DNA from: an uncultured Ruminococcus sp. | GTDB lineage: Bacteria; Bacillota; Clostridia; Oscillospirales; Ruminococcaceae | NCBI GenBank assembly: GCA_946413815.1 | Contig: CAMKMD010000009.1 | Location: forward strand, 1 to 64,000 | Direction: 5' to 3' | Length of the DNA: 64,000 nucleotides | Shown: piece by piece, positions 1 through 64,000 of the stretch | Layout of the letters: every line of letters begins with the position of its first letter | Position numbering within the stretch: the stretch's first letter is position 1 | Program-made: the position numbers and the translations under genes | The notes under the pieces: generated by a model | The model's input: the letters and a program-made list of their open reading frames with translations, nothing else | Database searches by the model: none | What the model was told of the DNA's origin: nothing

Positions 1-546
1 CGGTTCCGTTGATTCAAATTATATCAGATATCACAATGAATGTCCTTACCGTTTCCTTACCGTTTCATTATTATATCCTTATCAATTTCTTATCATTTTC
101 TTATCTCTGCTACAATGATGCTGAGCCTTGATATTATCATGCTATCGTGACATATAACAGCGGAGCCGGTTGACTTCTGACCGTTCTTACGGTTCGTCTG
201 TGTATTTATAAGGATGGACGGTATGACATATATGATGTATATCAAAGACTTTTCACACCCTGCATCCGCCTGCTGAATCATGACAACATCGTCTCCGCTG
301 ATGCCGTCCACATCCTCGCAGTCAGTGATAGCAAGTGGACAAACGAGCACTCAAAAGAAAGACCTGCGTTCCCCGCAATGGGGAACACCGGCTTTTCTTC
401 TGTATTATAATCGCTGGCTATGGATTAGCTTAAGTCTCTCTTCTCTACGGAATAAGCCGGAAAGATCGTGTAGTTTGTAAGGCTTGTCATTGTATAGATC
501 TCTCCGTGTTTCTCCAGGTAGTGTTTTACGTTTTCGTACAAAGAGA

Positions 547-583
547 AAGCCGCTCACCCGGACTTCCCCGGGCAAACGGCTTA
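547..583. terminator. Hairpin terminator-like repeat (AAGCCG...CGGCTT)
   Basis: AAGCCGCTCACCCGGACTTCCCCGGGCAAACGGCTTA, similar to the element at 3030-3064. Confidence 0.5.
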
Positions 584-600
584 TAGGTTATGCTATTGGC

Positions 601-2718
601 TTATGCTGATTTTGAAAAGAAAACATCTGCTGTATCAGTACCGCCTGTAGATACATAAGCGTAGTATTCAAGTATAAGTGATGCATCGCTTGAATCCACA
701 AGGCCGTCATCGTTGATGTCAGCTACAGCTTTTATCTCGTCTGAGATTTCTCCTCCTCCGGTCGATACCTGTGCATAGAGCATAAGCACCTCGGAGGCAT
801 CTGAGGAATCGACAACGCCGTCTTTATTGATGTCACCGATTGCTGTTGTTTGCGTATCATTCTCGGTTTTATCTGTAGTTGATGCGGATGTTTCTGTGGC
901 TGTAGAAGTGGAAGAATCTGTTACTAATGAAGATGGAACAGTTGTTGTAGTGGTAGTCGAAACAGGTGATATTGTAGTAGTTGTTGAAGTCACGAAGTCT
1001 GATACTGCTGTTGTTGATTCATCAGGAATATCTATTATCAGTTCTCCATCATCATTTACTGAAATCGTACCATTTGACTTTATATATGGCAGATATCGTT
1101 TCAGTGTTGAAGTGCTGATGTACTTACCGAGTCCGTTCGTAAGCAAACCCGATGATTCAGCATAGACACTTACATCAGCACCTGTTATGGCGCCGGTAAT
1201 ATTTACCAGCTTTCCGCCTGGTATGTAAATACCGTTCTTTCCACCTTTAATGCTGATATTACCGCTAAGATTTACCGTACCATTTTTCGCGCACTTAAAG
1301 CCATAATCGTTATCACTTAATATCTTTCCGCCTGATATATTCACTACACAGTCCGAAGGAGAGCCGCAGACAGCTGCTCCAAGGTCTGAATGCATCTCTC
1401 CGTCTGTTATGTTGAGAGTACCGGCAAATGTATCAGCAAGCCATACTGAATACACGTTGTTTTTTCCGTTTTCAGCAGAGGAAGCCTTCAGTTTTCCGCC
1501 CATAATGTTTATGATGCCATCTTTGGTTCTTAAAGAAAGCGCATGACTGTAGTATCCGATGATCTCACCATCGTAAAAATCAAAATCTCCGTCATTGATC
1601 CTTACTGTAGCGCAGACCGTTTTCTTGTCATAGCCATATAAGTTTCCGCCATAAATAGCCAGTTTATTATATGAGGTTATAAGGTTTCTGTCCTCTGTAC
1701 AGATGATCGTACCTTTTTTCTGCGGATCACTGTCTCTGATTATAACATTACTTGTGCTGCTGCATATTATCTCAGGGATATTGACTGTATGACCGTTCAG
1801 ATCAAGATCAAGCATTCCGCTTATTGTAATATAGCTTTTAACGTCTACATCGCATTCAAGCTTATAAACACCTGCAACAGGCAGAATGTCAGTTCTTTTC
1901 CAAGCTCTTTCTTCACTTTCAATGAAATCCAGCCCGTTCTTCTTTGCGAAAGTCTCCGCAGCAGAATCCTTGAATCCGTAAATTGTATCTATTTTGCTGC
2001 CTCTGAGAGCATTTCCGTTTATCATGGTAACTCCCGAAGGAATAAACAGCGATGTAAAGGTTGTACCTGAAAATGCATCATTCTGTATTGCGGTTACTGA
2101 ATCAGGAATATCAACTTCCTTAAGCCTTACACAGTTCCTGAAAGCATTGCTGTATATTGCTGTTACAGACTGCGGAAGAACTACAGATTCAAGTTCCTTA
2201 CAATCCATAAACATACTGTTTGTATCCAGCATTGACACAGATTCGGGAATGACTATTGACTTGACAGCTGAACCGCTGAAAGCATACTGACCGATACTTG
2301 TTACTGAATCAGGAATGACGATGCTTGTAAGTGAAGTACAGTTTTCAAATGCATACTCGCCTATACCTTCAATTGATCCGGGCAATTCTATTGACCTGAT
2401 ATCACGGCATGAAGAAAACGCATAATTACCTATATGGGTTATTCCTTCTTCAATAATGACATTTTTAATCTGATTATAATTAACAAAAGGGTTCTCTCCC
2501 TCGCTATAGTCAGATATAGCGCCATTTCCGCTGATAGTCAGATTACCCGCATCGTCAATTGAATATACCGCACTAATACCGCAAGTTCCTGTGTTTGCTG
2601 ATAAATCCTCTGCTTCAACCGCTAAAGTTCCTGTTTTTTCATAAGTATTATAGTTAGAAATAGAGCAAGTAATAACAAGCGCACTAAGCATGGTTGAGAG
2701 TATTCTTTTTGAAATCAT
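601..2718 (-). CDS. Secreted BspA-type LRR protein with Thr-rich linker and C-terminal dockerin
   Basis: Signal peptide-like N-terminus; repeated 'I..YAF..C..L.SI.IPDSVT.IG' LRR motifs; Thr/Ser linker; two EF-hand dockerin repeats (GDINKDGVVDSSDASEVLMLYA / ADINDDGLVDSSDASLILEYYAYVSTGG). Confidence 0.9.
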   Translation of the reverse strand: MISKRILSTMLSALVITCSISNYNTYEKTGTLAVEAEDLSANTGTCGISAVYSIDDAGNLTISGNGAISDYSEGENPFVNYNQIKNVIIEEGITHIGNYAFSSCRDIRSIELPGSIEGIGEYAFENCTSLTSIVIPDSVTSIGQYAFSGSAVKSIVIPESVSMLDTNSMFMDCKELESVVLPQSVTAIYSNAFRNCVRLKEVDIPDSVTAIQNDAFSGTTFTSLFIPSGVTMINGNALRGSKIDTIYGFKDSAAETFAKKNGLDFIESEERAWKRTDILPVAGVYKLECDVDVKSYITISGMLDLDLNGHTVNIPEIICSSTSNVIIRDSDPQKKGTIICTEDRNLITSYNKLAIYGGNLYGYDKKTVCATVRINDGDFDFYDGEIIGYYSHALSLRTKDGIINIMGGKLKASSAENGKNNVYSVWLADTFAGTLNITDGEMHSDLGAAVCGSPSDCVVNISGGKILSDNDYGFKCAKNGTVNLSGNISIKGGKNGIYIPGGKLVNITGAITGADVSVYAESSGLLTNGLGKYISTSTLKRYLPYIKSNGTISVNDDGELIIDIPDESTTAVSDFVTSTTTTISPVSTTTTTTVPSSLVTDSSTSTATETSASTTDKTENDTQTTAIGDINKDGVVDSSDASEVLMLYAQVSTGGGEISDEIKAVADINDDGLVDSSDASLILEYYAYVSTGGTDTADVFFSKSA

Positions 2719-2862
2719 AATAAGCCTCCTGTTACAGATTATAATATGTAATTATATTATACCACAAATAAAAATAATAACAAGGATTTCCATAAAAATC
2801 TGCAGGCATGGTCATTAGGAAGGCACTTTAAGTGTATGTCGTATTTAATGAACCACTCCCCC

Positions 2863-3018
2863 GTTGATACAAATAGCAACGTTGATACTTGTATCAACGA
2901 GCTAAGAGAAAGCCGTATTTTCGGCATTTTTTACGTTGCTACAAGTATCAACTCTTCATCAGAAGCCCCTGTAAGCTCCGAATACTGTTATAATAGTATG
3001 GTTGATATTTGTATCAAC
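2863..3018. repeat. Cluster of four 18-bp palindromes GTTGATAC-NN-GTATCAAC
   Basis: GTTGATACAAATAGCAAC (2863-2880), GTTGATACTTGTATCAAC (2881-2898), GTTGCTACAAGTATCAAC (2935-2952), GTTGATATTTGTATCAAC (3001-3018); a perfect copy also lies at 57358-57375. Confidence 0.85.
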
Positions 3019-3246
3019 GTATAAAGAGAGAGCCGTTCACTCTGATTTCTCGGGCGAACGGCTTATATGTTATCGCCGCCGATCGGTGCGGTGATTCGTA
3101 AGCGTAAAACGTCCTCGTCTTACGTTTGCATCAGATCCAACACGATAAAAATATCAGGCTCACCTTGGTGAGTCTGTTTCTTTGATACTATGTATCGGCG
3201 GTTTACACTTACGATTGAACAAAACAGAATATAGTAATTTGTGCAA

Positions 3247-3283
3247 TAAAACCGCTGCCCGTTTTAGGCGGACAGCGGCTTCA
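3247..3283. terminator. Rho-independent terminator-like hairpin (CCGCTGCCC...GGACAGCGG)
   Basis: ACCGCTGCCCGTTTTAGGCGGACAGCGGCTT; near-identical copy at 5585-5617, each downstream of or between minus-strand genes. Confidence 0.6.
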
Positions 3284-3310
3284 TCATGATTTCTTTCTGT
3301 CGGGTATTGT

Positions 3311-5431
3311 TCATTCAAGAGTAAGGATGCCTACATCCACCTTCTGTATAGTTGTGGCGTCGCCGCCGGTGAGACCCTTTGAGCCATCCACATCTGCAAG
3401 CTCCTGCTCCTTTTCCGTCATTGGGTATTTGCCCTGATTTGCGATGAACTGGAGAACCTTTACGGCATCGGCTACTGTAACCTTGCCGTCGCTGTTGGCG
3501 TCGCCCTTTACATCGCTCTCAGATACAGCCGCAGGAGCAGCCTCCGTTGGTTCAGTACCTGCCGTTTCTGAGACAGTAAATGTGACGGGTATCTCCTCGT
3601 CACTGTATTCTGACCTGACTACAAATTTCTCGGTACCTTCTGATTTCGCCCTGAACTCGTAGAAATTACGGTCGCCGTCTTCTCTGACGAACCTGCATGA
3701 TACGATGCCGTTATCCGTCACATTATCAACATATGACCACCAGCCCGGTACGCAGACGACTATGCTGTTGTCCGGCATAAGGGTGTAGCCTTCTACGTTG
3801 AACTCCGAAATTGTGATATCTCTTTCGTCCTTTACCTCCACATACTCCCCTGTTTTACTATCCCTGCAGTGGAGGGTAGCGCACTCCGGTATTATAGGCC
3901 TTTCTCCAAGGTTCTGCCATGAAGAAAATGTTCCGTCATACCAGACGTCCCTGAGGGCAGGAGTGCTGAGGAACAGGTATTTTCCGCAATTTACCAGCTT
4001 ATCGGAAAAATACACATCAGTCAGACCGCCACAGTCTCTGATAGCTGAGCCGCTTATATCCGTTACGAACTTATCGAATGTGATAGATTCGATATGCGGA
4101 TTGCCACTGAAGGTATTGTCTTTTATCTCTGTCACTCCGCCATACTCGCCTCTTCCTATATAAACATCACCCCAGCAGCCGCTGTCAGAAGCACTGTATG
4201 GCCATCTGTCAAGATAGGGGTCGGTCAATTCATTTTCCTCATAGTGCATTTTAACGCCATCCGGGATAGCAATATTCGAAAAGAACTTATTCCACTCTCT
4301 TTCAGTACCGCTGTACCAGATATCTGTAAGCGCCGTACAGTCAAGGAATACCTCGCAGCTTGCAGTAAAGGGAAAACGGGGTATGTATATCTCTGTTATC
4401 TTGTCGCAGCCCTCAAAGGCGCCGTCGGCGATCTCTGTTATGAACCATTTTGGTTCGCAGGGTGTATATATCGGTATTTCAAGTCTCAAAGTCCCTTCAA
4501 CCTCGGGAGAGACTTTATCAACAGTCACATCTGTGTAGTGATAGGAGAAGATGAAATCGCCTCTTGTGTCCTTAGTCGGATATGAGCTGTTGAAGCGGAT
4601 GCTTTTCAGATAATCGTTGCCTTCTCCGATTTTAACCTTCTCCCAGTCCTCCTCACTTCCCGCATATCTGACATAGCCAATAAAGCCCGTGGACCAGGGG
4701 CCGTCAGCGTCAGTCCTGAATACATTTCTGCCTATCTCCTTCAGCGTGGAAGGCAGGAAGATCTGCTCGGGGAAAAAGCCGGAAAAGGCTCCGTCTCCTA
4801 TGTACTCAAGGCCCTCCGGAAAAGCTATGGCGCGTATATCAGTCCATGTCTCTGACAGCAGCCACGGTGCTATGCGGACAGCACCCTCGGGTATCTCAAG
4901 CATTATCGTGTTCCTGACATCTACAACTGTACCGTTTATTATCATGACATCCTTGTCATCAAAGAAAAACTCACCGGCAGGAGTATCACTGAGGAATTCT
5001 GCCCCGATATCCGTGATGCCCTCCGGAAGTACTATCTCAGCAAGCGACTTACAGGATGCAAAGGCCATATAGCCTATCCTTTCAACGCTGTCAGGAATGA
5101 CAACCTTTGTTATCCCGCTATTGCCGAAGAAGGCCTCGTCATCGATGACTGTTACCGGAAGTCTGACTGAACCGCCGTTCTCATCGGGGAATTCTACTGT
5201 CTCCGGTATGATGACCTCGCCCCTTGCCTTGAACTGCTCTCCGCATACAGCTGCATGGTCTTCGCAGCGCACATACTTTACGCCGTCAGCCATGAGGTCA
5301 TAGTGTATTTCCTCTTCGTCAACTGCATTGGTCGATATGATGCTGTCTGTCCGGCTTGTCACATATGCCGGCATTGCTGTTACTGTCATTGCAGCCGCAA
5401 TTAAAGCGGCGATGATCCTGTTTGTTCTCAT
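3311..5431 (-). CDS. Secreted LRR (BspA-type) protein with C-terminal dockerin
   Basis: Signal peptide (MRTNRIIAALIAAAMTVTAMPAY); LRR motifs; C-terminal GDANSDGKVTVADAVKVLQFIANQ dockerin. Confidence 0.9.
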   Translation of the reverse strand: MRTNRIIAALIAAAMTVTAMPAYVTSRTDSIISTNAVDEEEIHYDLMADGVKYVRCEDHAAVCGEQFKARGEVIIPETVEFPDENGGSVRLPVTVIDDEAFFGNSGITKVVIPDSVERIGYMAFASCKSLAEIVLPEGITDIGAEFLSDTPAGEFFFDDKDVMIINGTVVDVRNTIMLEIPEGAVRIAPWLLSETWTDIRAIAFPEGLEYIGDGAFSGFFPEQIFLPSTLKEIGRNVFRTDADGPWSTGFIGYVRYAGSEEDWEKVKIGEGNDYLKSIRFNSSYPTKDTRGDFIFSYHYTDVTVDKVSPEVEGTLRLEIPIYTPCEPKWFITEIADGAFEGCDKITEIYIPRFPFTASCEVFLDCTALTDIWYSGTEREWNKFFSNIAIPDGVKMHYEENELTDPYLDRWPYSASDSGCWGDVYIGRGEYGGVTEIKDNTFSGNPHIESITFDKFVTDISGSAIRDCGGLTDVYFSDKLVNCGKYLFLSTPALRDVWYDGTFSSWQNLGERPIIPECATLHCRDSKTGEYVEVKDERDITISEFNVEGYTLMPDNSIVVCVPGWWSYVDNVTDNGIVSCRFVREDGDRNFYEFRAKSEGTEKFVVRSEYSDEEIPVTFTVSETAGTEPTEAAPAAVSESDVKGDANSDGKVTVADAVKVLQFIANQGKYPMTEKEQELADVDGSKGLTGGDATTIQKVDVGILTLE

Positions 5432-5584
5432 AATTGATTTCCTCCCGAATAATATTACCATGACGGGACTCTTGTCCCATCATCTATTATAACTTAGAAG
5501 GCGGCTCTCATGTGCGGTTCCGGGAAATTATTTACTATTTTTTGTATACATGAACAAAAACAGACACTATTATTTGTACAATAA

Positions 5585-5617
5585 AACCGCTGCCCCTTTT
5601 TAGGCGGACAGCGGCTT
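5585..5617. terminator. Terminator-like hairpin, copy of 3247-3283
   Basis: ACCGCTGCCCCTTTTTAGGCGGACAGCGGCTTT. Confidence 0.6.
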
Positions 5618-5746
5618 TATGTATATCATGTTTTCTCTTCTGCCAGATTTGGAATGTCCAATTTACTCCATCAAGTTTCCTGGAGTATATTATACATCAT
5701 TGGACAGCGGGAGGGAAGACGCGGAATATTTTACTCTTACGATGTT

Positions 5747-8700
5747 TCAATCCGTATACTGTGTATTATCTAAGATCATCTCATTCTTTTTGGGGTCAAA
5801 CCATTTCGGAAATAAAGTTTTACTTCCATTTATTGTTTTATCAGTATTATACTTTGCACCTCTGAAATAATGATTTCCATTGAGACCAGCAAAATCAATA
5901 CCTCTTAAATCAGCTCCTCTTAGATCAGCATTCTCAAAACTGGAGCAATATATAACCGCTCCTTTCAGTTTAGCATCTCTCAAATCTGATTCCTTAAATG
6001 ATACCCTTTCAATTTCAGAAGCAGTAAGGTCAACATTGCGTAAATCAGCACCAACAAATGATACGCCAATCAACGAAGCACCTTTCATATCAGCCATTTT
6101 CATTTTAGCTTCATCAAATCGTGAATATTTTATGGTAGCTCCCTTAAGAATTGCGCTTTCCATGTTTACATTGTTGGAACCCATACCTTTCTCATCGTTT
6201 TCAGGCATTATCGCTTCATTATCAATAAGCGCGCCGCTAAGCTCTGCCTTTGACATATTGGCATTTGCCAAACAGCAACTATATAGTTTCATACCACGGA
6301 TGTCAATTCCTTCAAAACACCAATTCGAAAAATCATAGTATGTCTCATAACTCATATCCAGCAATTCTCTAAAACAAGCATCAAACCCATTTTTAGATTT
6401 GTTATCACAATTGTAATCATAACCATTTAATACTTTATAAGGCTCATTTCTGTAATCCATCAATGTAAGCAGTTTTATAAGATTTGAGAAACAGATTCTC
6501 TTAAACATATATTCATCTGTATGCGCTCTGTATTCGCTAATTCCTTTATCAAGAGCGAACTGATGATATATCTCAAATCTTTTTATTCCATCAAAAACAC
6601 ATTCGTAAAATTTTTCTTTATCTACAGTTTTCGAATTTATTATCATTTCAGCTAGATATCTCATTATATCAAGCTCAATGTATGTATATCTAAAAGCCTG
6701 TACTATTCTCTGCCATATATCTTCGTATGAACATTCCGTAGTCATATCTTTGAAATAGTCTTCATACAACTTAACAGCAGCAAAATATTCATATACTGTC
6801 TTATGCACAAACTCAATGCTCAGACCACTTTCATCACTTCTAGCAAACTGAAATACAGACAGATACTCGGTGTTATCAATATTGAAATCAATCTCTTCTC
6901 CGCTTTTTGACTGATCCATGCCGAGCAATCTACAAGTCATTTTCTGTGCAGCATCGATACAGCTATATGAACTATCATCTGTATCTGACAATATCAGACT
7001 TCCGCTTATTGCCATCTGATGAGCCAGCTCCTTCGTATACTGCCAATATACTTTTCTTTTCAGATTCTCCCCATCTTCGACAAAAGCATCATCATCGCCA
7101 AACAAACTTGTATGTTCTCTATAAAGCAAGGATCTAAAAGCCTCGTTATAAATTTTAACTATGCTGGAATTCATAGAAAAATCTACATTGGCATGCGCTG
7201 CGATGTACAGAATCACAGGCACACAGAACACTTTTTTTCTCTCATCTTCATCATGCAGGGTTCCGTAAAAATCCCGGAACCTATCACACCAATAGAAAGC
7301 ATTCAGACCTTTAAGATTGCAGTATTTGTCACACCAGCTGTTCATATCATCTTCATTCCATTTTAGCTTTTCAATGGCAAGATGAGATTCTTTCCTTACA
7401 CAACCATAATGCGTAGTTTCACGCGATGTAATAAGCAACTTGTAGTGCTTCGGTTGATGAATCTTAAGCTTTGAAAATAGCTTTTCCATATCAAATTCCG
7501 GACACAAAACAGCAAGTTCGTCCAGTCCATCCAGAATGAATAGATCATTGTCATATTTTATTTGCATATCACTTGGAGCAAATATCTTCTCTATTAATTC
7601 TCTGATTGATCCATATTTAAAACCTTCAAGAATGCTAACACATCCCCTTAGCGCTTTGATATGTACCTTATCCAGCGGAATATCAAACAGCTTATCAGCA
7701 TCATTAACAATGTCTTTACCAACAGCATCAGCCATGATTTTAGAGCACAGACTGCTCTTGCCGATTCCAGCTGAACCAAGAACAAGCAGAGTCTGATGTT
7801 CATCATCATTTTTGTACCATTCATTTATGACCTCTGATGCTTTCTTGACGCTGTCCTCTACGCTCGGGTCGACGTATATGCGGCCAAGTGTAAGCCTTCT
7901 GTTATCTTCTTCAAAAAATAGCGGCTCTAAGTATGCATCGATATATGCAGTATTGTCTGCCTTTATGGGCAGATTATCAATCGCACTCTTAACTTTGTCA
8001 ATCTTCTGATTAGTTTCAACTATTTTATCCTCAATCCAGACAGCATTCTTTTTAAGGTAATCAAGTATCTCCTTCTCTTCCTTGAGTCTTTCAAGCTCTT
8101 CAAATGATTCACGCAGTTTTGGATCTTTTAGGATATCCTCTTTATATTTGCTCTGAATCTCTCCGGCAACTTTAATGATATTTGCCAGTTCTTCATCCGT
8201 GGGATTCTGAGTATATCCTAATTCCTTGTAGATATATACGATCGAATCCTTATCAAGAAAATCTATGTTTTTCTGTGCGTTACTAAGCGCTACATAAAGC
8301 ACATCGCTCTTCTCCCTGCACCTGTCAAAGTATAGCCTGAAATGAAAATACTTCAGACCTTTGTCTCTGTTTTTTCCTTTATTAAGTGCCTCCCTAAGTC
8401 TCTTTTCATACAACGATTCAAACTGTTTCTGAACCGATTTATCTGAAAACAGCTTGTTTTCTGCTATGTCCTTTAGCATTCCGGGAACAACAGCAACAAA
8501 TAAGCCGACTACTGCGATTAACGAAACACTTGATACTCCCGCTATCGCTGATAAGACTATAACACCTTTTTTTATAGTCTCACTCTTCGCAGCATATTCC
8601 GCCACATCGATTCCAGCCTTAGCAAGAGTTTTAATTGTAAAACTATCAGAAAGTGATAGACTAATCTTCTCCCCCCCTTTAAATTCGATATTCTCATGAC

Positions 8701-8800
8701 AATTCGCACATTCGTAAGTACCTTTCTTCGTAAGCGGCAAAAAGACAGTATACCCACATTCCGGACAAACCAGTTCGTTCATCAGTTTAGTAGTTCCCAT
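5747..8800 (-). CDS. NACHT-type STAND NTPase with N-terminal zinc ribbon, TM segment and C-terminal pentapeptide repeats
   Basis: CPECGY...CANCH zinc ribbon; hydrophobic segment VSLIAVVGLFVAVVPGML; Walker A GSAGIGKSS; Walker B LFILDGLDEL; C-terminal A(D/N)L-type pentapeptides (ADLRNVDLTASEIERVSFKESDLRDAKLKGAV...). Confidence 0.8.
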   Translation of the reverse strand: MGTTKLMNELVCPECGYTVFLPLTKKGTYECANCHENIEFKGGEKISLSLSDSFTIKTLAKAGIDVAEYAAKSETIKKGVIVLSAIAGVSSVSLIAVVGLFVAVVPGMLKDIAENKLFSDKSVQKQFESLYEKRLREALNKGKNRDKGLKYFHFRLYFDRCREKSDVLYVALSNAQKNIDFLDKDSIVYIYKELGYTQNPTDEELANIIKVAGEIQSKYKEDILKDPKLRESFEELERLKEEKEILDYLKKNAVWIEDKIVETNQKIDKVKSAIDNLPIKADNTAYIDAYLEPLFFEEDNRRLTLGRIYVDPSVEDSVKKASEVINEWYKNDDEHQTLLVLGSAGIGKSSLCSKIMADAVGKDIVNDADKLFDIPLDKVHIKALRGCVSILEGFKYGSIRELIEKIFAPSDMQIKYDNDLFILDGLDELAVLCPEFDMEKLFSKLKIHQPKHYKLLITSRETTHYGCVRKESHLAIEKLKWNEDDMNSWCDKYCNLKGLNAFYWCDRFRDFYGTLHDEDERKKVFCVPVILYIAAHANVDFSMNSSIVKIYNEAFRSLLYREHTSLFGDDDAFVEDGENLKRKVYWQYTKELAHQMAISGSLILSDTDDSSYSCIDAAQKMTCRLLGMDQSKSGEEIDFNIDNTEYLSVFQFARSDESGLSIEFVHKTVYEYFAAVKLYEDYFKDMTTECSYEDIWQRIVQAFRYTYIELDIMRYLAEMIINSKTVDKEKFYECVFDGIKRFEIYHQFALDKGISEYRAHTDEYMFKRICFSNLIKLLTLMDYRNEPYKVLNGYDYNCDNKSKNGFDACFRELLDMSYETYYDFSNWCFEGIDIRGMKLYSCCLANANMSKAELSGALIDNEAIMPENDEKGMGSNNVNMESAILKGATIKYSRFDEAKMKMADMKGASLIGVSFVGADLRNVDLTASEIERVSFKESDLRDAKLKGAVIYCSSFENADLRGADLRGIDFAGLNGNHYFRGAKYNTDKTINGSKTLFPKWFDPKKNEMILDNTQYTD

Positions 8801-8836
8801 TTTTATTCCTCATTTCGTATGTATTTTAAGTCAGCC

Positions 8837-8858
8837 GTATCCCCGCAAACGCGGGGAC
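8837..8858. other. GC-rich hairpin GTATCCCCGCAAACGCGGGGAC, resembling a single type I-E CRISPR repeat core
   Basis: Perfect stem CCCCGC/GCGGGG; single copy only. Confidence 0.4.
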
Positions 8859-9033
8859 GATTTCATAGTTCACGTTTCTTGCTGATGAGTCTCAGCAGTT
8901 GTTAACAGTATATCACATTTTTGTTGAAAAATCAAGGAAGACATCCGATAGATTGTATTCCCTACACTAAAAAAGAGAGCAGTTCATTGACTACTCCCCT
9001 TCTGTACGCTCTACGATAGATGTCCTAACCCCT

Positions 9034-9609
9034 TTAACAAGTGCAACTACTATTTTGAACCTGCTCCGAAATATCATTCCGGCACAGATCATCGGTCACT
9101 GTCCGGAAAATGCCTTTTCTCACAAATAGCACCGTCCCGGTCAGGATCAGCGCAAGTGCCGCAAAGCTTACAATCACAGGACTTCCGTACCATGAGAAAA
9201 CATCAAGGAACTGTGTTGCATCCTCCGCCGCAGGTGCCTTGCTGTGAATGTACAATACAGGTATGAAAAACCATGCCAGTAATGATCCAAGGGGTATCAG
9301 GCATATATAAAGGCTTATCATGTGATACAGCCTGCCGGCTTTCCTGCTGTTATAGAACAGCATACAGATGAAAGATACGAGCAGCGGAAACAGCGTACCG
9401 TTAGCATCACGCCACATGGCCATATAGTCCGTATAACAGCCGCCTTCATATGAAACATGAGCCTGCATGATACTGAATTCTGTTATCCTTGAACCGGCCA
9501 GAAGCATAACCATTGCATGACCGCTTTCGTGCAGGATAATATACAATATGACCGCTGCCGGAAACAGACATAACACCATAAGGAGTTTCTTCCTTTTCAT
9601 AACCATCAC
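9034..9609 (-). CDS. Membrane-embedded zinc metallopeptidase-like protein (HExxH, M50-like)
   Basis: Multiple TM segments and LHESGHAMVMLLAGSRITEF motif. Confidence 0.6.
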   Translation of the reverse strand: MMVMKRKKLLMVLCLFPAAVILYIILHESGHAMVMLLAGSRITEFSIMQAHVSYEGGCYTDYMAMWRDANGTLFPLLVSFICMLFYNSRKAGRLYHMISLYICLIPLGSLLAWFFIPVLYIHSKAPAAEDATQFLDVFSWYGSPVIVSFAALALILTGTVLFVRKGIFRTVTDDLCRNDISEQVQNSSCTC

Positions 9610-10151
9610 CTCAGTGTTATGATCCTGATCTCAAAGGTCTGACTTGTATCACAGTCTGCTCCGGTAAATACAAAACCGTCAAAGGTGTTGCCGTTATCTA
9701 TCTGAATCTTCTCGGCTGACTTGTCCATCTGCCATACCGCCTCCTGAAACGCATAGGCGTCCGTGAAGTATTCGCTGCTTATGGTATAGATGCCCGTCTC
9801 TTTGAGATCAAATACCAGTTCCTGATCAGCCTTGTCACCTGTCACATAAGCTGCAACTCCTCCGTCCGGTTCAATGATCTTTACAAGTGTCAGAAAGCTG
9901 TATTCCTCGCTTTCATCTCCCCATCTGATATTCATTCTGCATTTTGTTGCATTCTCGTTTCTGAAGGTGACTCCGGAGGCCGTGACCTCGGTTTTACCGT
10001 CGGAAATACGTATCCTGTCCGTATATCCAAGTGATATTCGATCACATATCTTCTCCCCTGTGAAGGCGAGATAGCCGAACAATACGGCAAATCCAACAAA
10101 AGCCGCAGTTCCCGCAGCAAACAATGCCTTTCTGATCTTCTTATTCATCAT
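9606..10151 (-). CDS. Membrane-anchored hypothetical protein
   Basis: N-terminal TM; overlaps neighbouring genes by a few bases (operon). Confidence 0.6.
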   Translation of the reverse strand: MMNKKIRKALFAAGTAAFVGFAVLFGYLAFTGEKICDRISLGYTDRIRISDGKTEVTASGVTFRNENATKCRMNIRWGDESEEYSFLTLVKIIEPDGGVAAYVTGDKADQELVFDLKETGIYTISSEYFTDAYAFQEAVWQMDKSAEKIQIDNGNTFDGFVFTGADCDTSQTFEIRIITLR

Positions 10152-10596
10152 CGATGATCTCCTTTTTCAGTCTTAAAAGAGCATCATTCATCGCATCTGT
10201 TTCCTTTTTCTCAGAATAGTAATTCACCATTGAAGCAATGATGTACATTACTGCAAAAAGAATACCGGTCAGAACGGCAAAGAACTTCAATCTGCCGCTT
10301 ACATCGAATATCCGCGGCAGGGCGGTCACGACTACTGCAATAAACAGCGGCATACTGATCAGACGTCTTATCCAGTACGGAAGGCCAGCCCATTTACGGC
10401 AGTCCTCAAGTGCCCTGATCACTGTCGCTATGATATGGATACTCATGAACATCCATGCCAACCCGAAGACATCAGTCGGTGACAATTCGTTGCCTGTAAT
10501 ATACCTGTCAAATGCAAGAATGATGATGCTGACTGAGAACGCCGGAAAAGCGACGGAAGAAACCTTGCGAAAAGAATCAATTATTCTGTTCATCAC
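10141..10596 (-). CDS. Four-TM membrane protein, DUF3021-like (LytTR-associated)
   Basis: Hydrophobic 151-aa protein immediately downstream of and overlapping a LytTR gene. Confidence 0.6.
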   Translation of the reverse strand: MMNRIIDSFRKVSSVAFPAFSVSIIILAFDRYITGNELSPTDVFGLAWMFMSIHIIATVIRALEDCRKWAGLPYWIRRLISMPLFIAVVVTALPRIFDVSGRLKFFAVLTGILFAVMYIIASMVNYYSEKKETDAMNDALLRLKKEIIDDE

Positions 10597-11045
10597 TTTG
10601 CCTCCTTCATTCCGAGTGCTTTCTTGAGACAGCCGACATAATTCTTTGAAACTATAAGAAATTCGCCGCTGTCCAGTTCTAACCGCACTCGCCTTCCCTC
10701 TTCCGGACGCATATTCATGATCGTTCTCAGATTTACAACTACTGACCTGGAGATCCTTACAAAATGCCTGCCCGCATATGTTTCTTCCACTTCATACAAA
10801 GTATTCTTTACTCTAATGACGTCATTCCTGAGATATGCAAAGACCTTTCCTTCAACCGCTTCAAAGTACATTATCCCTGCAAGCGGTACCTGACAGAATT
10901 CGCCCTTGTCTCTCTCCCCGATTACATTCGTCCCCGTATTCCTGATTTCTCTTATCAGTTCATTGACTTCACTGTCGCGGACTCTGCATCGGATCTCGAC
11001 CTCGGTCTCACTGACATCACATTTTTCCCGAACAAACAGTTTCAT
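10593..11045 (-). CDS. LytTR-domain DNA-binding transcriptional regulator
   Basis: C-terminal LytTR pattern (MYFEAVEGKVFAYLRND...YEVEETYAGRHFVRISRSVVVNLRTI...GRRVRLELDSGEFLIVSKNYVGCLKKAL); start at MKLFVRE preceded by AAGGAG. Confidence 0.9.
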   Translation of the reverse strand: MKLFVREKCDVSETEVEIRCRVRDSEVNELIREIRNTGTNVIGERDKGEFCQVPLAGIMYFEAVEGKVFAYLRNDVIRVKNTLYEVEETYAGRHFVRISRSVVVNLRTIMNMRPEEGRRVRLELDSGEFLIVSKNYVGCLKKALGMKEAK

Positions 11046-11063
11046 ATTGATCTCCTTAAAATC

Positions 11064-11135
11064 ATTATATCGGCAGGTACTTTCATCGTCAAGCAAAATG
11101 GGATAAGAGGGACAATTCTGTTGATAAAAGGGACA
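11064..11135 (-). promoter_or_regulatory. Promoter (TTGACG-17-TATAAT) with upstream 21-bp-period direct repeats
   Basis: Minus-strand TTGACG (11087-11092), 17-nt spacer, TATAAT (11064-11069); plus-strand GATAAGAGGGACA (11102-11114) and GATAAAAGGGACA (11123-11135). Confidence 0.75.
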
Positions 11136-11171
11136 GATGCATCTATTCCTCTGAATGTAGTCATATAAGTA

Positions 11172-11432
11172 TCAGCTGCTGAACGGATTTGCCAGCACTC
11201 CTGCAAATCTGAAAAACAGATATATCGCACAAAGGATTATTATTACCGAAAAGATTCCATACAGTCCACCAGCGAAATGAGTATCATCTATTGAAGGATG
11301 ACTCTTATCCAACACCTGTTTTTCTTCATACTTATGATAAATTATCATGAATAATCCAGCAAGGAACACTATACCTACAACAATAAAAACATCATAGTCA
11401 TTTTGAAGACATTTTATAATTCGTTCGATCAT
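11172..11432 (-). CDS. Small membrane protein (paralog of 11494-11766)
   Basis: MIERIIKCLQNDYDVFIVVGI... shares its first ~35 aa with its neighbour. Confidence 0.6.
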   Translation of the reverse strand: MIERIIKCLQNDYDVFIVVGIVFLAGLFMIIYHKYEEKQVLDKSHPSIDDTHFAGGLYGIFSVIIILCAIYLFFRFAGVLANPFSS

Positions 11433-11493
11433 ATATATTCCCCTTGAAAATTGTATCTGAGCACATCAGACAGTCTTTGTTTTTCTGTCATTG

Positions 11494-11766
11494 CTAATTA
11501 CTGCTGAACAGATTCGGTATTTCCCCTGCTATTCTGTAATAAAGATAGAATAGACAAATAATAATTATAGAAAGAAAAGCACCGTAGAAATACGATGACT
11601 GTAGTCTTCCTACAAGATTCATACGCGTTTTATCTTTATCGTCATCATTCCGTGGCTCTTCATATTTATGATAGAATAACATGACGAGGATAGACAAGAC
11701 GATTATACCTACAACAATAAAAACATCATAGTCATTTTGAAGACAGTTTACTATTCTTTCAACCAT
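11494..11766 (-). CDS. Small membrane protein (paralog of 11172-11432)
   Basis: MVERIVNCLQNDYDVFIVVGI... Confidence 0.6.
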   Translation of the reverse strand: MVERIVNCLQNDYDVFIVVGIIVLSILVMLFYHKYEEPRNDDDKDKTRMNLVGRLQSSYFYGAFLSIIIICLFYLYYRIAGEIPNLFSSN

Positions 11767-11790
11767 TTTTTCATCCCCGTAAGCCCTCAG

Positions 11791-12777
11791 TTACACTTGT
11801 ATTTTCGCCAGATACTCCACTACAAACTCCCGTATCACCGCATCTTCGCCCACGCAGGGCTTTTTTCCGTCGATATACTTTTCACGGAATTCCTCTGCCT
11901 GCTCCTGAGTGTATGGGATTCCGACAGGATAATCCTTACTGAGGCGGAAGGCATCACCTGTCAGAACGACAGACAGAGTACCGTCAGGCTGACCGCAAAA
12001 AGCGAAATGCTTCCTGTTTTTGCGCAGAGAATCCATATATCCCCAGCCCATTCTGAACTGAGGTGAAACATAATAGATATACCTTTTCCTGTCGCCGAAG
12101 GGAAATGCTCCGGACTTGCTGACTATATTTGAAAGAGTATAGGTGTTGTCGTCGAAATCCCACCAGTTTGTCATAACTTCATGGCTTATGCCCTTTTCGT
12201 CGGTATAGAGCCATTGTCCCGCACCAACGTCGCCCTGACCGTTCCAGTCACGGCAGAGCCAGTGCTCGTCCTCGTATTCAGTCCACACGTCCTCGATATC
12301 ATCGAACACTTCCACAGGTATGTCAGACTGCTGCTCGGGTATTACCTTGTAAAGTTCAGACAGAGGCACCACATTGAGCACCTCAACGTGTATGTAGCCT
12401 GAGTATTCATCTGCCTGGATAACGTCCACGAAACGGCACAGTACAGCTGCAGCTTTGTAGATATCTTCAGGCTTCTCTGCATAGCCCCAGCCGTTCACAG
12501 CCATTTCACGGGGTTCGAACAGATTCGTGAATGTGCCTCCGATCTCCTCGTCAAAGGGCTTTTCAACGTACAATTCATATATCTCGCCGACTTTCGGAGT
12601 TTCATTAACATATTCCCAGTCATCACCAAATCCGGGATAATCCTCTGCTTTCGCTCTGATGCGCATCCACTCCATCTGATAGGCTTTCTCGTGCAGGCCT
12701 GCACTCTCAATAAATATAGGTCTTTTATCCTTAACTATGCGCCTTTTGCAGCAGCGGCATAAGAAATTCAGATTCAT
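11791..12777 (-). CDS. Hypothetical protein
   Basis: Long uninterrupted ORF; no recognised motif. Confidence 0.7.
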   Translation of the reverse strand: MNLNFLCRCCKRRIVKDKRPIFIESAGLHEKAYQMEWMRIRAKAEDYPGFGDDWEYVNETPKVGEIYELYVEKPFDEEIGGTFTNLFEPREMAVNGWGYAEKPEDIYKAAAVLCRFVDVIQADEYSGYIHVEVLNVVPLSELYKVIPEQQSDIPVEVFDDIEDVWTEYEDEHWLCRDWNGQGDVGAGQWLYTDEKGISHEVMTNWWDFDDNTYTLSNIVSKSGAFPFGDRKRYIYYVSPQFRMGWGYMDSLRKNRKHFAFCGQPDGTLSVVLTGDAFRLSKDYPVGIPYTQEQAEEFREKYIDGKKPCVGEDAVIREFVVEYLAKIQV

Positions 12778-13299
12778 AGCTGTCCCTCCGTTTTATTCTG
12801 ACATTAATACCATCCTCGAAATATTATACTATATCAAATTCATCATTACTTTTTGAATTTTTCAATACAGGACAAACTGCATTTTGACTTAGTGATATCA
12901 CACGTCCATATTTCGGTCTAGATGCGGTCTATAATATTCAAACATCACCTGTTATCATAGTTACCTATGCAGACATAGTATACTTATTTTATTATATCAC
13001 AACAGAGAGCAATAAGCAACAACTATACGTGGAAAACGACATCCGGTACATGATACCCAATGTCATTAAGATAAGAAACCAAAGAAAAGGAAGCAATGCA
13101 TAAGAGCACACACCTTTTGGGCGCCGTTCCGGCGCCCGTGGTAATAACCAATTTGATCATGACCTTTTTACAGACTGCCGCCAGCCCATCGGGCTGGCAT
13201 TCTGCATTTATGGAGGAAAAGACTGAATACGACGCCTACTATCATTCACATACACCAATATACTGCCGTCCACAGAAACGGTCAGTGATTATTCTGTAA

Positions 13300-13389
13300 G
13301 CAACTTACACCTCAAAAAATGCAACTTACCTTAGCAAGGCTGCAACTTACAACAAAAACGTTGACTCTCTCCCGCCATAAAGTTATAAT
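13300..13389 (+). promoter_or_regulatory. Promoter (TTGACT-17-TATAAT) with three 21-bp-period direct repeats
   Basis: GCAACTTAC at 13300-13308, 13321-13329, 13342-13350; TTGACT 13361-13366; TATAAT 13384-13389. Confidence 0.8.
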
Positions 13390-13512
13390 AGGCGTATGGT
13401 AAGATCTTAATGTTAGGATACTGTACAGATCATTCAACAGACGCAACAGAACCGCGTGCAGAGGTGCACACTCCAGGGCGGCTCAAATATTGAAAATGAG
13501 GAGAAAGATATT

Positions 13513-15609
13513 ATGAACAGCAAGACACGACGTACTATCGCAGCTCTCTGCGCTATAGCAGCTGTAAGTATGCCACTCGGCGCTTCGCCGGTATTATCTG
13601 ACCGAAGCACACATTCAGCTGTACTGACAGCTGTTGCTGCAAATGAACAGACATCCGGCAAATGCAATGGCACTCCCTACGTAGACGAGAAGTATGGCGT
13701 AAAGCTCTACTACACCACCGATAACACCAGCGCTGTTATTACCGGCTGTAAGACTACCAAGGACTCAGTCATACTGAATATCCCCAAGCAGTTAGTCGGC
13801 AAGGATGTAGTTACCATTGCAGACAACGCATTCAAAAACCAGACAAACATCAGGAACATCTACTTCTACGGTATAAACGGCCCCTTCTATTACACCTATC
13901 AGTACTACGGAAAAGAGTATGAAGGTACAGTTGATTTCAAGGGCGGCAGTGCAATAGCGAATATAGGCAAAAGCGCATTTGAGGGATGCACTGAGCTCAG
14001 GAGTATATGCTTAGGCGATAAGAAAGTGAGGATAAATGAAAGGGCATTCTATGGATGTTCAACATTTTTTGACATCACTTTCAACAGCTATTCAAGCGGC
14101 TGTATAGACCCATTATACAGCGAGATAGGCACAAACGCATTTACAGGCTCAGATCTTACAGAGTTCCGCTGTGCCGCCTGCGATAAGATAGACAGCTACG
14201 CATTCGGCGGCTGTACAGAACTTGTACGGGTCAATGCCACAGCTGACCTTATAAGCTCTCATGCCTTTGACGGATGCAGTATGCTTCAATATGTGAATGT
14301 CAACGCAAAAACTATGCAGGGCTACTGCTTCCTTAACTGCGGCTCTGTGGAAGAGGTTAACATAAAAGCAGACCGTGTAGGCTACCACAGCTTTGAGAAT
14401 TCAAAGAAGCTGAAAAAGGCAGTACTTGATGTAAAGCTTGTGGGCGAATGGGCATTCTCAGGCTGTTCAGCGCTGACAGATGTAACGCTGAATAATACCG
14501 TTACTATAGAAAGGCACGCTTTCCAGTACTGCGATGCACTGAAGAATATCAATATTCCAAAAACCATAGAATATATCGGTACCTCCGCATTCTATAAGGA
14601 TAAAAACCTGAAGGGAGCTTCAGTATTCATAAGAGATAACGGAAGGCCTCTCACAATAGACACCTCTGCATTCTATATGACCGGCCTCGAGGATGTAGTT
14701 CTGAGCGGAGATGTGACCGTGAACAAATATGCTTTCCGCAATGATACGATGAAGAATGCAATAGTGGAAGGAAATGTGAGATTAGACAGTCAGGCATTCG
14801 GCGGCAGTTACAGTCCCTATCTGACAATTTACGGCAATACAGACGCAAGCCCCTGCGCAGCAAGCCGTATCCCATATGTGAAGGTCGATAGTGGAAATGG
14901 CTATAGTAATACCATAAACAAGTATAAGCGCTACTTCAACGGAGTCCGTAATTTTGCAGCCGAGAAGGGAAGCTGCGCAGGAATATCCACTCTGCAGCTC
15001 AAAGCCATAAGAAATGAGATTGACCTTTCAACGCTTCTTCCTGAAGGAAAGGATCTCATAGATGTTCCCATGCACGCATATAAACACAGTATGCCCGAAT
15101 ACAAAGCTCTCTCTGACGTCATAATCGATTACCAGGCAAATCAGCGACTGAAATACTCCTCAACGCTGTCCATAGAACTTTCCGATCTTGAGAAGTATGC
15201 AAAGCAGACAGAATACGGTATTTTTGATCCGACGATCCTTCATATCACCAATCACTCTCATGTTGTATTGCTGCTGGGTATGAGTAAACTGGATGAACCT
15301 GTCAGGTTTGAGAACGCTTACGTAGATCCCTCCCGCACTTACGACTATATGTTTATAGTCTGCGAGAACGGTTATGTGTTTAAACCCAATAATGAAAAGG
15401 ATCTCGTTGCCATCGGTTACGATCATAATACAGACGGCGACAAATGGATTGATGTAAAACAGACATATATCTATGTGGACTCAACAACCGGAAATTGCTA
15501 CCAGCAGAGATGGGATGATAAGTGCAACGTCAAAGGCGAAAAGGTCGCCAAATACTCAGAGATCACCCTTGACAAGCTAAAGGTATTCCCCCATGATGGT
15601 ATTGAGTGA
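13513..15609 (+). CDS. Secreted LRR (BspA-type) protein with possible cysteine-peptidase-like C-terminal domain
   Basis: Signal peptide; many 'AFxGC' LRR units; C-terminal GSCAGISTLQL (Cys) and NHSHVVLLLG (His). Confidence 0.8.
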   Translation: MNSKTRRTIAALCAIAAVSMPLGASPVLSDRSTHSAVLTAVAANEQTSGKCNGTPYVDEKYGVKLYYTTDNTSAVITGCKTTKDSVILNIPKQLVGKDVVTIADNAFKNQTNIRNIYFYGINGPFYYTYQYYGKEYEGTVDFKGGSAIANIGKSAFEGCTELRSICLGDKKVRINERAFYGCSTFFDITFNSYSSGCIDPLYSEIGTNAFTGSDLTEFRCAACDKIDSYAFGGCTELVRVNATADLISSHAFDGCSMLQYVNVNAKTMQGYCFLNCGSVEEVNIKADRVGYHSFENSKKLKKAVLDVKLVGEWAFSGCSALTDVTLNNTVTIERHAFQYCDALKNINIPKTIEYIGTSAFYKDKNLKGASVFIRDNGRPLTIDTSAFYMTGLEDVVLSGDVTVNKYAFRNDTMKNAIVEGNVRLDSQAFGGSYSPYLTIYGNTDASPCAASRIPYVKVDSGNGYSNTINKYKRYFNGVRNFAAEKGSCAGISTLQLKAIRNEIDLSTLLPEGKDLIDVPMHAYKHSMPEYKALSDVIIDYQANQRLKYSSTLSIELSDLEKYAKQTEYGIFDPTILHITNHSHVVLLLGMSKLDEPVRFENAYVDPSRTYDYMFIVCENGYVFKPNNEKDLVAIGYDHNTDGDKWIDVKQTYIYVDSTTGNCYQQRWDDKCNVKGEKVAKYSEITLDKLKVFPHDGIE

Positions 15610-15919
15610 TGAACACCGAATCAGAATCCGCAGTATATACGGAAGATAGACAAGAACCGACATTGTCATTAGAGTAGCACCAATGTAAAGTTATGCCCCC
15701 GAAGTTAAGACCTTCGGGGGCATTTTTACTCCCGTACTTGCGATGGAGAGCATCTCTTCCGGGAGATTTTTGACAAACCAAAGGGAGGACCGAAGTCCTC
15801 CCTTATTGTCTGGTGATACTATTCAGAATGATACAGTTTATATTAATACTGCATATTCCATTTTTCCCTTATAGCCTGAGCCTGATAGATATCATAGTAG
15901 TAGCTGAATACGAATCCCT

Positions 15920-16546
15920 TCATTTCTCGGAGGATGCAGTTTCGGGCTGTATGCTGTTTTCTTTCAGATACTCCTCCATTATCCCGATTTTTTCCTCAAG
16001 GGATTCCTTGTCGTTTATCATTTCTTCTGTAAGTCCATATTTGTCAAGGCCTTCATAGTTTCCTGATGTCAGCTTCTGTGCCATATCCATGATCTCGTCG
16101 TGGTGTTTTCCGTCCATAAGATTCAAAGTGATTTGCATGATATACTTATCTGCTAAGAATACTCCCAAAAGATTATCGCTGAATATATCTGGATTGTTCC
16201 CAGGGGAATATTGCTTATTGGGATCTATCCAATAATAATTACCATCCGATTTCAACCCGCAAATATAGAAATTCTCAACTGAATTGCAGAAATGGTAACA
16301 GCGAAAGTATTCTGTGTCACAAACTGGAGAAAGATCTGATTTTGATTCAAAACAATCCATGGACAACTCGAAATTGTGTTCCGAACAACCTATAAAAGCA
16401 TCATCGTTTAGATAATCAGAATACGCATAAAATACATCTCCGTATTTTGTTTTGATCGTATAATGGCGGCCAGAGCAGCTGCAGAATGCCGTACTGATTA
16501 TTGCAAGAACGATCATTGAACTAAGAATTCTTTTTCTGTTTTTCAT
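15920..16546 (-). CDS. Membrane/lipid-anchored family protein with conserved 'YEGLDKYGLTEEMINDKESLEEKIGIMEEYLKEN' tail (array 1, copy D)
   Basis: N-terminal signal ending in CSCSG; Y.IKTKYGDVF motif; conserved tail. Confidence 0.8.
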   Translation of the reverse strand: MKNRKRILSSMIVLAIISTAFCSCSGRHYTIKTKYGDVFYAYSDYLNDDAFIGCSEHNFELSMDCFESKSDLSPVCDTEYFRCYHFCNSVENFYICGLKSDGNYYWIDPNKQYSPGNNPDIFSDNLLGVFLADKYIMQITLNLMDGKHHDEIMDMAQKLTSGNYEGLDKYGLTEEMINDKESLEEKIGIMEEYLKENSIQPETASSEK

Positions 16547-17135
16547 ACCATTTCTCCATTATCCCGATCTTTTCCTCAAGGGATTCCTTGTCGTTTATCA
16601 TTTCTTCTGTAAGGCCATATTTGTCAAGGCCTTCAAAGTCATGTTTCACAAGCTTTTGCGCTACGGCAATCATTTCGTCGTGATATAATTCATCAAGATA
16701 TGGAAGGATGATTTCCATATAGTGATAATCGCATAAGAACGCCGAAACGAACCATTCTTTGTTAGTGTTTATTCTGCCTTTGATATCCTCGGGATACTCA
16801 TCAAAGATATCTATAAAAATATCATACTTTTTTATTTTGCATATGTAAAACTTATTGTTTGATTGATCTATCTGATAACACCTGAAGTATGGCGAATCAC
16901 ATATAGGAATTATGCTTCTTTTCCCTGAATAATCTGATAAAGCCACAAAATAACCTGAATTATTGTCTTTAAGAGTAATATCATCTGTCCATAGCGCCTC
17001 TAAAACTGTAAAGGAGTCTCCGTATTCTGTATGAATATGGTGAATTATTCCGAAGAATGACCAGACAAGTAACCCCAATACAATTAGGATTACTGTAATT
17101 ACCACTATTCCGATTCTCATAACTGATTTCTTCAT
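16521..17135 (-). CDS. Conserved-tail TM-anchored family protein (array 1, copy C)
   Basis: Paralog; overlaps copy D by 26 bp. Confidence 0.8.
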   Translation of the reverse strand: MKKSVMRIGIVVITVILIVLGLLVWSFFGIIHHIHTEYGDSFTVLEALWTDDITLKDNNSGYFVALSDYSGKRSIIPICDSPYFRCYQIDQSNNKFYICKIKKYDIFIDIFDEYPEDIKGRINTNKEWFVSAFLCDYHYMEIILPYLDELYHDEMIAVAQKLVKHDFEGLDKYGLTEEMINDKESLEEKIGIMEKWYEKQKKNS

Positions 17136-17169
17136 TGATTCTGTTCTCCATTAAATCTGTGGAATCCCT

Positions 17170-17796
17170 TCATTTCTCGGAGGATGCAGTTTCGGGCTGT
17201 ATGCTGTTCTCTTTCAGATACTCCTCCATTATCCCGATTTTTTCCTCAAGGGATTCCTTATTGTTTATCATTTCTTCTGTAAGGCCGTATTTGTCAAGGC
17301 CTTCAAAGTCATGTTTCACAAGCTTTTTAGCTATATCTGTCATTTCGTCATGATATACTCGGTCTAAATATGGGAGAGTGATCCCCATCAGAATGGAATC
17401 GCAAAGCAATTCAGACTTAACCATCTCTCCGCTTTTACCTTTAATTTCATATTCTGTGTATTCTTTATCTGATGCACTTATAACTACATATTTGTCATAC
17501 CTTTTTAGCTTCAAGAGGTACGAATTTTCTTTATTATTCTGAATCTTATAGCACCTTAAACAATCTGAATCCTCTATTGATTGGATATCATTCTTCCCGT
17601 TGTAAGCAAGAAGCGGCATAATAGAATCAGAATTATCATCCCGGAGACAGTAGTCCTCGGTTATTCCACCACCACAGATTGTAAATGAATCTCCAAAATC
17701 AGTTTTGACATGATACGTCCTTTCATGAAACAACCAAAACAGAAACAAACAAGGCACAGCTATTACTAATGCTAACAACAGAAATACTTTTTTCAT
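17170..17796 (-). CDS. Conserved-tail TM-anchored family protein (array 1, copy B)
   Basis: Start MKKVFLLLAL; conserved tail; near-identical N-terminus to 27325-27948. Confidence 0.8.
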   Translation of the reverse strand: MKKVFLLLALVIAVPCLFLFWLFHERTYHVKTDFGDSFTICGGGITEDYCLRDDNSDSIMPLLAYNGKNDIQSIEDSDCLRCYKIQNNKENSYLLKLKRYDKYVVISASDKEYTEYEIKGKSGEMVKSELLCDSILMGITLPYLDRVYHDEMTDIAKKLVKHDFEGLDKYGLTEEMINNKESLEEKIGIMEEYLKENSIQPETASSEK

Positions 17797-17828
17797 AAAT
17801 CCTCCATGCTGAGTTTTCTGAACGGTGA

Positions 17829-18452
17829 TCACTGGCCACTGTGTCCGGAGTTATCAGTCCCGTTCTCATTCAGATACTTCTCCATTATCCCGATTTTTTC
17901 CTCAAGGGATTCCTTGTCGTTTATCATTTCTTCTGTAAGACCGTATTTGTCGAGGCCTTCATATTTTCCTGATGTCAGCTTCTGAGCCATATCCATGATC
18001 TCGTCATGATATACGCCGTCCATGTAGTTCATTGTGACCTGCATTATGTATTTATCGGCTAAAAAGACTTTCAGAAAATCCTCACTATATTCTTCTTTAA
18101 ACCATTTGCGTGTAGTCTCTGCATATGGTTCTATCGGGATATAGTCGCCGTCAGGCTTGAGACCGCAGATATAAAACCATCCTTTTCCATATGCAAATTT
18201 GTAGCAACGAAATAATTCAGTATCACAAACCGGAGAGAGATCTGATTCAAAACCTGAAAATGATATGTCAAAATTGTGTTTTAAACAACTTATAGATGCA
18301 TCGTCACTTAATAGGTCATAATGTTCAATAAAAACATCACCATATACTGTTTTTATTCTGGTTTTATGATCTGAGAAAACGTAAATTATCATTCCGATAA
18401 ATGAGAGTATGATTACTGTTATTACTGTTATTACTATTCTTTTCATTTTCAT
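17829..18452 (-). CDS. Conserved-tail TM-anchored family protein (array 1, copy A)
   Basis: MKMKRIVITVITVIILSFIGMIIYVF TM anchor; conserved tail. Confidence 0.8.
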   Translation of the reverse strand: MKMKRIVITVITVIILSFIGMIIYVFSDHKTRIKTVYGDVFIEHYDLLSDDASISCLKHNFDISFSGFESDLSPVCDTELFRCYKFAYGKGWFYICGLKPDGDYIPIEPYAETTRKWFKEEYSEDFLKVFLADKYIMQVTMNYMDGVYHDEIMDMAQKLTSGKYEGLDKYGLTEEMINDKESLEEKIGIMEKYLNENGTDNSGHSGQ

Positions 18453-18490
18453 TTCCCCTTCTATAATCTGATTATGATACGGGAATCTAT

Positions 18491-19225
18491 TTATATTTCA
18501 AACCCGTATTTCCTGAGCACCGCCTTGTTATTCTCTGCCCTTCGCTCAGCTTCTCTGAATACCTGCTCCTGTAATTCCTTGCTCGCCCATACACGGTCTC
18601 TGCTGTCGATCAGTTCGTGGAGAGCAGAATGACAACCTTCGAGCGATGATTGATAATACGGCGTTGAAGTGTTGCCTTCATAGTAATTCAGAAGATAATC
18701 GTCAACTAAGTTGAGCTTGTGGTCGAATGATTCATGATCATCTGTTAGTATCAGAAGAACAGAATCCCGATGCATCCTGTCTGCTGGATAAAGAGAACCC
18801 ATCCAGTAGATTGTCAGATAATCCAAACATTTCTTCAAGTCATTTGCTTTTAAAAGAACAGGAAGTGCAAGTTGACTGGTACGGTTATAAGATTCTTTGA
18901 TAACATTTGTAACGCTAGATGCATCATATTCAAAATGAGAAATTCTCTTGATGTTTGTATCAAGAACTGGGTATTTACAAAGACTTGTACTCGAAAGCTG
19001 CAGCTGATGTGTGGTCAGATCTTTACTGTATATAGTCTGAACACCGGATATAATGTCAAAGGCTTTCATTCCGCGATTGATCGCACTGCATGGCTTGTAT
19101 GAGATATAAAGAAGGATCTCCTTGTTGATGAGCTTACCGAAAAAATCAGTCCCCTTCATTCTCCGGAAACCGTATGGTTCAAGACCTTCCTTGAATACCT
19201 TCATGAATTCTGATTTGAATGCCAT
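18491..19225 (-). CDS. DUF4304-like protein
   Basis: MAFKSEFMKVFKEGLEPYGFRRMKGTDFFGKLINKEILLYISYK; paralog of 28631-29362. Confidence 0.65.
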   Translation of the reverse strand: MAFKSEFMKVFKEGLEPYGFRRMKGTDFFGKLINKEILLYISYKPCSAINRGMKAFDIISGVQTIYSKDLTTHQLQLSSTSLCKYPVLDTNIKRISHFEYDASSVTNVIKESYNRTSQLALPVLLKANDLKKCLDYLTIYWMGSLYPADRMHRDSVLLILTDDHESFDHKLNLVDDYLLNYYEGNTSTPYYQSSLEGCHSALHELIDSRDRVWASKELQEQVFREAERRAENNKAVLRKYGFEI

Positions 19226-19302
19226 TGTAAATTCCCCCGTCGGTTTATATTAGTATAATTATAGCACATTGTTTACCAATTTTCAAGGAATAAGGCGGTG
19301 CA

Positions 19303-19434
19303 GATGATATTTGATTTCTTAATTTGTACTCTCAGATATCTGAACTCTGACTTCTCACTGAACTTAGGCGCAATTAACCTGCGTGTGGATTTCATAGTGA
19401 GCATAAGCAGACTGAAATGGCCGGCAAGCAGATT
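19303..19434 (-). pseudogene. 3' remnant of a homolog of the 29462-29947 gene
   Basis: Matches 29455-29572 (CTTAGGCGCAATTAAC...GGCCGGCAAGCAGATT); homology stops at 19434/29572. Confidence 0.6.
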
Positions 19435-19597
19435 GGATCACTTCTCCTGTCTTACAGATACATCCAGTATCTGTATATTATCGAAAAAGAAAGTGCTCCG
19501 CTTGCATCCGGCTTGCTGTTGTGATATAATAAACTAAAACAGCCCCTGCCGGAATACGGAGGATAAGCAATATGCGGCACAGACCGGAGGATATAAT

Positions 19598-21274
19598 ATG
19601 GAGCAGAATATGACAGAACAGGAATTGGAACTGCTGAAGCAGATTCGGGAGGATCTGGATGTTGTGGAACATGAATACGGCTGCAAGATAGATCGTGAGG
19701 AGATGCTGACTGAGGTTCTCGAACGGAATCTGAATAAAGTCAGGCCGGAGGAGGCCGCACTGTTCTTCTCCGGCGTACTCCCTTCCGGCTGGCGGCAGAC
19801 CTATCTCGGGAAGAAAAAGCTTTCCGATTATCTGAATAAGCTCAGAGACAAAATTTCCGTTCAGTGGTGCAAAGATTATCTGGAGCCGGAACTGAGCGCA
19901 CTGCTCAGGAGCGAATCGATCAAAGCCCTGTTCAAGGATAGTGAGATACCTGCGAATGATTATTCTTTGAGCAGACTGAAACATATCCTCGGAGGTAAGT
20001 GCAAGAAAAAGGAGCTGTTTGCATCCCGTGAAAAAATAGACCGGTATATGCAGAAATTAAAAGTTGAAGCAAATATCAGTCCTCATTTTCGGTTTATCCG
20101 CCCGGAACGGTTTGCAGAGATCGTAGATATCTATCTGGAGGCAATGGAGGAGCGTGGAGACTGCACACAGGAGGAGTTTGGCGTTCTCCTCGGCAAAAAG
20201 CAGGGAACTGTCAGCAAGCTGCGGAAAGCACAGAGAAACATCACAGCGGAAAAAGAAAATCAGGTACTGCGTTGCCTTTATTTACTGCACATCAAGGAGG
20301 ATCTGCGGAAGGATCTTGGTATGAAGAATATCCAGTCCTTATGTACTGGTAACTTCTATATGAATTTGAAGTGGATCAAGAATAACCGGCTGTTTGCTGT
20401 TTTTTATCTGGCAGTGCTGCTGGGTTTTTCGGTACGTAATAATGGGTATCTAATTTCGGGTATTCCCGCAACCATAGCAGATCTCAATGATCTTCTGAAA
20501 AATCATCCCTTCGGAAAACATTTTGATCCCGATCCTGAAGATACATTCTGTGCAGCTCAGCCGAAGGAGACTGATCTGAATACGCTTTCATTGCGAGAAC
20601 TGATTCGTCTGACGGATCAAAAACCTCTATTTTCTAAAACGGAGGCGCGCTTGGATAAATTAATGCAGATGAAAGATGAGTATTTTCAGCTGCTTCACCA
20701 GATGCCGGAAATTTTTTTCACAGACCTGCCGCCATCCGCCTTCGTTATGAACTATCTCTGTGAGTATCTTGAAGAAATGCGTCACCTCCGGGGACACGGA
20801 CGATATTGTCTTATGTCAAAGATGGAAACGGTTGCGACCGGATGGAATATACTTTCCCTTCACAGCCATTTATCGCAAACGCTTTTTGTTTATCTCCAGA
20901 AATTCTTTCAGCTTATGGAGTATCTTTCCGATAACAAATCATATAACGAGCATCCGGGGGTTGTCAGTTGCGATCGGATAGTATCCAGTCACAGAAAACA
21001 GGAAAAGCAAAAACCGCTGACTATAACTCAGAAGCAGGAATACCGTAAAGAGTTTGAAAACTATATTGATAAACAACATCCATATACATATCTGCTAAAA
21101 CTGCTTCAGCTCAAATTCAGCATGACTATGCAGGAATGGTATTTCTGGCTGAAAATGGAACTGCTGTGGTACAGTGAGAAAAATGAAGACTGCTGGCGTT
21201 TATTCATGGAGAAATGTATTCAGGAAGCCCGTGAAGCCGACCGCAGATCATCCAAAAATGATCCTGATACCTGA
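19598..21274 (+). CDS. Hypothetical protein with possible internal HTH
   Basis: 558-aa ORF; central 'CTQEEFGVLLGKKQGTVSKLRKAQRNITAEKENQV' looks like an XRE-like HTH. Confidence 0.7.
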   Translation: MEQNMTEQELELLKQIREDLDVVEHEYGCKIDREEMLTEVLERNLNKVRPEEAALFFSGVLPSGWRQTYLGKKKLSDYLNKLRDKISVQWCKDYLEPELSALLRSESIKALFKDSEIPANDYSLSRLKHILGGKCKKKELFASREKIDRYMQKLKVEANISPHFRFIRPERFAEIVDIYLEAMEERGDCTQEEFGVLLGKKQGTVSKLRKAQRNITAEKENQVLRCLYLLHIKEDLRKDLGMKNIQSLCTGNFYMNLKWIKNNRLFAVFYLAVLLGFSVRNNGYLISGIPATIADLNDLLKNHPFGKHFDPDPEDTFCAAQPKETDLNTLSLRELIRLTDQKPLFSKTEARLDKLMQMKDEYFQLLHQMPEIFFTDLPPSAFVMNYLCEYLEEMRHLRGHGRYCLMSKMETVATGWNILSLHSHLSQTLFVYLQKFFQLMEYLSDNKSYNEHPGVVSCDRIVSSHRKQEKQKPLTITQKQEYRKEFENYIDKQHPYTYLLKLLQLKFSMTMQEWYFWLKMELLWYSEKNEDCWRLFMEKCIQEAREADRRSSKNDPDT

Positions 21275-21339
21275 CAATGCATCCTGTTTTCATAAATACA
21301 AAACGCCCTTTGCATTTTGTTTCTGCAAAGGGCGGTTTT

Positions 21340-22980
21340 TCAGCTGGCTGCACTGATATTCTTCTGTGCTTCAAAACGTATTTTGCCGGCGGGTTCGTTG
21401 AAAGTAAGTATTACCTGATCCAGCCCTTCAATGGTCACGCAGATCGACTTATCTGACATATCCTCATCGAAAAACCGTACGGAAACAGTATTCAGTACGA
21501 GCTCCCGGATCTTGTTGAGCGGTTTCCGCACGCCGAGATTGCCGAAAGAGAGAGCGATCAGCTCCTGCTCAGCCTGTTCTGTCAGGCGGATCTTCACTTT
21601 GAGTTCGTGCTCGATCTCACTGCATTTGCTTCGTATAAGGGCGAGCATACTCTCATCCGACATTCTGCCGAAATTGACGATCTGCTGAATACGGCCTGCC
21701 AGCTCCGGCTGCATTCCGGCTTCAATGATATCATCGATCGTTATCGGGCTGTAAAACATATCGGTGTCATCTTCCGGCCGGATCGCCGGAGCTGCAAACC
21801 CAAGTGTATGAGTATTGCAGGCCTTCTTCTGACGGCTGATGCGCAGATCCTGGAAAGCTCCCATAAATACAAACATCGTCTTGCCGGTATCAAATTTTCT
21901 GTCAACATCGTTGATTTCAACGTTGAAGCTGAATCCTTCGATCAGTGTCAGAAGCCCGCTCTGCATATGAAAGTTTACATTTTCACCTTGCGCATTGCTG
22001 CTCGGATACAGCTTTTTATCCGCTTCGTCCAGAAAGCATACGGCATACCCGGTGGATTTCAGGTTCTCGTTCAGGATCATATTCACGATCTCTGAAGGAT
22101 CCGTCCCCTTGAAGCCTTCCTCTGTGATGCGGCTGAGATCGACCTGCACGACCGGCACAGGGATATGATGCGCCTTGAAATAATCCCGTATCGTCCGGTA
22201 CAGCTCGGTCTTTCCGCAGCCGCTCGGCGCAGTCAGAAACCAGTTGAATGCCTGGAAGCATTCACCCCTGCTTATCGACCGGAGATACTGCCATATCAGG
22301 TAAACTGCTTTCCGCAGTTCAGCACCCTGCCCCTGGATCCTGCGCTCACAGTATGCAAGCAGATCTGCAGGATCAACCGTTTCAACTGCATGGCAGCATT
22401 CTCTGGCAAAATCTGACATATCGTAATGCGCTTTCATCTCTGTTATGGAAATGCACCGAAGTTCTCTGCCGGTCATTTTCTCCTCTTCATACCATACTGA
22501 GAACAACGTGTCAGTTGACGTAAAACCGCAGATGTTCCAGCTGCTGTCGATAATGCCGTATTTCGCCTCAGAATTCAGAGCAGAATACACCTTTTCATTC
22601 ATCACGATACTCTCAAGCTTTGGATACGGCATTTGCAGCTTTTCCGGAAGAAGCAGAAGGTACTGATGATGTGCCCGGTACTCCAGTATCATCTCCTGCC
22701 CGAACACCAGATTGCTCCGGCTTTCCTGAACGGTCAGTTGTCCGCACGTTTCTTTAAGTACATAGCTTCCTTTCGTCAGATTGAGCTGAGGAAGCCCGTG
22801 CAGGATAAGCTTTGCTTCTCCTTCAGAGAAAACATAATCCGGTTTGCACAGATCTGACGTGCACATCCTGCAGCGGAGGGTTTGCTCATAGCGCCTTCTC
22901 CTATAGAGGTAGACACCGTCGCCCTCAGAGAAACTTCGGCCGCAGCACGCACAATTTGAAATATCGATGACAGTATTCAT
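21340..22980 (-). CDS. Zinc-finger AAA+ ATPase, ClpX-like
   Basis: N-terminal CACCGRSF...CRMC zinc finger; Walker A APSGCGKTE; Walker B AVCFLDEADK; sensor-like region; start MNTVIDIS. Confidence 0.75.
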   Translation of the reverse strand: MNTVIDISNCACCGRSFSEGDGVYLYRRRRYEQTLRCRMCTSDLCKPDYVFSEGEAKLILHGLPQLNLTKGSYVLKETCGQLTVQESRSNLVFGQEMILEYRAHHQYLLLLPEKLQMPYPKLESIVMNEKVYSALNSEAKYGIIDSSWNICGFTSTDTLFSVWYEEEKMTGRELRCISITEMKAHYDMSDFARECCHAVETVDPADLLAYCERRIQGQGAELRKAVYLIWQYLRSISRGECFQAFNWFLTAPSGCGKTELYRTIRDYFKAHHIPVPVVQVDLSRITEEGFKGTDPSEIVNMILNENLKSTGYAVCFLDEADKKLYPSSNAQGENVNFHMQSGLLTLIEGFSFNVEINDVDRKFDTGKTMFVFMGAFQDLRISRQKKACNTHTLGFAAPAIRPEDDTDMFYSPITIDDIIEAGMQPELAGRIQQIVNFGRMSDESMLALIRSKCSEIEHELKVKIRLTEQAEQELIALSFGNLGVRKPLNKIRELVLNTVSVRFFDEDMSDKSICVTIEGLDQVILTFNEPAGKIRFEAQKNISAAS

Positions 22981-23112
22981 CGCGCACCATCCTTTCCTGT
23001 TATTGTTTGATCTGACTGATCCCATAATATCACACCCGGACAGGCAGGTACAGGAGTAAAGCGTCCGGTCAGACATATGGCATCATTGACCTTTCTGTAT
23101 CATCCTGATACT

Positions 23113-23724
23113 TCAGGATCTTTTGCGGTGCAGAACCTGATAGATGCCAAGAATCAGGTGAACAAGGTATGGGACCGGTCCGAGCATACCGGACGGGATT
23201 GTTACGGCAAACCAGTAAAACAGGGAGATCGCACCCCATATCGCAACTCCGACCGGCGGGAAGAGCAGCGTAGGAGCCGTACTGATCAGCGCCTTGAAAT
23301 AAGGCTCCTGTAAGCGCTTATAGAATCCGCCGAGTCCGAGTAACAGGAAGATGATCGGTGCAGGGATGAGTCCTATCCAGAATGTGACATAGAGAGCCTT
23401 CTGCTTCTCTGAGAGCCACAGCCCGCCCCTTTCAAGGTCAAGGAGCTTGTCTGTCCGGACGACATTGTCTTCGTCCTCGTCCATCAGGGTCGGCAGCTTG
23501 CAGAAGGTCTTGTCCGCTTCTTCGTTATGGAACGCGCTGATATAGGACTTGACAAGCCCGTCTTCGGTAAGCAGCTCCGGCGTATCCTTTGCGAGCAGTG
23601 CATAAAGCCCGAAAGAACACAGAATCAGAATGATCGTCTGGAGAAAGAACACCAGCAGATGAACATCCCGGAAGGATGCCGGATTTTTGATGCCGTCCCG
23701 AAACTCTCTTAAAAACTCTTTCAT
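23113..23724 (-). CDS. Multi-TM hypothetical membrane protein
   Basis: Start MKEFLREFRDGIKN; three or more hydrophobic segments. Confidence 0.6.
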   Translation of the reverse strand: MKEFLREFRDGIKNPASFRDVHLLVFFLQTIILILCSFGLYALLAKDTPELLTEDGLVKSYISAFHNEEADKTFCKLPTLMDEDEDNVVRTDKLLDLERGGLWLSEKQKALYVTFWIGLIPAPIIFLLLGLGGFYKRLQEPYFKALISTAPTLLFPPVGVAIWGAISLFYWFAVTIPSGMLGPVPYLVHLILGIYQVLHRKRS

Positions 23725-23947
23725 AACAGAAACCTCCATATTTATGATTTGTGATTCACATGGCGTTGTCATGTGATCTGAACATATCATAGCATACCGG
23801 GACGGACAAGTATAGAGGAAAAACGGAATACGTGGATTATTCCAAAAAAAACTTTTTCCGGATAGTGAAAGGCTGACCGCTGTAAAAGGCGTAGCATCAA
23901 AATCAGCTCTCTCCGGTTTGTGATTCCAGAGTCTTGGAACCGATGGC

Positions 23948-24382
23948 ATGGAAGCAGGTAGTGTAGCAACAGTAATCAGCATCAGAAAAGGAACCTTTGG
24001 AGGTTATTCAAGATTATTCTATAATTTCTGCATTGCAGCCGGAGTTCCTTCAACAAATGTTCTTGTTGGCGTAAACTCCTGTGACCATGCATGGAACTAT
24101 GTCAAGATCAGGAATAAATGGTACAATGTAGACGTGACGGGTGATTACGATGTATGTGATAAGGACACTTTTTACAGAAAGTATCAGTCACAGTCAGATC
24201 CGTATGTCGAAGACTTCCTTGGCCCCAGATATCCCCATCGGCCGTCCGGCTGAACAGTATGTCTGGATGATAATCTTGGTACTGACGATAAAACGAACTA
24301 TACAAATCCGCGTGTTGTTCTGTTTGACACGCTTCTCGCAGAGAATGGATACGAATATGGTATCACAGGTGTAAGGGCCTGA
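23948..24382 (+). pseudogene. Transglutaminase-like protein fragment (frameshifted)
   Basis: GGYSRLFYNFCIAAGVPSTNVLVGVNSCDHAWNYVKIRNKWYNVDVTGDYDV; continues in another frame as VCLDDNLGTDDKTNYTNPRVVLFDTLLAENGYEYGITGVRA*. Confidence 0.65.
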
Positions 24383-24599
24383 TAGTTAAGGTCTGAAAAA
24401 TCAAACAGACGAAATAATTATACTAATATATCAGGAGAACAGCTTCCCCGGTGCAAAAACCGGGAGTCAGTATACTGACCGGAAGCTGTTCTCTCTTTTT
24501 TTGTGAATTCTCATGGAATGCCGAAAATAAACTCCTCCCCGAATAGTCTGCCGGGTTTCTCCTCTGTGCAGTTGGATCTGAATAGTTTTTCCCCTTCCC

Positions 24600-25184
24600 T
24601 CACCCCCTGACATACACCGTAACCTCCCCCTCAGACCTGCAATTCTGAAACTCAGAACCCTCGCAGCAGAGGTTGCTGTTCACGAAGGTGCAGTTTATGA
24701 ATTCGCAGTTTATCCAGTCTGTATGCTGAGCGTATGAATTCATGAATACGCAGTTCTCAAACTTGCAGTTCATAACGATATTGCGGTGTTCGTGATACTC
24801 GTTCGTCTCAATCTCACCGAACGGATAAATCATACTACCCCTGATGCAGAAACGGAAGAACCTGACGTTCCGGAAGGTGCCGTTCATCATGCAGCAGTGT
24901 TCAGCTATCATGCGCTCAAATTTCATATCAATGATATTGAAATTGATAAGGTCGAACTTTCTGACCTTTGTCATTCTGAGGTTGCAGCCTGCATATTCCA
25001 TAATGTCGCGCCTGTAGAATGACTTGTACATCCGCCTGCCTACCCACTTGTCATCCCAGCCTATGCGGTGCTTCTTCGCGTCCGGATAGGAGTCGTCATC
25101 AAGCATATATGTATGGTTTTTCTGACGGTCGATATAACCGTCAATAAGCTTCTGGTTCATGGTCTCAAAATCCCTGTTATTCAT
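24600..25184 (-). CDS. Pentapeptide-repeat-like protein
   Basis: Start MNNRDFETMNQ; 'NCKFENCVFMNSYAQHTDWINCEFINCTFVNSNL' repeats. Confidence 0.7.
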   Translation of the reverse strand: MNNRDFETMNQKLIDGYIDRQKNHTYMLDDDSYPDAKKHRIGWDDKWVGRRMYKSFYRRDIMEYAGCNLRMTKVRKFDLINFNIIDMKFERMIAEHCCMMNGTFRNVRFFRFCIRGSMIYPFGEIETNEYHEHRNIVMNCKFENCVFMNSYAQHTDWINCEFINCTFVNSNLCCEGSEFQNCRSEGEVTVYVRG

Positions 25185-25203
25185 AAACACCCTTCCTTTC
25201 AGA

Positions 25204-25704
25204 TCAATCGTAGTCTTCCGTGCAGTCTGTGTACTTGCAGTTGCTGTAGTAGAAGCAGTCATCGAGACACGGAGTCCCGCTCCATCTGCATCTGGTAAAT
25301 TCACACTCTCTGAATCCGTAGCCCTCCCCTGAGAATGAGATGATATTGCAGTCCTCGAACCTGCAGGCTACGAACCTTCCGCTCTGACAGTCGATACGGT
25401 CGAATGTGCAGTTTCTGAATGTGACGTTATAGAAGCTGAAATGACCCAGCTGGAAACCGGTGAAAGTCCTGTCTGCGAACTCCGCATACTCCATTGTCAG
25501 GCCTTCAAGCAGCTGCTTTTTAGGCTTGACCGTCAGAGGCGAATGGACAAGTTCTTCTTCCTCGTCATCCGCAATATCTTCAAATAAAAAGTCATCATCG
25601 TCAAACGGCCAGTTGCTGTCCTCGTTCTCTTCCAGAATGATGGTATCTTCGTCATCGTCATAAAACTCGTCATACTCTTCAAACTCGTAATTGTTTTCTT
25701 CCAT
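25204..25704 (-). CDS. Acidic N-terminus, pentapeptide-repeat-like protein
   Basis: Start MEENNYEFEEYDEFYDDDED; 'NVTFRNCTFDRIDCQSGRFVACRFEDCN'. Confidence 0.7.
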   Translation of the reverse strand: MEENNYEFEEYDEFYDDDEDTIILEENEDSNWPFDDDDFLFEDIADDEEEELVHSPLTVKPKKQLLEGLTMEYAEFADRTFTGFQLGHFSFYNVTFRNCTFDRIDCQSGRFVACRFEDCNIISFSGEGYGFRECEFTRCRWSGTPCLDDCFYYSNCKYTDCTEDYD

Positions 25705-25987
25705 ATAAATCCTCCTTACAGTAGGCAAAAGCTGAACGTATGGGAATTGTCTGAGCCGGCGGCTCGTCAGCGCCTCACGGCGCACTATGCAGCGTCTCCC
25801 GACGCCGGTTTGTCAAGCTGCTGACAAAACAAAAAGGATATTCAGATGGATACAGTATGCCCGTAGGCATAAAATATCTATCTGAATATCCTTTTGTAAT
25901 GCTATCATATCATGTTTGTCACAAGTTGTCAAGCGTTTCGAGAAATATTTTTGAATTAACAAATGTCAATGATAGCGTTATCGAAAC

Positions 25988-26007
25988 GGCGGGGATATCC
26001 CCGCCGC
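25988..26007. terminator. Perfect GC-rich palindrome CGGCGGGGATATCCCCGCCG
   Basis: 20-bp perfect inverted repeat next to the pseudogene 3' end. Confidence 0.5.
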
Positions 26008-26019
26008 ATTCATTCAAAC

Positions 26020-26546
26020 TTATCGGTACAGATCATTCAGTGTCAGCAGTCTGACCTCTCCGCGCTTTTCGCACTCCTGAAGTTCCCTGGTGAAACCGCC
26101 GAGTGAGAAAATATAATAGTGATACTTGCTGCCTTTGCTGAATACGGAGGCATAGTGCCTGATCAGCTCAAGCTCGTCAATGCCTGTCTTCTCGTTGCGG
26201 TACTTGCAGGAGCCGATGATGTATCGATAACAAATATGATTCTTTGTTCCTTTGACAGATTTGTTATCTCCTGGATGGCAGCATCATAATTATGGTATAT
26301 AGGAGCATCACCGCCGACAAGCTCCGGCTTTTTATACTCATAAATGGCTCTGGATAGGCATTCTAGGTTTTCCTGAGATGTTGCGTTCAGAGCAGAGAAG
26401 AATATAACAGGCTTTCCGGTGCAGAATTCTTTTATCAGCGCAGTTTTACCGACATGCTTTCTTCCATAGATACCGACACACTCAAACTGATTGTCATTAT
26501 ATTTCTTATTCAGCTTACCAAGTTCATTCTCACGGCAATAGAACAT
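26020..26546 (-). pseudogene. Internally deleted ATPase (P-loop) / DUF234-like C-terminus
   Basis: N-terminal P-loop GIYGRKHVGKTALIKEF, then frame change and C-terminal 'IIGSCKYRNEKTGIDELELIRHYASVFSKGSKYHYYIFSLGGFTRELQECEKRGEVRLLTLNDLYR*'. Confidence 0.7.
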
Positions 26547-26650
26547 AATGCCCCCTCCGATTTAGTGAATCATAAGTTATAAACTTACGAGTATGTTATA
26601 TAGCATTTTCTGAGATATGTCAAGTCCATTGAGATAAACGGAACTGTCTG

Positions 26651-27274
26651 CTACTGGTCGCTGCTTTCAGAGTGTTCTCCCCCGTTCTCTTTCAGATACT
26701 TCTCCATTATACCGATCTTCTCATTAAGAGATTCCTTGTCGTTTATCATTTCTTCTGTAAGGCCGTATTTGTCGAGGCCTTCATAGTTTCCTGATGTGAG
26801 CTTCTGTGCCATATCCATGATCTCGTCATGATAAACCTCGTCAAGCCAATTCAGGCAGATCTTCATGATCTGTGAATCACTCAAAAGATTCTCTAATAAA
26901 CCTCGTCCATTATCCTCTGAGAAAAAACTGTATTCAGGTGCACAGTTTACAACTACAATTGTATATTCTTCGGTGCTCTTCAGTTTACAAAAGTACTTGT
27001 CTTCCATACCATTTACATATTCATAGCATCTGAAACGTTCTGTATCACATATACTTTTCAGATCTTCTTTTCCTCTGTACAGAAGGATATCCGCTCCGAA
27101 ATCTGATGATCTATCCGATATATAGTATGCATCTCCGAATAAACCATGCTGTATTTCAAATGTATCACCATAGTCTGTTTTGATGATGTATTTACTCTTA
27201 TTGATAATTGAAACACTAACAAAGATTATCATAAAGCAAATCATTATCGCTGCAACTATTAGTTTTTTAGTCAT
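26651..27274 (-). CDS. Conserved-tail TM-anchored family protein (array 2, copy C')
   Basis: N-terminal TM; YIIKTDYGDTF; conserved tail. Confidence 0.8.
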   Translation of the reverse strand: MTKKLIVAAIMICFMIIFVSVSIINKSKYIIKTDYGDTFEIQHGLFGDAYYISDRSSDFGADILLYRGKEDLKSICDTERFRCYEYVNGMEDKYFCKLKSTEEYTIVVVNCAPEYSFFSEDNGRGLLENLLSDSQIMKICLNWLDEVYHDEIMDMAQKLTSGNYEGLDKYGLTEEMINDKESLNEKIGIMEKYLKENGGEHSESSDQ

Positions 27275-27324
27275 CGCACTTCTCCTTTATCAGCGAATGT
27301 GGTTCAGTTATCTGTCAGGTGCGG

Positions 27325-27948
27325 TCAATGCACGAATGCGGAAGTACTTGGCTGTTCCTTATACGCTTTCAGATACTCCTCCATTATCCCGATTTTTTCA
27401 TCAAGGGATTCCTTGTCGTTTATCATTTCTTCTGTAAGGCCATATTTGTCAAGACCTTCAAAGTCATGTTTCACAAGCTTTTTAGCTATATCTGTCATTT
27501 CGTCATGGTATAATTCGTCAAGATATGGCAGAATGATTTCCATGTAATGATGGTCACATAGGAAATCAGATATATACCATTCCTTAAATTCTTTGAGGTT
27601 ATAGATGATCTCATCTTTGTAATTCATGTTAACACTAAAAAACCGATCTTGGTTCTTTATTTTGCATATGAAAAGATTATCCTCCGATTCATTGATCCTG
27701 TAACATCTGAAGTATCCCGAATCACATACGTTCTTTATACATGATTTTCCATAGAAGCTTGATAGTGACTGTGAGTAACCGGAGTTATCATCATTTAATA
27801 CAGTTCCGCTGATCAATGGATCCTCAATTACTGTGAATGAATCTCCAAAATCAGTTTTAACATGATACGTCCTTTCATGAAACAACCAAAACAGAAACAA
27901 ACAAGGCAAAGCTATTACTAATGCTAACAACAGAAATGCTTTTTTCAT
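27325..27948 (-). CDS. Conserved-tail TM-anchored family protein (array 2, copy B')
   Basis: MKKAFLLLALVIALPCLFLFWLFHERTYHVKTDFGDSFTV; conserved tail. Confidence 0.8.
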   Translation of the reverse strand: MKKAFLLLALVIALPCLFLFWLFHERTYHVKTDFGDSFTVIEDPLISGTVLNDDNSGYSQSLSSFYGKSCIKNVCDSGYFRCYRINESEDNLFICKIKNQDRFFSVNMNYKDEIIYNLKEFKEWYISDFLCDHHYMEIILPYLDELYHDEMTDIAKKLVKHDFEGLDKYGLTEEMINDKESLDEKIGIMEEYLKAYKEQPSTSAFVH

Positions 27949-27980
27949 AAATCCTCCATGCTGAGTTTTCTGAACGGTGG

Positions 27981-28593
27981 TCACTGACCGCTGCTTCCGG
28001 AGTGATCTCCTCCGTTCTCTTTCAGATACTTCTCCATTATCCCGATCTTTTCCTCAAGGGATTCCTTGTCGTTTATCATTTCTTCTGTAAGCCCGTATTT
28101 GTCGAGGCCTTCATAGTTTCCTGATGTCAGCTTCTGAGCCATATCCATGATCTCGTCATGATATACGCCGTCAATGTAGTTCATTGTGACCTGCATTATG
28201 TATTTATCGGCTAAAAAGACTTTAAGGAAATCAGCGCTGTATTCTTCTTTGAAGAATTTAGGTGGATTCTTTTCGTAAGGGTCTATCCAGAAATAATCTC
28301 CATCGGGTTTGAGGCCGCAGATATAGAAGTATTCCTTAGTATTAGTAAACCTGTAGCAGCGGAATAATTCAGTATCACAAATCGGAATAAGATCCTTCTT
28401 TGAATCAATATTTGAAATAGACAGATCCAAATTATGGGCTGTACAGCTTATAAACGCACATTCACCCCAAGAATCGGAGTACATCCAAAACTGATCCCCG
28501 TATTCTGTTTTTACTCTGTATTCATGATCTGAGAAAGCGTAAATTATCATTCCGATCAACGAGAGTATGATTACTGTTATTACTGTTTTTCAT
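27981..28593 (-). pseudogene. Conserved-tail family protein (array 2, copy A'), N-terminal anchor frameshifted relative to copy A
   Basis: 11-bp shortening of the GTAATAACA repeat tract versus copy A; the ORF survives only from MIGMIIYAFSDH (28559). Confidence 0.65.
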
Positions 28594-28630
28594 TTTTATT
28601 TTCCCTTCTGATTCTGAGACGGGAATCTCT

Positions 28631-29362
28631 TTATATTTCAAAGCCGTACTTCCGCAGCTGCGCCTTATTAATTTCAGCACGGCGATTGGCTTCACTGAAT
28701 ACCTTATCCTGTAATTCCTTGCTCGCCCATACGCGGTCACGGCTGTCTATCAGTTCATGGAGAACAGGTGGGAACTCCTCGAGCCATGTCTGATAAACAG
28801 GATTAGACTCATTTCCATTATAAAACTTTAGTCTTTCTTCTTTTGCTTTATTCAAGCGGTATTCAAAGGAATCATGATTATCAGCCACGATCAGCAGGAT
28901 CGAATCACGATACATTCTGTCAAGATGATTCAGCCAGCCAAATTTGAACGTAAACAAGTATTCGAGACATGAAGGAAGATCTATAACTTTCTCAAATATC
29001 GGCATTATAACTTTCATCATACTCTTAAATGCTTTATCTATCGCATCAGATTGCGTCTTGCTTGTATACTCAAAATAAACTCTGATATTATCAACACAGG
29101 AAATATTATGATTGATCAGACCACCTGATGAAAAGATAAGCTGATGCTCTGTGAGATCATGACTGTAGATAGTCTGTACGCCGGCGATAACATCAAAGGC
29201 CTTTACTCCCCGGTCGGGTGGGCTGTACTGCTTGTAAGAAACATAGAGAAGTATTTCATTATTGATAAGCTTGCCGAAGAAGTCCGTCCCCTTCATTCTC
29301 CGGAAACCGTATGGTTCAAGACCTTCCTTGAATACCTTTATGAATTCTGATTTGAATGCCAT
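28631..29362 (-). CDS. DUF4304-like protein
   Basis: Paralog of 18491-19225 with nearly identical N- and C-termini. Confidence 0.65.
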   Translation of the reverse strand: MAFKSEFIKVFKEGLEPYGFRRMKGTDFFGKLINNEILLYVSYKQYSPPDRGVKAFDVIAGVQTIYSHDLTEHQLIFSSGGLINHNISCVDNIRVYFEYTSKTQSDAIDKAFKSMMKVIMPIFEKVIDLPSCLEYLFTFKFGWLNHLDRMYRDSILLIVADNHDSFEYRLNKAKEERLKFYNGNESNPVYQTWLEEFPPVLHELIDSRDRVWASKELQDKVFSEANRRAEINKAQLRKYGFEI

Positions 29363-29395
29363 TGTTATTTACTCCCGTCGGTTTATATTAGTATA

Positions 29396-29424
29396 ATTAT
29401 AGCACATTGTTTACCATATTTCAA
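29396..29424 (-). promoter_or_regulatory. Sigma70-like promoter TTGAAA-17-TATAAT for array 2 (duplicated upstream of array 1)
   Basis: Minus-strand TTGAAA (29419-29424), 17-nt spacer, TATAAT (29396-29401). Confidence 0.6.
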
Positions 29425-29461
29425 GGAATAAGACGGTGTAGGTGATGTTCTATTTTTTCAT

Positions 29462-29947
29462 TTATGCTCTTATATATCTGAACCCTAACTCCTCCCTGAC
29501 CTTAGGCGCAATTAACTTGCGCGTGCTCTTCATGGTAATCATCAGCAATCCGTAATGTCCGGCAAGCAGATTAAACTCCGCCACTGTAAGCGTCAGCTCT
29601 CTGATACCTCCCCGATTCAGTCTCCTGATCTGCTTATTGATCACAGCAACGCCGTCCTCGTCATTATTCCCCGCAAAATATCCGAGAACGGGCTTATCCA
29701 CAGTCAAAGCCTCATACTTAACCCCTCCATGAAGTACCCTGATCCAGTCATTATTCAAGCCCATAGCCGCGATCACTATGTAACCTGTGGGAGCTTTTCC
29801 TGAAAGATGCCTGAACGTTATAGTCCTCGCCTTTCTGTCTACAATAAGCTCACCTATGCACTTCTTCTTTCTGAGAAAACTGAACCTGTTTTTATCGGAA
29901 GCGATGATCTCGAACTTCCTTCTGATAATGTCTGTACTCTTTTCCAT
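29462..29947 (-). CDS. Hypothetical protein of mobilizable element
   Basis: Downstream of the relaxase in the same orientation; 3' part duplicated at 19303-19434. Confidence 0.6.
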   Translation of the reverse strand: MEKSTDIIRRKFEIIASDKNRFSFLRKKKCIGELIVDRKARTITFRHLSGKAPTGYIVIAAMGLNNDWIRVLHGGVKYEALTVDKPVLGYFAGNNDEDGVAVINKQIRRLNRGGIRELTLTVAEFNLLAGHYGLLMITMKSTRKLIAPKVREELGFRYIRA

Positions 29948-29974
29948 AAGTATCTCCTTTCCTTCATAGGTGTT

Positions 29975-30505
29975 TTATTCCTCGTCCTGAGAAGTAAATA
30001 TTTCAGGACACTCCCATTCCTTCCCCTGTTCATATGTAACCGAAAGTGCAGTTTCTTTTCCCGTAACATCAGCTACACGCTGAGCTATGCCGTAGTTAGT
30101 CCGATTGTCGGAATACAGCATAGAACCGTCATTGTAGTTTGTGGTGCTGACGTAGTTATGTACATGAAACAAAGAACTATCACGCTTCTCGTTATGCACA
30201 ACACTCATCACAAGATGCTCCTCGGTGAAAGGCCTGATTATCTCCTCATTCAACCGCATAGCTTCATCGGCGGTAGGAGCAGTATCCTCCGTAAAGGAAA
30301 TCATAAACTGCAGGAACGGATTCTTGTCACCGTTATTCCAGAACTCAGCATTCTTTTCAAACTGCATAGCTGCGACCTCGGGAGAATTCTGATTTACACC
30401 GTACCCCTTCGTCAGTACTCGCCTGTCGTCAAGGCAGTAATTCATGGCATTCCTGATATAGGCTGTGCCACCGTCCGACCTTGTAATTACTTTACATACT
30501 TCCAT
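29975..30505 (-). CDS. Short relaxase/mobilization nuclease domain protein
   Basis: HNEKRDSSLFHVHNYVSTTNYNDG (histidine-containing relaxase motif); follows a MobC/RHH-like gene. Confidence 0.7.
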   Translation of the reverse strand: MEVCKVITRSDGGTAYIRNAMNYCLDDRRVLTKGYGVNQNSPEVAAMQFEKNAEFWNNGDKNPFLQFMISFTEDTAPTADEAMRLNEEIIRPFTEEHLVMSVVHNEKRDSSLFHVHNYVSTTNYNDGSMLYSDNRTNYGIAQRVADVTGKETALSVTYEQGKEWECPEIFTSQDEE

Positions 30506-30756
30506 AATTCTGCGACCTCCTTCTGTAATGACTCCGCTTCCTTTGAAGCGTACTCCCCAACAAGCTTCTCTGCCTTGTTAACTATATCCTGTACCTTTGC
30601 CGTTATGGCAGGCGTAAGCGTGCTTGTGAAATGTTTGAGTCTGTAGTTAGCGATATCTGAGAATGTCGTGTTCTGTGCCTTGGCCTCTCTGTTTATCTCC
30701 TCAACTACGCTCTCATGAATGCGGATAGCCTTTGCCATTGTTTTTTCCTTTGCCAT
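30487..30756 (-). CDS. MobC/ribbon-helix-helix-like mobilization protein
   Basis: MAKEKTMAKAIRIHESVVEEINREAKAQNTTFSDIANYRLKHF; overlaps the relaxase start. Confidence 0.65.
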   Translation of the reverse strand: MAKEKTMAKAIRIHESVVEEINREAKAQNTTFSDIANYRLKHFTSTLTPAITAKVQDIVNKAEKLVGEYASKEAESLQKEVAELWKYVK

Positions 30757-30958
30757 TGTAGTTTCCTCCGTGTAGTGTATTTCCTGTATACACTCTCCCC
30801 CATAACCTTGCTGATATATATTAATAATTATATTTGCAGGATATAGGTATAAGGGAAGGTGTATTACAGAATTATCATACAGTACATTTTCCGACGGTAT
30901 TATTGTATATATACTACATGATAAAAACTAATGAAAGGAAAGTCAGTACCCAAACAGC

Positions 30959-31000
30959 AAGCCTCTGTATATCGGTTTCAAAACCGAAGTGCAGAGGCTT
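30959..31000. other. Nested hairpin, candidate oriT or terminator
   Basis: AAGCCTCTG...CGGTTT/AAACCG...CAGAGGCTT, upstream of mobC-relaxase. Confidence 0.4.
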
Positions 31001-31126
31001 TTAATATATACAGCCGCGCCGTCCCGGAAGGGGCGGCGGACTGTAAGGGGTGTTCGCTCTTATTAACAATATATATTTAGGCAGGCACTTTTTCTGTTTT
31101 TTCCGTTCTCAAAATATATATAATTA

Positions 31127-31459
31127 ATGTGCGATCAGGATAAGATGATCAATAATTCAGAAAGGAGGATCCCTATGGTCGACAACAAACGATATCTTAC
31201 CTGCGGCGTCGATAGCACTATCCCGCTTGATATTCAACTATTCCTGTGGGGATGTGTTGAAAAGATGCCCGAGCCAAAGGATTATCTGCAGGTCTTTGAG
31301 TTAAAGCCTGTAGGTTGCCTGCAAAGCATAACCCATACATCAGAAGAACCGGAGTACCGCATGGAATACTTATTCCCATCGGATAACCCAGTCAACGAGA
31401 AAGTCTACATCATAGACGATGGAGACCACAGCACAATGCTGCTTGCAAGCGAATACTGA
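31127..31459 (+). CDS. DUF960-like protein
   Basis: RYLTCGVDSTIPLDIQLFLW...DYLQVFELK...EEPEYRMEY...VYIIDDGDHSTMLLASEY. Confidence 0.65.
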   Translation: MCDQDKMINNSERRIPMVDNKRYLTCGVDSTIPLDIQLFLWGCVEKMPEPKDYLQVFELKPVGCLQSITHTSEEPEYRMEYLFPSDNPVNEKVYIIDDGDHSTMLLASEY

Positions 31460-31513
31460 GAACGAAGCCGCTCCTTCGGGAGCGGCTTTTTCACGTCTTT
31501 AAGGAGGAAAACA

Positions 31514-32626
31514 ATGGAAGAAAAGAATAACGAGAACGCCATCTATTGCTCGCATTGCGGAGCTCTTATCGAAGAGGGCGAGGATTATGAAGAGGTCAAC
31601 GGACAGCCGGTCTGCACGGAGTGCTACGAGAATCACACAGTAACCTGCGACCGCTGCGGCGAGGTTATGTGGACCGAAGACAGTTACGGAGACGAGTATT
31701 CTACGCTCTGCCGTCACTGTTATGAAAATCATTACGTCAGGTGCTCCTGCTGCGATGCCCTGCTCCATGAAGATGATGCTTACCACCTTGATGGCTACGC
31801 TTACTGCAGCGACTGCTACCACGACGAGCTTGACAAGAACCGCTCCATCCATGATTACGGCTACAAGCCGGATCCGGTTTTCTTTGGAGACAGTCACAGA
31901 TACTTCGGCGTAGAGCTTGAAATAGATGGAGCAGGCAAGGACAGCGACAACGCCGATGAGATTCTGTCAGTCGGTAACAGGAGCGACGAGTTCATCTATA
32001 TCAAAAGTGATGGCAGTCTTGACGACGGTATGGAGATCGTAAGCCATCCGGCGTCGCTGGAATACCACAAAGCTTATCAGTGGGACAGGATAATGAGCAA
32101 GGCAGTCAGCCTTGGATACAGGTCGCATCAGACATCGACCTGCGGCCTCCATGTTCATGTGAACAGAGATTGCCTCGGAGATAGCCGTGAGGAGCAGGAT
32201 GATACCATCAGCCGTATCCTCTTCTTCGTTGAATCCCACTGGAACGAGTTACTCAAGTTCTCTCGTCGCTCTGAGTATTCGATGAACCGCTGGGCGGCTC
32301 GTTATGGTTACGAGAAAACCGGGCGTGAGATTCTCGACAAGGCAAAAAAGGGAAACAACGGAAGGTATGCGGCTGTGAACCTGATGAACTATTCAACAAT
32401 CGAGTTCCGCCTGTTCCGTGGCACGCTGAAGATCAACACGTTTGTAGCCACATTAGAACTTGTCAATGCTATCATCGATGTTGCCCTGAGCTTTTCAGAG
32501 GAAGGCCTGCACAAGCTGTCGTGGAGTGACTTTGTAGCTACAATCGCAGAACCGGAGCTGATAGCCTATCTGAAAGAGAGACGGCTCTACATAAACGAAG
32601 AAACAACAACAGAGGAGGATATGTAA
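31514..32626 (+). CDS. Zinc-ribbon amidoligase (glutamine synthetase-like fold family)
   Basis: CxxC-rich N-terminus; HRYFGVELEIDGAG, IKSDGSL, GLHVHVNRD, YSTIEFRLFRGTL motifs. Confidence 0.8.
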   Translation: MEEKNNENAIYCSHCGALIEEGEDYEEVNGQPVCTECYENHTVTCDRCGEVMWTEDSYGDEYSTLCRHCYENHYVRCSCCDALLHEDDAYHLDGYAYCSDCYHDELDKNRSIHDYGYKPDPVFFGDSHRYFGVELEIDGAGKDSDNADEILSVGNRSDEFIYIKSDGSLDDGMEIVSHPASLEYHKAYQWDRIMSKAVSLGYRSHQTSTCGLHVHVNRDCLGDSREEQDDTISRILFFVESHWNELLKFSRRSEYSMNRWAARYGYEKTGREILDKAKKGNNGRYAAVNLMNYSTIEFRLFRGTLKINTFVATLELVNAIIDVALSFSEEGLHKLSWSDFVATIAEPELIAYLKERRLYINEETTTEEDM

Positions 32627-32627
32627 G

Positions 32628-32819
32628 ATGCTTAAAACAGATATTATTGAAAAGATACCGGTATTGACTGTACCAACTGTCACCCGCAGCGATATACGGC
32701 TCATAACAGCCCTTGTCACCGTTCTGGCGGCGACGCACCTTGTCAACAAAGTGCATAAAGTCATACGTGAGATCGACAGGCTTGAACATCCGGATGATGT
32801 TCTCAGATTTTTTAAATGA
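32628..32819 (+). CDS. Small 63-aa protein between amidoligase and GATase
   Basis: GAGGAGG upstream of ATG; tightly packed gene order. Confidence 0.55.
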   Translation: MLKTDIIEKIPVLTVPTVTRSDIRLITALVTVLAATHLVNKVHKVIREIDRLEHPDDVLRFFK

Positions 32820-32831
32820 GGAGGTAACAAG

Positions 32832-33815
32832 ATGTGTAGTTTATTTGGATGGACTGATTATGCAGGCATTGTCCCGCACAGAGTACTCAGAAAGCTTACT
32901 CAGGCACTTGCGAACGCCGCAGAGGAACGTGGCACAGATGCGGCAGGCATCAGTTATGTACGTGACGGACAGGTGGTAATCTACAAGAGACCTAAGCCTG
33001 CACATAAGCTTCACTTCAATCCGCCTGAGGGTACAACGGCAGTTATGGGGCACACCCGCATGGCTACTCAGGGAGACAAGAAGCTGAACTTCAATAATCA
33101 TCCATTCGCCGGCTCTGCCAGCGGTACTTCATTCGCATTTGCTCACAATGGGGTACTCTGGAATGACAAGGAACTCCGCCGTGATAAGGTCATACCCGCA
33201 ACCTACATCGACACTGACAGTTATGCTGCTTGTCAGCTTATCGAAACTCAGGGTAAAATTGACTTTGATAGTCTCAGATACATGGCTGAGACTGTAGAAG
33301 GAAACTTCACCTTTACGGTACTTGATCAGGAGAATAACCTGTACATTATAAAAGGAAGCAATCCGATGTATCTGCTCCACTTCAAGTCACTGGGGCTGTT
33401 TATCTATGCTTCGACAGAGAGTATCATGAAGGCGGCACTCCGCCGCCTTGGATTCCACAAGTTTCCGTCAGAGCGGATTGAAACCATTGAGGGTGATATC
33501 CTCAGGATTGACTGTCACGGTCAGATCACTCGCTCCGGGTTCGAGCCTAAACTGTATCGCATGAAGTACTCTCCGTGGTTAGATGATGACATCTATACTT
33601 ATTATAATATACACGAAGAAATGCTGCTCGCTTACTGCGGCTGTTACGGAGTGGACAGTTCGGATGTGGAGTTATTGTTGGAGTATGGCTACAGCTGCGA
33701 TGAGATAGAGGAGATGCTTGCCGATCATGACCTGCTCCGGGAAGCTATACAGGATGTGAAGTACATCTGTGGTGAGGAGAAATATGAAGGTTGTTACGGA
33801 GGTATCTGCGGATGA
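32832..33815 (+). CDS. Class II glutamine amidotransferase (N-terminal Cys)
   Basis: MCSLFGWTDYAG...AEERGTDAAGISYVRDG...MGHTRMATQGDKKLNFNNHPF. Confidence 0.85.
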   Translation: MCSLFGWTDYAGIVPHRVLRKLTQALANAAEERGTDAAGISYVRDGQVVIYKRPKPAHKLHFNPPEGTTAVMGHTRMATQGDKKLNFNNHPFAGSASGTSFAFAHNGVLWNDKELRRDKVIPATYIDTDSYAACQLIETQGKIDFDSLRYMAETVEGNFTFTVLDQENNLYIIKGSNPMYLLHFKSLGLFIYASTESIMKAALRRLGFHKFPSERIETIEGDILRIDCHGQITRSGFEPKLYRMKYSPWLDDDIYTYYNIHEEMLLAYCGCYGVDSSDVELLLEYGYSCDEIEEMLADHDLLREAIQDVKYICGEEKYEGCYGGICG

Positions 33816-34987
33816 CCAAAAAAGCTAACGGAGAAGGAAGCATCTTTAAGGATAAACAAGGGCGGTGGCGCGCCGTTATTTCCATCCCTACCGTTGACGG
33901 TAAGCAGAAAAGGAAGTATCTGTACGGCCGTACACGTAAAGAAGCTTCCGATAAAATGACGGCGCTGCTTAATCAGCTGCACACCAACACATATATCGAG
34001 CCATGTCAGATCAATCTCTATGACTGGCTTTGCACCTGGCTTGAACTGTACTGCAAAAACGAGGTAAGGTCTTCAACATACGTGAACTACGATACATATG
34101 TTCAGCGTCATATAAGGGACACTATCGGCGGATATAAGCTGTGTGACCTCACCAACGGCATCATGCAGGCTTTCTACAACGAAAAAGCAAAGAACGGCAA
34201 GCTGGATGGTTCCGGCGGTCTTAATCCTAAGACCATAAAGAATATGCACGATATGATACACAGAGCCCTTGACAAGGCCGTTCACCTTGATATGATTCCG
34301 AAGAACCCCTCAGACTTTGTCACTCTTCCGAAATTCAGGAGATCTGAAATGCGGTTTCTTACCCTTGAGGAGCAGAAGCAGCTGCAGGAGGCTGTTAAAG
34401 GAGACAGGCTTGAAATGCCTGTTCTCCTCGCCCTCTATACCGGGATGCGGCAAGGCGAGATCTTCGGCCTGAAATGGGCTTATGTCCATCTTGATTCTGC
34501 CGACCGTTCATGGCTGCGAGTAGTTCAGGCAGTCAACAGGTTAAGCGACCGGACGGGTGAAGGAAGTAAGAAGACTTATCTTGCCCTGTGCGATCCTAAG
34601 ACTTCTCACTCTGTCAGAGCCATCCCTCTTCTCCCCTATATTGCCGGGAAACTGAGAGTTTACAAAGCGGAACAGGAACAGTATTTCAGAGACAAAGGAC
34701 TGCATAGGAGTGAGATGGTCTTTACTTCAAAAGCGGGGAACTTAGTTGATCCGGCAGACTTCCGTCGTGATTTCAAGCTGCTGCTCAAGCGCAGCGGTCT
34801 GCGTGAGATTAACGTTCACGCCCTCCGGCACACCTTTGCTACAAGAGCACTTGAGAGCGGCATGAATGTCAAGACGCTCTCAAAGATCCTGGGACACAGC
34901 AGCGTTGCATTCACTCTTGACACATACGCCCACGTTACTGAGGACCTGAAATTTGAAGAAATGGCCGGTATGAATGGCTTTCTGTGA
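33812..34987 (+). CDS. int: Tyrosine recombinase/integrase
   Basis: TGMRQGEIFGLKW, LRHTFATRALESGM, LGHSSVAFTLDTYAH; ATGA overlap with the upstream GATase. Confidence 0.9.
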   Translation: MTKKANGEGSIFKDKQGRWRAVISIPTVDGKQKRKYLYGRTRKEASDKMTALLNQLHTNTYIEPCQINLYDWLCTWLELYCKNEVRSSTYVNYDTYVQRHIRDTIGGYKLCDLTNGIMQAFYNEKAKNGKLDGSGGLNPKTIKNMHDMIHRALDKAVHLDMIPKNPSDFVTLPKFRRSEMRFLTLEEQKQLQEAVKGDRLEMPVLLALYTGMRQGEIFGLKWAYVHLDSADRSWLRVVQAVNRLSDRTGEGSKKTYLALCDPKTSHSVRAIPLLPYIAGKLRVYKAEQEQYFRDKGLHRSEMVFTSKAGNLVDPADFRRDFKLLLKRSGLREINVHALRHTFATRALESGMNVKTLSKILGHSSVAFTLDTYAHVTEDLKFEEMAGMNGFL

Positions 34988-35073
34988 TCATCTGCTCCGC
35001 CCGCCGGCGGAGCTTTTTTTCTGTAGTGGCATTAAAGTGCTGCTCTAAAATTCTTATTATAGGAGCAGATGTC

Positions 35074-35088
35074 TGGACACATGGACAC
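35074..35088. repeat. TGGACAC-A-TGGACAC tandem heptamer
   Basis: TGGACACATGGACAC; similar pairs at 36443-36458 and 38973-38987. Confidence 0.5.
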
Positions 35089-35195
35089 TTGCGGAAATAT
35101 GGGCGTTTGATAACGGTGAAGAGCCCGTATATAACGTACGTTTCCTCGGACACCGTAAACGAAAAGGCTCCCCAGAACTGAGGAGCCATAATTCA

Positions 35196-36065
35196 TTATT
35201 TGTAAAGATCGTAGTAGGATATAAGGCTATCCATTACTTTTTCATTATACTTATAATTGTTACCATCCGGAGACTGGTAAAAAAGATTCTTCTGAATTAT
35301 CTGCTCCCATGGCTTAATATCCCAGTCATTGATACAGCCATCACCGTCCATGTCTGCGGTTTCAACAAACTTTCCTGCAAGCGGATACTTATCACGATCT
35401 GCTACATACTGTTCTATTGCCACCTTATCACAGATATCTACCTGACCATCGCCGTTTGCGTCGCCTAATCTTGATATCAGACGATCCATATGAAAGGTAT
35501 AATCTTCCTTAACAATTTTGCCGTCCGGATGATCAACAATAAAGCTGCATGATCTGTTATACATCAGCTGTGCTGCCGGATGATGCTTAGGATCTTTGAA
35601 ATAGTCTGACATAGTCATGATATCGCCGATGCTGAACATAAGATCACCATTCGCATCGCCCCAGCAGTAAGCACTTCTATCCACACCTTTTACATTAATA
35701 GATCTCTCGCAGTGAAGGATATTATACATATCCTGATAGCTATACTTAGGATAGGTTACAGCCAGATAGTCTATCATATATCCATCATCCTCGTCTATCT
35801 TGCCATTATGATTCCAGTCTTTGATATGCCAAGCTGCCTGAGGGAACATTTCTTCGACGATCATCTTATCTTTGGAATTTCCGTTTACATATCTTGTGAA
35901 TGCAGCAGTATCCCAGAAATCGTATTTTCCGTCTTCATTGATATCACCCTCAAGAGTGTAGGTTATCACAAATTCTGCATTTGCGTTGATTGTATTCATC
36001 ATAGGAACTGTGCAGAGTGTAGCCGCAGCAATCGCAGCTGCGATCTTTGTTGCAATTGTCTTCAT
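35196..36065 (-). CDS. Secreted dockerin/EF-hand-rich protein
   Basis: Signal peptide; GDINEDGKYDFWDTAAFTRYVNG, GDANGDLMFSIGDIMTMSDYF, GDANGDGQVDICDKVAIEQYV, ADMDGDGCINDWDIKPW. Confidence 0.85.
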   Translation of the reverse strand: MKTIATKIAAAIAAATLCTVPMMNTINANAEFVITYTLEGDINEDGKYDFWDTAAFTRYVNGNSKDKMIVEEMFPQAAWHIKDWNHNGKIDEDDGYMIDYLAVTYPKYSYQDMYNILHCERSINVKGVDRSAYCWGDANGDLMFSIGDIMTMSDYFKDPKHHPAAQLMYNRSCSFIVDHPDGKIVKEDYTFHMDRLISRLGDANGDGQVDICDKVAIEQYVADRDKYPLAGKFVETADMDGDGCINDWDIKPWEQIIQKNLFYQSPDGNNYKYNEKVMDSLISYYDLYK

Positions 36066-36442
36066 CTTGTATTATTCCTTTCGGCAGTTTATTAGAGGCC
36101 TCACTTAGTATTTTACTACCGACAGCGGATAATGTCAAATCAAGTCACTATTGTCAATGTTTATATTTTTTTACTTTAGTGGCGGCAGAATATCATGTGC
36201 GGGTATGCAGTGAATATGGCGTCTATCCTTGCATCTGGGAGATAGGTCTTGCGACAGTGCTTTCCTGCGGAAGCATGGATTGAATGGCATTATTTTCTGT
36301 TGAATTTCACATATTTATTTTTGTCACAAAATGACATTTGGTTGATTTACCGTTTTTTTATCTCACCGCACTGGCTTGGTAAACTGTTAAAGCGGTAAGC
36401 AGCTCAGGGGCTGTTGTTTTTTTATTTGTTGGCGGGAATGTT

Positions 36443-36458
36443 TGGACACTGTGGACAC
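36443..36458. repeat. TGGACAC-TG-TGGACAC tandem heptamer
   Basis: Second copy of the motif seen at 35074. Confidence 0.5.
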
Positions 36459-36487
36459 ATCATAGAGAGTCACTCGTCCTTTCTCCA

Positions 36488-38185
36488 TCATTCTTTCAGT
36501 TTATATGTCACACAGAATACATTATCATTCCATTTAAGAATGAAAGGCTCGTCACTGATTACTTCATACTTCTCGTCCCTTCTTATATTTATTGCAACCT
36601 TATCTCCCACATGACCATACCCAATATACTTCTTTGCCATCTCGTTGCGCTTATCTCCTTCAATTATTGTGTACTGAACATAATATGGAACATTCCATTC
36701 AAGTCTATGCTGAAAATCCTCTATCGCAGCCTTAAGATTTTTAAATGGGCTGTATACGTCCCCTGCCTGCTCCGCAACCATTCTTCCAACAGAGATATCT
36801 GCCTCAACCCGGATTTTCTTCTCAAACTCCGATAAAAGTTCTCTGTGCTTCTGATAAAACGAGATATATGAAGTGTGTGCGTCGTCAAGTATTTTTAATG
36901 TTGTATGCTTAAGGATACATTTACGTGAATCATCTATGCTGTCCTTGTATTCTTTTGATTCAGAGTACAGTTTAAACATCTCTTCAAAGTCATACAGTTC
37001 CAGTGAAGAGCATAGCTTATCAAGCCATAGAGTCAAAAGATACTTGTATATGACTATAGTATCCTCTTTGCTGAAGCCGATCCCATTCTCTTCCATAAAT
37101 AGTCTGAACTGATCCAGGCCTTTTCCAAGCCCTTCAGTCTTTGTATCTGAAAAGAATCTGTTATAATTACACTTTAAAAAACTATCCACTATACTACTTA
37201 TTGCTTTGAGCTTTTTCATATATTGCAGCTTAACGTCACTGCAATACTTTTCCAGCAGATACTTGTATGCGTTCCTATATGACATCTCCTTTATCTCAGA
37301 TTCTGAGTTTCCATACTCAGTTCCGATTTTCTCAGCCATGTCAGACTTACAGATTCCATGGCTCTCATCTTCAGCAGTAATCATACCGGCCAACGAAGTA
37401 TAGAAACAGAATATCCTCGGAACATAAAAGTCAGTATTAAGGTTCCAGAAATCCAGTCTACAGTCCTGAGCACTGACTAAAGACACAGGCCTATTCTTTA
37501 TCATACTTGCTCTGACAAGCTCTACGTTCTCTAATCTTCTGCTGTCTGTTCCCTGCTCTGACACAAGATGCAGCTTTATCGTAGTATCAATGTATCTTAC
37601 ATTATAATGTATATGCCAATCATCCCCATTATCTATAAGGAGGCAATAGTCGCCTGTGCCTTCCTTATACTGCTCCACTGCAGAGTATCTGGCAGAAGAA
37701 TATATCATTCTTATTATTCCTTTTGTGATAATCTCTTTTCTGTGCCTTACCCTCATTTTTTTCAGCTCGCTATTGTATTCATCTTCATCAAAGTTTTTAC
37801 CAAATGAACACATTAGATGGATATGGCGCTCCAGAAGATGCCCTATCAGTTTCGAAAACAATGCTTTTTCCGTGTCACTATAAAAAGTATAGTTAAGATC
37901 TATTCCTTTTTTCATGAGATACTCTACTGCATGATCAACTGCAACCTGCCTGCAATAACCCTTATACTCCTTACCATTGCTATCAACAAATTCTGTCTTT
38001 GCTTCAGTAAAGGTTAGCCTGATCAGTGCGGAGTAGTCCGCTTCGTCCGTTTTCAAAAAAGAACACTTGTTCGCATACTTACCTTTCCCGATTATCACTA
38101 GCCTCTTATCTATGTCAACACCCACTGCCTTACTGGGGAAAATGCTTGCTATCATGTCACCAAGATGGCCGTTCCTGATATCCAT
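36488..38185 (-). CDS. Large hypothetical cargo protein of mobilizable element
   Basis: GGAGG upstream of MDIRNGHLGDMIASIF; 565 codons; no recognised domain. Confidence 0.75.
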   Translation of the reverse strand: MDIRNGHLGDMIASIFPSKAVGVDIDKRLVIIGKGKYANKCSFLKTDEADYSALIRLTFTEAKTEFVDSNGKEYKGYCRQVAVDHAVEYLMKKGIDLNYTFYSDTEKALFSKLIGHLLERHIHLMCSFGKNFDEDEYNSELKKMRVRHRKEIITKGIIRMIYSSARYSAVEQYKEGTGDYCLLIDNGDDWHIHYNVRYIDTTIKLHLVSEQGTDSRRLENVELVRASMIKNRPVSLVSAQDCRLDFWNLNTDFYVPRIFCFYTSLAGMITAEDESHGICKSDMAEKIGTEYGNSESEIKEMSYRNAYKYLLEKYCSDVKLQYMKKLKAISSIVDSFLKCNYNRFFSDTKTEGLGKGLDQFRLFMEENGIGFSKEDTIVIYKYLLTLWLDKLCSSLELYDFEEMFKLYSESKEYKDSIDDSRKCILKHTTLKILDDAHTSYISFYQKHRELLSEFEKKIRVEADISVGRMVAEQAGDVYSPFKNLKAAIEDFQHRLEWNVPYYVQYTIIEGDKRNEMAKKYIGYGHVGDKVAINIRRDEKYEVISDEPFILKWNDNVFCVTYKLKE

Positions 38186-38384
38186 TGTGATCTCGCCTCC
38201 ATTTTGTAATTTTTTTGTAATTTTTCTGTAATATTTGCAGAATTCCGGTTTTCTTTCCCTTTTCTTATTTCTTTCTCTCGAAGCTTCGCCATTTGCATAA
38301 CATTTTAGAAAAAAATTCCAATAATTTTCGTTTTGATAGAATGGATATGTCAGCTGATAAAAATAATATGAAAGGGTGATTACC

Positions 38385-38597
38385 ATGGACAAATCAACAC
38401 TTTGTCTTACGGCCGAGCAGGTAGCTCAGGAACTCGGGATTTCTGTCTCACTCGTTCGGCGTCTCACTCGGAATGGCTCCCTGCCGCATCTGCGGCTCGG
38501 ACGCCGCATCATCTACCCGTCTGCCGCTATTAATAGCTGGCTGGCAGATCACACGGAATATGGAAAAACCATTTCCGAGGATGATTCCGATGCGTAA
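38385..38597 (+). CDS. xis: Excisionase-like helix-turn-helix protein
   Basis: LTAEQVAQELGISVSLVRRLTRNGSLPHLRLGRRIIYP. Confidence 0.8.
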   Translation: MDKSTLCLTAEQVAQELGISVSLVRRLTRNGSLPHLRLGRRIIYPSAAINSWLADHTEYGKTISEDDSDA

Positions 38598-39795
38598 GGC
38601 GGCCAACGGTGAGGGGACGAAGTATCGTCTCGCCAACGGGAAGTGGCGTGGAGCAATCTACGCCACACTTCCTGATGGAGGTAAAAAACGGATTTATCGG
38701 CAATTCCGTACCCGCAAGGAAGCGGACGAGTGGCTCACCAGGATTAAAGCGGAAATCAGCGCCGGGAAACCCGTCCTCTGCTCCGACCAACCATTCGGTG
38801 AGTATCTCGAACAATGGTATGAGAAGTTCGGATGTGTTGCTGTCAGAGACGCCACAAGGATGAATTACATAGGCTACCTGAGGCACGTTCAGCGGCATAT
38901 GATCAGGAATGTCAAGCTCAAGCATCTGACAGCCGAGGATCTTCAGGATTTCGTTTCTTATCTTCAGAAATGTGGACACCTGGACACACCAGAGCAGTCG
39001 CTCAGTTCAAAGACCATACGCAACATTTTAAATATGGTCCACAAGGCGCTCAACCACGCCGTCGGCAGGCAGCTGATCTATCATAATGCAGCCGACTATG
39101 TCCAGCTTCCTAAGGTAATTACGCCAGAAATTCGTGTACTTACTGAGCCGGAGATTGGCAGGTTCGTAGCAGCAATGAAGGGTGACAGCCTTCAGATCGC
39201 TCTGGTGCTGATGCTGTTTTGCGGCTTAAGACTGGGCGAGGCCTGTGCCCTTACGCACGACGATGTGCGCTGTGATGATGGAATTCACTACCTCAGCATT
39301 ACGAAGTCCCTTAACCGTGTTACGAACTTCGAGGCAAAGGTCGGTGAGCCAAAGACAGTGCTCAGAGTTCAGGCCACAAAGACGTCCAAGGGTAAGCGAC
39401 AAGTTCCCTTGCTTCCTGAAGTCGCTGAGAAGGTGCTCGCTCATATGAGCTGGCAGCAGAAGCAGGCGGGGCAGTCCTACGGGCTGTATGAGGAGAACCC
39501 ATATCTCGTGTCCAACGAGCTTGGACGCTTTCTCGACCCTGGTACTGTGAGAAAGAAGTTGAAGGTTGTTGCCGAGAGCATCGGCATCACAGACTTCCAT
39601 CCGCACTGTCTCAGGCATACTTATGCCAGTCAAGCGGTCAAGTGCGGTGTCCCACTCCCCTATCTCAGTGATATCCTGGGGCACGAGAGCACGGCGTTCA
39701 CGGCAAAAGTGTATGTCTCTCTTGACTTAGAGGGACGTGCGAAGGCTCAGTCTGCTATGGCTGAGTTCGTAAAGAAATCATTTAACAATATCTAA
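38590..39795 (+). CDS. int: Tyrosine recombinase/integrase
   Basis: MRKAANGEGTKYRLANGKWRG; FCGLRLGEACALTHDD; LRHTYASQAVKCGV; LGHESTAFTAKVYV; start overlaps xis. Confidence 0.9.
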   Translation: MRKAANGEGTKYRLANGKWRGAIYATLPDGGKKRIYRQFRTRKEADEWLTRIKAEISAGKPVLCSDQPFGEYLEQWYEKFGCVAVRDATRMNYIGYLRHVQRHMIRNVKLKHLTAEDLQDFVSYLQKCGHLDTPEQSLSSKTIRNILNMVHKALNHAVGRQLIYHNAADYVQLPKVITPEIRVLTEPEIGRFVAAMKGDSLQIALVLMLFCGLRLGEACALTHDDVRCDDGIHYLSITKSLNRVTNFEAKVGEPKTVLRVQATKTSKGKRQVPLLPEVAEKVLAHMSWQQKQAGQSYGLYEENPYLVSNELGRFLDPGTVRKKLKVVAESIGITDFHPHCLRHTYASQAVKCGVPLPYLSDILGHESTAFTAKVYVSLDLEGRAKAQSAMAEFVKKSFNNI

Positions 39796-39833
39796 AGTCG
39801 GGGGCATCGCGCCCCCGCAGAAAGGAAAAGATC

Positions 39834-41198
39834 ATGTTAACGCAGATTAACAAACTCTTATCAAGCCTCCCGCCAATCCTGATCTCTGAAAAGGATGTGG
39901 CCTCGCAGATTACTCGTGAGGTCATACGTCTGGGTATCATCAAGTATGACAAGCAGACACCATACGTCAAGCTTCCGACGCACTGGCAGAAGTTCAGCAG
40001 ACCCGACCTTCAAGTGGTCATCCGAAATCTCATCTGCCCTGAGGACAGGCAATCGGTCGGTTCGAATACCATAGTCGAGGTCGGAAAGAGACTTTCTGAG
40101 GACCTCTCACTGAAGATTGACATTGAGGGGGCGTTCTGGAAACAGCAGGAACTTATAAATTTTAAAAATGGTGTACTTAACATAAGAACAGGCGAATTCA
40201 GCCCGGAGAGAGGAAAATACATCTTCAACTACGTTCTCGCAGCAAACTACAGGGAGAATGCAACGGAGAAGGATTGCCCAAACTTCATGCGCTTCATCGC
40301 AACTTCAGCTGGCGCAGAGAACAAGGAATGCATACTCGTTTCCACCGGCTTTGCTATCTCTTCGCTTACAGATGTAAAGAAGTCTGTCTTCTTGATTGGT
40401 GAATCCGACGGCGGAAAGTCCACGTATCTGAGATTGGTCGAAAGTGCAGTAGCGCCTGAACTCGCATCCAGCATAAGTTTTCAACAGCTTGCTGACCGCC
40501 ACTACATCATACAGCTCTTGGGTAAGAAGCTGAACCTGTCCTATGACAACAGCGCCAAGGCCATGGACAACGAGCAGATCTTCAAGAGCGTTGTCTCCTG
40601 TGAGCGCATCGAGGGCAGAGCTCTCCGTGAGAATCCCGTGCAGTTTATCCCAGTCGCAAAGCTCTTCTTTGCGTCCAATAAACCCTACGTCTTCAAGCAT
40701 CCGGATCTGGCGCTGTATCGCAGAATGGTCATAATACCATTCGAGTACAGCATCCCACCTGAGAAACAGGACAAAACTCTTCTTGATAAGCTTCTGTCCG
40801 AGCGTGATGCGATATTCTCTCTCGCAGCTAAGAGCCTCAAAGCCTTTGTTCTGTCCGGATACAATTTCAGGATGTCACCGAAGGCCCAAGCTTATCTTGC
40901 CAGCCGTATAGCTGCCCTCCACAGCGTCGAGGAATTCCTCAGCGACCGTGCGAAGATAGACGCGAACGGTTCGGTATCTGCAGCAGTGCTGTATGATAAC
41001 TATAAGGCATGGTGTGTCGACAATGCTCTTGATGCCGAGGACAAGACCGAATTTAAGGAGAATGTCCTCAGCTTCAATCCTGCAGTGGACTACAAGAAGA
41101 TTGGACCGAAGCAGAAACGCGTATGGGGATTCAAGGGACTGAGACTCAAGACCACGGAGGAGCTGAGTGCCCCGGATGACAAGAATGAGGTGAAGTAA
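39834..41198 (+). CDS. Phage/plasmid primase-helicase (SF3/D5-type, DUF5906-like)
   Basis: Walker A LIGESDGGKSTYLRL; FKNGVLNIRTGEF; LFFASNKPYVFKHPDLALYRRMVIIPFEY. Confidence 0.8.
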   Translation: MLTQINKLLSSLPPILISEKDVASQITREVIRLGIIKYDKQTPYVKLPTHWQKFSRPDLQVVIRNLICPEDRQSVGSNTIVEVGKRLSEDLSLKIDIEGAFWKQQELINFKNGVLNIRTGEFSPERGKYIFNYVLAANYRENATEKDCPNFMRFIATSAGAENKECILVSTGFAISSLTDVKKSVFLIGESDGGKSTYLRLVESAVAPELASSISFQQLADRHYIIQLLGKKLNLSYDNSAKAMDNEQIFKSVVSCERIEGRALRENPVQFIPVAKLFFASNKPYVFKHPDLALYRRMVIIPFEYSIPPEKQDKTLLDKLLSERDAIFSLAAKSLKAFVLSGYNFRMSPKAQAYLASRIAALHSVEEFLSDRAKIDANGSVSAAVLYDNYKAWCVDNALDAEDKTEFKENVLSFNPAVDYKKIGPKQKRVWGFKGLRLKTTEELSAPDDKNEVK

Positions 41199-41256
41199 AA
41201 TGAATTACAATAATACTGGCTATAAGCCGAGAGACGACTGGATCTGATGTATAGTT

Positions 41257-41303
41257 ATGTAATGATGCCGCTAGCAAGATTCCGCGGCGTTATTACATTA
41301 CAT
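41257..41303. other. Imperfect inverted repeat, candidate oriT
   Basis: ATGTAATGATGCCGC ... GCGGCGTTATTACATTACAT, upstream of mobC/mobA. Confidence 0.4.
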
Positions 41304-41338
41304 CCCACATTAAAAAATTATATAAAGGAGTGCTTTCA

Positions 41339-41671
41339 ATGGCCGAAAAAATATTTCAGATGAGGCTCACCAACAGCGAGCATGAAAGACTTGTTCAGCT
41401 CGCTGAGCAGGCCAACATCGACAAGACGGCGCTCGCTAAGCGTCGCATCTTCTCAGACGAAGGTATCATTATCCTCGACAACGCCCACCTTATCTCCCGG
41501 TCTCTGATCGAGATCAGTGACCAGCTGCGAGGTGCACAGCGTGACGGCAAGCTATCCGACGAGCTTGTCGCCAAGACTTATGAAGCGCTCTGTGAGGTTT
41601 CAAGAGCTTTCACCGCCGTCAGCAAGGAGATCACAGAGTTCAAGGCTCAGCAGGAAGGCGGTGGGGACTGA
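41339..41671 (+). CDS. MobC-like relaxosome accessory protein
   Basis: AAAGGAG upstream; small RHH-type protein immediately before the relaxase. Confidence 0.7.
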   Translation: MAEKIFQMRLTNSEHERLVQLAEQANIDKTALAKRRIFSDEGIIILDNAHLISRSLIEISDQLRGAQRDGKLSDELVAKTYEALCEVSRAFTAVSKEITEFKAQQEGGGD

Positions 41672-42783
41672 TGTCAATCGTCAAGTTCGTCAATGTGCGC
41701 TGCACCGAGCCATCTGGCACCCTTCAGCTGCACGCTTACCTGTCAGACTATCTCAAGACCGATGACGGCAAGTACATCGACGGTCTGGGTTTCGTAACTG
41801 ACGACTTCATGGCGGAGTTCGAGGCAGTAAAGCGTGCCAATCAGAAACTGGGCGGGAGTCAATTTCGGCAGATCACAGTTTCCATCTCCCCCGCCGGCAA
41901 TGATCACACCAACGCTGAGTACCTGGAGATTGGTCGGAAAATTGCGGCCTACTATTACGAAAAAGGTCATCAGGCCATGATTTATCTGCATCTTGACACT
42001 GATGTCAGGCATCTCCACATAATGCTGAACAGTGTCAACCTCCGTACCGGAAAAATGTTCACCCAGAGTCGGAGTGAGCTCAACCGCTTCAAGCTGCACT
42101 GCAACCACGTCCTCGCCGAGTACGGCCTCGACCAGATTCGAAAGCCCGCTGAGACGCTGAGTGACTCAACCGTACATGAGCTATGCGACGGCTTCGACTA
42201 CCTGGAGCTCTTCGATGAAATTATGGCGGACAAGGCTTCCGCCCTTGCAGACCTCTTCGAGAAGCCTGAGGTAAGATCTCACGGCTATGAACCTCAGGGC
42301 CGCACCTGCTGGTCCCGCAGCGCCACCTGGCCGGACTTGCCTTTTATGCACTGCTTCGATACTATGATTGCGAAGCCGGAAGGATACATAACCCCACCCC
42401 ACAACTACCCTATCAAGGAGGAAACAATTATGAATAATAAGTCAGATCATCAGGAATTACCGATTGTAACCACCGACCAGTTCCCCGCAGAGGTCAGCAG
42501 TTCTATCCCCGGGCTCACAATCAACTGCAGTAAGACCTTAAATATTGCCGTACCCGAGGGAGCAGACAGCAACGATATCGCCGACCTTGTCAACGCAGTC
42601 GAGCCGCAGCCAGAGACTGATAGAGCATTCAACACGAAACTCGGCATAGCGGCCACTGTGGAACTCCAGAACCTCGGTTACGACATCCCCGTCACAGTTG
42701 ACTGCTCCACAAACATCAATGTCATGTACGAAGATATCATGAAGTCCAATATCATCGATATCCCCGGAGATGAAGATGACTGA
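41671..42783 (+). CDS. Relaxase (MobA/VirD2-type) with long C-terminal extension
   Basis: ITVSISPAGNDHTNAEYLEIGRKIAAYYYEKGHQAMIYLHLDTDVRHLHIMLNSVNLRTGK. Confidence 0.85.
   Translation: MSIVKFVNVRCTEPSGTLQLHAYLSDYLKTDDGKYIDGLGFVTDDFMAEFEAVKRANQKLGGSQFRQITVSISPAGNDHTNAEYLEIGRKIAAYYYEKGHQAMIYLHLDTDVRHLHIMLNSVNLRTGKMFTQSRSELNRFKLHCNHVLAEYGLDQIRKPAETLSDSTVHELCDGFDYLELFDEIMADKASALADLFEKPEVRSHGYEPQGRTCWSRSATWPDLPFMHCFDTMIAKPEGYITPPHNYPIKEETIMNNKSDHQELPIVTTDQFPAEVSSSIPGLTINCSKTLNIAVPEGADSNDIADLVNAVEPQPETDRAFNTKLGIAATVELQNLGYDIPVTVDCSTNINVMYEDIMKSNIIDIPGDEDD
42430..42783 (+). CDS. Putative in-frame nested gene product (117 aa, acidic)
   Basis: AAGGAGG (42415-42421) 8 nt upstream of in-frame ATG within the relaxase ORF. 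Confidence 0.5.
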   Translation: MNNKSDHQELPIVTTDQFPAEVSSSIPGLTINCSKTLNIAVPEGADSNDIADLVNAVEPQPETDRAFNTKLGIAATVELQNLGYDIPVTVDCSTNINVMYEDIMKSNIIDIPGDEDD

Positions 42784-42846
42784 TCCGCTTAAGCGCCCCT
42801 CGGGGCGCTTTTTTTTTGACTGACAGGCACCCGTAAAGCCGCCGCT

Positions 42847-45057
42847 TTACAGCAGTCTGATATACTCCGCCCTTGTGATACCGCCGTACTTCCTGGCAAA
42901 GTCGTCATATCCGCAGTCCTCCGGCAGCCCGAGGCTTCTCATAACCAGTGCAAACTTATCTCTGTTCTCAGGCAGCAGCAGGTCATACTGCATTAGAACT
43001 TGCGGACTTTCCTTCAGTATAGCAGCAAGAGTCATGCCGCAGTAGTCTCCGTGTATCCCGAGACTGACACCGCCGTTGTAGTATACTCCATCATCAAGCA
43101 TCCTGCGCAGTTCCTCCGGCACGTCATTCCAGGGCATCTCAAAGGAGACAAAGCCCCACTCCACGTAAAGTGTTTCCGGCGTCTTCATCTTTGCAGGCTT
43201 GTCCTTCGGGAACAGCTTCACGGAATTCTCCGCCGAGAAGAGCGTCATGTGCTCATCCCGCTTTACTTGTCTTGCAAGACTCAGCCTGAACAGTATATCA
43301 TCCGGTTCAAGCTCCTTGTGTGCGACTATGGGATGAGTGCCCCACAGGATATCGCAGTCGGAGCAGATACCGGGAGTACGCAGGGGCTTACCTCTCAGCT
43401 CCTCAGCCGTCATATCACGGTCATCGGTTATGAAGTCATACATCCGTATGATGACAGGCTGCATCATAAGATGTCTGAAGGAATGAAGCTTCGGCAGTTC
43501 CTTCCATTTTTCGATGTCCCTTGTCTTGCCGAGGATAAGACCGTAGGCGTACTTCTTCCTGTCCACCTGACAGCGGAAGATATCACCGGCTCTGAATCTC
43601 ACAGTCTTATGTTCCATACTGCGCACGGCTGCTATACGCTCAAAGTAATCATCCGGACAGGTGGGAATATAATACTCCATGAAGGCGTGGAAGTCGCTGT
43701 CCGTAGCTATGTCCTTTATCCTGTCATTCTCACCAAGGGCGATATACTGCCTGTTCCTGCGGTTGCCCGCACAGATGCTGCTCTCCCCTTTTTTCAGGTA
43801 GATGCTGACATCACAGCCGAAGGGCATTACCGCCATTACGTTTGTGGGAGTCACAGGCTTTGCCCTGCCCCTTGATGTCAGCGGCAGCAGCATGGTCCTG
43901 TTGTCTGTCTCAAGGTGGGTATCGAATTCCTGATATATCTTCCAGCAGATGCCGCCGTTTTCATCTACGGAATGCTCCTCAAAGATGACCTTGACTATGG
44001 TATTCCCCTCGTAGAAATACACCGTGCGCTTTTTGAGCCAGTGTGTCACACTGTATGCGGCGACTGTCTCCCACTCCGGAGATACAGGGTCAAGTGCAAG
44101 ATAGCGTCTTTCCTCGTCAGTGAGCATGATGGTGTACTGTCCGTCGGTGAAGTACTGCTCCGCCTTCGAGTTTGTCTTATTGACAGAAGGCGGCGCAGTC
44201 TCTGCAACGGCTTTATCCGGTGTGAGACGGTCTCCGCTGAAGCTGCCGAATATCTCCTCGACCGCATTGTAGTTCACACCGTTCCTTCCCTTCCAGTCAA
44301 AGAGCGGGAAGAAGATAAGACCGTCACGGAAGCCGAAGCCTCCGTCATAGTTCGTATAGGTGTGCAGAAAGCCCTTCTCCTCGTTGCCCTCAAGTATACC
44401 GCACATTGAAAGGATGCCGAGAAGACAGTGTACGCCGTTTGCAGTGGTGCTGAGTATCTTCTGCCGATTTATCTCCTTTACAAGTGCAGAATCCTTGTTG
44501 TGAGACTTCATAAGGCTGACTGCGCCGAATATCCTGTTGAGGATGATATAGTCCTCCTCGCAGGGCTCCACAGCGGGGAGCTTTTCAAACTCCCTGAGGT
44601 CATTGAGCACATACTCAGCGCAGGAGTAATCGGGAGAATTGCCGTACTGTACAGGCGGGAGGCAGCGGAATACGCCATGATAATTCCAGTCTATCCTCTC
44701 AGCGGCTTCAAGTCCGTGCGAGCATCCGCAGACAAAGCAGCTGCCGGATTTTCGCTCCGTATCGGCGGAAGAGTGTGCAGGCATAGCCTTAGCGACAAGC
44801 AGGCTTCCCAGAGCGGAGCGGTATCTTGTATCGCCGGTGGAAAGGCTGTAAAGAAAGGCCTTTGCAGCGGCTTCCACTGTAATACGCTCAGACAGTGCCT
44901 TTATCTCAGCCACAATCTCATCATGTGTCATCACAGACTCCGGCACTGCCACGCCTGCCTTGATCGCAGCCTCCTTATCCGCCTCAGACGGTGTACCGTC
45001 AGTGCTGTAGGGCAGGTAGTATTTCTTCAGAAGTGCTATAGCTTTCTTGTCATACAT
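42847..45057 (-). CDS. Large hypothetical protein
   Basis: 736-aa uninterrupted ORF; no recognised domain. Confidence 0.75.
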   Translation of the reverse strand: MYDKKAIALLKKYYLPYSTDGTPSEADKEAAIKAGVAVPESVMTHDEIVAEIKALSERITVEAAAKAFLYSLSTGDTRYRSALGSLLVAKAMPAHSSADTERKSGSCFVCGCSHGLEAAERIDWNYHGVFRCLPPVQYGNSPDYSCAEYVLNDLREFEKLPAVEPCEEDYIILNRIFGAVSLMKSHNKDSALVKEINRQKILSTTANGVHCLLGILSMCGILEGNEEKGFLHTYTNYDGGFGFRDGLIFFPLFDWKGRNGVNYNAVEEIFGSFSGDRLTPDKAVAETAPPSVNKTNSKAEQYFTDGQYTIMLTDEERRYLALDPVSPEWETVAAYSVTHWLKKRTVYFYEGNTIVKVIFEEHSVDENGGICWKIYQEFDTHLETDNRTMLLPLTSRGRAKPVTPTNVMAVMPFGCDVSIYLKKGESSICAGNRRNRQYIALGENDRIKDIATDSDFHAFMEYYIPTCPDDYFERIAAVRSMEHKTVRFRAGDIFRCQVDRKKYAYGLILGKTRDIEKWKELPKLHSFRHLMMQPVIIRMYDFITDDRDMTAEELRGKPLRTPGICSDCDILWGTHPIVAHKELEPDDILFRLSLARQVKRDEHMTLFSAENSVKLFPKDKPAKMKTPETLYVEWGFVSFEMPWNDVPEELRRMLDDGVYYNGGVSLGIHGDYCGMTLAAILKESPQVLMQYDLLLPENRDKFALVMRSLGLPEDCGYDDFARKYGGITRAEYIRLL

Positions 45058-45294
45058 GACGCAGTACCTCCGTTCGTTTCTGTTATAATAATCATAGCAT
45101 AAAACGGGCGGAAAAGCAAGAAGATATGTATACTTGATCTGTAATATGACAGAGAAAGCGCTCCGGTCACCCGGAGCGCTTTGTATGGAGATTGGTATTG
45201 TAAACTACAATAATGCAGGCTTATTTTGTCATATTCTGCATAGCTTTTTCACTGACACCATTGAAGTATGTCAGGTCACGATACCTGCCATTTA

Positions 45295-45810
45295 CTACGG
45301 CAAGAACTGCTCGAGCATACCGACAACTACCTGCCGCTGTGTTCCGTCATCTGTGCAGGATATCACTGTGAGCCTGTTATCTCCGAAGTCATTAAGAACC
45401 CATGTCTCATCAGGCTCAACTATCCTGTACTCGGTGACGGTATAAAGATAGCGCTTCTCATCTGTATCAACGAGGTACATTTCATCTCCGGCTTTTATCT
45501 GGTCAAGGTCGTTGAATATCTCGGCATATATGGTGCTGTTGTGACCGCAGATACAATAATTACCCTTGCCGGGTGCGCCGGTATCTTCAAAATGTCCTGC
45601 CGATACCTGCAGAACCTTTGAATCCGTGCCTTCAAGCACAGGCACTCTGATATTAAGCCCTGGGATCTCAAAGTTGATATTATTATTCAGCAGCTTGCGC
45701 AGATATATCTCTCTGCTGATTTTTCTGTAGCCATAGAGTGCAAGAATACCAACGCTGCAGGCGATCATGATTATACCAGCCACACGCAATATCTTCTTTT
45801 TCATTTTCAT
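45295..45810 (-). CDS. Sortase
   Basis: N-terminal TM; catalytic triad pattern CGHNST (His), LTVISCTDDG (Cys), QRQVVVG (Arg). Confidence 0.85.
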   Translation of the reverse strand: MKMKKKILRVAGIIMIACSVGILALYGYRKISREIYLRKLLNNNINFEIPGLNIRVPVLEGTDSKVLQVSAGHFEDTGAPGKGNYCICGHNSTIYAEIFNDLDQIKAGDEMYLVDTDEKRYLYTVTEYRIVEPDETWVLNDFGDNRLTVISCTDDGTQRQVVVGMLEQFLP

Positions 45811-45869
45811 AATGCACCTGATATTAGTGAAAGTGGCGCCAATGGCGCCACTCTCAGCATTAATGATCT

Positions 45870-48221
45870 TTAGTCTTCTTTTCTTCTCTTGCCGGCTCCG
45901 GACACTGTTACCGCAATAACACCTGATCCAAGCATGAAGAATGCAGCAATTACAATAAGCATATGACCCATTGAATTGATTCCGGTCTGAGGAAGATCAA
46001 CATCATTGCCCTTACTGTCCTTACCCTTACCTGTATCAGGATCAATTACATATGTGTCAAGAACGTTGCCCTTTTCATCTGAAAGAATGATGCTGTATGT
46101 ACCGTCAAGGTTATCCTTTGTAACTGCCTTTGCAGGTGCAGTACCGTTCTTAGATTCATAATCAGCAATAGCCATATCGCCCATTTCGTTTACAGGAGCA
46201 AAGAAGCTGTTCTCTTCAGTTTTACCGGCTGCTGTTTCTGCTGCTGTACCGGTTGAAGATACTGTTGTGCTTTCTGTAGTCACTGTTTCAGACGCAGCCG
46301 ATGTTGTAGTTGTTCCCTTATCAGCCACAGTTGTTGTATATGTATCAGCTGCGGTAGTGACAACAGCTGCTGTTGTAATCTCAGGGGCAGTTGTATCCTC
46401 AGTCTTTGTACCGTAGAAATCAGCAAAGCATTCGCTGATAACATCAAAATCGAACACCTTTGAAAAGTCCTTGCTGCCGTCTTCATTGACAGTTACAAGC
46501 TCATAGTCGGGCTGTATGCCATGATCAATGTCATATCCGTCTTTGTTGGTCATTTTGATTCTGTATGACATATAGAAAGGCATACCGTCAGGAGTAGTAT
46601 AACCGTTTATGCAGCATGAACCACCTGAGCTTTTCTCGCCTATTACCATGATGCCTGCATCCTTGGCATCTGAAGGAAATTCATTTGCACATGAGAAGGA
46701 TGCACCTGATTCGATTACGCCGAAGTTAAGGTCAAACTTCAGCTCTTCATCCTTTTCATCCAGCTTTCCGTCAAGGTTTTTGTCAATGATATACTTCTGA
46801 ACAACTGTTGTTCCCTTGTCCAGGTATTCGTTATAACAAACGGGATCACCGCCCATCAGGCTTATCATATAAATATCTGTCATATCAGGTCCGCCGCCGT
46901 TGGTCGAAACGTCAACGATGAAATTCCTGACATCAGGATTTTCGTCAGCATCCTTCACGCATTCATAGAAAGCAGATATAACATCCACAGGACGCTCACC
47001 TTCTCCTTCGTAGTAAGCTATCCAGCCTGCAAGATCAACAGAACTGAATGAATCGAAGGAGAACAAGGCAGTATCGCCTTTAACGATGTATCTGAAAAAC
47101 TGTCCCTCGTTCTCACCGAAAACAGCATTTTTCTCATTAAATGCTCCTGTATATGAAGAGGACTGATAACCCTCTATTCCGGCAATATCAGCACAAAGCT
47201 CGTAATTGACGTCTTCCTTTAATCCGGATAATACATCATTTACCTGTTCTTTTGTCATATAACCAAGAGCTGTATCAGCCATTACAGTATGACCACCGTC
47301 ATATGTATAGAATTCAAGCTCAGTAAGACCTGTCATGTAGGTGAAAAAGTCTGTTGAAAGCAGCTTCTCCTTTACGCCTCTTGTATCATTATTTGTTTCG
47401 GAAAGGGCAACGTCCAGTCCTTTTTCCCTGATTGCATCAGTAAGCGGGATAGAACCGGGGAAGCCGTAATCGCAGTCAAAAACACGGCATATCTCGTTAT
47501 AGTTGTATGCAGCAAGATCTTCGGGCCTGCCGTTTTCAAAATCCCTGATTATATTCTCCATTCCCTCTGCTGTAAACACATCTTCCAATGGAGAAAAATT
47601 TATATCAAGTGTGTAATAAAGCTCTTTGTCAAAGTATATTCCTCTGTGCTGCATTCCCGAGAACATATTGCAGAGTGTAGGCAGCGGGAACCATATATCT
47701 GAGTCCTCACCGTAGAGATCAATATCATAATCAGCAAAATCGATCACCATATCGTGAGGTTCGCCCTTTTCCTCACCCTCTGACGGTATTACAAATGTAT
47801 TATTCATTGAAGAATCTGCAGAGATTTCTTCTATAGGGAAACAAACGTTCGGATAGTAATCAGATGTTGTAAACACATCCTTATCGGTATCTATCTCGCA
47901 GGCGGCTCCGAGTATATTATTGATATCATAAATGCCTTTTTCGTTCTTTATGATGGTAAGCTCTTCGCCCTGATTGATAGTTCTATAGAACTCAGAAAGG
48001 CTCACATAGGGTATATTCGGAGTCTGTGAGTAGAATCTGCACTGTGTCTCAGTCAGATCACCGGCGTCATAAACATGAGTGATGATTATGCCCTCTGTAA
48101 ATGCCTGATCTGTTGCCTCGGTATCATTGTTGTCTGCAAAAGCTGTCACTGGTACTGCTGCAAGCGAACCTGTTGTAAGTATTAGTGCGGAAATGCCTGC
48201 AATGGTTTTTCTGAAATTCAT
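45870..48221 (-). CDS. LPQTG-anchored S41-family peptidase-like protein
   Basis: GEKSSGGSCCINGYTTPDGMPFYMSYRIKMTNKDGYDIDHGIQPDYEL S41-like; C-terminal LPQTGINSMGHMLIVIAAFFMLGSGVIAVTVSGAGKRRKED. Confidence 0.85.
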   Translation of the reverse strand: MNFRKTIAGISALILTTGSLAAVPVTAFADNNDTEATDQAFTEGIIITHVYDAGDLTETQCRFYSQTPNIPYVSLSEFYRTINQGEELTIIKNEKGIYDINNILGAACEIDTDKDVFTTSDYYPNVCFPIEEISADSSMNNTFVIPSEGEEKGEPHDMVIDFADYDIDLYGEDSDIWFPLPTLCNMFSGMQHRGIYFDKELYYTLDINFSPLEDVFTAEGMENIIRDFENGRPEDLAAYNYNEICRVFDCDYGFPGSIPLTDAIREKGLDVALSETNNDTRGVKEKLLSTDFFTYMTGLTELEFYTYDGGHTVMADTALGYMTKEQVNDVLSGLKEDVNYELCADIAGIEGYQSSSYTGAFNEKNAVFGENEGQFFRYIVKGDTALFSFDSFSSVDLAGWIAYYEGEGERPVDVISAFYECVKDADENPDVRNFIVDVSTNGGGPDMTDIYMISLMGGDPVCYNEYLDKGTTVVQKYIIDKNLDGKLDEKDEELKFDLNFGVIESGASFSCANEFPSDAKDAGIMVIGEKSSGGSCCINGYTTPDGMPFYMSYRIKMTNKDGYDIDHGIQPDYELVTVNEDGSKDFSKVFDFDVISECFADFYGTKTEDTTAPEITTAAVVTTAADTYTTTVADKGTTTTSAASETVTTESTTVSSTGTAAETAAGKTEENSFFAPVNEMGDMAIADYESKNGTAPAKAVTKDNLDGTYSIILSDEKGNVLDTYVIDPDTGKGKDSKGNDVDLPQTGINSMGHMLIVIAAFFMLGSGVIAVTVSGAGKRRKED

Positions 48222-48394
48222 TTCATATCCTCCTGCGTCTTAAATGATATATAGTTTATTAATAATATACTGCTGTCTGCGGTTTCTTTCATCAGATCAC
48301 GCAATACACAGTATACTATTTGCTTATTTTATGGCCTGACATACTGATTATGATAGTAACATTTCCTTTCGTAAGGGCGTTCCCTTTCATTAAT

Positions 48395-48502
48395 ATTATA
48401 ATATCATACCTGAACACAAATAATGAAAATCTGTCGTGAAATGCATCTGATCTGTCGTGAATGGTATTTTATCTTGAATCATTATCAAAAATATGTTATA
48501 AT
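48395..48502. promoter_or_regulatory. Divergent promoter pair flanking 12-bp direct repeats with 21-bp period
   Basis: ATCTGTCGTGAA at 48429-48440 and 48450-48461; plus promoter TTGAAT (48474-48479)-17-TATAAT (48497-48502); minus promoter TTATTT (48418-48423)-17-TATAAT (48395-48400). Confidence 0.75.
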
Positions 48503-48530
48503 ATATTAAAAAAGCGATAAGGAGATTTTT

Positions 48531-49232
48531 ATGAAGATCGCCGTATGTGATGACGAAAAGCACTTCATTGCGAAGTTTAAAGATATAATGGACAAGCTTT
48601 ACAACAGCCTCGATATAATAACAGATGAATTCTCACAAGGTGACGAGCTGCTCAGACGCTTCCGCAGCAGCCCCTATGATATTATTTTTCTCGATATAGA
48701 AATGCCCGGAATGGACGGTATCACCCTCGCCAGAAAGCTCAGAGCCCTCAGTGATGAAGTATGTATCGTATTCCTGACAGGCCATGTTGAGTATGCAATA
48801 CAGGGATACGAAGTCAATGCCCTGAGATACCTGACAAAGCCTGCTGACGAATCAAAAGTCAGGGAGGTCATAGACTACGTTCTCAGCAAACAGGCAAATG
48901 CAAAACAGCTATGGCTGAAGACTTCCGACGGTGATGTCAAGCTCAGGCTTTCAGACGTACTCTTCATAGAATCACAGAACCAGAACATTGCCGTGAATAC
49001 ATCAGACGATACATATGTGGTCAGAGGCAATATCAGCGACTATGAAGAAAGGCTTGCTCCGGAAGGTTTTTTCCGGATACACCGCGGCTATCTTATATCC
49101 CTTGACAAAGTAATCAGGATCACCGGCAAAGAAGTAATAATGGAGGACGGCACTCCCCTCCCCGTAAGCCGTACAAGAGAATCAAAGCTCAGGGATGTTA
49201 TGTTCTCTTTTGTCAGCAGGGAGGCTTTCTGA
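48531..49232 (+). CDS. LytTR-family response regulator
   Basis: Receiver domain (IAVCDDEKHF...DIIFLDIEMPGMDGI...) plus LytTR domain (FIESQNQNIAVNTSDDTYVVRGNISDYEERL...FFRIHRGYLISLDKV). Confidence 0.95.
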   Translation: MKIAVCDDEKHFIAKFKDIMDKLYNSLDIITDEFSQGDELLRRFRSSPYDIIFLDIEMPGMDGITLARKLRALSDEVCIVFLTGHVEYAIQGYEVNALRYLTKPADESKVREVIDYVLSKQANAKQLWLKTSDGDVKLRLSDVLFIESQNQNIAVNTSDDTYVVRGNISDYEERLAPEGFFRIHRGYLISLDKVIRITGKEVIMEDGTPLPVSRTRESKLRDVMFSFVSREAF

Positions 49233-50587
49233 TGCAGGATGTTCTGAAATTTCTAATAGATTACATTGGCGCTATACCTTTTGTGTTATTTCCGCTGTTC
49301 GTAATACACTGCTTCTACGATGACAGCGTAACGGTCTCATGGAAGAAAATCATAATAATTGCCTGTATTTCACTTCTCTCCTGCATCGAATTTATAGTAC
49401 CACAGACTGAGCCCTTCATGACTCTGATAGTTTTCCTCGCCGCTCCCTTAATAGCCGTGATGGGTGATAAGATACCATTTCGCCGCAGATTAAAAAACTG
49501 GAGCAGATACTTCTTTATATGGATGATCATTAGTATCATGCTGTTATTGCTCACAATGTCTGTATGTTCATTCGGCAATTATACAGAAGAAGATGAGACC
49601 CTTATATTCAGTATCCTTTCAGTTATCTATTCCACAGTACTGTCATTGATAATGTATCTGGTCTATATCCGCAGGGACAAATCACTGCTCTTCCGTAAAC
49701 AGGACAAAATACTGGTATGGCTTTATCTCTGCTTTGGTATGTTCCTGTCGGGTATTGATTCAGATACAGAGCAACCCAGACTGCTTTTCAATGCTCCTGA
49801 TAATATCAAGGATTATCTGCTTATCATTTTTATAATAATCATGACAAACTGTCTGCCATTCTTTATAATCAGAAACTGTCAGAGCGCGCATTACAGCCGG
49901 CTCAGCGAACATCAGCAGTATTTTCTCGAAGCAGAGCTCAATGCTTCAAAGCAGTACAAAGCAGCACAGGAGGAGACCCGCGCATTCCGGCATGATGTTC
50001 AGAACAATCTGTCCGCTATATCCATGCTTATGGAACAGGGAAAGTATACGGAAGCAAAACAGTTTCTCGATGATATGTGCACAGAAGTCAGTTCATTCTC
50101 CCCTAAGATAATCACAGGCGATGAAATGCTTGATTCACTTATTTCTGCCAAACTGCCAAGGATGCAGGAGAACAGGATAAAGCTGACAATAAACGGGACC
50201 ATTGACGGCGGTCTCGGATGGAAACCCATGGATATATGCACTGTATTCGCCAACGCTATCGACAACGCCATTGAAGCTTCATCAAAGACTGACGACGGCG
50301 AACAGAGATATATCACCATGAACATAAAGAAGACATCACATCAGTTTCTCATCAGTATTGAGAACAACTGCAGCAAAGATACAGACTGTGAAATACTGAT
50401 GAACGGAGAACTACATTTCACTTCAAAATCAGACAAGTCACTTCATGGCTACGGCCTGAGAAATGCCAAAAGAATAATTGAGAAAAACGGCGGTATGATG
50501 AAGATAGGCTGCGAAAACAAGCGTTTTTCCCTGAATATGATACTCTCAAGGAACGAAAATGCTTTGCAGACTGAGCCGTCAGTCTAA
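49232..50587 (+). CDS. GHKL-type sensor histidine kinase
   Basis: Multiple TM helices; FRHDVQNNLSAISMLMEQGKY; FANAIDNAIEAS; YGLRNAKRIIEKNGG. Confidence 0.95.
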   Translation: MQDVLKFLIDYIGAIPFVLFPLFVIHCFYDDSVTVSWKKIIIIACISLLSCIEFIVPQTEPFMTLIVFLAAPLIAVMGDKIPFRRRLKNWSRYFFIWMIISIMLLLLTMSVCSFGNYTEEDETLIFSILSVIYSTVLSLIMYLVYIRRDKSLLFRKQDKILVWLYLCFGMFLSGIDSDTEQPRLLFNAPDNIKDYLLIIFIIIMTNCLPFFIIRNCQSAHYSRLSEHQQYFLEAELNASKQYKAAQEETRAFRHDVQNNLSAISMLMEQGKYTEAKQFLDDMCTEVSSFSPKIITGDEMLDSLISAKLPRMQENRIKLTINGTIDGGLGWKPMDICTVFANAIDNAIEASSKTDDGEQRYITMNIKKTSHQFLISIENNCSKDTDCEILMNGELHFTSKSDKSLHGYGLRNAKRIIEKNGGMMKIGCENKRFSLNMILSRNENALQTEPSV

Positions 50588-50873
50588 ATTGAATAAGGAA
50601 GAAGCCGTTCGTATGATGATACGAGCGGCTTTTTCAGTTATATTCAGTGATTGCAGAGTGTATAAAAGTTAAAACGCCGAAGAGAATAAACGCAGGAAAT
50701 AAGCTATTGTATACGGGACATTGTAGCATACACACACACATCGACAAGCTGTATTTCATGATGAATGGTGTGGAGATGGTGTTAGAAGTGCATCATAAGA
50801 CTGCGCTTTTCTTGCTTTTTCTTCGGTATTGTGGTATACTGAATCTATGGAAAACCCGCAAAGGAGGCAGAAT

Positions 50874-51773
50874 ATGGTTCAGGAACATGACTGTCTATAT
50901 GAATTAGATGAATATATCCGTCAGGGTGAACCCGACCGCTCTGAAAAAAGTGCTGCGTGGCAGGCTGCGATAGGTTTGCAGGATGTTGACGGCCTCCGGA
51001 CTTCTGACTTCCTCCTCGAAACAGCCAGGGAGCATATTGAGGGAAAGATAGATATAGCCACAGCACAGAATAGAGTATTCAGCTATTACGAGCAGCGGGA
51101 TGTTCGCATGACTGCAGAACAGGATACGAAAGAAGCAGACATTGTTGCTTCACACATAGCCGGGCTGCTTGCCGAGAAGACCTTTCAGTTTTCCCCTGCA
51201 GAGCTGAAGTCCATTCACCGCCGGCTTTTCACAGGTGTGTTCAAATCCGCAGGACAATTCAGGACCTATAACATCTCAAAGAGCGAATGGGTGCTGAACG
51301 GTAAATCCGTATTATATGCCGCCTTTGACAGTATCCGTGATACGCTTGATTATGATTTCGGACAGGAGAAGTCGTTTTCTTATTCCAACATAGATGCTGC
51401 GCAGGCAATTAAGCACATTGCAAAGTTCATTTCCGGAATCTGGCAGATCCATCCGTTCTGTGAAGGCAATACCCGAACAACGGCTGTGTTCATGATCAGG
51501 TATCTGCAAACCTTCGGTTATAACGTGAGGAATCAGGTTTTTGCTGAAAACTCAGGGTACTTTCGTAATGCGCTCGTCAGGGCTAACTTCAACGATCTGC
51601 ATAATACCGTTCATTCCACGACCATATTTCTCGAACAGTTCATGGAGAACCTGCTGACAGGCGCACAGCATGATCTGGAAAACAGATATATGCACATCGA
51701 CTACTCAGAAGCTGCCCCAAGCACCATATCAGGCGGGAAATCATCATATAAGCAGATAAAAGGAGCTGAATAA
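50874..51773 (+). CDS. Fic-domain protein with VbhA-like N-terminal region
   Basis: Fic motif HPFCEGNTRTT; AAAGGAGG upstream of the ATG; N-terminal 'AIGLQDVDGLRTSDFLLETAREHIEGKIDIATAQNRVFSYYEQ'. Confidence 0.9.
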   Translation: MVQEHDCLYELDEYIRQGEPDRSEKSAAWQAAIGLQDVDGLRTSDFLLETAREHIEGKIDIATAQNRVFSYYEQRDVRMTAEQDTKEADIVASHIAGLLAEKTFQFSPAELKSIHRRLFTGVFKSAGQFRTYNISKSEWVLNGKSVLYAAFDSIRDTLDYDFGQEKSFSYSNIDAAQAIKHIAKFISGIWQIHPFCEGNTRTTAVFMIRYLQTFGYNVRNQVFAENSGYFRNALVRANFNDLHNTVHSTTIFLEQFMENLLTGAQHDLENRYMHIDYSEAAPSTISGGKSSYKQIKGAE

Positions 51774-51778
51774 TTCTA

Positions 51779-52180
51779 ATGCAATTAAAAAATGGAATCA
51801 TCCGTGCGGTGACACTTACATTCATATCTCTGATGGCTGTTATGCTTACAGGATGTTCTAAGGACGGCAAAATGCTCTCAGACAGCGAGCTTGCAGATGT
51901 GCTGTCAAAAAGCCTGGGAGAAACGGTGGAGATCACCGAAGCCCCCGAGGGTGCAAGCGACGGCGAGTATCATATGAAATGTGCTGACGGTACAGAATTT
52001 ACAGTAAAGCGTATGCTATACCGAGCGTAACGGCGTGCGCATAGAACTTGGAGGGAAGATGGAATGGAGCAAAATCACGTCTGCCATCTATCTCACAACC
52101 GGAGATCTGAACAGGCTGTTGATACGGAATTAAAGTTTGACTACATAAACGGCACTGCTGAGATAACCAATAAGAAGTAG
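51779..52180 (+). pseudogene. Degraded lipoprotein gene
   Basis: Lipobox LMAVMLTGCSKDG; frame shifts to YTERNGVRIELGGKMEWSKITSAIYLTTGDLNRLLIRN*, then FDYINGTAEITNKK*. Confidence 0.55.
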
Positions 52181-52192
52181 GAGGTTTTTATA

Positions 52193-52717
52193 ATGAATGA
52201 TCTCTGTATGATAATCAAGGAAATGGTAAAGCCTAATTTTCTTAATATCCGAACATCTTTGAAGACCTATGACAGAGAGGCACTCTGCTGCGGAGCGCCT
52301 TGCTGGAGGTGGGCGTATCATGCGATACATTCGGCAGATAAGTGGTTTATTAACCCCTGTGTATATGACGAGCCGCCTTTCCATGAAGAGGGGCTTGATA
52401 ATCCCGATAAGCCAGCTTCTGTCATACTTTCAGATGAACAGCTTCTTGAATATCTTGATATTGTAGAGCAGAAGACATATAATTATCTTGATTCCCTTAC
52501 AGATGATATGCTTTATGAATGTCCCGAAAACTGCAATCATACACGACTGGAGCTTGTTCTCCGTCAGTTTCGGCATATCTCCTTCCATACAGGAATGCTT
52601 AATGGTCAAACAGCTGTTGCGACAGGTAAATTCCCGATGTGGGTCTCTCAGGCAGATAAATATGTTGATGACGGTATTCTTTTCGGCAGATACCGAAAGG
52701 GTCAGGTGACAAAATAA
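52193..52717 (+). CDS. DinB-like protein
   Basis: Alpha-helical 174-aa protein with conserved His pattern (AIHSADKWF...FRHISFHTGMLNGQ). Confidence 0.6.
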   Translation: MNDLCMIIKEMVKPNFLNIRTSLKTYDREALCCGAPCWRWAYHAIHSADKWFINPCVYDEPPFHEEGLDNPDKPASVILSDEQLLEYLDIVEQKTYNYLDSLTDDMLYECPENCNHTRLELVLRQFRHISFHTGMLNGQTAVATGKFPMWVSQADKYVDDGILFGRYRKGQVTK

Positions 52718-52801
52718 ACTCCGCTGTGATCAATGTTGTGGTTTTTGATTGCATATTGATTCTTCCCTATGTCAGTTTGAATTACTCCAATTTAGCCCAA
52801 C

Positions 52802-53249
52802 GTAAGCGCCAACCAAACCCGGCCCTTCCGTCAAACTGAAAAAGATGCTTAAATATACTCACAGCAAAAATCTGAAAGGAGCTGTGAGTATGATGACTAC
52901 AAAGGAAGAAAAACGGGAGCTGCTGCATAGGAAATGGGAGGAACAGATCGCAGAATGTGAAAGCAGTAATATGCCGGTCAAGGAATGGTGTGCTGTAAAT
53001 GGCGTGAATCTGAACACTTTCTACGCCCGAATCTCGGCATTAAAGAAAGACAAGCTGAAACAAAGTGTACAGCAAACTCAGGAAATTGTATCGCTCAGCG
53101 TAATCCAAGAGAGCGGTACAACCAATTCTGAAACTGTTGTTCCGAAAGTCCGCCCAAAGGAAAACGATGTATACAGATAAGTCCCGGATATTTGATAATT
53201 TCCGGGACTTATTTTTGCGAAATATATGCTCTGAATAAATGGCGGTTAC
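52802..53249. mobile_element. IS66-type remnant/non-autonomous derivative carrying only the tnpA-like orf
   Basis: GTAAGCGCCA (52802-52811) and TGGCGGTTAC (53240-53249) ends; internal orf KEEKRELLHRKWEEQIAECESSNMPVKEWCAVNGVNLNTFYARI. Confidence 0.55.
52890..53180 (+). CDS. IS66 accessory protein TnpA-like
   Basis: KEWCAVNGVNLNTFYARISALKK. Confidence 0.65.
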   Translation: MMTTKEEKRELLHRKWEEQIAECESSNMPVKEWCAVNGVNLNTFYARISALKKDKLKQSVQQTQEIVSLSVIQESGTTNSETVVPKVRPKENDVYR

Positions 53250-53364
53250 CTTGTTATATCTTCCTATTTACTTAACGCCTTGCCTAACCGCAAGTATAAC
53301 GATGCTTTTTCATTGGGCATTTTCCTGAAATTTGATATGAGACCGTTGTCCCGCCTAAGGCGGT

Positions 53365-53419
53365 TTGGGACTATTTTGTCCCAATCTCGGTTGACAAGTG
53401 TATCTGATTATGGTAAGAT
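53365..53419 (+). promoter_or_regulatory. Operator-like inverted repeat TTGGGAC-N4-GTCCCAA and promoter TTGACA-17-TAAGAT
   Basis: TTGGGACTATTTTGTCCCAA directly upstream of TTGACA (53391-53396). Confidence 0.5.
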
Positions 53420-53462
53420 AGGTTCAGAAAAGCAAATACGCCAGAAAACGGGAGGGGATCAA

Positions 53463-55040
53463 ATGAGCACTTCTAACAGTAATCACGGCGCCACGATCAA
53501 CAAAGAAGAGAATATTCCGGAAGAATCTTTTCCGGAATGGTTCAAAAGCAAACAACAGTCGCTCAAAAATAAAGACGGAAGCAAAATCTCGACCGAAGAA
53601 ATCGGGCTGATGATCGGACTGAATTACAGTACGTTCCGCAAGTACATTTACAATCAGAGAACAACAAAAAAACGGGACTTCATCATTGCGGTCTGTGCTG
53701 TGATGGGATGCGATAGGGACGATACAAGTAAAGCTTTGACACTGTACGGATTTCCGGAGTTGGATGAGTATTATCGAAGAGATGAGATTATATGGGATCT
53801 GCTTGTAGCCGATCCGGGTACTCCGGTTTCTGTTGCGCAAATCAATAAGGCACTTGACGCAGGGGGATATTCGCCGCTGGACATTCACAATCACAGAAAC
53901 AAGGAACAGGCGCAGGATAAACATCAGGTTCCGTTCAAGCTGGTTCGACGGCATTTTCAGTGTACGGTCGAAGGCATCGGGCGCCTCAGTGATACGGACA
54001 GCTTTCTGGATTTACTATATGATGTTGAATGCTACTACAATATGCGAACCTGTTTTGAGTATCTCAACGGCGGCAGGCGGTTTGAACTCTGCATACAGCA
54101 TGAAGAACCGCACAGCGATCTGTCAGAAAATATATGGCAGACCGGCATCCGGAGAAGAATTTGCCCGAAACGCAAAAAATATATCGTATATACCTATCCG
54201 ACAGAAGAACAAGAATCAGAACTGTATGAATATGACCGGATTGATGATACCGGCGCATTTCGTGAATGCTTCCTTGAAATCGAAAAAAAGGAACATGAAG
54301 AAAAAAAGCGGCTTTGTGATACGGTCAATGATACACGCAATTACGGCAGCCGCATTTCGGCAAAGGTCATTGACAGCGAGCTGCATATTTTCTGCGAGAT
54401 GTATAACAGCGACATACCGGAACTTTCGGAGTATTATCTGATGGATTTCTGCGGCGGTGAATATACGCTGTATGTTCTGAACCAAAGCTGCTTTATGCAG
54501 ATGGATCTCAGTGCAGAAAAATATGAGCAGATTTACGGAAAACAGCCTGCATTCCGGCTGCTGCATATACGAAAAACAATGGATGATGCGTTCTGCACGA
54601 AAGCCGATCTGCTGAATGCCACTGTGCTTGATCGGTATTCCTCAGAGGAAGAGATCGAGTATTCCGCTTATGAAGCACGCGATATCGGCACCTTTGAGAT
54701 ATACGGCGAGAATGTAATCACGAAACTGCGGCTCAAAACCTACAGAAAACTGAAAGCACAGACAGACGACATGATGAGCAAACTGAAAAACGGTACAGCA
54801 CATATCTGCAATCGGGAATTGCTCGGTGATGCTGCTGACAGGCTGATTGCTGCGTATTTTGGTTTACCGGATATCGAAAACAATGAAGCCGGATATTCGG
54901 CGGAGCAACTTCGTGATGCATTTGAGCTTGGTATGCGCTCGGTTGATGAGATCGGTGCATTTTTACAGAAAAACGGCAGCCTGAAAATCAATGAAGTATT
55001 ATCTTTACAGGAATCGGAAGGAGCTGAAAGTTATGTATGA
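53463..55040 (+). CDS. HTH-containing hypothetical protein
   Basis: HTH-like 'STEEIGLMIGLNYSTFRKYIYNQRTTKKRDFIIAVCAVMGC'; GGAGGGG upstream of ATG. Confidence 0.75.
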   Translation: MSTSNSNHGATINKEENIPEESFPEWFKSKQQSLKNKDGSKISTEEIGLMIGLNYSTFRKYIYNQRTTKKRDFIIAVCAVMGCDRDDTSKALTLYGFPELDEYYRRDEIIWDLLVADPGTPVSVAQINKALDAGGYSPLDIHNHRNKEQAQDKHQVPFKLVRRHFQCTVEGIGRLSDTDSFLDLLYDVECYYNMRTCFEYLNGGRRFELCIQHEEPHSDLSENIWQTGIRRRICPKRKKYIVYTYPTEEQESELYEYDRIDDTGAFRECFLEIEKKEHEEKKRLCDTVNDTRNYGSRISAKVIDSELHIFCEMYNSDIPELSEYYLMDFCGGEYTLYVLNQSCFMQMDLSAEKYEQIYGKQPAFRLLHIRKTMDDAFCTKADLLNATVLDRYSSEEEIEYSAYEARDIGTFEIYGENVITKLRLKTYRKLKAQTDDMMSKLKNGTAHICNRELLGDAADRLIAAYFGLPDIENNEAGYSAEQLRDAFELGMRSVDEIGAFLQKNGSLKINEVLSLQESEGAESYV

Positions 55041-56148
55041 GATTTTAAGCCGAAAAAAGTGCTGTGTGTGCCATCACTTCAATCAATTCGATCATCCGGA
55101 GCAGAATCTTTCTCTGCTGTATGATCCGGACTGCATTGATTTTGATTTAGAATCCTTAACGCTGAACGATGCAGGACAAAACATACATCTTAATGTTTCG
55201 CGCACAGAAGATTACCGCTATGACGCTAGCAGTGTCGGATTCGACCGCAGCCATATTGGAATCGAACGGCTGCCAAAAGAGTACCAGATACAGAATTACA
55301 GTGTACTGGACAAAAACCACATGCCGGAACTGCAGCGTCTTGCACCGGAAGCGGACTGCAAATATCATGAACTCTTTGAAGAACTGGATGCCGCAGGGGA
55401 AAAAGAGCGCAGAAGAGTCTGGAGTATGCTGCTGGACAGCCGGAATACCGGCAAACGGATTTCAGCAAAGATCATAGACAATAAGCTGCATATCTTCACG
55501 TAAACATATAATTATGATATGCCGGAACTCGGTGAGTATTATCTGATGGATTATTGTGACGGTGTATATTCATTTTCTGTTTCGGATGTCAGCAGGTTTA
55601 TGACGCTGTATCTGTCGCGCGAAAAGTATCTGCAATATTACGGCGAATACAGTGAATTGAATACGCAGCAGTATACATCTGTGGAAGAAATCGCGGCGCA
55701 TGAAAAAGATTATGCAGAAAAAGGTTATTCTGAGCATGAATTGATAACCCGCCATCGGATGAATGCATTTCAGCGGATGCAGAATGAAATTGATGACCTG
55801 CGCCGGAAACTGAAAAGAGGAAAGGCGCAAATCCGCAGCAGAGATTTGTTCGGGTTCGAGGAATATGAAATGAAGTTTGTTGCAGCATTCAAGATCATTG
55901 AACTCTACAAGGCGAAAACTGAATTCCGCTGTGAGGAGCTGGAAACACTCACCTGGGAAGGTATGTGCGTAGGATATTATATGAGATCGAAGAAACGCGC
56001 TGAATTCCGGCTGTCTGACGGCAGGACCGTGAAGCTCAACCGAAACGATTTGTATAACGGTTATGAACTCGGTCTGATAACGATCGAGGAAATCGGACAG
56101 TTTCTTTTGAAATACGGAAAACTCAGCATACGAGCCTGCATGAAATGA
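55033..56148 (+). pseudogene. Paralog of the 53463 gene lacking HTH, interrupted by in-frame TAA at 55501-55503
   Basis: RISAKIIDNKLHIFT*TYNYDMPELGEYYLMDYCDGVYSF aligns to RISAKVIDSELHIFCEMYNSDIPELSEYYLMDFCGGEYTL in the upstream gene. Confidence 0.7.
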
Positions 56149-56178
56149 TGCAGATTGACTGTTGAAAGGGGAATTTTT

Positions 56179-56907
56179 ATGGAAACCAAAGAAGAAAAAA
56201 TAGAAGCACTGCGCAAAGCAGTTGACAACGCTGAAAAAATCGTGTTTTTCGGCGGTGCAGGCGTCTCGACGGAAAGCGGTCTGCCGGATTTCCGCGGAGA
56301 ACAGGGATTGTATCGCCAAAAATACGGTCTGCCGCCGGAATCCTATTTCAGCATCCGTATGCTGAAATATAATCCTGAGGAATTCTTCAAGTTTCAGCGG
56401 AAGCGGGTTTTGGGCTATCAGGCAAAGCCGAATGCAGCACATCTGAAACTCGCTGAATGGGAAAAGCAAGGCAAACTGCGTGCAGTGATCACGCAAAATA
56501 TTGACGGGCTGCATCAGGCGGCAGGAAGTAAAAAAGTGATCGAACTGCACGGCAATATAAAGCACTGCCACTGTATGGTATGTCATAAATCCTATAAAAT
56601 ATCCGCAGTAATGGAAACAGAAGGCATACCGCGCTGCAAAATCTGTCACGGCATCATCAAGCCAGATACGGTTTTGTACGGCGAAAAGCTGAATGTACGC
56701 CTGCTGGAAAAAGCAGCGGACCATATCAGAAAGGCGGATATGCTGATCGTCGGCGGTACATCACTTACTGTGAATCCTGCTGTCAGTCTGGTGCATGAAT
56801 GCAGGGACAAGCCCCTTGTTATCATCAATCTGGGACTCACACCACTGGATGATCGTGCGGATATACGTATCTATGACAAGATTGGAAAGGTCTTTTCTGC
56901 GCTGTAA
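56179..56907 (+). CDS. Sir2-family NAD-dependent protein deacylase
   Basis: GGAGVSTESGLPDFRGEQGLY; TQNIDGLHQAAG; ELHGNIKHCHCMVC...CKIC zinc site; VGGTSLTVNPA. Confidence 0.95.
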   Translation: METKEEKIEALRKAVDNAEKIVFFGGAGVSTESGLPDFRGEQGLYRQKYGLPPESYFSIRMLKYNPEEFFKFQRKRVLGYQAKPNAAHLKLAEWEKQGKLRAVITQNIDGLHQAAGSKKVIELHGNIKHCHCMVCHKSYKISAVMETEGIPRCKICHGIIKPDTVLYGEKLNVRLLEKAADHIRKADMLIVGGTSLTVNPAVSLVHECRDKPLVIINLGLTPLDDRADIRIYDKIGKVFSAL

Positions 56908-56963
56908 TGAAAAAGGGAGAGCCCAGCTCTCCCTGTTGCTTTTTAGTTCAGATATGTCTTAAA

Positions 56964-57197
56964 TCAGATAGAGATGTTGTCAGCGATCATAGCCGCTTTT
57001 GCCTTTCTTTCGGTCTCTGTGATGAATACGAATACGCATGACATGATGCAGAGCGTGAACCAGTCGGAGGCTGTGATGCTGGAATAGGTTGTTGTCGGGT
57101 TTACAAGCTCCAGGATATATGTAACTGCTGTTGCGATCATGGTGATGATGTAAACGGTCTTGTAAAATGCGAATAATACCTTTTCTGACTTTTTCAT
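56964..57197 (-). CDS. Small two-TM membrane protein
   Basis: 77-aa hydrophobic ORF with AGGAG-type RBS upstream. Confidence 0.5.
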   Translation of the reverse strand: MKKSEKVLFAFYKTVYIITMIATAVTYILELVNPTTTYSSITASDWFTLCIMSCVFVFITETERKAKAAMIADNISI

Positions 57198-57357
57198 AAT
57201 GATTCTCCTTTATATGTATAATAGTTTCCGTTCATCAGGGCCTCTCCCCTGTTCCATGATTCCATTATATACCTTTTCTCAGGCGTTGTCCCACTTTGAA
57301 TGTTACGTAACATTACAGAAATGAAACTTATCACTATTACGGAAAAGTTTCTAAGCC

Positions 57358-57375
57358 GTTGATACAAGTATCAAC
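57358..57375. repeat. Perfect 18-bp palindrome GTTGATACAAGTATCAAC
   Basis: Same family as the four-copy cluster at 2863-3018. Confidence 0.8.
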
Positions 57376-57417
57376 GAACAATAATTCATCAAATAAGGGG
57401 CAGAACCGTAACCGCCA

Positions 57418-57500
57418 CCCAATCCCAGCCACCATGAAAAAAAGAGGACTGCTTCATGCAGTCCTCAAAATTTATTATGCCGTGAATAGTTGGCGGTTAC
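57418..57500. mobile_element. 83-bp MITE-like element with perfect 10-bp inverted ends GTAACCGCCA/TGGCGGTTAC
   Basis: Ends match the right end of the IS66 remnant (53240-53249); internal hairpin GAGGACTGC-TTCAT-GCAGTCCTC. Confidence 0.45.
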
Positions 57501-57958
57501 GCTTTACCTGTAATTATACATCACCGCTGCAGAAAAGTCATTCAAATATCATCAGAAAGGCCGCATAATGCGGCCTAAGTTTTTCAAAAAATCTGCTGTG
57601 AATTTGGCTCCACCATACAGGTTTCGGATAGGTGCGGTTCTGTGAGCGGCATATATAGCACTATAATCCTAAAGTAACCACTCCATCATGACCCTCTTGT
57701 ATTATCAATAAATGTCACTTAGTAACTCTAAAGTCCTTTTCAGTACGCTCAGTAATAACTTCCGAGGGCTTTTGTAATACTCAGATCCGGTTGATGTACG
57801 GTTGATGTTTATAGTCGATTTTGATGTACAAAATCAAAAATTATAACTGCTTGCAAAATAATGTGTAATCAAGCGGCTTTTTGAGGTATACAGCCGATAT
57901 GTGCCTATATTGCGGTAAAATAAAAGGCACTGTATATTGCAATACAGTGCCAAAATTC

Positions 57959-58005
57959 TGGTTACGGCAGCCGGATTTGAACCAACGGCCTTCGGGTTAT
58001 GAGTT
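57959..58005 (-). tRNA. Partial tRNA 3' half (CAT anticodon), likely attachment-site remnant
   Basis: Minus strand CTCATAACCCGAAGGCCGTTGGTTCAAATCCGGCTGCCGTAACCA: T-arm GGTTCAAATCC, acceptor and encoded CCA; the 5' half does not form a D-arm or anticodon stem. Confidence 0.55.
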
Positions 58006-58323
58006 CTGCTGAGCGTATACCATCCTGTATCATCAAGTATAATACAGTCCGAAATATAGCCGTTTCAAGAAATACGGCAACGGTGTTAAGCCGTAAGAAT
58101 CAGATTGTTTTTTTCTGAAATTGGTGCACGAATTGGTGCACTAAAGTATTTTTCGCTATTCTTAGCCTCCGTAAAGGAGGCTATCTTTTTATACTTTATT
58201 GCTCTTGATTTTACTGTAATAATTATATCACATCGACTGCTTCTTGTCAAGTTGTTTATAGCAAGATTGTTTCACTCAATTATCATGGTTTACCAAACAT
58301 ACCGTTTTTAAAAGAAATACACC

Positions 58324-58602
58324 TTATACAACCGCCTCTATCAACGTCTTATCTTCATACTGCACAGTCTTTACACCCGTTTCTTTATTCTTATTAAAGC
58401 TGAATGTCAGTAAATAACCAGTTTTGAGCCTGTATGAATCAAGATAGTCAGAAAGCTGCTTCTCGCCATCTTCGTTATACTTCTGACCGTGCCATATCTT
58501 CAGCTCTACGATATACCTCTTGCCGAGATAGTCGATATAAACGTCCATACGGCGGTTATTACGTGTACGAACTTCGATGTAATAGTTTCCAACTCCATTC
58601 AT
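58324..58602 (-). pseudogene. C-terminal fragment of ATPase-associated PD-(D/E)XK nuclease-like protein
   Basis: YYIEVRTRNNRRMDVYIDYLGKRYIVELKIWHGQKYNEDGEKQLSDYLD (D...ExK core) without upstream ATPase domain. Confidence 0.6.
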
Positions 58603-58614
58603 ATAGTCAGGCTT

Positions 58615-61311
58615 TTATAAACCTAATCCTGCTAAATCATTTATGATATTATACATCTTTATGTATTCATTTCCGTCTTTTCCAAGATTATTCATATCTT
58701 TAAAAAGATCGTATAAGATCTGGAGTTTATTCTTTGAGTACGCTGTGAAGTAAAGATTTTTAAACGTCGTTATAAGATTCTTCCTGGTTTCATTAATGAG
58801 TATCTCTTCCATCTGCTCTTCACTCAGATTCTCGTCAACATATCTGAGAATCAGATCGCACATATCCAGTTCCATCTGAACAGCATAACCGTACTGAGCA
58901 GCCGCTCCTACAACTCCCTTGAGTGCTTTAAGAGATGCTGCTGCACCTTCCGGAGTATCAAGGTCGCCTTCTTCTGCCTCAGCTGCTGCACCAAAGCCTT
59001 TTACAGCATTTACCATAGCTATGGCTCTGTTAATATAAGATAACTGGATATTCAGTGAGATCAGTACGTCTGTTACGGGAACAGTGTCTTCATAGAGATC
59101 AACTTTCTGTGAAGATCCACCTGCTGTACCGTCGGAGAGCATAAATGAAGCAATCGCAGTTTCAGGCTCCATAGCGATATATGAGGTGCCTGTCCAGTCG
59201 CCTATGGTGATGATCTCGGGGATAAGGATGACCAGCTTGCCTTTTGCTGCGCAGCTTCTGACGTTATCCTTTATGTAGTCATCTATGCTGCATTTCGAAA
59301 GAACGGCATCAGCGTTCCTGGCTGTGATATAGACCGGAACAATATCCTTTTCGGCTGCTGCTGCCATTACGGAAAGCGTTGATACACCGGGCTTGTCAGT
59401 ACCTGTGATGTCAGCCCATATAGCATCCTCGAAGTTTGACTCTGCCATTCCTGTCTCAAGATTGAACTGTCTTACCTTCTGCTTATCACCGTCAAGGTTT
59501 ACGGATGTGGTACAGTTGTAGGCAACATCTATGAAGAAATGACCTGTGTCAAGGAAGTCAGTATTAATGCCCTCAGTCCTTATATCAAACTGATATCCGG
59601 TGACAGCAACAGCAAGATGTCTTGAAGAACGGACATTCTCCACAGCCGCATAGATCTGGTCCTGTGCGTCACAGAGCGTGAAATAGTATCTTCCGGCGTA
59701 TCCGGCAACAGCTCCCAGTACATCAACGGAGTACATTCCCTCGGTGCTGCGTTTTTCTGCTGCTGCCTTCAGCTTTTCCTCAGCGTATTCTCCTTCAACG
59801 GAAGAGATAAGGTTCAGGTCAAGGTTAACAGCATAGATGGAACCGCTCACAAGGGTGTTGTTAAGTGTTGAAGAGCCTGTATCATCATTAACGATGGTTG
59901 TCAGTGTCTGGTATTCTCCCAGATGACAGCTGAATGCAGATCTGAACCTATCATTTCCTATCGTCACCACAGGAACCACATTCACGCTTGCAGCGGGAAC
60001 ATCTGTTATCTTCTCATAGCCTGCAATGACCTGTGCATCAGCATCGGAGGCAGGCTCATAGGAGATATTGATGTATCTTCCGCGGAGATCGGCGATCGGT
60101 ATATCAAGCAGTGTTTCTTCATTGATCCTTATGGCGATTGACTGCTTGTCGTTGTCCTTTATGGCATCATAGCGTTCACTTATTTCATTTACCGTATAAG
60201 GAAGCGAGGAGGGGAGGTATTTCTCCCTGTTGTTCTTTATCTCATAATCGAAGATGCTCAGCTTTCCGGGTGCATCATAGCTGCCTGTGAACACATCGGG
60301 AGCACCTGCTGCCATGGTCTTCATTTCATCAAAGCGTGCAAGCTCTTCGTCTGTATATTCCGGAGTGATCTCGCCTTCGCTTTTGCTGAGCTTCTTGAAG
60401 CTGGGATCAAGGGGGATCCATATGCTTTCGCCGCCCTTGCCGCCTGCACCGCGGTACTCGGTATAGGGTACATAAGCCTCCACCCATGTGTGCTCGAACA
60501 CAAAACCTGTAATATCGTTATCCTTATGCATGACAGTTGTATTCCTGAAGCTTACTGCAAGAATATCCGTAGCTGTTTTAAGATCAGCAGCGCCAGTGAA
60601 TGCCAGCGCCTGCTGAGGGGTGATACGTACAGTTCCCCTTACGAATCTTGCTGGGATATCCTTGGCTCTCAGCAGTGAAACGAGCAGTGAGGCCTGATCT
60701 ATGTCGTTTCCTCCGAACTGTGCCAGAGTGAGAAGTGCACCCTTCTTTGAGCCTGTATACATCTCGTTTTGGATATTGTCCTTTACGAAACGGAATACTT
60801 CATCATAGTCTCCCAGATCGTCTGCTGCCTTCCTGAAAACATCATTATCAATGACGTCTTTACCCAGAGCGAGATCAGCCTCCACGGGATCGGGGATAAT
60901 GCTGCTGTTGTCTGCCGGTTTTGCTGCTGTGCTTGCTGTCGTCTCGCTGCTCTTTCCGGGATCAACGGTACTGCCGGCCGCCTGAGTCGTCTGCTTGTCT
61001 GCTTTGACGGAGCTGCCTGCAGTGGTGGTCGTCTTATTGCCGGAAGGCTTTGTTGCAGCTGTCGTTGCGGCAGCTGCCTGCTTTTCGTTTTCACTGAGGC
61101 TCTTCATAATGTCGCTGTACGTCAGTGAGAAATCGCTGTCTGACTCACTGTATGCAAGATGATCCTTTACCGGATAATACTCTGTTATATCGGCATTATT
61201 CTCAGAAGCCGCATTGTTCTTTATGTTCCAGGCTGTTGTGCTGCCTGTATTCCATATCAATGCTGCTGCAAGCACACAGGAGGCCGCTTTGAGCAAATGT
61301 ATTCTCTTCAT
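58615..61311 (-). CDS. Secreted protein with transglutaminase-like core
   Basis: Signal peptide; GGNDIDQASLLVSLLRAKDIPARFVRGTV...FEHTWVEAYVPY...WIPLDPSFK. Confidence 0.8.
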   Translation of the reverse strand: MKRIHLLKAASCVLAAALIWNTGSTTAWNIKNNAASENNADITEYYPVKDHLAYSESDSDFSLTYSDIMKSLSENEKQAAAATTAATKPSGNKTTTTAGSSVKADKQTTQAAGSTVDPGKSSETTASTAAKPADNSSIIPDPVEADLALGKDVIDNDVFRKAADDLGDYDEVFRFVKDNIQNEMYTGSKKGALLTLAQFGGNDIDQASLLVSLLRAKDIPARFVRGTVRITPQQALAFTGAADLKTATDILAVSFRNTTVMHKDNDITGFVFEHTWVEAYVPYTEYRGAGGKGGESIWIPLDPSFKKLSKSEGEITPEYTDEELARFDEMKTMAAGAPDVFTGSYDAPGKLSIFDYEIKNNREKYLPSSLPYTVNEISERYDAIKDNDKQSIAIRINEETLLDIPIADLRGRYINISYEPASDADAQVIAGYEKITDVPAASVNVVPVVTIGNDRFRSAFSCHLGEYQTLTTIVNDDTGSSTLNNTLVSGSIYAVNLDLNLISSVEGEYAEEKLKAAAEKRSTEGMYSVDVLGAVAGYAGRYYFTLCDAQDQIYAAVENVRSSRHLAVAVTGYQFDIRTEGINTDFLDTGHFFIDVAYNCTTSVNLDGDKQKVRQFNLETGMAESNFEDAIWADITGTDKPGVSTLSVMAAAAEKDIVPVYITARNADAVLSKCSIDDYIKDNVRSCAAKGKLVILIPEIITIGDWTGTSYIAMEPETAIASFMLSDGTAGGSSQKVDLYEDTVPVTDVLISLNIQLSYINRAIAMVNAVKGFGAAAEAEEGDLDTPEGAAASLKALKGVVGAAAQYGYAVQMELDMCDLILRYVDENLSEEQMEEILINETRKNLITTFKNLYFTAYSKNKLQILYDLFKDMNNLGKDGNEYIKMYNIINDLAGLGL

Positions 61312-61333
61312 TGTTTTTACTCCTTTCATTGTG

Positions 61334-63994
61334 TCAGCCTGCCTGAACCTCAGGCAGCTTCAGCCACTCTCTCATATCGTCCAGCTTGCCGCCTGTTGAC
61401 ATATACGCATAGTAAGCAAGAATGGAGGAAGCATCGATTGCGTCCAGCTTGCCGTTTTCGTTGATATCTCCGGCGGCAAACTGCTTTTCGTTGAAGCTGT
61501 ATGGCTCGTTTACAGACAGCTTTGCATATTCGGCAAGGACCAGGCTGGCATCGACTGAGTCCACATCGCCGTCGAAATCCACGTCTCCGAGCTTAACGCC
61601 GACTAATATGGGAAGTATGAGCTCTTCACTGATGTTGTTTGCCTTGTCCACTGAAAAGATATGTACGCACTGTGTGACGAGCGAATCATCAAGCTCAATT
61701 TCTAACCTTGCTTTCGTTCCGCTGCTGGTAACGGGGGTTATATCCTTTACGGTATAATTATCGTCTTCGTATTCGATAAGGTCGCGGGCAGAATCAAGCG
61801 TACCTGTTACCTTGACTACAAAGCCTGCCATGCCGCTTTTGGCCTCCGTCTTTACAATGTTGGACTTTACGTCATCGATATAATCTGTATCCGACGAAGC
61901 CTTGACATAATATTCATATACCGTAGGATTATCTTTTCCTTCAACATTAAGCACAAGCTTGCTGCCATTGATGGATGAGCTTATTATCTCAGGTATTGTC
62001 GGAACGTTCCTGTCATAGAAATCAGAATCCGCAGCGGCAGTAAGCGGTGTTCTCTGATAGAGATAGAAAAGCGTATTGGCAAGCAGCTTTTTCTCGTCAT
62101 CGGTGGCCTGCCCGGTGCTGCTGCATATCTGTATCAGGCCAAGATTATTCTTAGTTGAAAGATACATACCATCCAATGCGTCTGTCTGACTTTCTTCTAT
62201 TCCCTTGGCGTTCAGCAGGATCCACTCTGTTGCACTGGTATTTTGCAGACCGGCAGAATGTGTCGCAGAGATCTCCGGTTCGGCGCTTATTTTCCATGGG
62301 AAGGCAGTCATGATGCCGTCTCTGACTACAGCTGCAGAACTGATACCGGTCAAGTCCTGAGGATTTGTCATAGAAACCGCACAGCCCAGATCCTCAGCGA
62401 ATCTGTTGAAATACTCGCGGTCCTGACACAATGAAGAGGTTGCGGCACATATTGTATCATGTCCGAATAATACTCCTCTGCCACTGTCTATGAATTTACG
62501 GGTAAGGGCATACGATTCGCCGTTAAGGTCAAAGCCGTTGTTGCCTTCAGAAGCCCCGAAGAAGATAACGTCGTATCTGAAGCTGCCTGACTCGTCATAC
62601 ATATATTTCACAGGATCATCGTTGAAATCCCCGAAATACACTGATGTCACATCGATCATGTCTTTTCCCGCTGAGGTCTCTTCACCTTCAAGAGGCTCGG
62701 TCATCCATTTCTCAAGGTACGGCTCTGCGGGATATACATTGAGCACGTTGATACTCCGCTTTTCGTTCCATGCAGTAATAGTATCCCATGTTCTGCCGTT
62801 TGTACGTCTGAAGACCTGATAACTGAAGCTGTCGGTATTATTGTTAAGATTGTTCCATTTTAGCGTTGCATTGTGATTGTTAAGATAACCGTTGCCGTTG
62901 AGCCTGAGATCGGTCTCATGTTCGGATACCGGGACAACAGTTTCATAGCTGATGTTGTCTGCCTTGTCGACGGCAAAGATATGGATATACTGAGGATTAG
63001 CCGATTCCCCGGGAGTAACGGTAATTGTTGCTTCTCCGTTCTCGTCTGCGTTTACAAGCCCGATGACATCGCCGTTTTCGTCATATTTCACCAGCTCGGG
63101 AGAACCTGTCCGTCTGTCTGTTACTATGGCAACAAAGCCTGCCAGACCGCCGTTCACTTTATGCTTTACGATATTGGAATAAACGTCATTGATAGCACCT
63201 TCATGCGAAACAGCCTTTGCCATATACTCATAGTCGTTTCCGGCATCCTCTGATCTGACGGTGATCAGCAAGCTGTCGTTCTTTGAAGACTGCTCTGTGA
63301 CCTCGGGCTTTGAAGGAACTGCTGTATCAAGGAAACAGAAGTCACGGGCATTCGTTTTGGGTGCTCTCTGATAGAGATAGAACAGGGTATTTGCAAGCAC
63401 CTTTCTCTCGTCATCAGAAGCCTTTCCGCGGCTGTGGCCGGTCTGTATCATACCAAGATTATTTCTTGTAGCAAGGTAGAAACTGTCCTTGCCGCCTGTT
63501 TCTTCATCGACCTTTCTTGTTATATCAAGTACCATCCATTCTGTAGCACCGTAATTGTACTGTCCCGAAGAATGCGTACCGGGTATAGTCAGTTTTCCGC
63601 TTAATTTCCAGGGGAACAAGGTCATGACACCCTTTTTTACAACATTCACAGTGGGATTGGCTTTCCATTCACCGGCATATGAGAGATTGAGCTTGAATCT
63701 GAGATCTTCAGCAAACTTATTGAAATTCGGCTTATGAGCGATCTGGAGATAGGCACCGCTTATTGTATCATGTCCGAAAAGAATTCCTCTTCCGCTGTCA
63801 GCGAATCTGCGTACAACATCATAGGCTTCATCTGTAAGATCATTGGTGTTGTCTCCGTCGAAATAGATAACATCGCAATCGACGACTCCGTTCTCGTCGT
63901 AAATATATGCCCAGGGATCGGAATTGAAGTCTTTAAAAGAAACAGAAGAGATATCCATGAGATCAATTCCTGCAGGGATATCTTCACCCTCCAT
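61334..63994 (-). CDS. Dockerin protein with tandemly duplicated module; 5' end probably outside window
   Basis: Two ~400-aa homologous modules (SGRGILFGHDTISGAY / SGRGVLFGHDTICAAT); C-terminal dockerin GDVDFDGDVDSVDASLVLAEYA...GDINENGKLDAIDASSILAYYAYMSTGG. Confidence 0.85.
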   Translation of the reverse strand: MEGEDIPAGIDLMDISSVSFKDFNSDPWAYIYDENGVVDCDVIYFDGDNTNDLTDEAYDVVRRFADSGRGILFGHDTISGAYLQIAHKPNFNKFAEDLRFKLNLSYAGEWKANPTVNVVKKGVMTLFPWKLSGKLTIPGTHSSGQYNYGATEWMVLDITRKVDEETGGKDSFYLATRNNLGMIQTGHSRGKASDDERKVLANTLFYLYQRAPKTNARDFCFLDTAVPSKPEVTEQSSKNDSLLITVRSEDAGNDYEYMAKAVSHEGAINDVYSNIVKHKVNGGLAGFVAIVTDRRTGSPELVKYDENGDVIGLVNADENGEATITVTPGESANPQYIHIFAVDKADNISYETVVPVSEHETDLRLNGNGYLNNHNATLKWNNLNNNTDSFSYQVFRRTNGRTWDTITAWNEKRSINVLNVYPAEPYLEKWMTEPLEGEETSAGKDMIDVTSVYFGDFNDDPVKYMYDESGSFRYDVIFFGASEGNNGFDLNGESYALTRKFIDSGRGVLFGHDTICAATSSLCQDREYFNRFAEDLGCAVSMTNPQDLTGISSAAVVRDGIMTAFPWKISAEPEISATHSAGLQNTSATEWILLNAKGIEESQTDALDGMYLSTKNNLGLIQICSSTGQATDDEKKLLANTLFYLYQRTPLTAAADSDFYDRNVPTIPEIISSSINGSKLVLNVEGKDNPTVYEYYVKASSDTDYIDDVKSNIVKTEAKSGMAGFVVKVTGTLDSARDLIEYEDDNYTVKDITPVTSSGTKARLEIELDDSLVTQCVHIFSVDKANNISEELILPILVGVKLGDVDFDGDVDSVDASLVLAEYAKLSVNEPYSFNEKQFAAGDINENGKLDAIDASSILAYYAYMSTGGKLDDMREWLKLPEVQAG

Positions 63995-64000
63995 CGGTTC

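What the first reader, a model, noticed from the sequence alone, without database searches (positions are those of the whole stretch)
15920..29572. Segmentally duplicated cassette: DUF4304-like gene plus an array of seven membrane-anchored paralogs sharing an almost invariant C-terminal tail
Seen directly: two copies, about 10 kb apart and in the same orientation, of [DUF4304-like gene, then 3-4 small TM/lipid-anchored genes]. All seven small proteins share an N-terminal anchor and a 'Y.(I/V)KT.(Y/F)GD.F' motif. They also share a tail 'YHDE(I/M).D.A.KL....(Y/F)EGLDKYGLTEEMIN(D/N)KESL(E/D)EKIGIMEKYLKEN' that is nearly identical even at DNA level, while the middle of each protein is highly divergent. 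Duplication also covers the promoter and the 3' end of the 29462-29947 gene, with a clear breakpoint (GGCAAGCAGATT) at 19434/29572. Conserved tail plus variable body suggests ongoing array expansion and gene conversion, as in poly-immunity loci; DUF4304 has been placed among putative immunity-type families in polymorphic-toxin analyses. That this is an immunity or surface-recognition array is inference.
Basis: partly seen in the sequence, partly recalled or inferred. Interest (0 to 1): 0.75.

Follow-up and report, generated by a model that had tools for sequence, protein, structure and literature searches.

The report
Orphan immunity array against TelC-type toxins
A rumen Ruminococcus carries seven related membrane-anchored genes that are most likely a stockpile of antidotes against rival bacteria's cell-wall-attacking toxins, each with its own middle part between ends kept alike by recombination; relatives of these genes elsewhere sit directly behind such a toxin gene.

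Summary
Two same-strand blocks about 10.14 kb apart each carry a leader gene plus 3-4 paralogs, and the left breakpoint is exact at 19434/29572. The paralogs have saturated synonymous divergence in their bodies but not in their tails, so recombination has homogenised the ends while bodies differ. Body trees show lineages shared across species.

No protein family matches them. In two genomes a paralog directly follows, and overlaps, the C-terminal domain (CTD) of a TSP3-repeat exported protein: this genome's contig C49 and R. flavefaciens XPD3002. A profile containing that CTD matches the TelC lipid II phosphatase crystal (5UKH, E 1e-7). In XPD3002 the CTD lies on a displaced cassette that repeats the carrier's pre-toxin segment. 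The second immunity copy there is preceded by remnants of a deleted toxin.

Best reading: an orphan immunity array protecting at the outer membrane face against TelC-like toxins. It works like the TipC/EsaG arrays but is not detectably related to TipC. This genome's only detected TelC domain is broken.

The 'DUF4304-like' label failed the Pfam test; that gene's role is open. Immunity function is inferred from linkage, not shown. A new immunity family in a known kind of array.

The parts
15920..16546 (-). immunity paralog w1 (lipoprotein/TM-type N-terminus), last gene of array 1; body lineage II
16521..17135 (-). immunity paralog w2; body lineage I; overlaps the next gene by 26 nt
17170..17832 (-). 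immunity paralog w3; N-terminus synonymously identical to w6 (pS 0.00) but body different (pS 0.80)
17829..18452 (-). immunity paralog w4; confident AlphaFold model: TM helix 2-26, eight strands 29-107, helical C-terminal part 112-197; body lineage II
18491..19225 (-). leader gene of array 1 (called DUF4304-like; not a Pfam DUF4304 member), 244 aa, conserved ends and variable middle
19226..19434 (-). duplicated upstream region, including a copy of the 3' end of the 29462-29947 gene; breakpoint GGCAAGCAGATT at 19423-19434
26651..27274 (-). immunity paralog w5; body a lineage of its own
27325..27984 (-). immunity paralog w6; body lineage I, closer to the XPD3002 cognate immunity and w2 than to its segmental duplicate w3
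27981..28559 (-). immunity paralog w7; N-terminus frameshifted versus w4 (about 10-nt deletion near 28590), only a TTG start in frame
28631..29362 (-). leader gene of array 2, 58% identical to 18491-19225
29363..29572 (-). duplicated upstream region of array 2; 29462-29572 is the 3' end of the 29462-29947 gene; breakpoint 29561-29572
29975..30505 (-). MobA/VirD2-type relaxase next to array 2 (mobile-element context, not part of the immunity function)
   Evidence: PF03432 E 1.5e-12

Best explanation
The seven genes are an orphan immunity repertoire. Each encodes an outward-facing, membrane-anchored antidote. Its variable body (an eight-stranded domain plus helices) would bind and block one variant of a TelC-like lipid II phosphatase toxin made by other Ruminococcus strains. 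The TM or lipid anchor and the conserved helical tail form a common scaffold. In the cognate configuration the immunity gene overlaps the 3' end of a C-terminal toxin domain carried by a Sec-exported TSP3-repeat protein (with a C-type lectin domain in the C49 example). New toxin-immunity cassettes are added by recombination at the conserved pre-toxin segment. The toxin part is then deleted, leaving the immunity gene. Tandem immunity genes recombine through their near-identical junctions (tail of one gene + ribosome site + anchor of the next), which homogenises ends and shuffles bodies. Shown by sequence: linkage, cassette displacement and decay in XPD3002, TelC homology of the toxin domain, mosaicism. 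Inferred: that the proteins neutralise the toxins, that the toxin acts on lipid II, that the body is the binding face, and that the array in the window is expressed.
For: Linkage: paralogs directly behind the toxin CTD on C49 and in XPD3002 (L027 6836-7933 then 7917-8525). The two CTDs are homologous (35% identity, E 2e-28). Cassette: the XPD3002 CTD gene begins with the same pre-toxin stretch (MVEHLSRFNSADYNFLTRDNAPRLYLPIISDPTM) as the upstream 1193-aa carrier. The carrier's own DUF4474 CTD and its DUF5104 lipoprotein form another pair. Decay: between the two XPD3002 immunity copies lies a pre-toxin remnant joined to the last codons of the CTD; C49 and C59 carry similar pre-toxin fragments between orphan genes. 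Toxin type: the CTD matches the C-terminal domain of Rv2525c/PG-binding proteins; phmmer with one of these hits TelC 5UKH at E 0.0034; a 9-sequence profile hits 5UKH at E 1e-7 with the next hit at 0.15, and H134, W166, G168, D169, D215, D219 and D221 invariant. PMC12419801 independently reports TelC domains fused to PG-binding and Rv2525c domains. Two further TSP3-type carriers with a TelC-like CTD (in other genera of the family) are each followed by a small membrane protein of another family. Recombination: body pS 0.55-0.97 versus tail 0.08-0.58 within the genome, and tail 0.67-0.87 between species; alternating identity blocks; w3/w6 and w6/C49 fragment runs p 0.001 and 0.0005; two trans-species body lineages. 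Precedent: tipC tandem paralogues with conserved ends and a variable centre that recombine (PMC9484751).
Against: No toxin or toxin remnant was found in the window itself, and this genome's only detected TelC domain is interrupted, as is its adjacent immunity gene. Linkage rests on two loci; homologs in G136, G028 and L026 have no toxin neighbour within the DNA held. The family is rare (3 of 299 family genomes, including this one). No fold match to TipC or anything else and no sequence match to any solved structure. The toxin-domain model failed (pLDDT 36). TelC homology is transitive for the Ruminococcus CTD: P0001 alone does not hit 5UKH.
Confidence: 0.78

Rival explanations
1. A surface-recognition or adhesion lipoprotein family, like staphylococcal tandem lipoproteins, whose variable bodies diversify under immune or phage pressure and which only happens to lie near large secreted proteins.
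For: Membrane-anchored outward-facing proteins with variable bodies and tandem expansion; several copies are orphan, without a toxin.
Against: Overlapping-gene linkage to a TelC-like CTD in two separate genomic settings, and a decayed toxin remnant in front of the second XPD3002 copy, are not expected for adhesins.
Confidence: 0.1
2. A dead or decaying genomic island: paralogs are remnants of past toxin loci with no present function, kept by chance on mobile DNA.
For: w7 is frameshifted, the C49 toxin and its immunity gene both carry stops, relaxase fragment and truncated ATPase nearby.
Against: Six of seven window genes keep full-length open frames with short or overlapping junctions; the tails show pN far below pS (0.02-0.17 versus 0.08-0.58), i.e. 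purifying selection.
Confidence: 0.1
3. Immunity array, but against other toxins than TelC-type ones: orphan paralogs have been repurposed for different CTDs, and the TelC link is true only for the two linked copies.
For: Bodies are about 33-38% identical across the set, and w5 forms its own lineage; C59 orphan genes include several unrelated membrane proteins.
Against: Both main body lineages include a member adjacent to a TelC-like CTD (XPDa in lineage I, C49 in lineage II).
Confidence: 0.15

Closest known systems
[quoted passage not shown] PMC5555719, PMC9484751)
   Same: Anchored outward-facing immunity protein; toxin of the TelC family; tandem paralogues with conserved 5' and 3' blocks and a variable centre that recombine.
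   Different: No sequence hit of the family profiles to any solved structure and no fold hit listed; the toxin is carried by a signal-peptide TSP3-repeat protein, not an LXG/T7SS protein; array distant from any toxin.
EsaG and TsaI immunity strings of Staphylococcus aureus (PMC9484751)
   Same: Long strings of non-identical immunity paralogues for a polymorphic toxin; toxin fragments inside the cluster (TsaI); recombination through homology blocks (EsaG).
   Different: Different protein families; EsaG is a nuclease immunity protein, TsaI a polytopic membrane protein.
rAID orphan immunity arrays of gut Bacteroidales (PMC12247911)
   Same: Arrays of orphan immunity genes without toxins that diverge from cognate genes.
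   Different: T6SS effectors, Gram-negative hosts, recombinase-associated arrays; here one family, Bacillota, mobile-element genes near but no array-specific recombinase shown.
Lipocone (TelC) proteins fused to PG-binding and Rv2525c domains (PMC12419801)
   Same: Shares the TelC-like domain with the linked toxin CTD.
   Different: Those proteins lack the TSP3 carrier; the sections read describe TipC as the only reported TelC immunity protein and do not describe this pairing.

Membership tests
Polymorphic-toxin immunity proteins (class) | Gene directly downstream of a variable C-terminal toxin domain on a conserved carrier | tested here: met
   C49 and XPD3002 loci; not met at the window array itself, which is orphan
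Polymorphic-toxin immunity proteins (class) | Neutralises the cognate toxin | not testable with these tools
   needs co-expression and binding assays
TelC-type toxin (for the linked CTD) | Homology to TelC and its aspartate-rich motif | tested here: met
   Profile A8 vs 5UKH E 1e-7 with DxxADLD aligned; invariant H/W/D residues; P0001 alone gives no hit
TelC-type toxin (for the linked CTD) | Lipid II phosphatase activity, toxic only outside the cytoplasm | not testable with these tools
   biochemistry needed
TipC family (immunity) | Sequence or fold homology to TipC | tested here: not met
   No PDB sequence hit at E<=10 for profiles A1 and A3; TipC not among the 50 listed Foldseek matches, none significant
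DUF4304 (PF14137), leader genes | Pfam model match over cut-off | tested here: not met
   no match at E 1; own-genome search finds only a 12.4-bit match elsewhere
rAID-type orphan immunity array | Array of toxin-less immunity genes homologous to toxin-linked ones | tested here: met
rAID-type orphan immunity array | Dedicated recombinase associated with the array | tested here: inconclusive
   two phage-type integrases at 33791-34987 and 38473-39795, several kb away; link to the array not shown

The most novel reading that the evidence does not exclude
A second, TipC-unrelated immunity family for TelC-type lipid II phosphatases, kept in a Bacillota counterpart of rAID on mobile DNA. It evolves by exchanging ancient, trans-species body lineages between homogenised ends, in a toxin system exported by adhesin-like TSP3/lectin carriers rather than T7SS.
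Probability: 0.5. Interest if true: 0.68.

Novelty: new variant of a known kind. Interest (0 to 1): 0.58.

Why it matters
It links an unnamed protein family to a specific toxin class and so makes it testable. It extends TelC-type warfare from streptococcal T7SS to exported TSP3-repeat proteins of cellulolytic rumen Ruminococcus. It also gives a clear natural case of immunity repertoires built by cassette gain, toxin loss and body exchange, with bodies older than the species and ends younger.

Tried and rejected
DUF4304 membership: rejected. Toxin remnants in the window by tblastn with carrier and CTD proteins: none; the only carrier-side match, at 46193-45897, is to a neighbouring C49 ORF that is not the TSP3 carrier. 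Relatives of the immunity family in viral contigs and plasmids: none. CTD in phages: none. The CTD fold from a 3-sequence alignment was useless, so no fold search was run with it. Foldseek of the immunity model against PDB: no significant match. Hits at E 0.004-0.2 to holin_LLH, HEPN, EppA_BapA and others, all below the families' cut-offs, were treated as chance. Rfam: nothing in the window. PADLOC: nothing for the array proteins. No papers hold DUF4474, DUF5104 or DUF4304 in the library. A fragment-run test is significant for only two of 28 pairs after correction; the main recombination evidence is the synonymous-site contrast, not that test. The leader-gene relatives (13 of 100 genus genomes) are domains of larger proteins beginning mostly MG(N/S)FFTS without a toxin neighbour seen, so its function was left open.

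Full report
What is there. The window lies on contig C9 of a 4.2 Mb genome of a dockerin-bearing, Ruminococcus-like bacterium (relatives named Ruminococcus). On the minus strand, array 1 is leader 18491-19225, then 17829-18452, 17170-17832, 16521-17135 and 15920-16546. Array 2 is leader 28631-29362, then 27981-28559, 27325-27984 and 26651-27274. Junctions between successive genes are short or overlapping. The repeat blocks keep a spacing of 10137-10158 nt and end at an exact 12-nt word at 19434 and 29572, inside the 3' end of the 29462-29947 gene.

The mosaic is not only protein conservation. Aligning the two duplicated blocks gives stretches above 90-95% identity at the promoter, the leader's start and each tail-plus-next-anchor junction, alternating with 35-55% in the bodies. 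For w3/w6 the synonymous difference is 0.00 at the N-terminus, 0.80 in the body and 0.16 in the tail; for w4/w7 it is 0.00, 0.55 and 0.08. Tails of different genomes are synonymously saturated (0.67-0.87), so tail codons are not frozen by selection on DNA. Within this genome they have been homogenised or recently replaced together. Tail proteins are also conserved between species (75% mean identity versus 33-38% in the body), so purifying selection and recombination both act. The body tree groups w2, w3 and w6 with XPD3002 and G028, and w1, w4 and w7 with C49, L026 and G136. The bodies are therefore older than the species.

Where relatives sit. The family is rare: 3 of 299 family genomes including this one, plus two named Ruminococcus records. 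In R. flavefaciens XPD3002 (L027) two copies follow a 365-residue CTD gene. That gene starts with the same pre-toxin stretch as the upstream 1193-residue TSP3 carrier, whose own CTD is DUF4474 followed by a DUF5104 lipoprotein. It looks like a displaced toxin cassette. The stretch between its two immunity copies holds a decayed pre-toxin piece joined to the final codons of a CTD, as expected if a toxin was deleted and its immunity gene kept. On C49 of this genome the same kind of CTD, with an internal stop, precedes an eighth copy, also with a stop. C59 holds further orphan membrane-protein genes among carrier fragments.

What the toxin is. The CTD's second half matches the C-terminal domain of PG-binding/Rv2525c proteins on Lactiplantibacillus plasmids and viral contigs. 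One of these hits the TelC crystal 5UKH. A profile of nine such domains, the XPD3002 CTD first among them, hits 5UKH at E 1e-7, with the next PDB hit at 0.15. The literature independently assigns TelC domains to Rv2525c-fused proteins (PMC12419801) and shows TelC to be an extracytoplasmic lipid II phosphatase countered by TipC (PMC5555719). That 5UKH is the TelC crystal is my own knowledge; the PDB table names it only 'uncharacterized protein'. In two further genera of the family a similar exported carrier with a TelC-like CTD is followed by a different small membrane protein, so at least two immunity families appear to serve this toxin class.

How it most likely works. The anchor places the protein outside the membrane, where a TelC-like toxin would act. 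AlphaFold gives w4 a TM helix, an eight-stranded domain and a helical C-terminus at mean pLDDT 86, with no significant solved relative. I infer that the variable body meets the toxin and the tail is scaffold. The array then protects against toxins of other strains; this genome itself has no intact TelC CTD that could be found, in an assembly about 96% complete. Recombination at the junctions would expand, lose and shuffle members, as reported for tipC and esaG (PMC9484751). Neighbouring relaxases and integrases suggest mobile DNA but do not prove that the arrays move.

Limits. Neutralisation, toxicity and binding are not shown. The linkage rests on two loci. The TelC assignment of the Ruminococcus CTD is through a profile. 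The leader gene's role is unknown; it shows the same conserved-ends pattern and may be another immunity type, but nothing here tests that.

Noticed in passing
42847-45057 (-): 736-aa protein with an Imm26 domain (PF15428, E 3.2e-16): another immunity-type gene in the same window.
   Followed up: no
5747-8800 (-): 1017-aa protein with NACHT/STAND-type ATPase and pentapeptide repeats; no PADLOC match.
   Followed up: partly
29975-30505, 41671-42783, 33791-34987, 38473-39795: Two relaxase genes and two phage-type integrases around array 2 and beyond: mobile-element region.
   Followed up: partly
26163-26546 (-): Short ATPase_2 (AAA) gene at the downstream edge of array 2, looks truncated.
   Followed up: no
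L027 2603-6181 and 6198-6710: TSP3 carrier with a DUF4474 C-terminal domain followed by a DUF5104 lipoprotein: a candidate toxin-immunity pair for two DUFs; no paper in the library mentions either.
   Followed up: partly
L089 2998-5851, L090 6704-10694, L030 9038-9484, L010 53-301: A second small membrane-protein family behind TelC-like CTDs, also present as orphans on C59 and C49.
   Followed up: partly
L012 8835-13986 and L013 1002-6153: A block on contig C9 beyond the window is repeated with ORFs of the same length and ends about 12 kb further on.
   Followed up: no
L059 3528-6704, L060 216-3242 and others: Leader-gene relatives occur as one or two domains in 430-1058-aa proteins mostly beginning MG(N/S)FFTS in the genus; no Pfam family over its cut-off among the four scanned.
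   Followed up: partly
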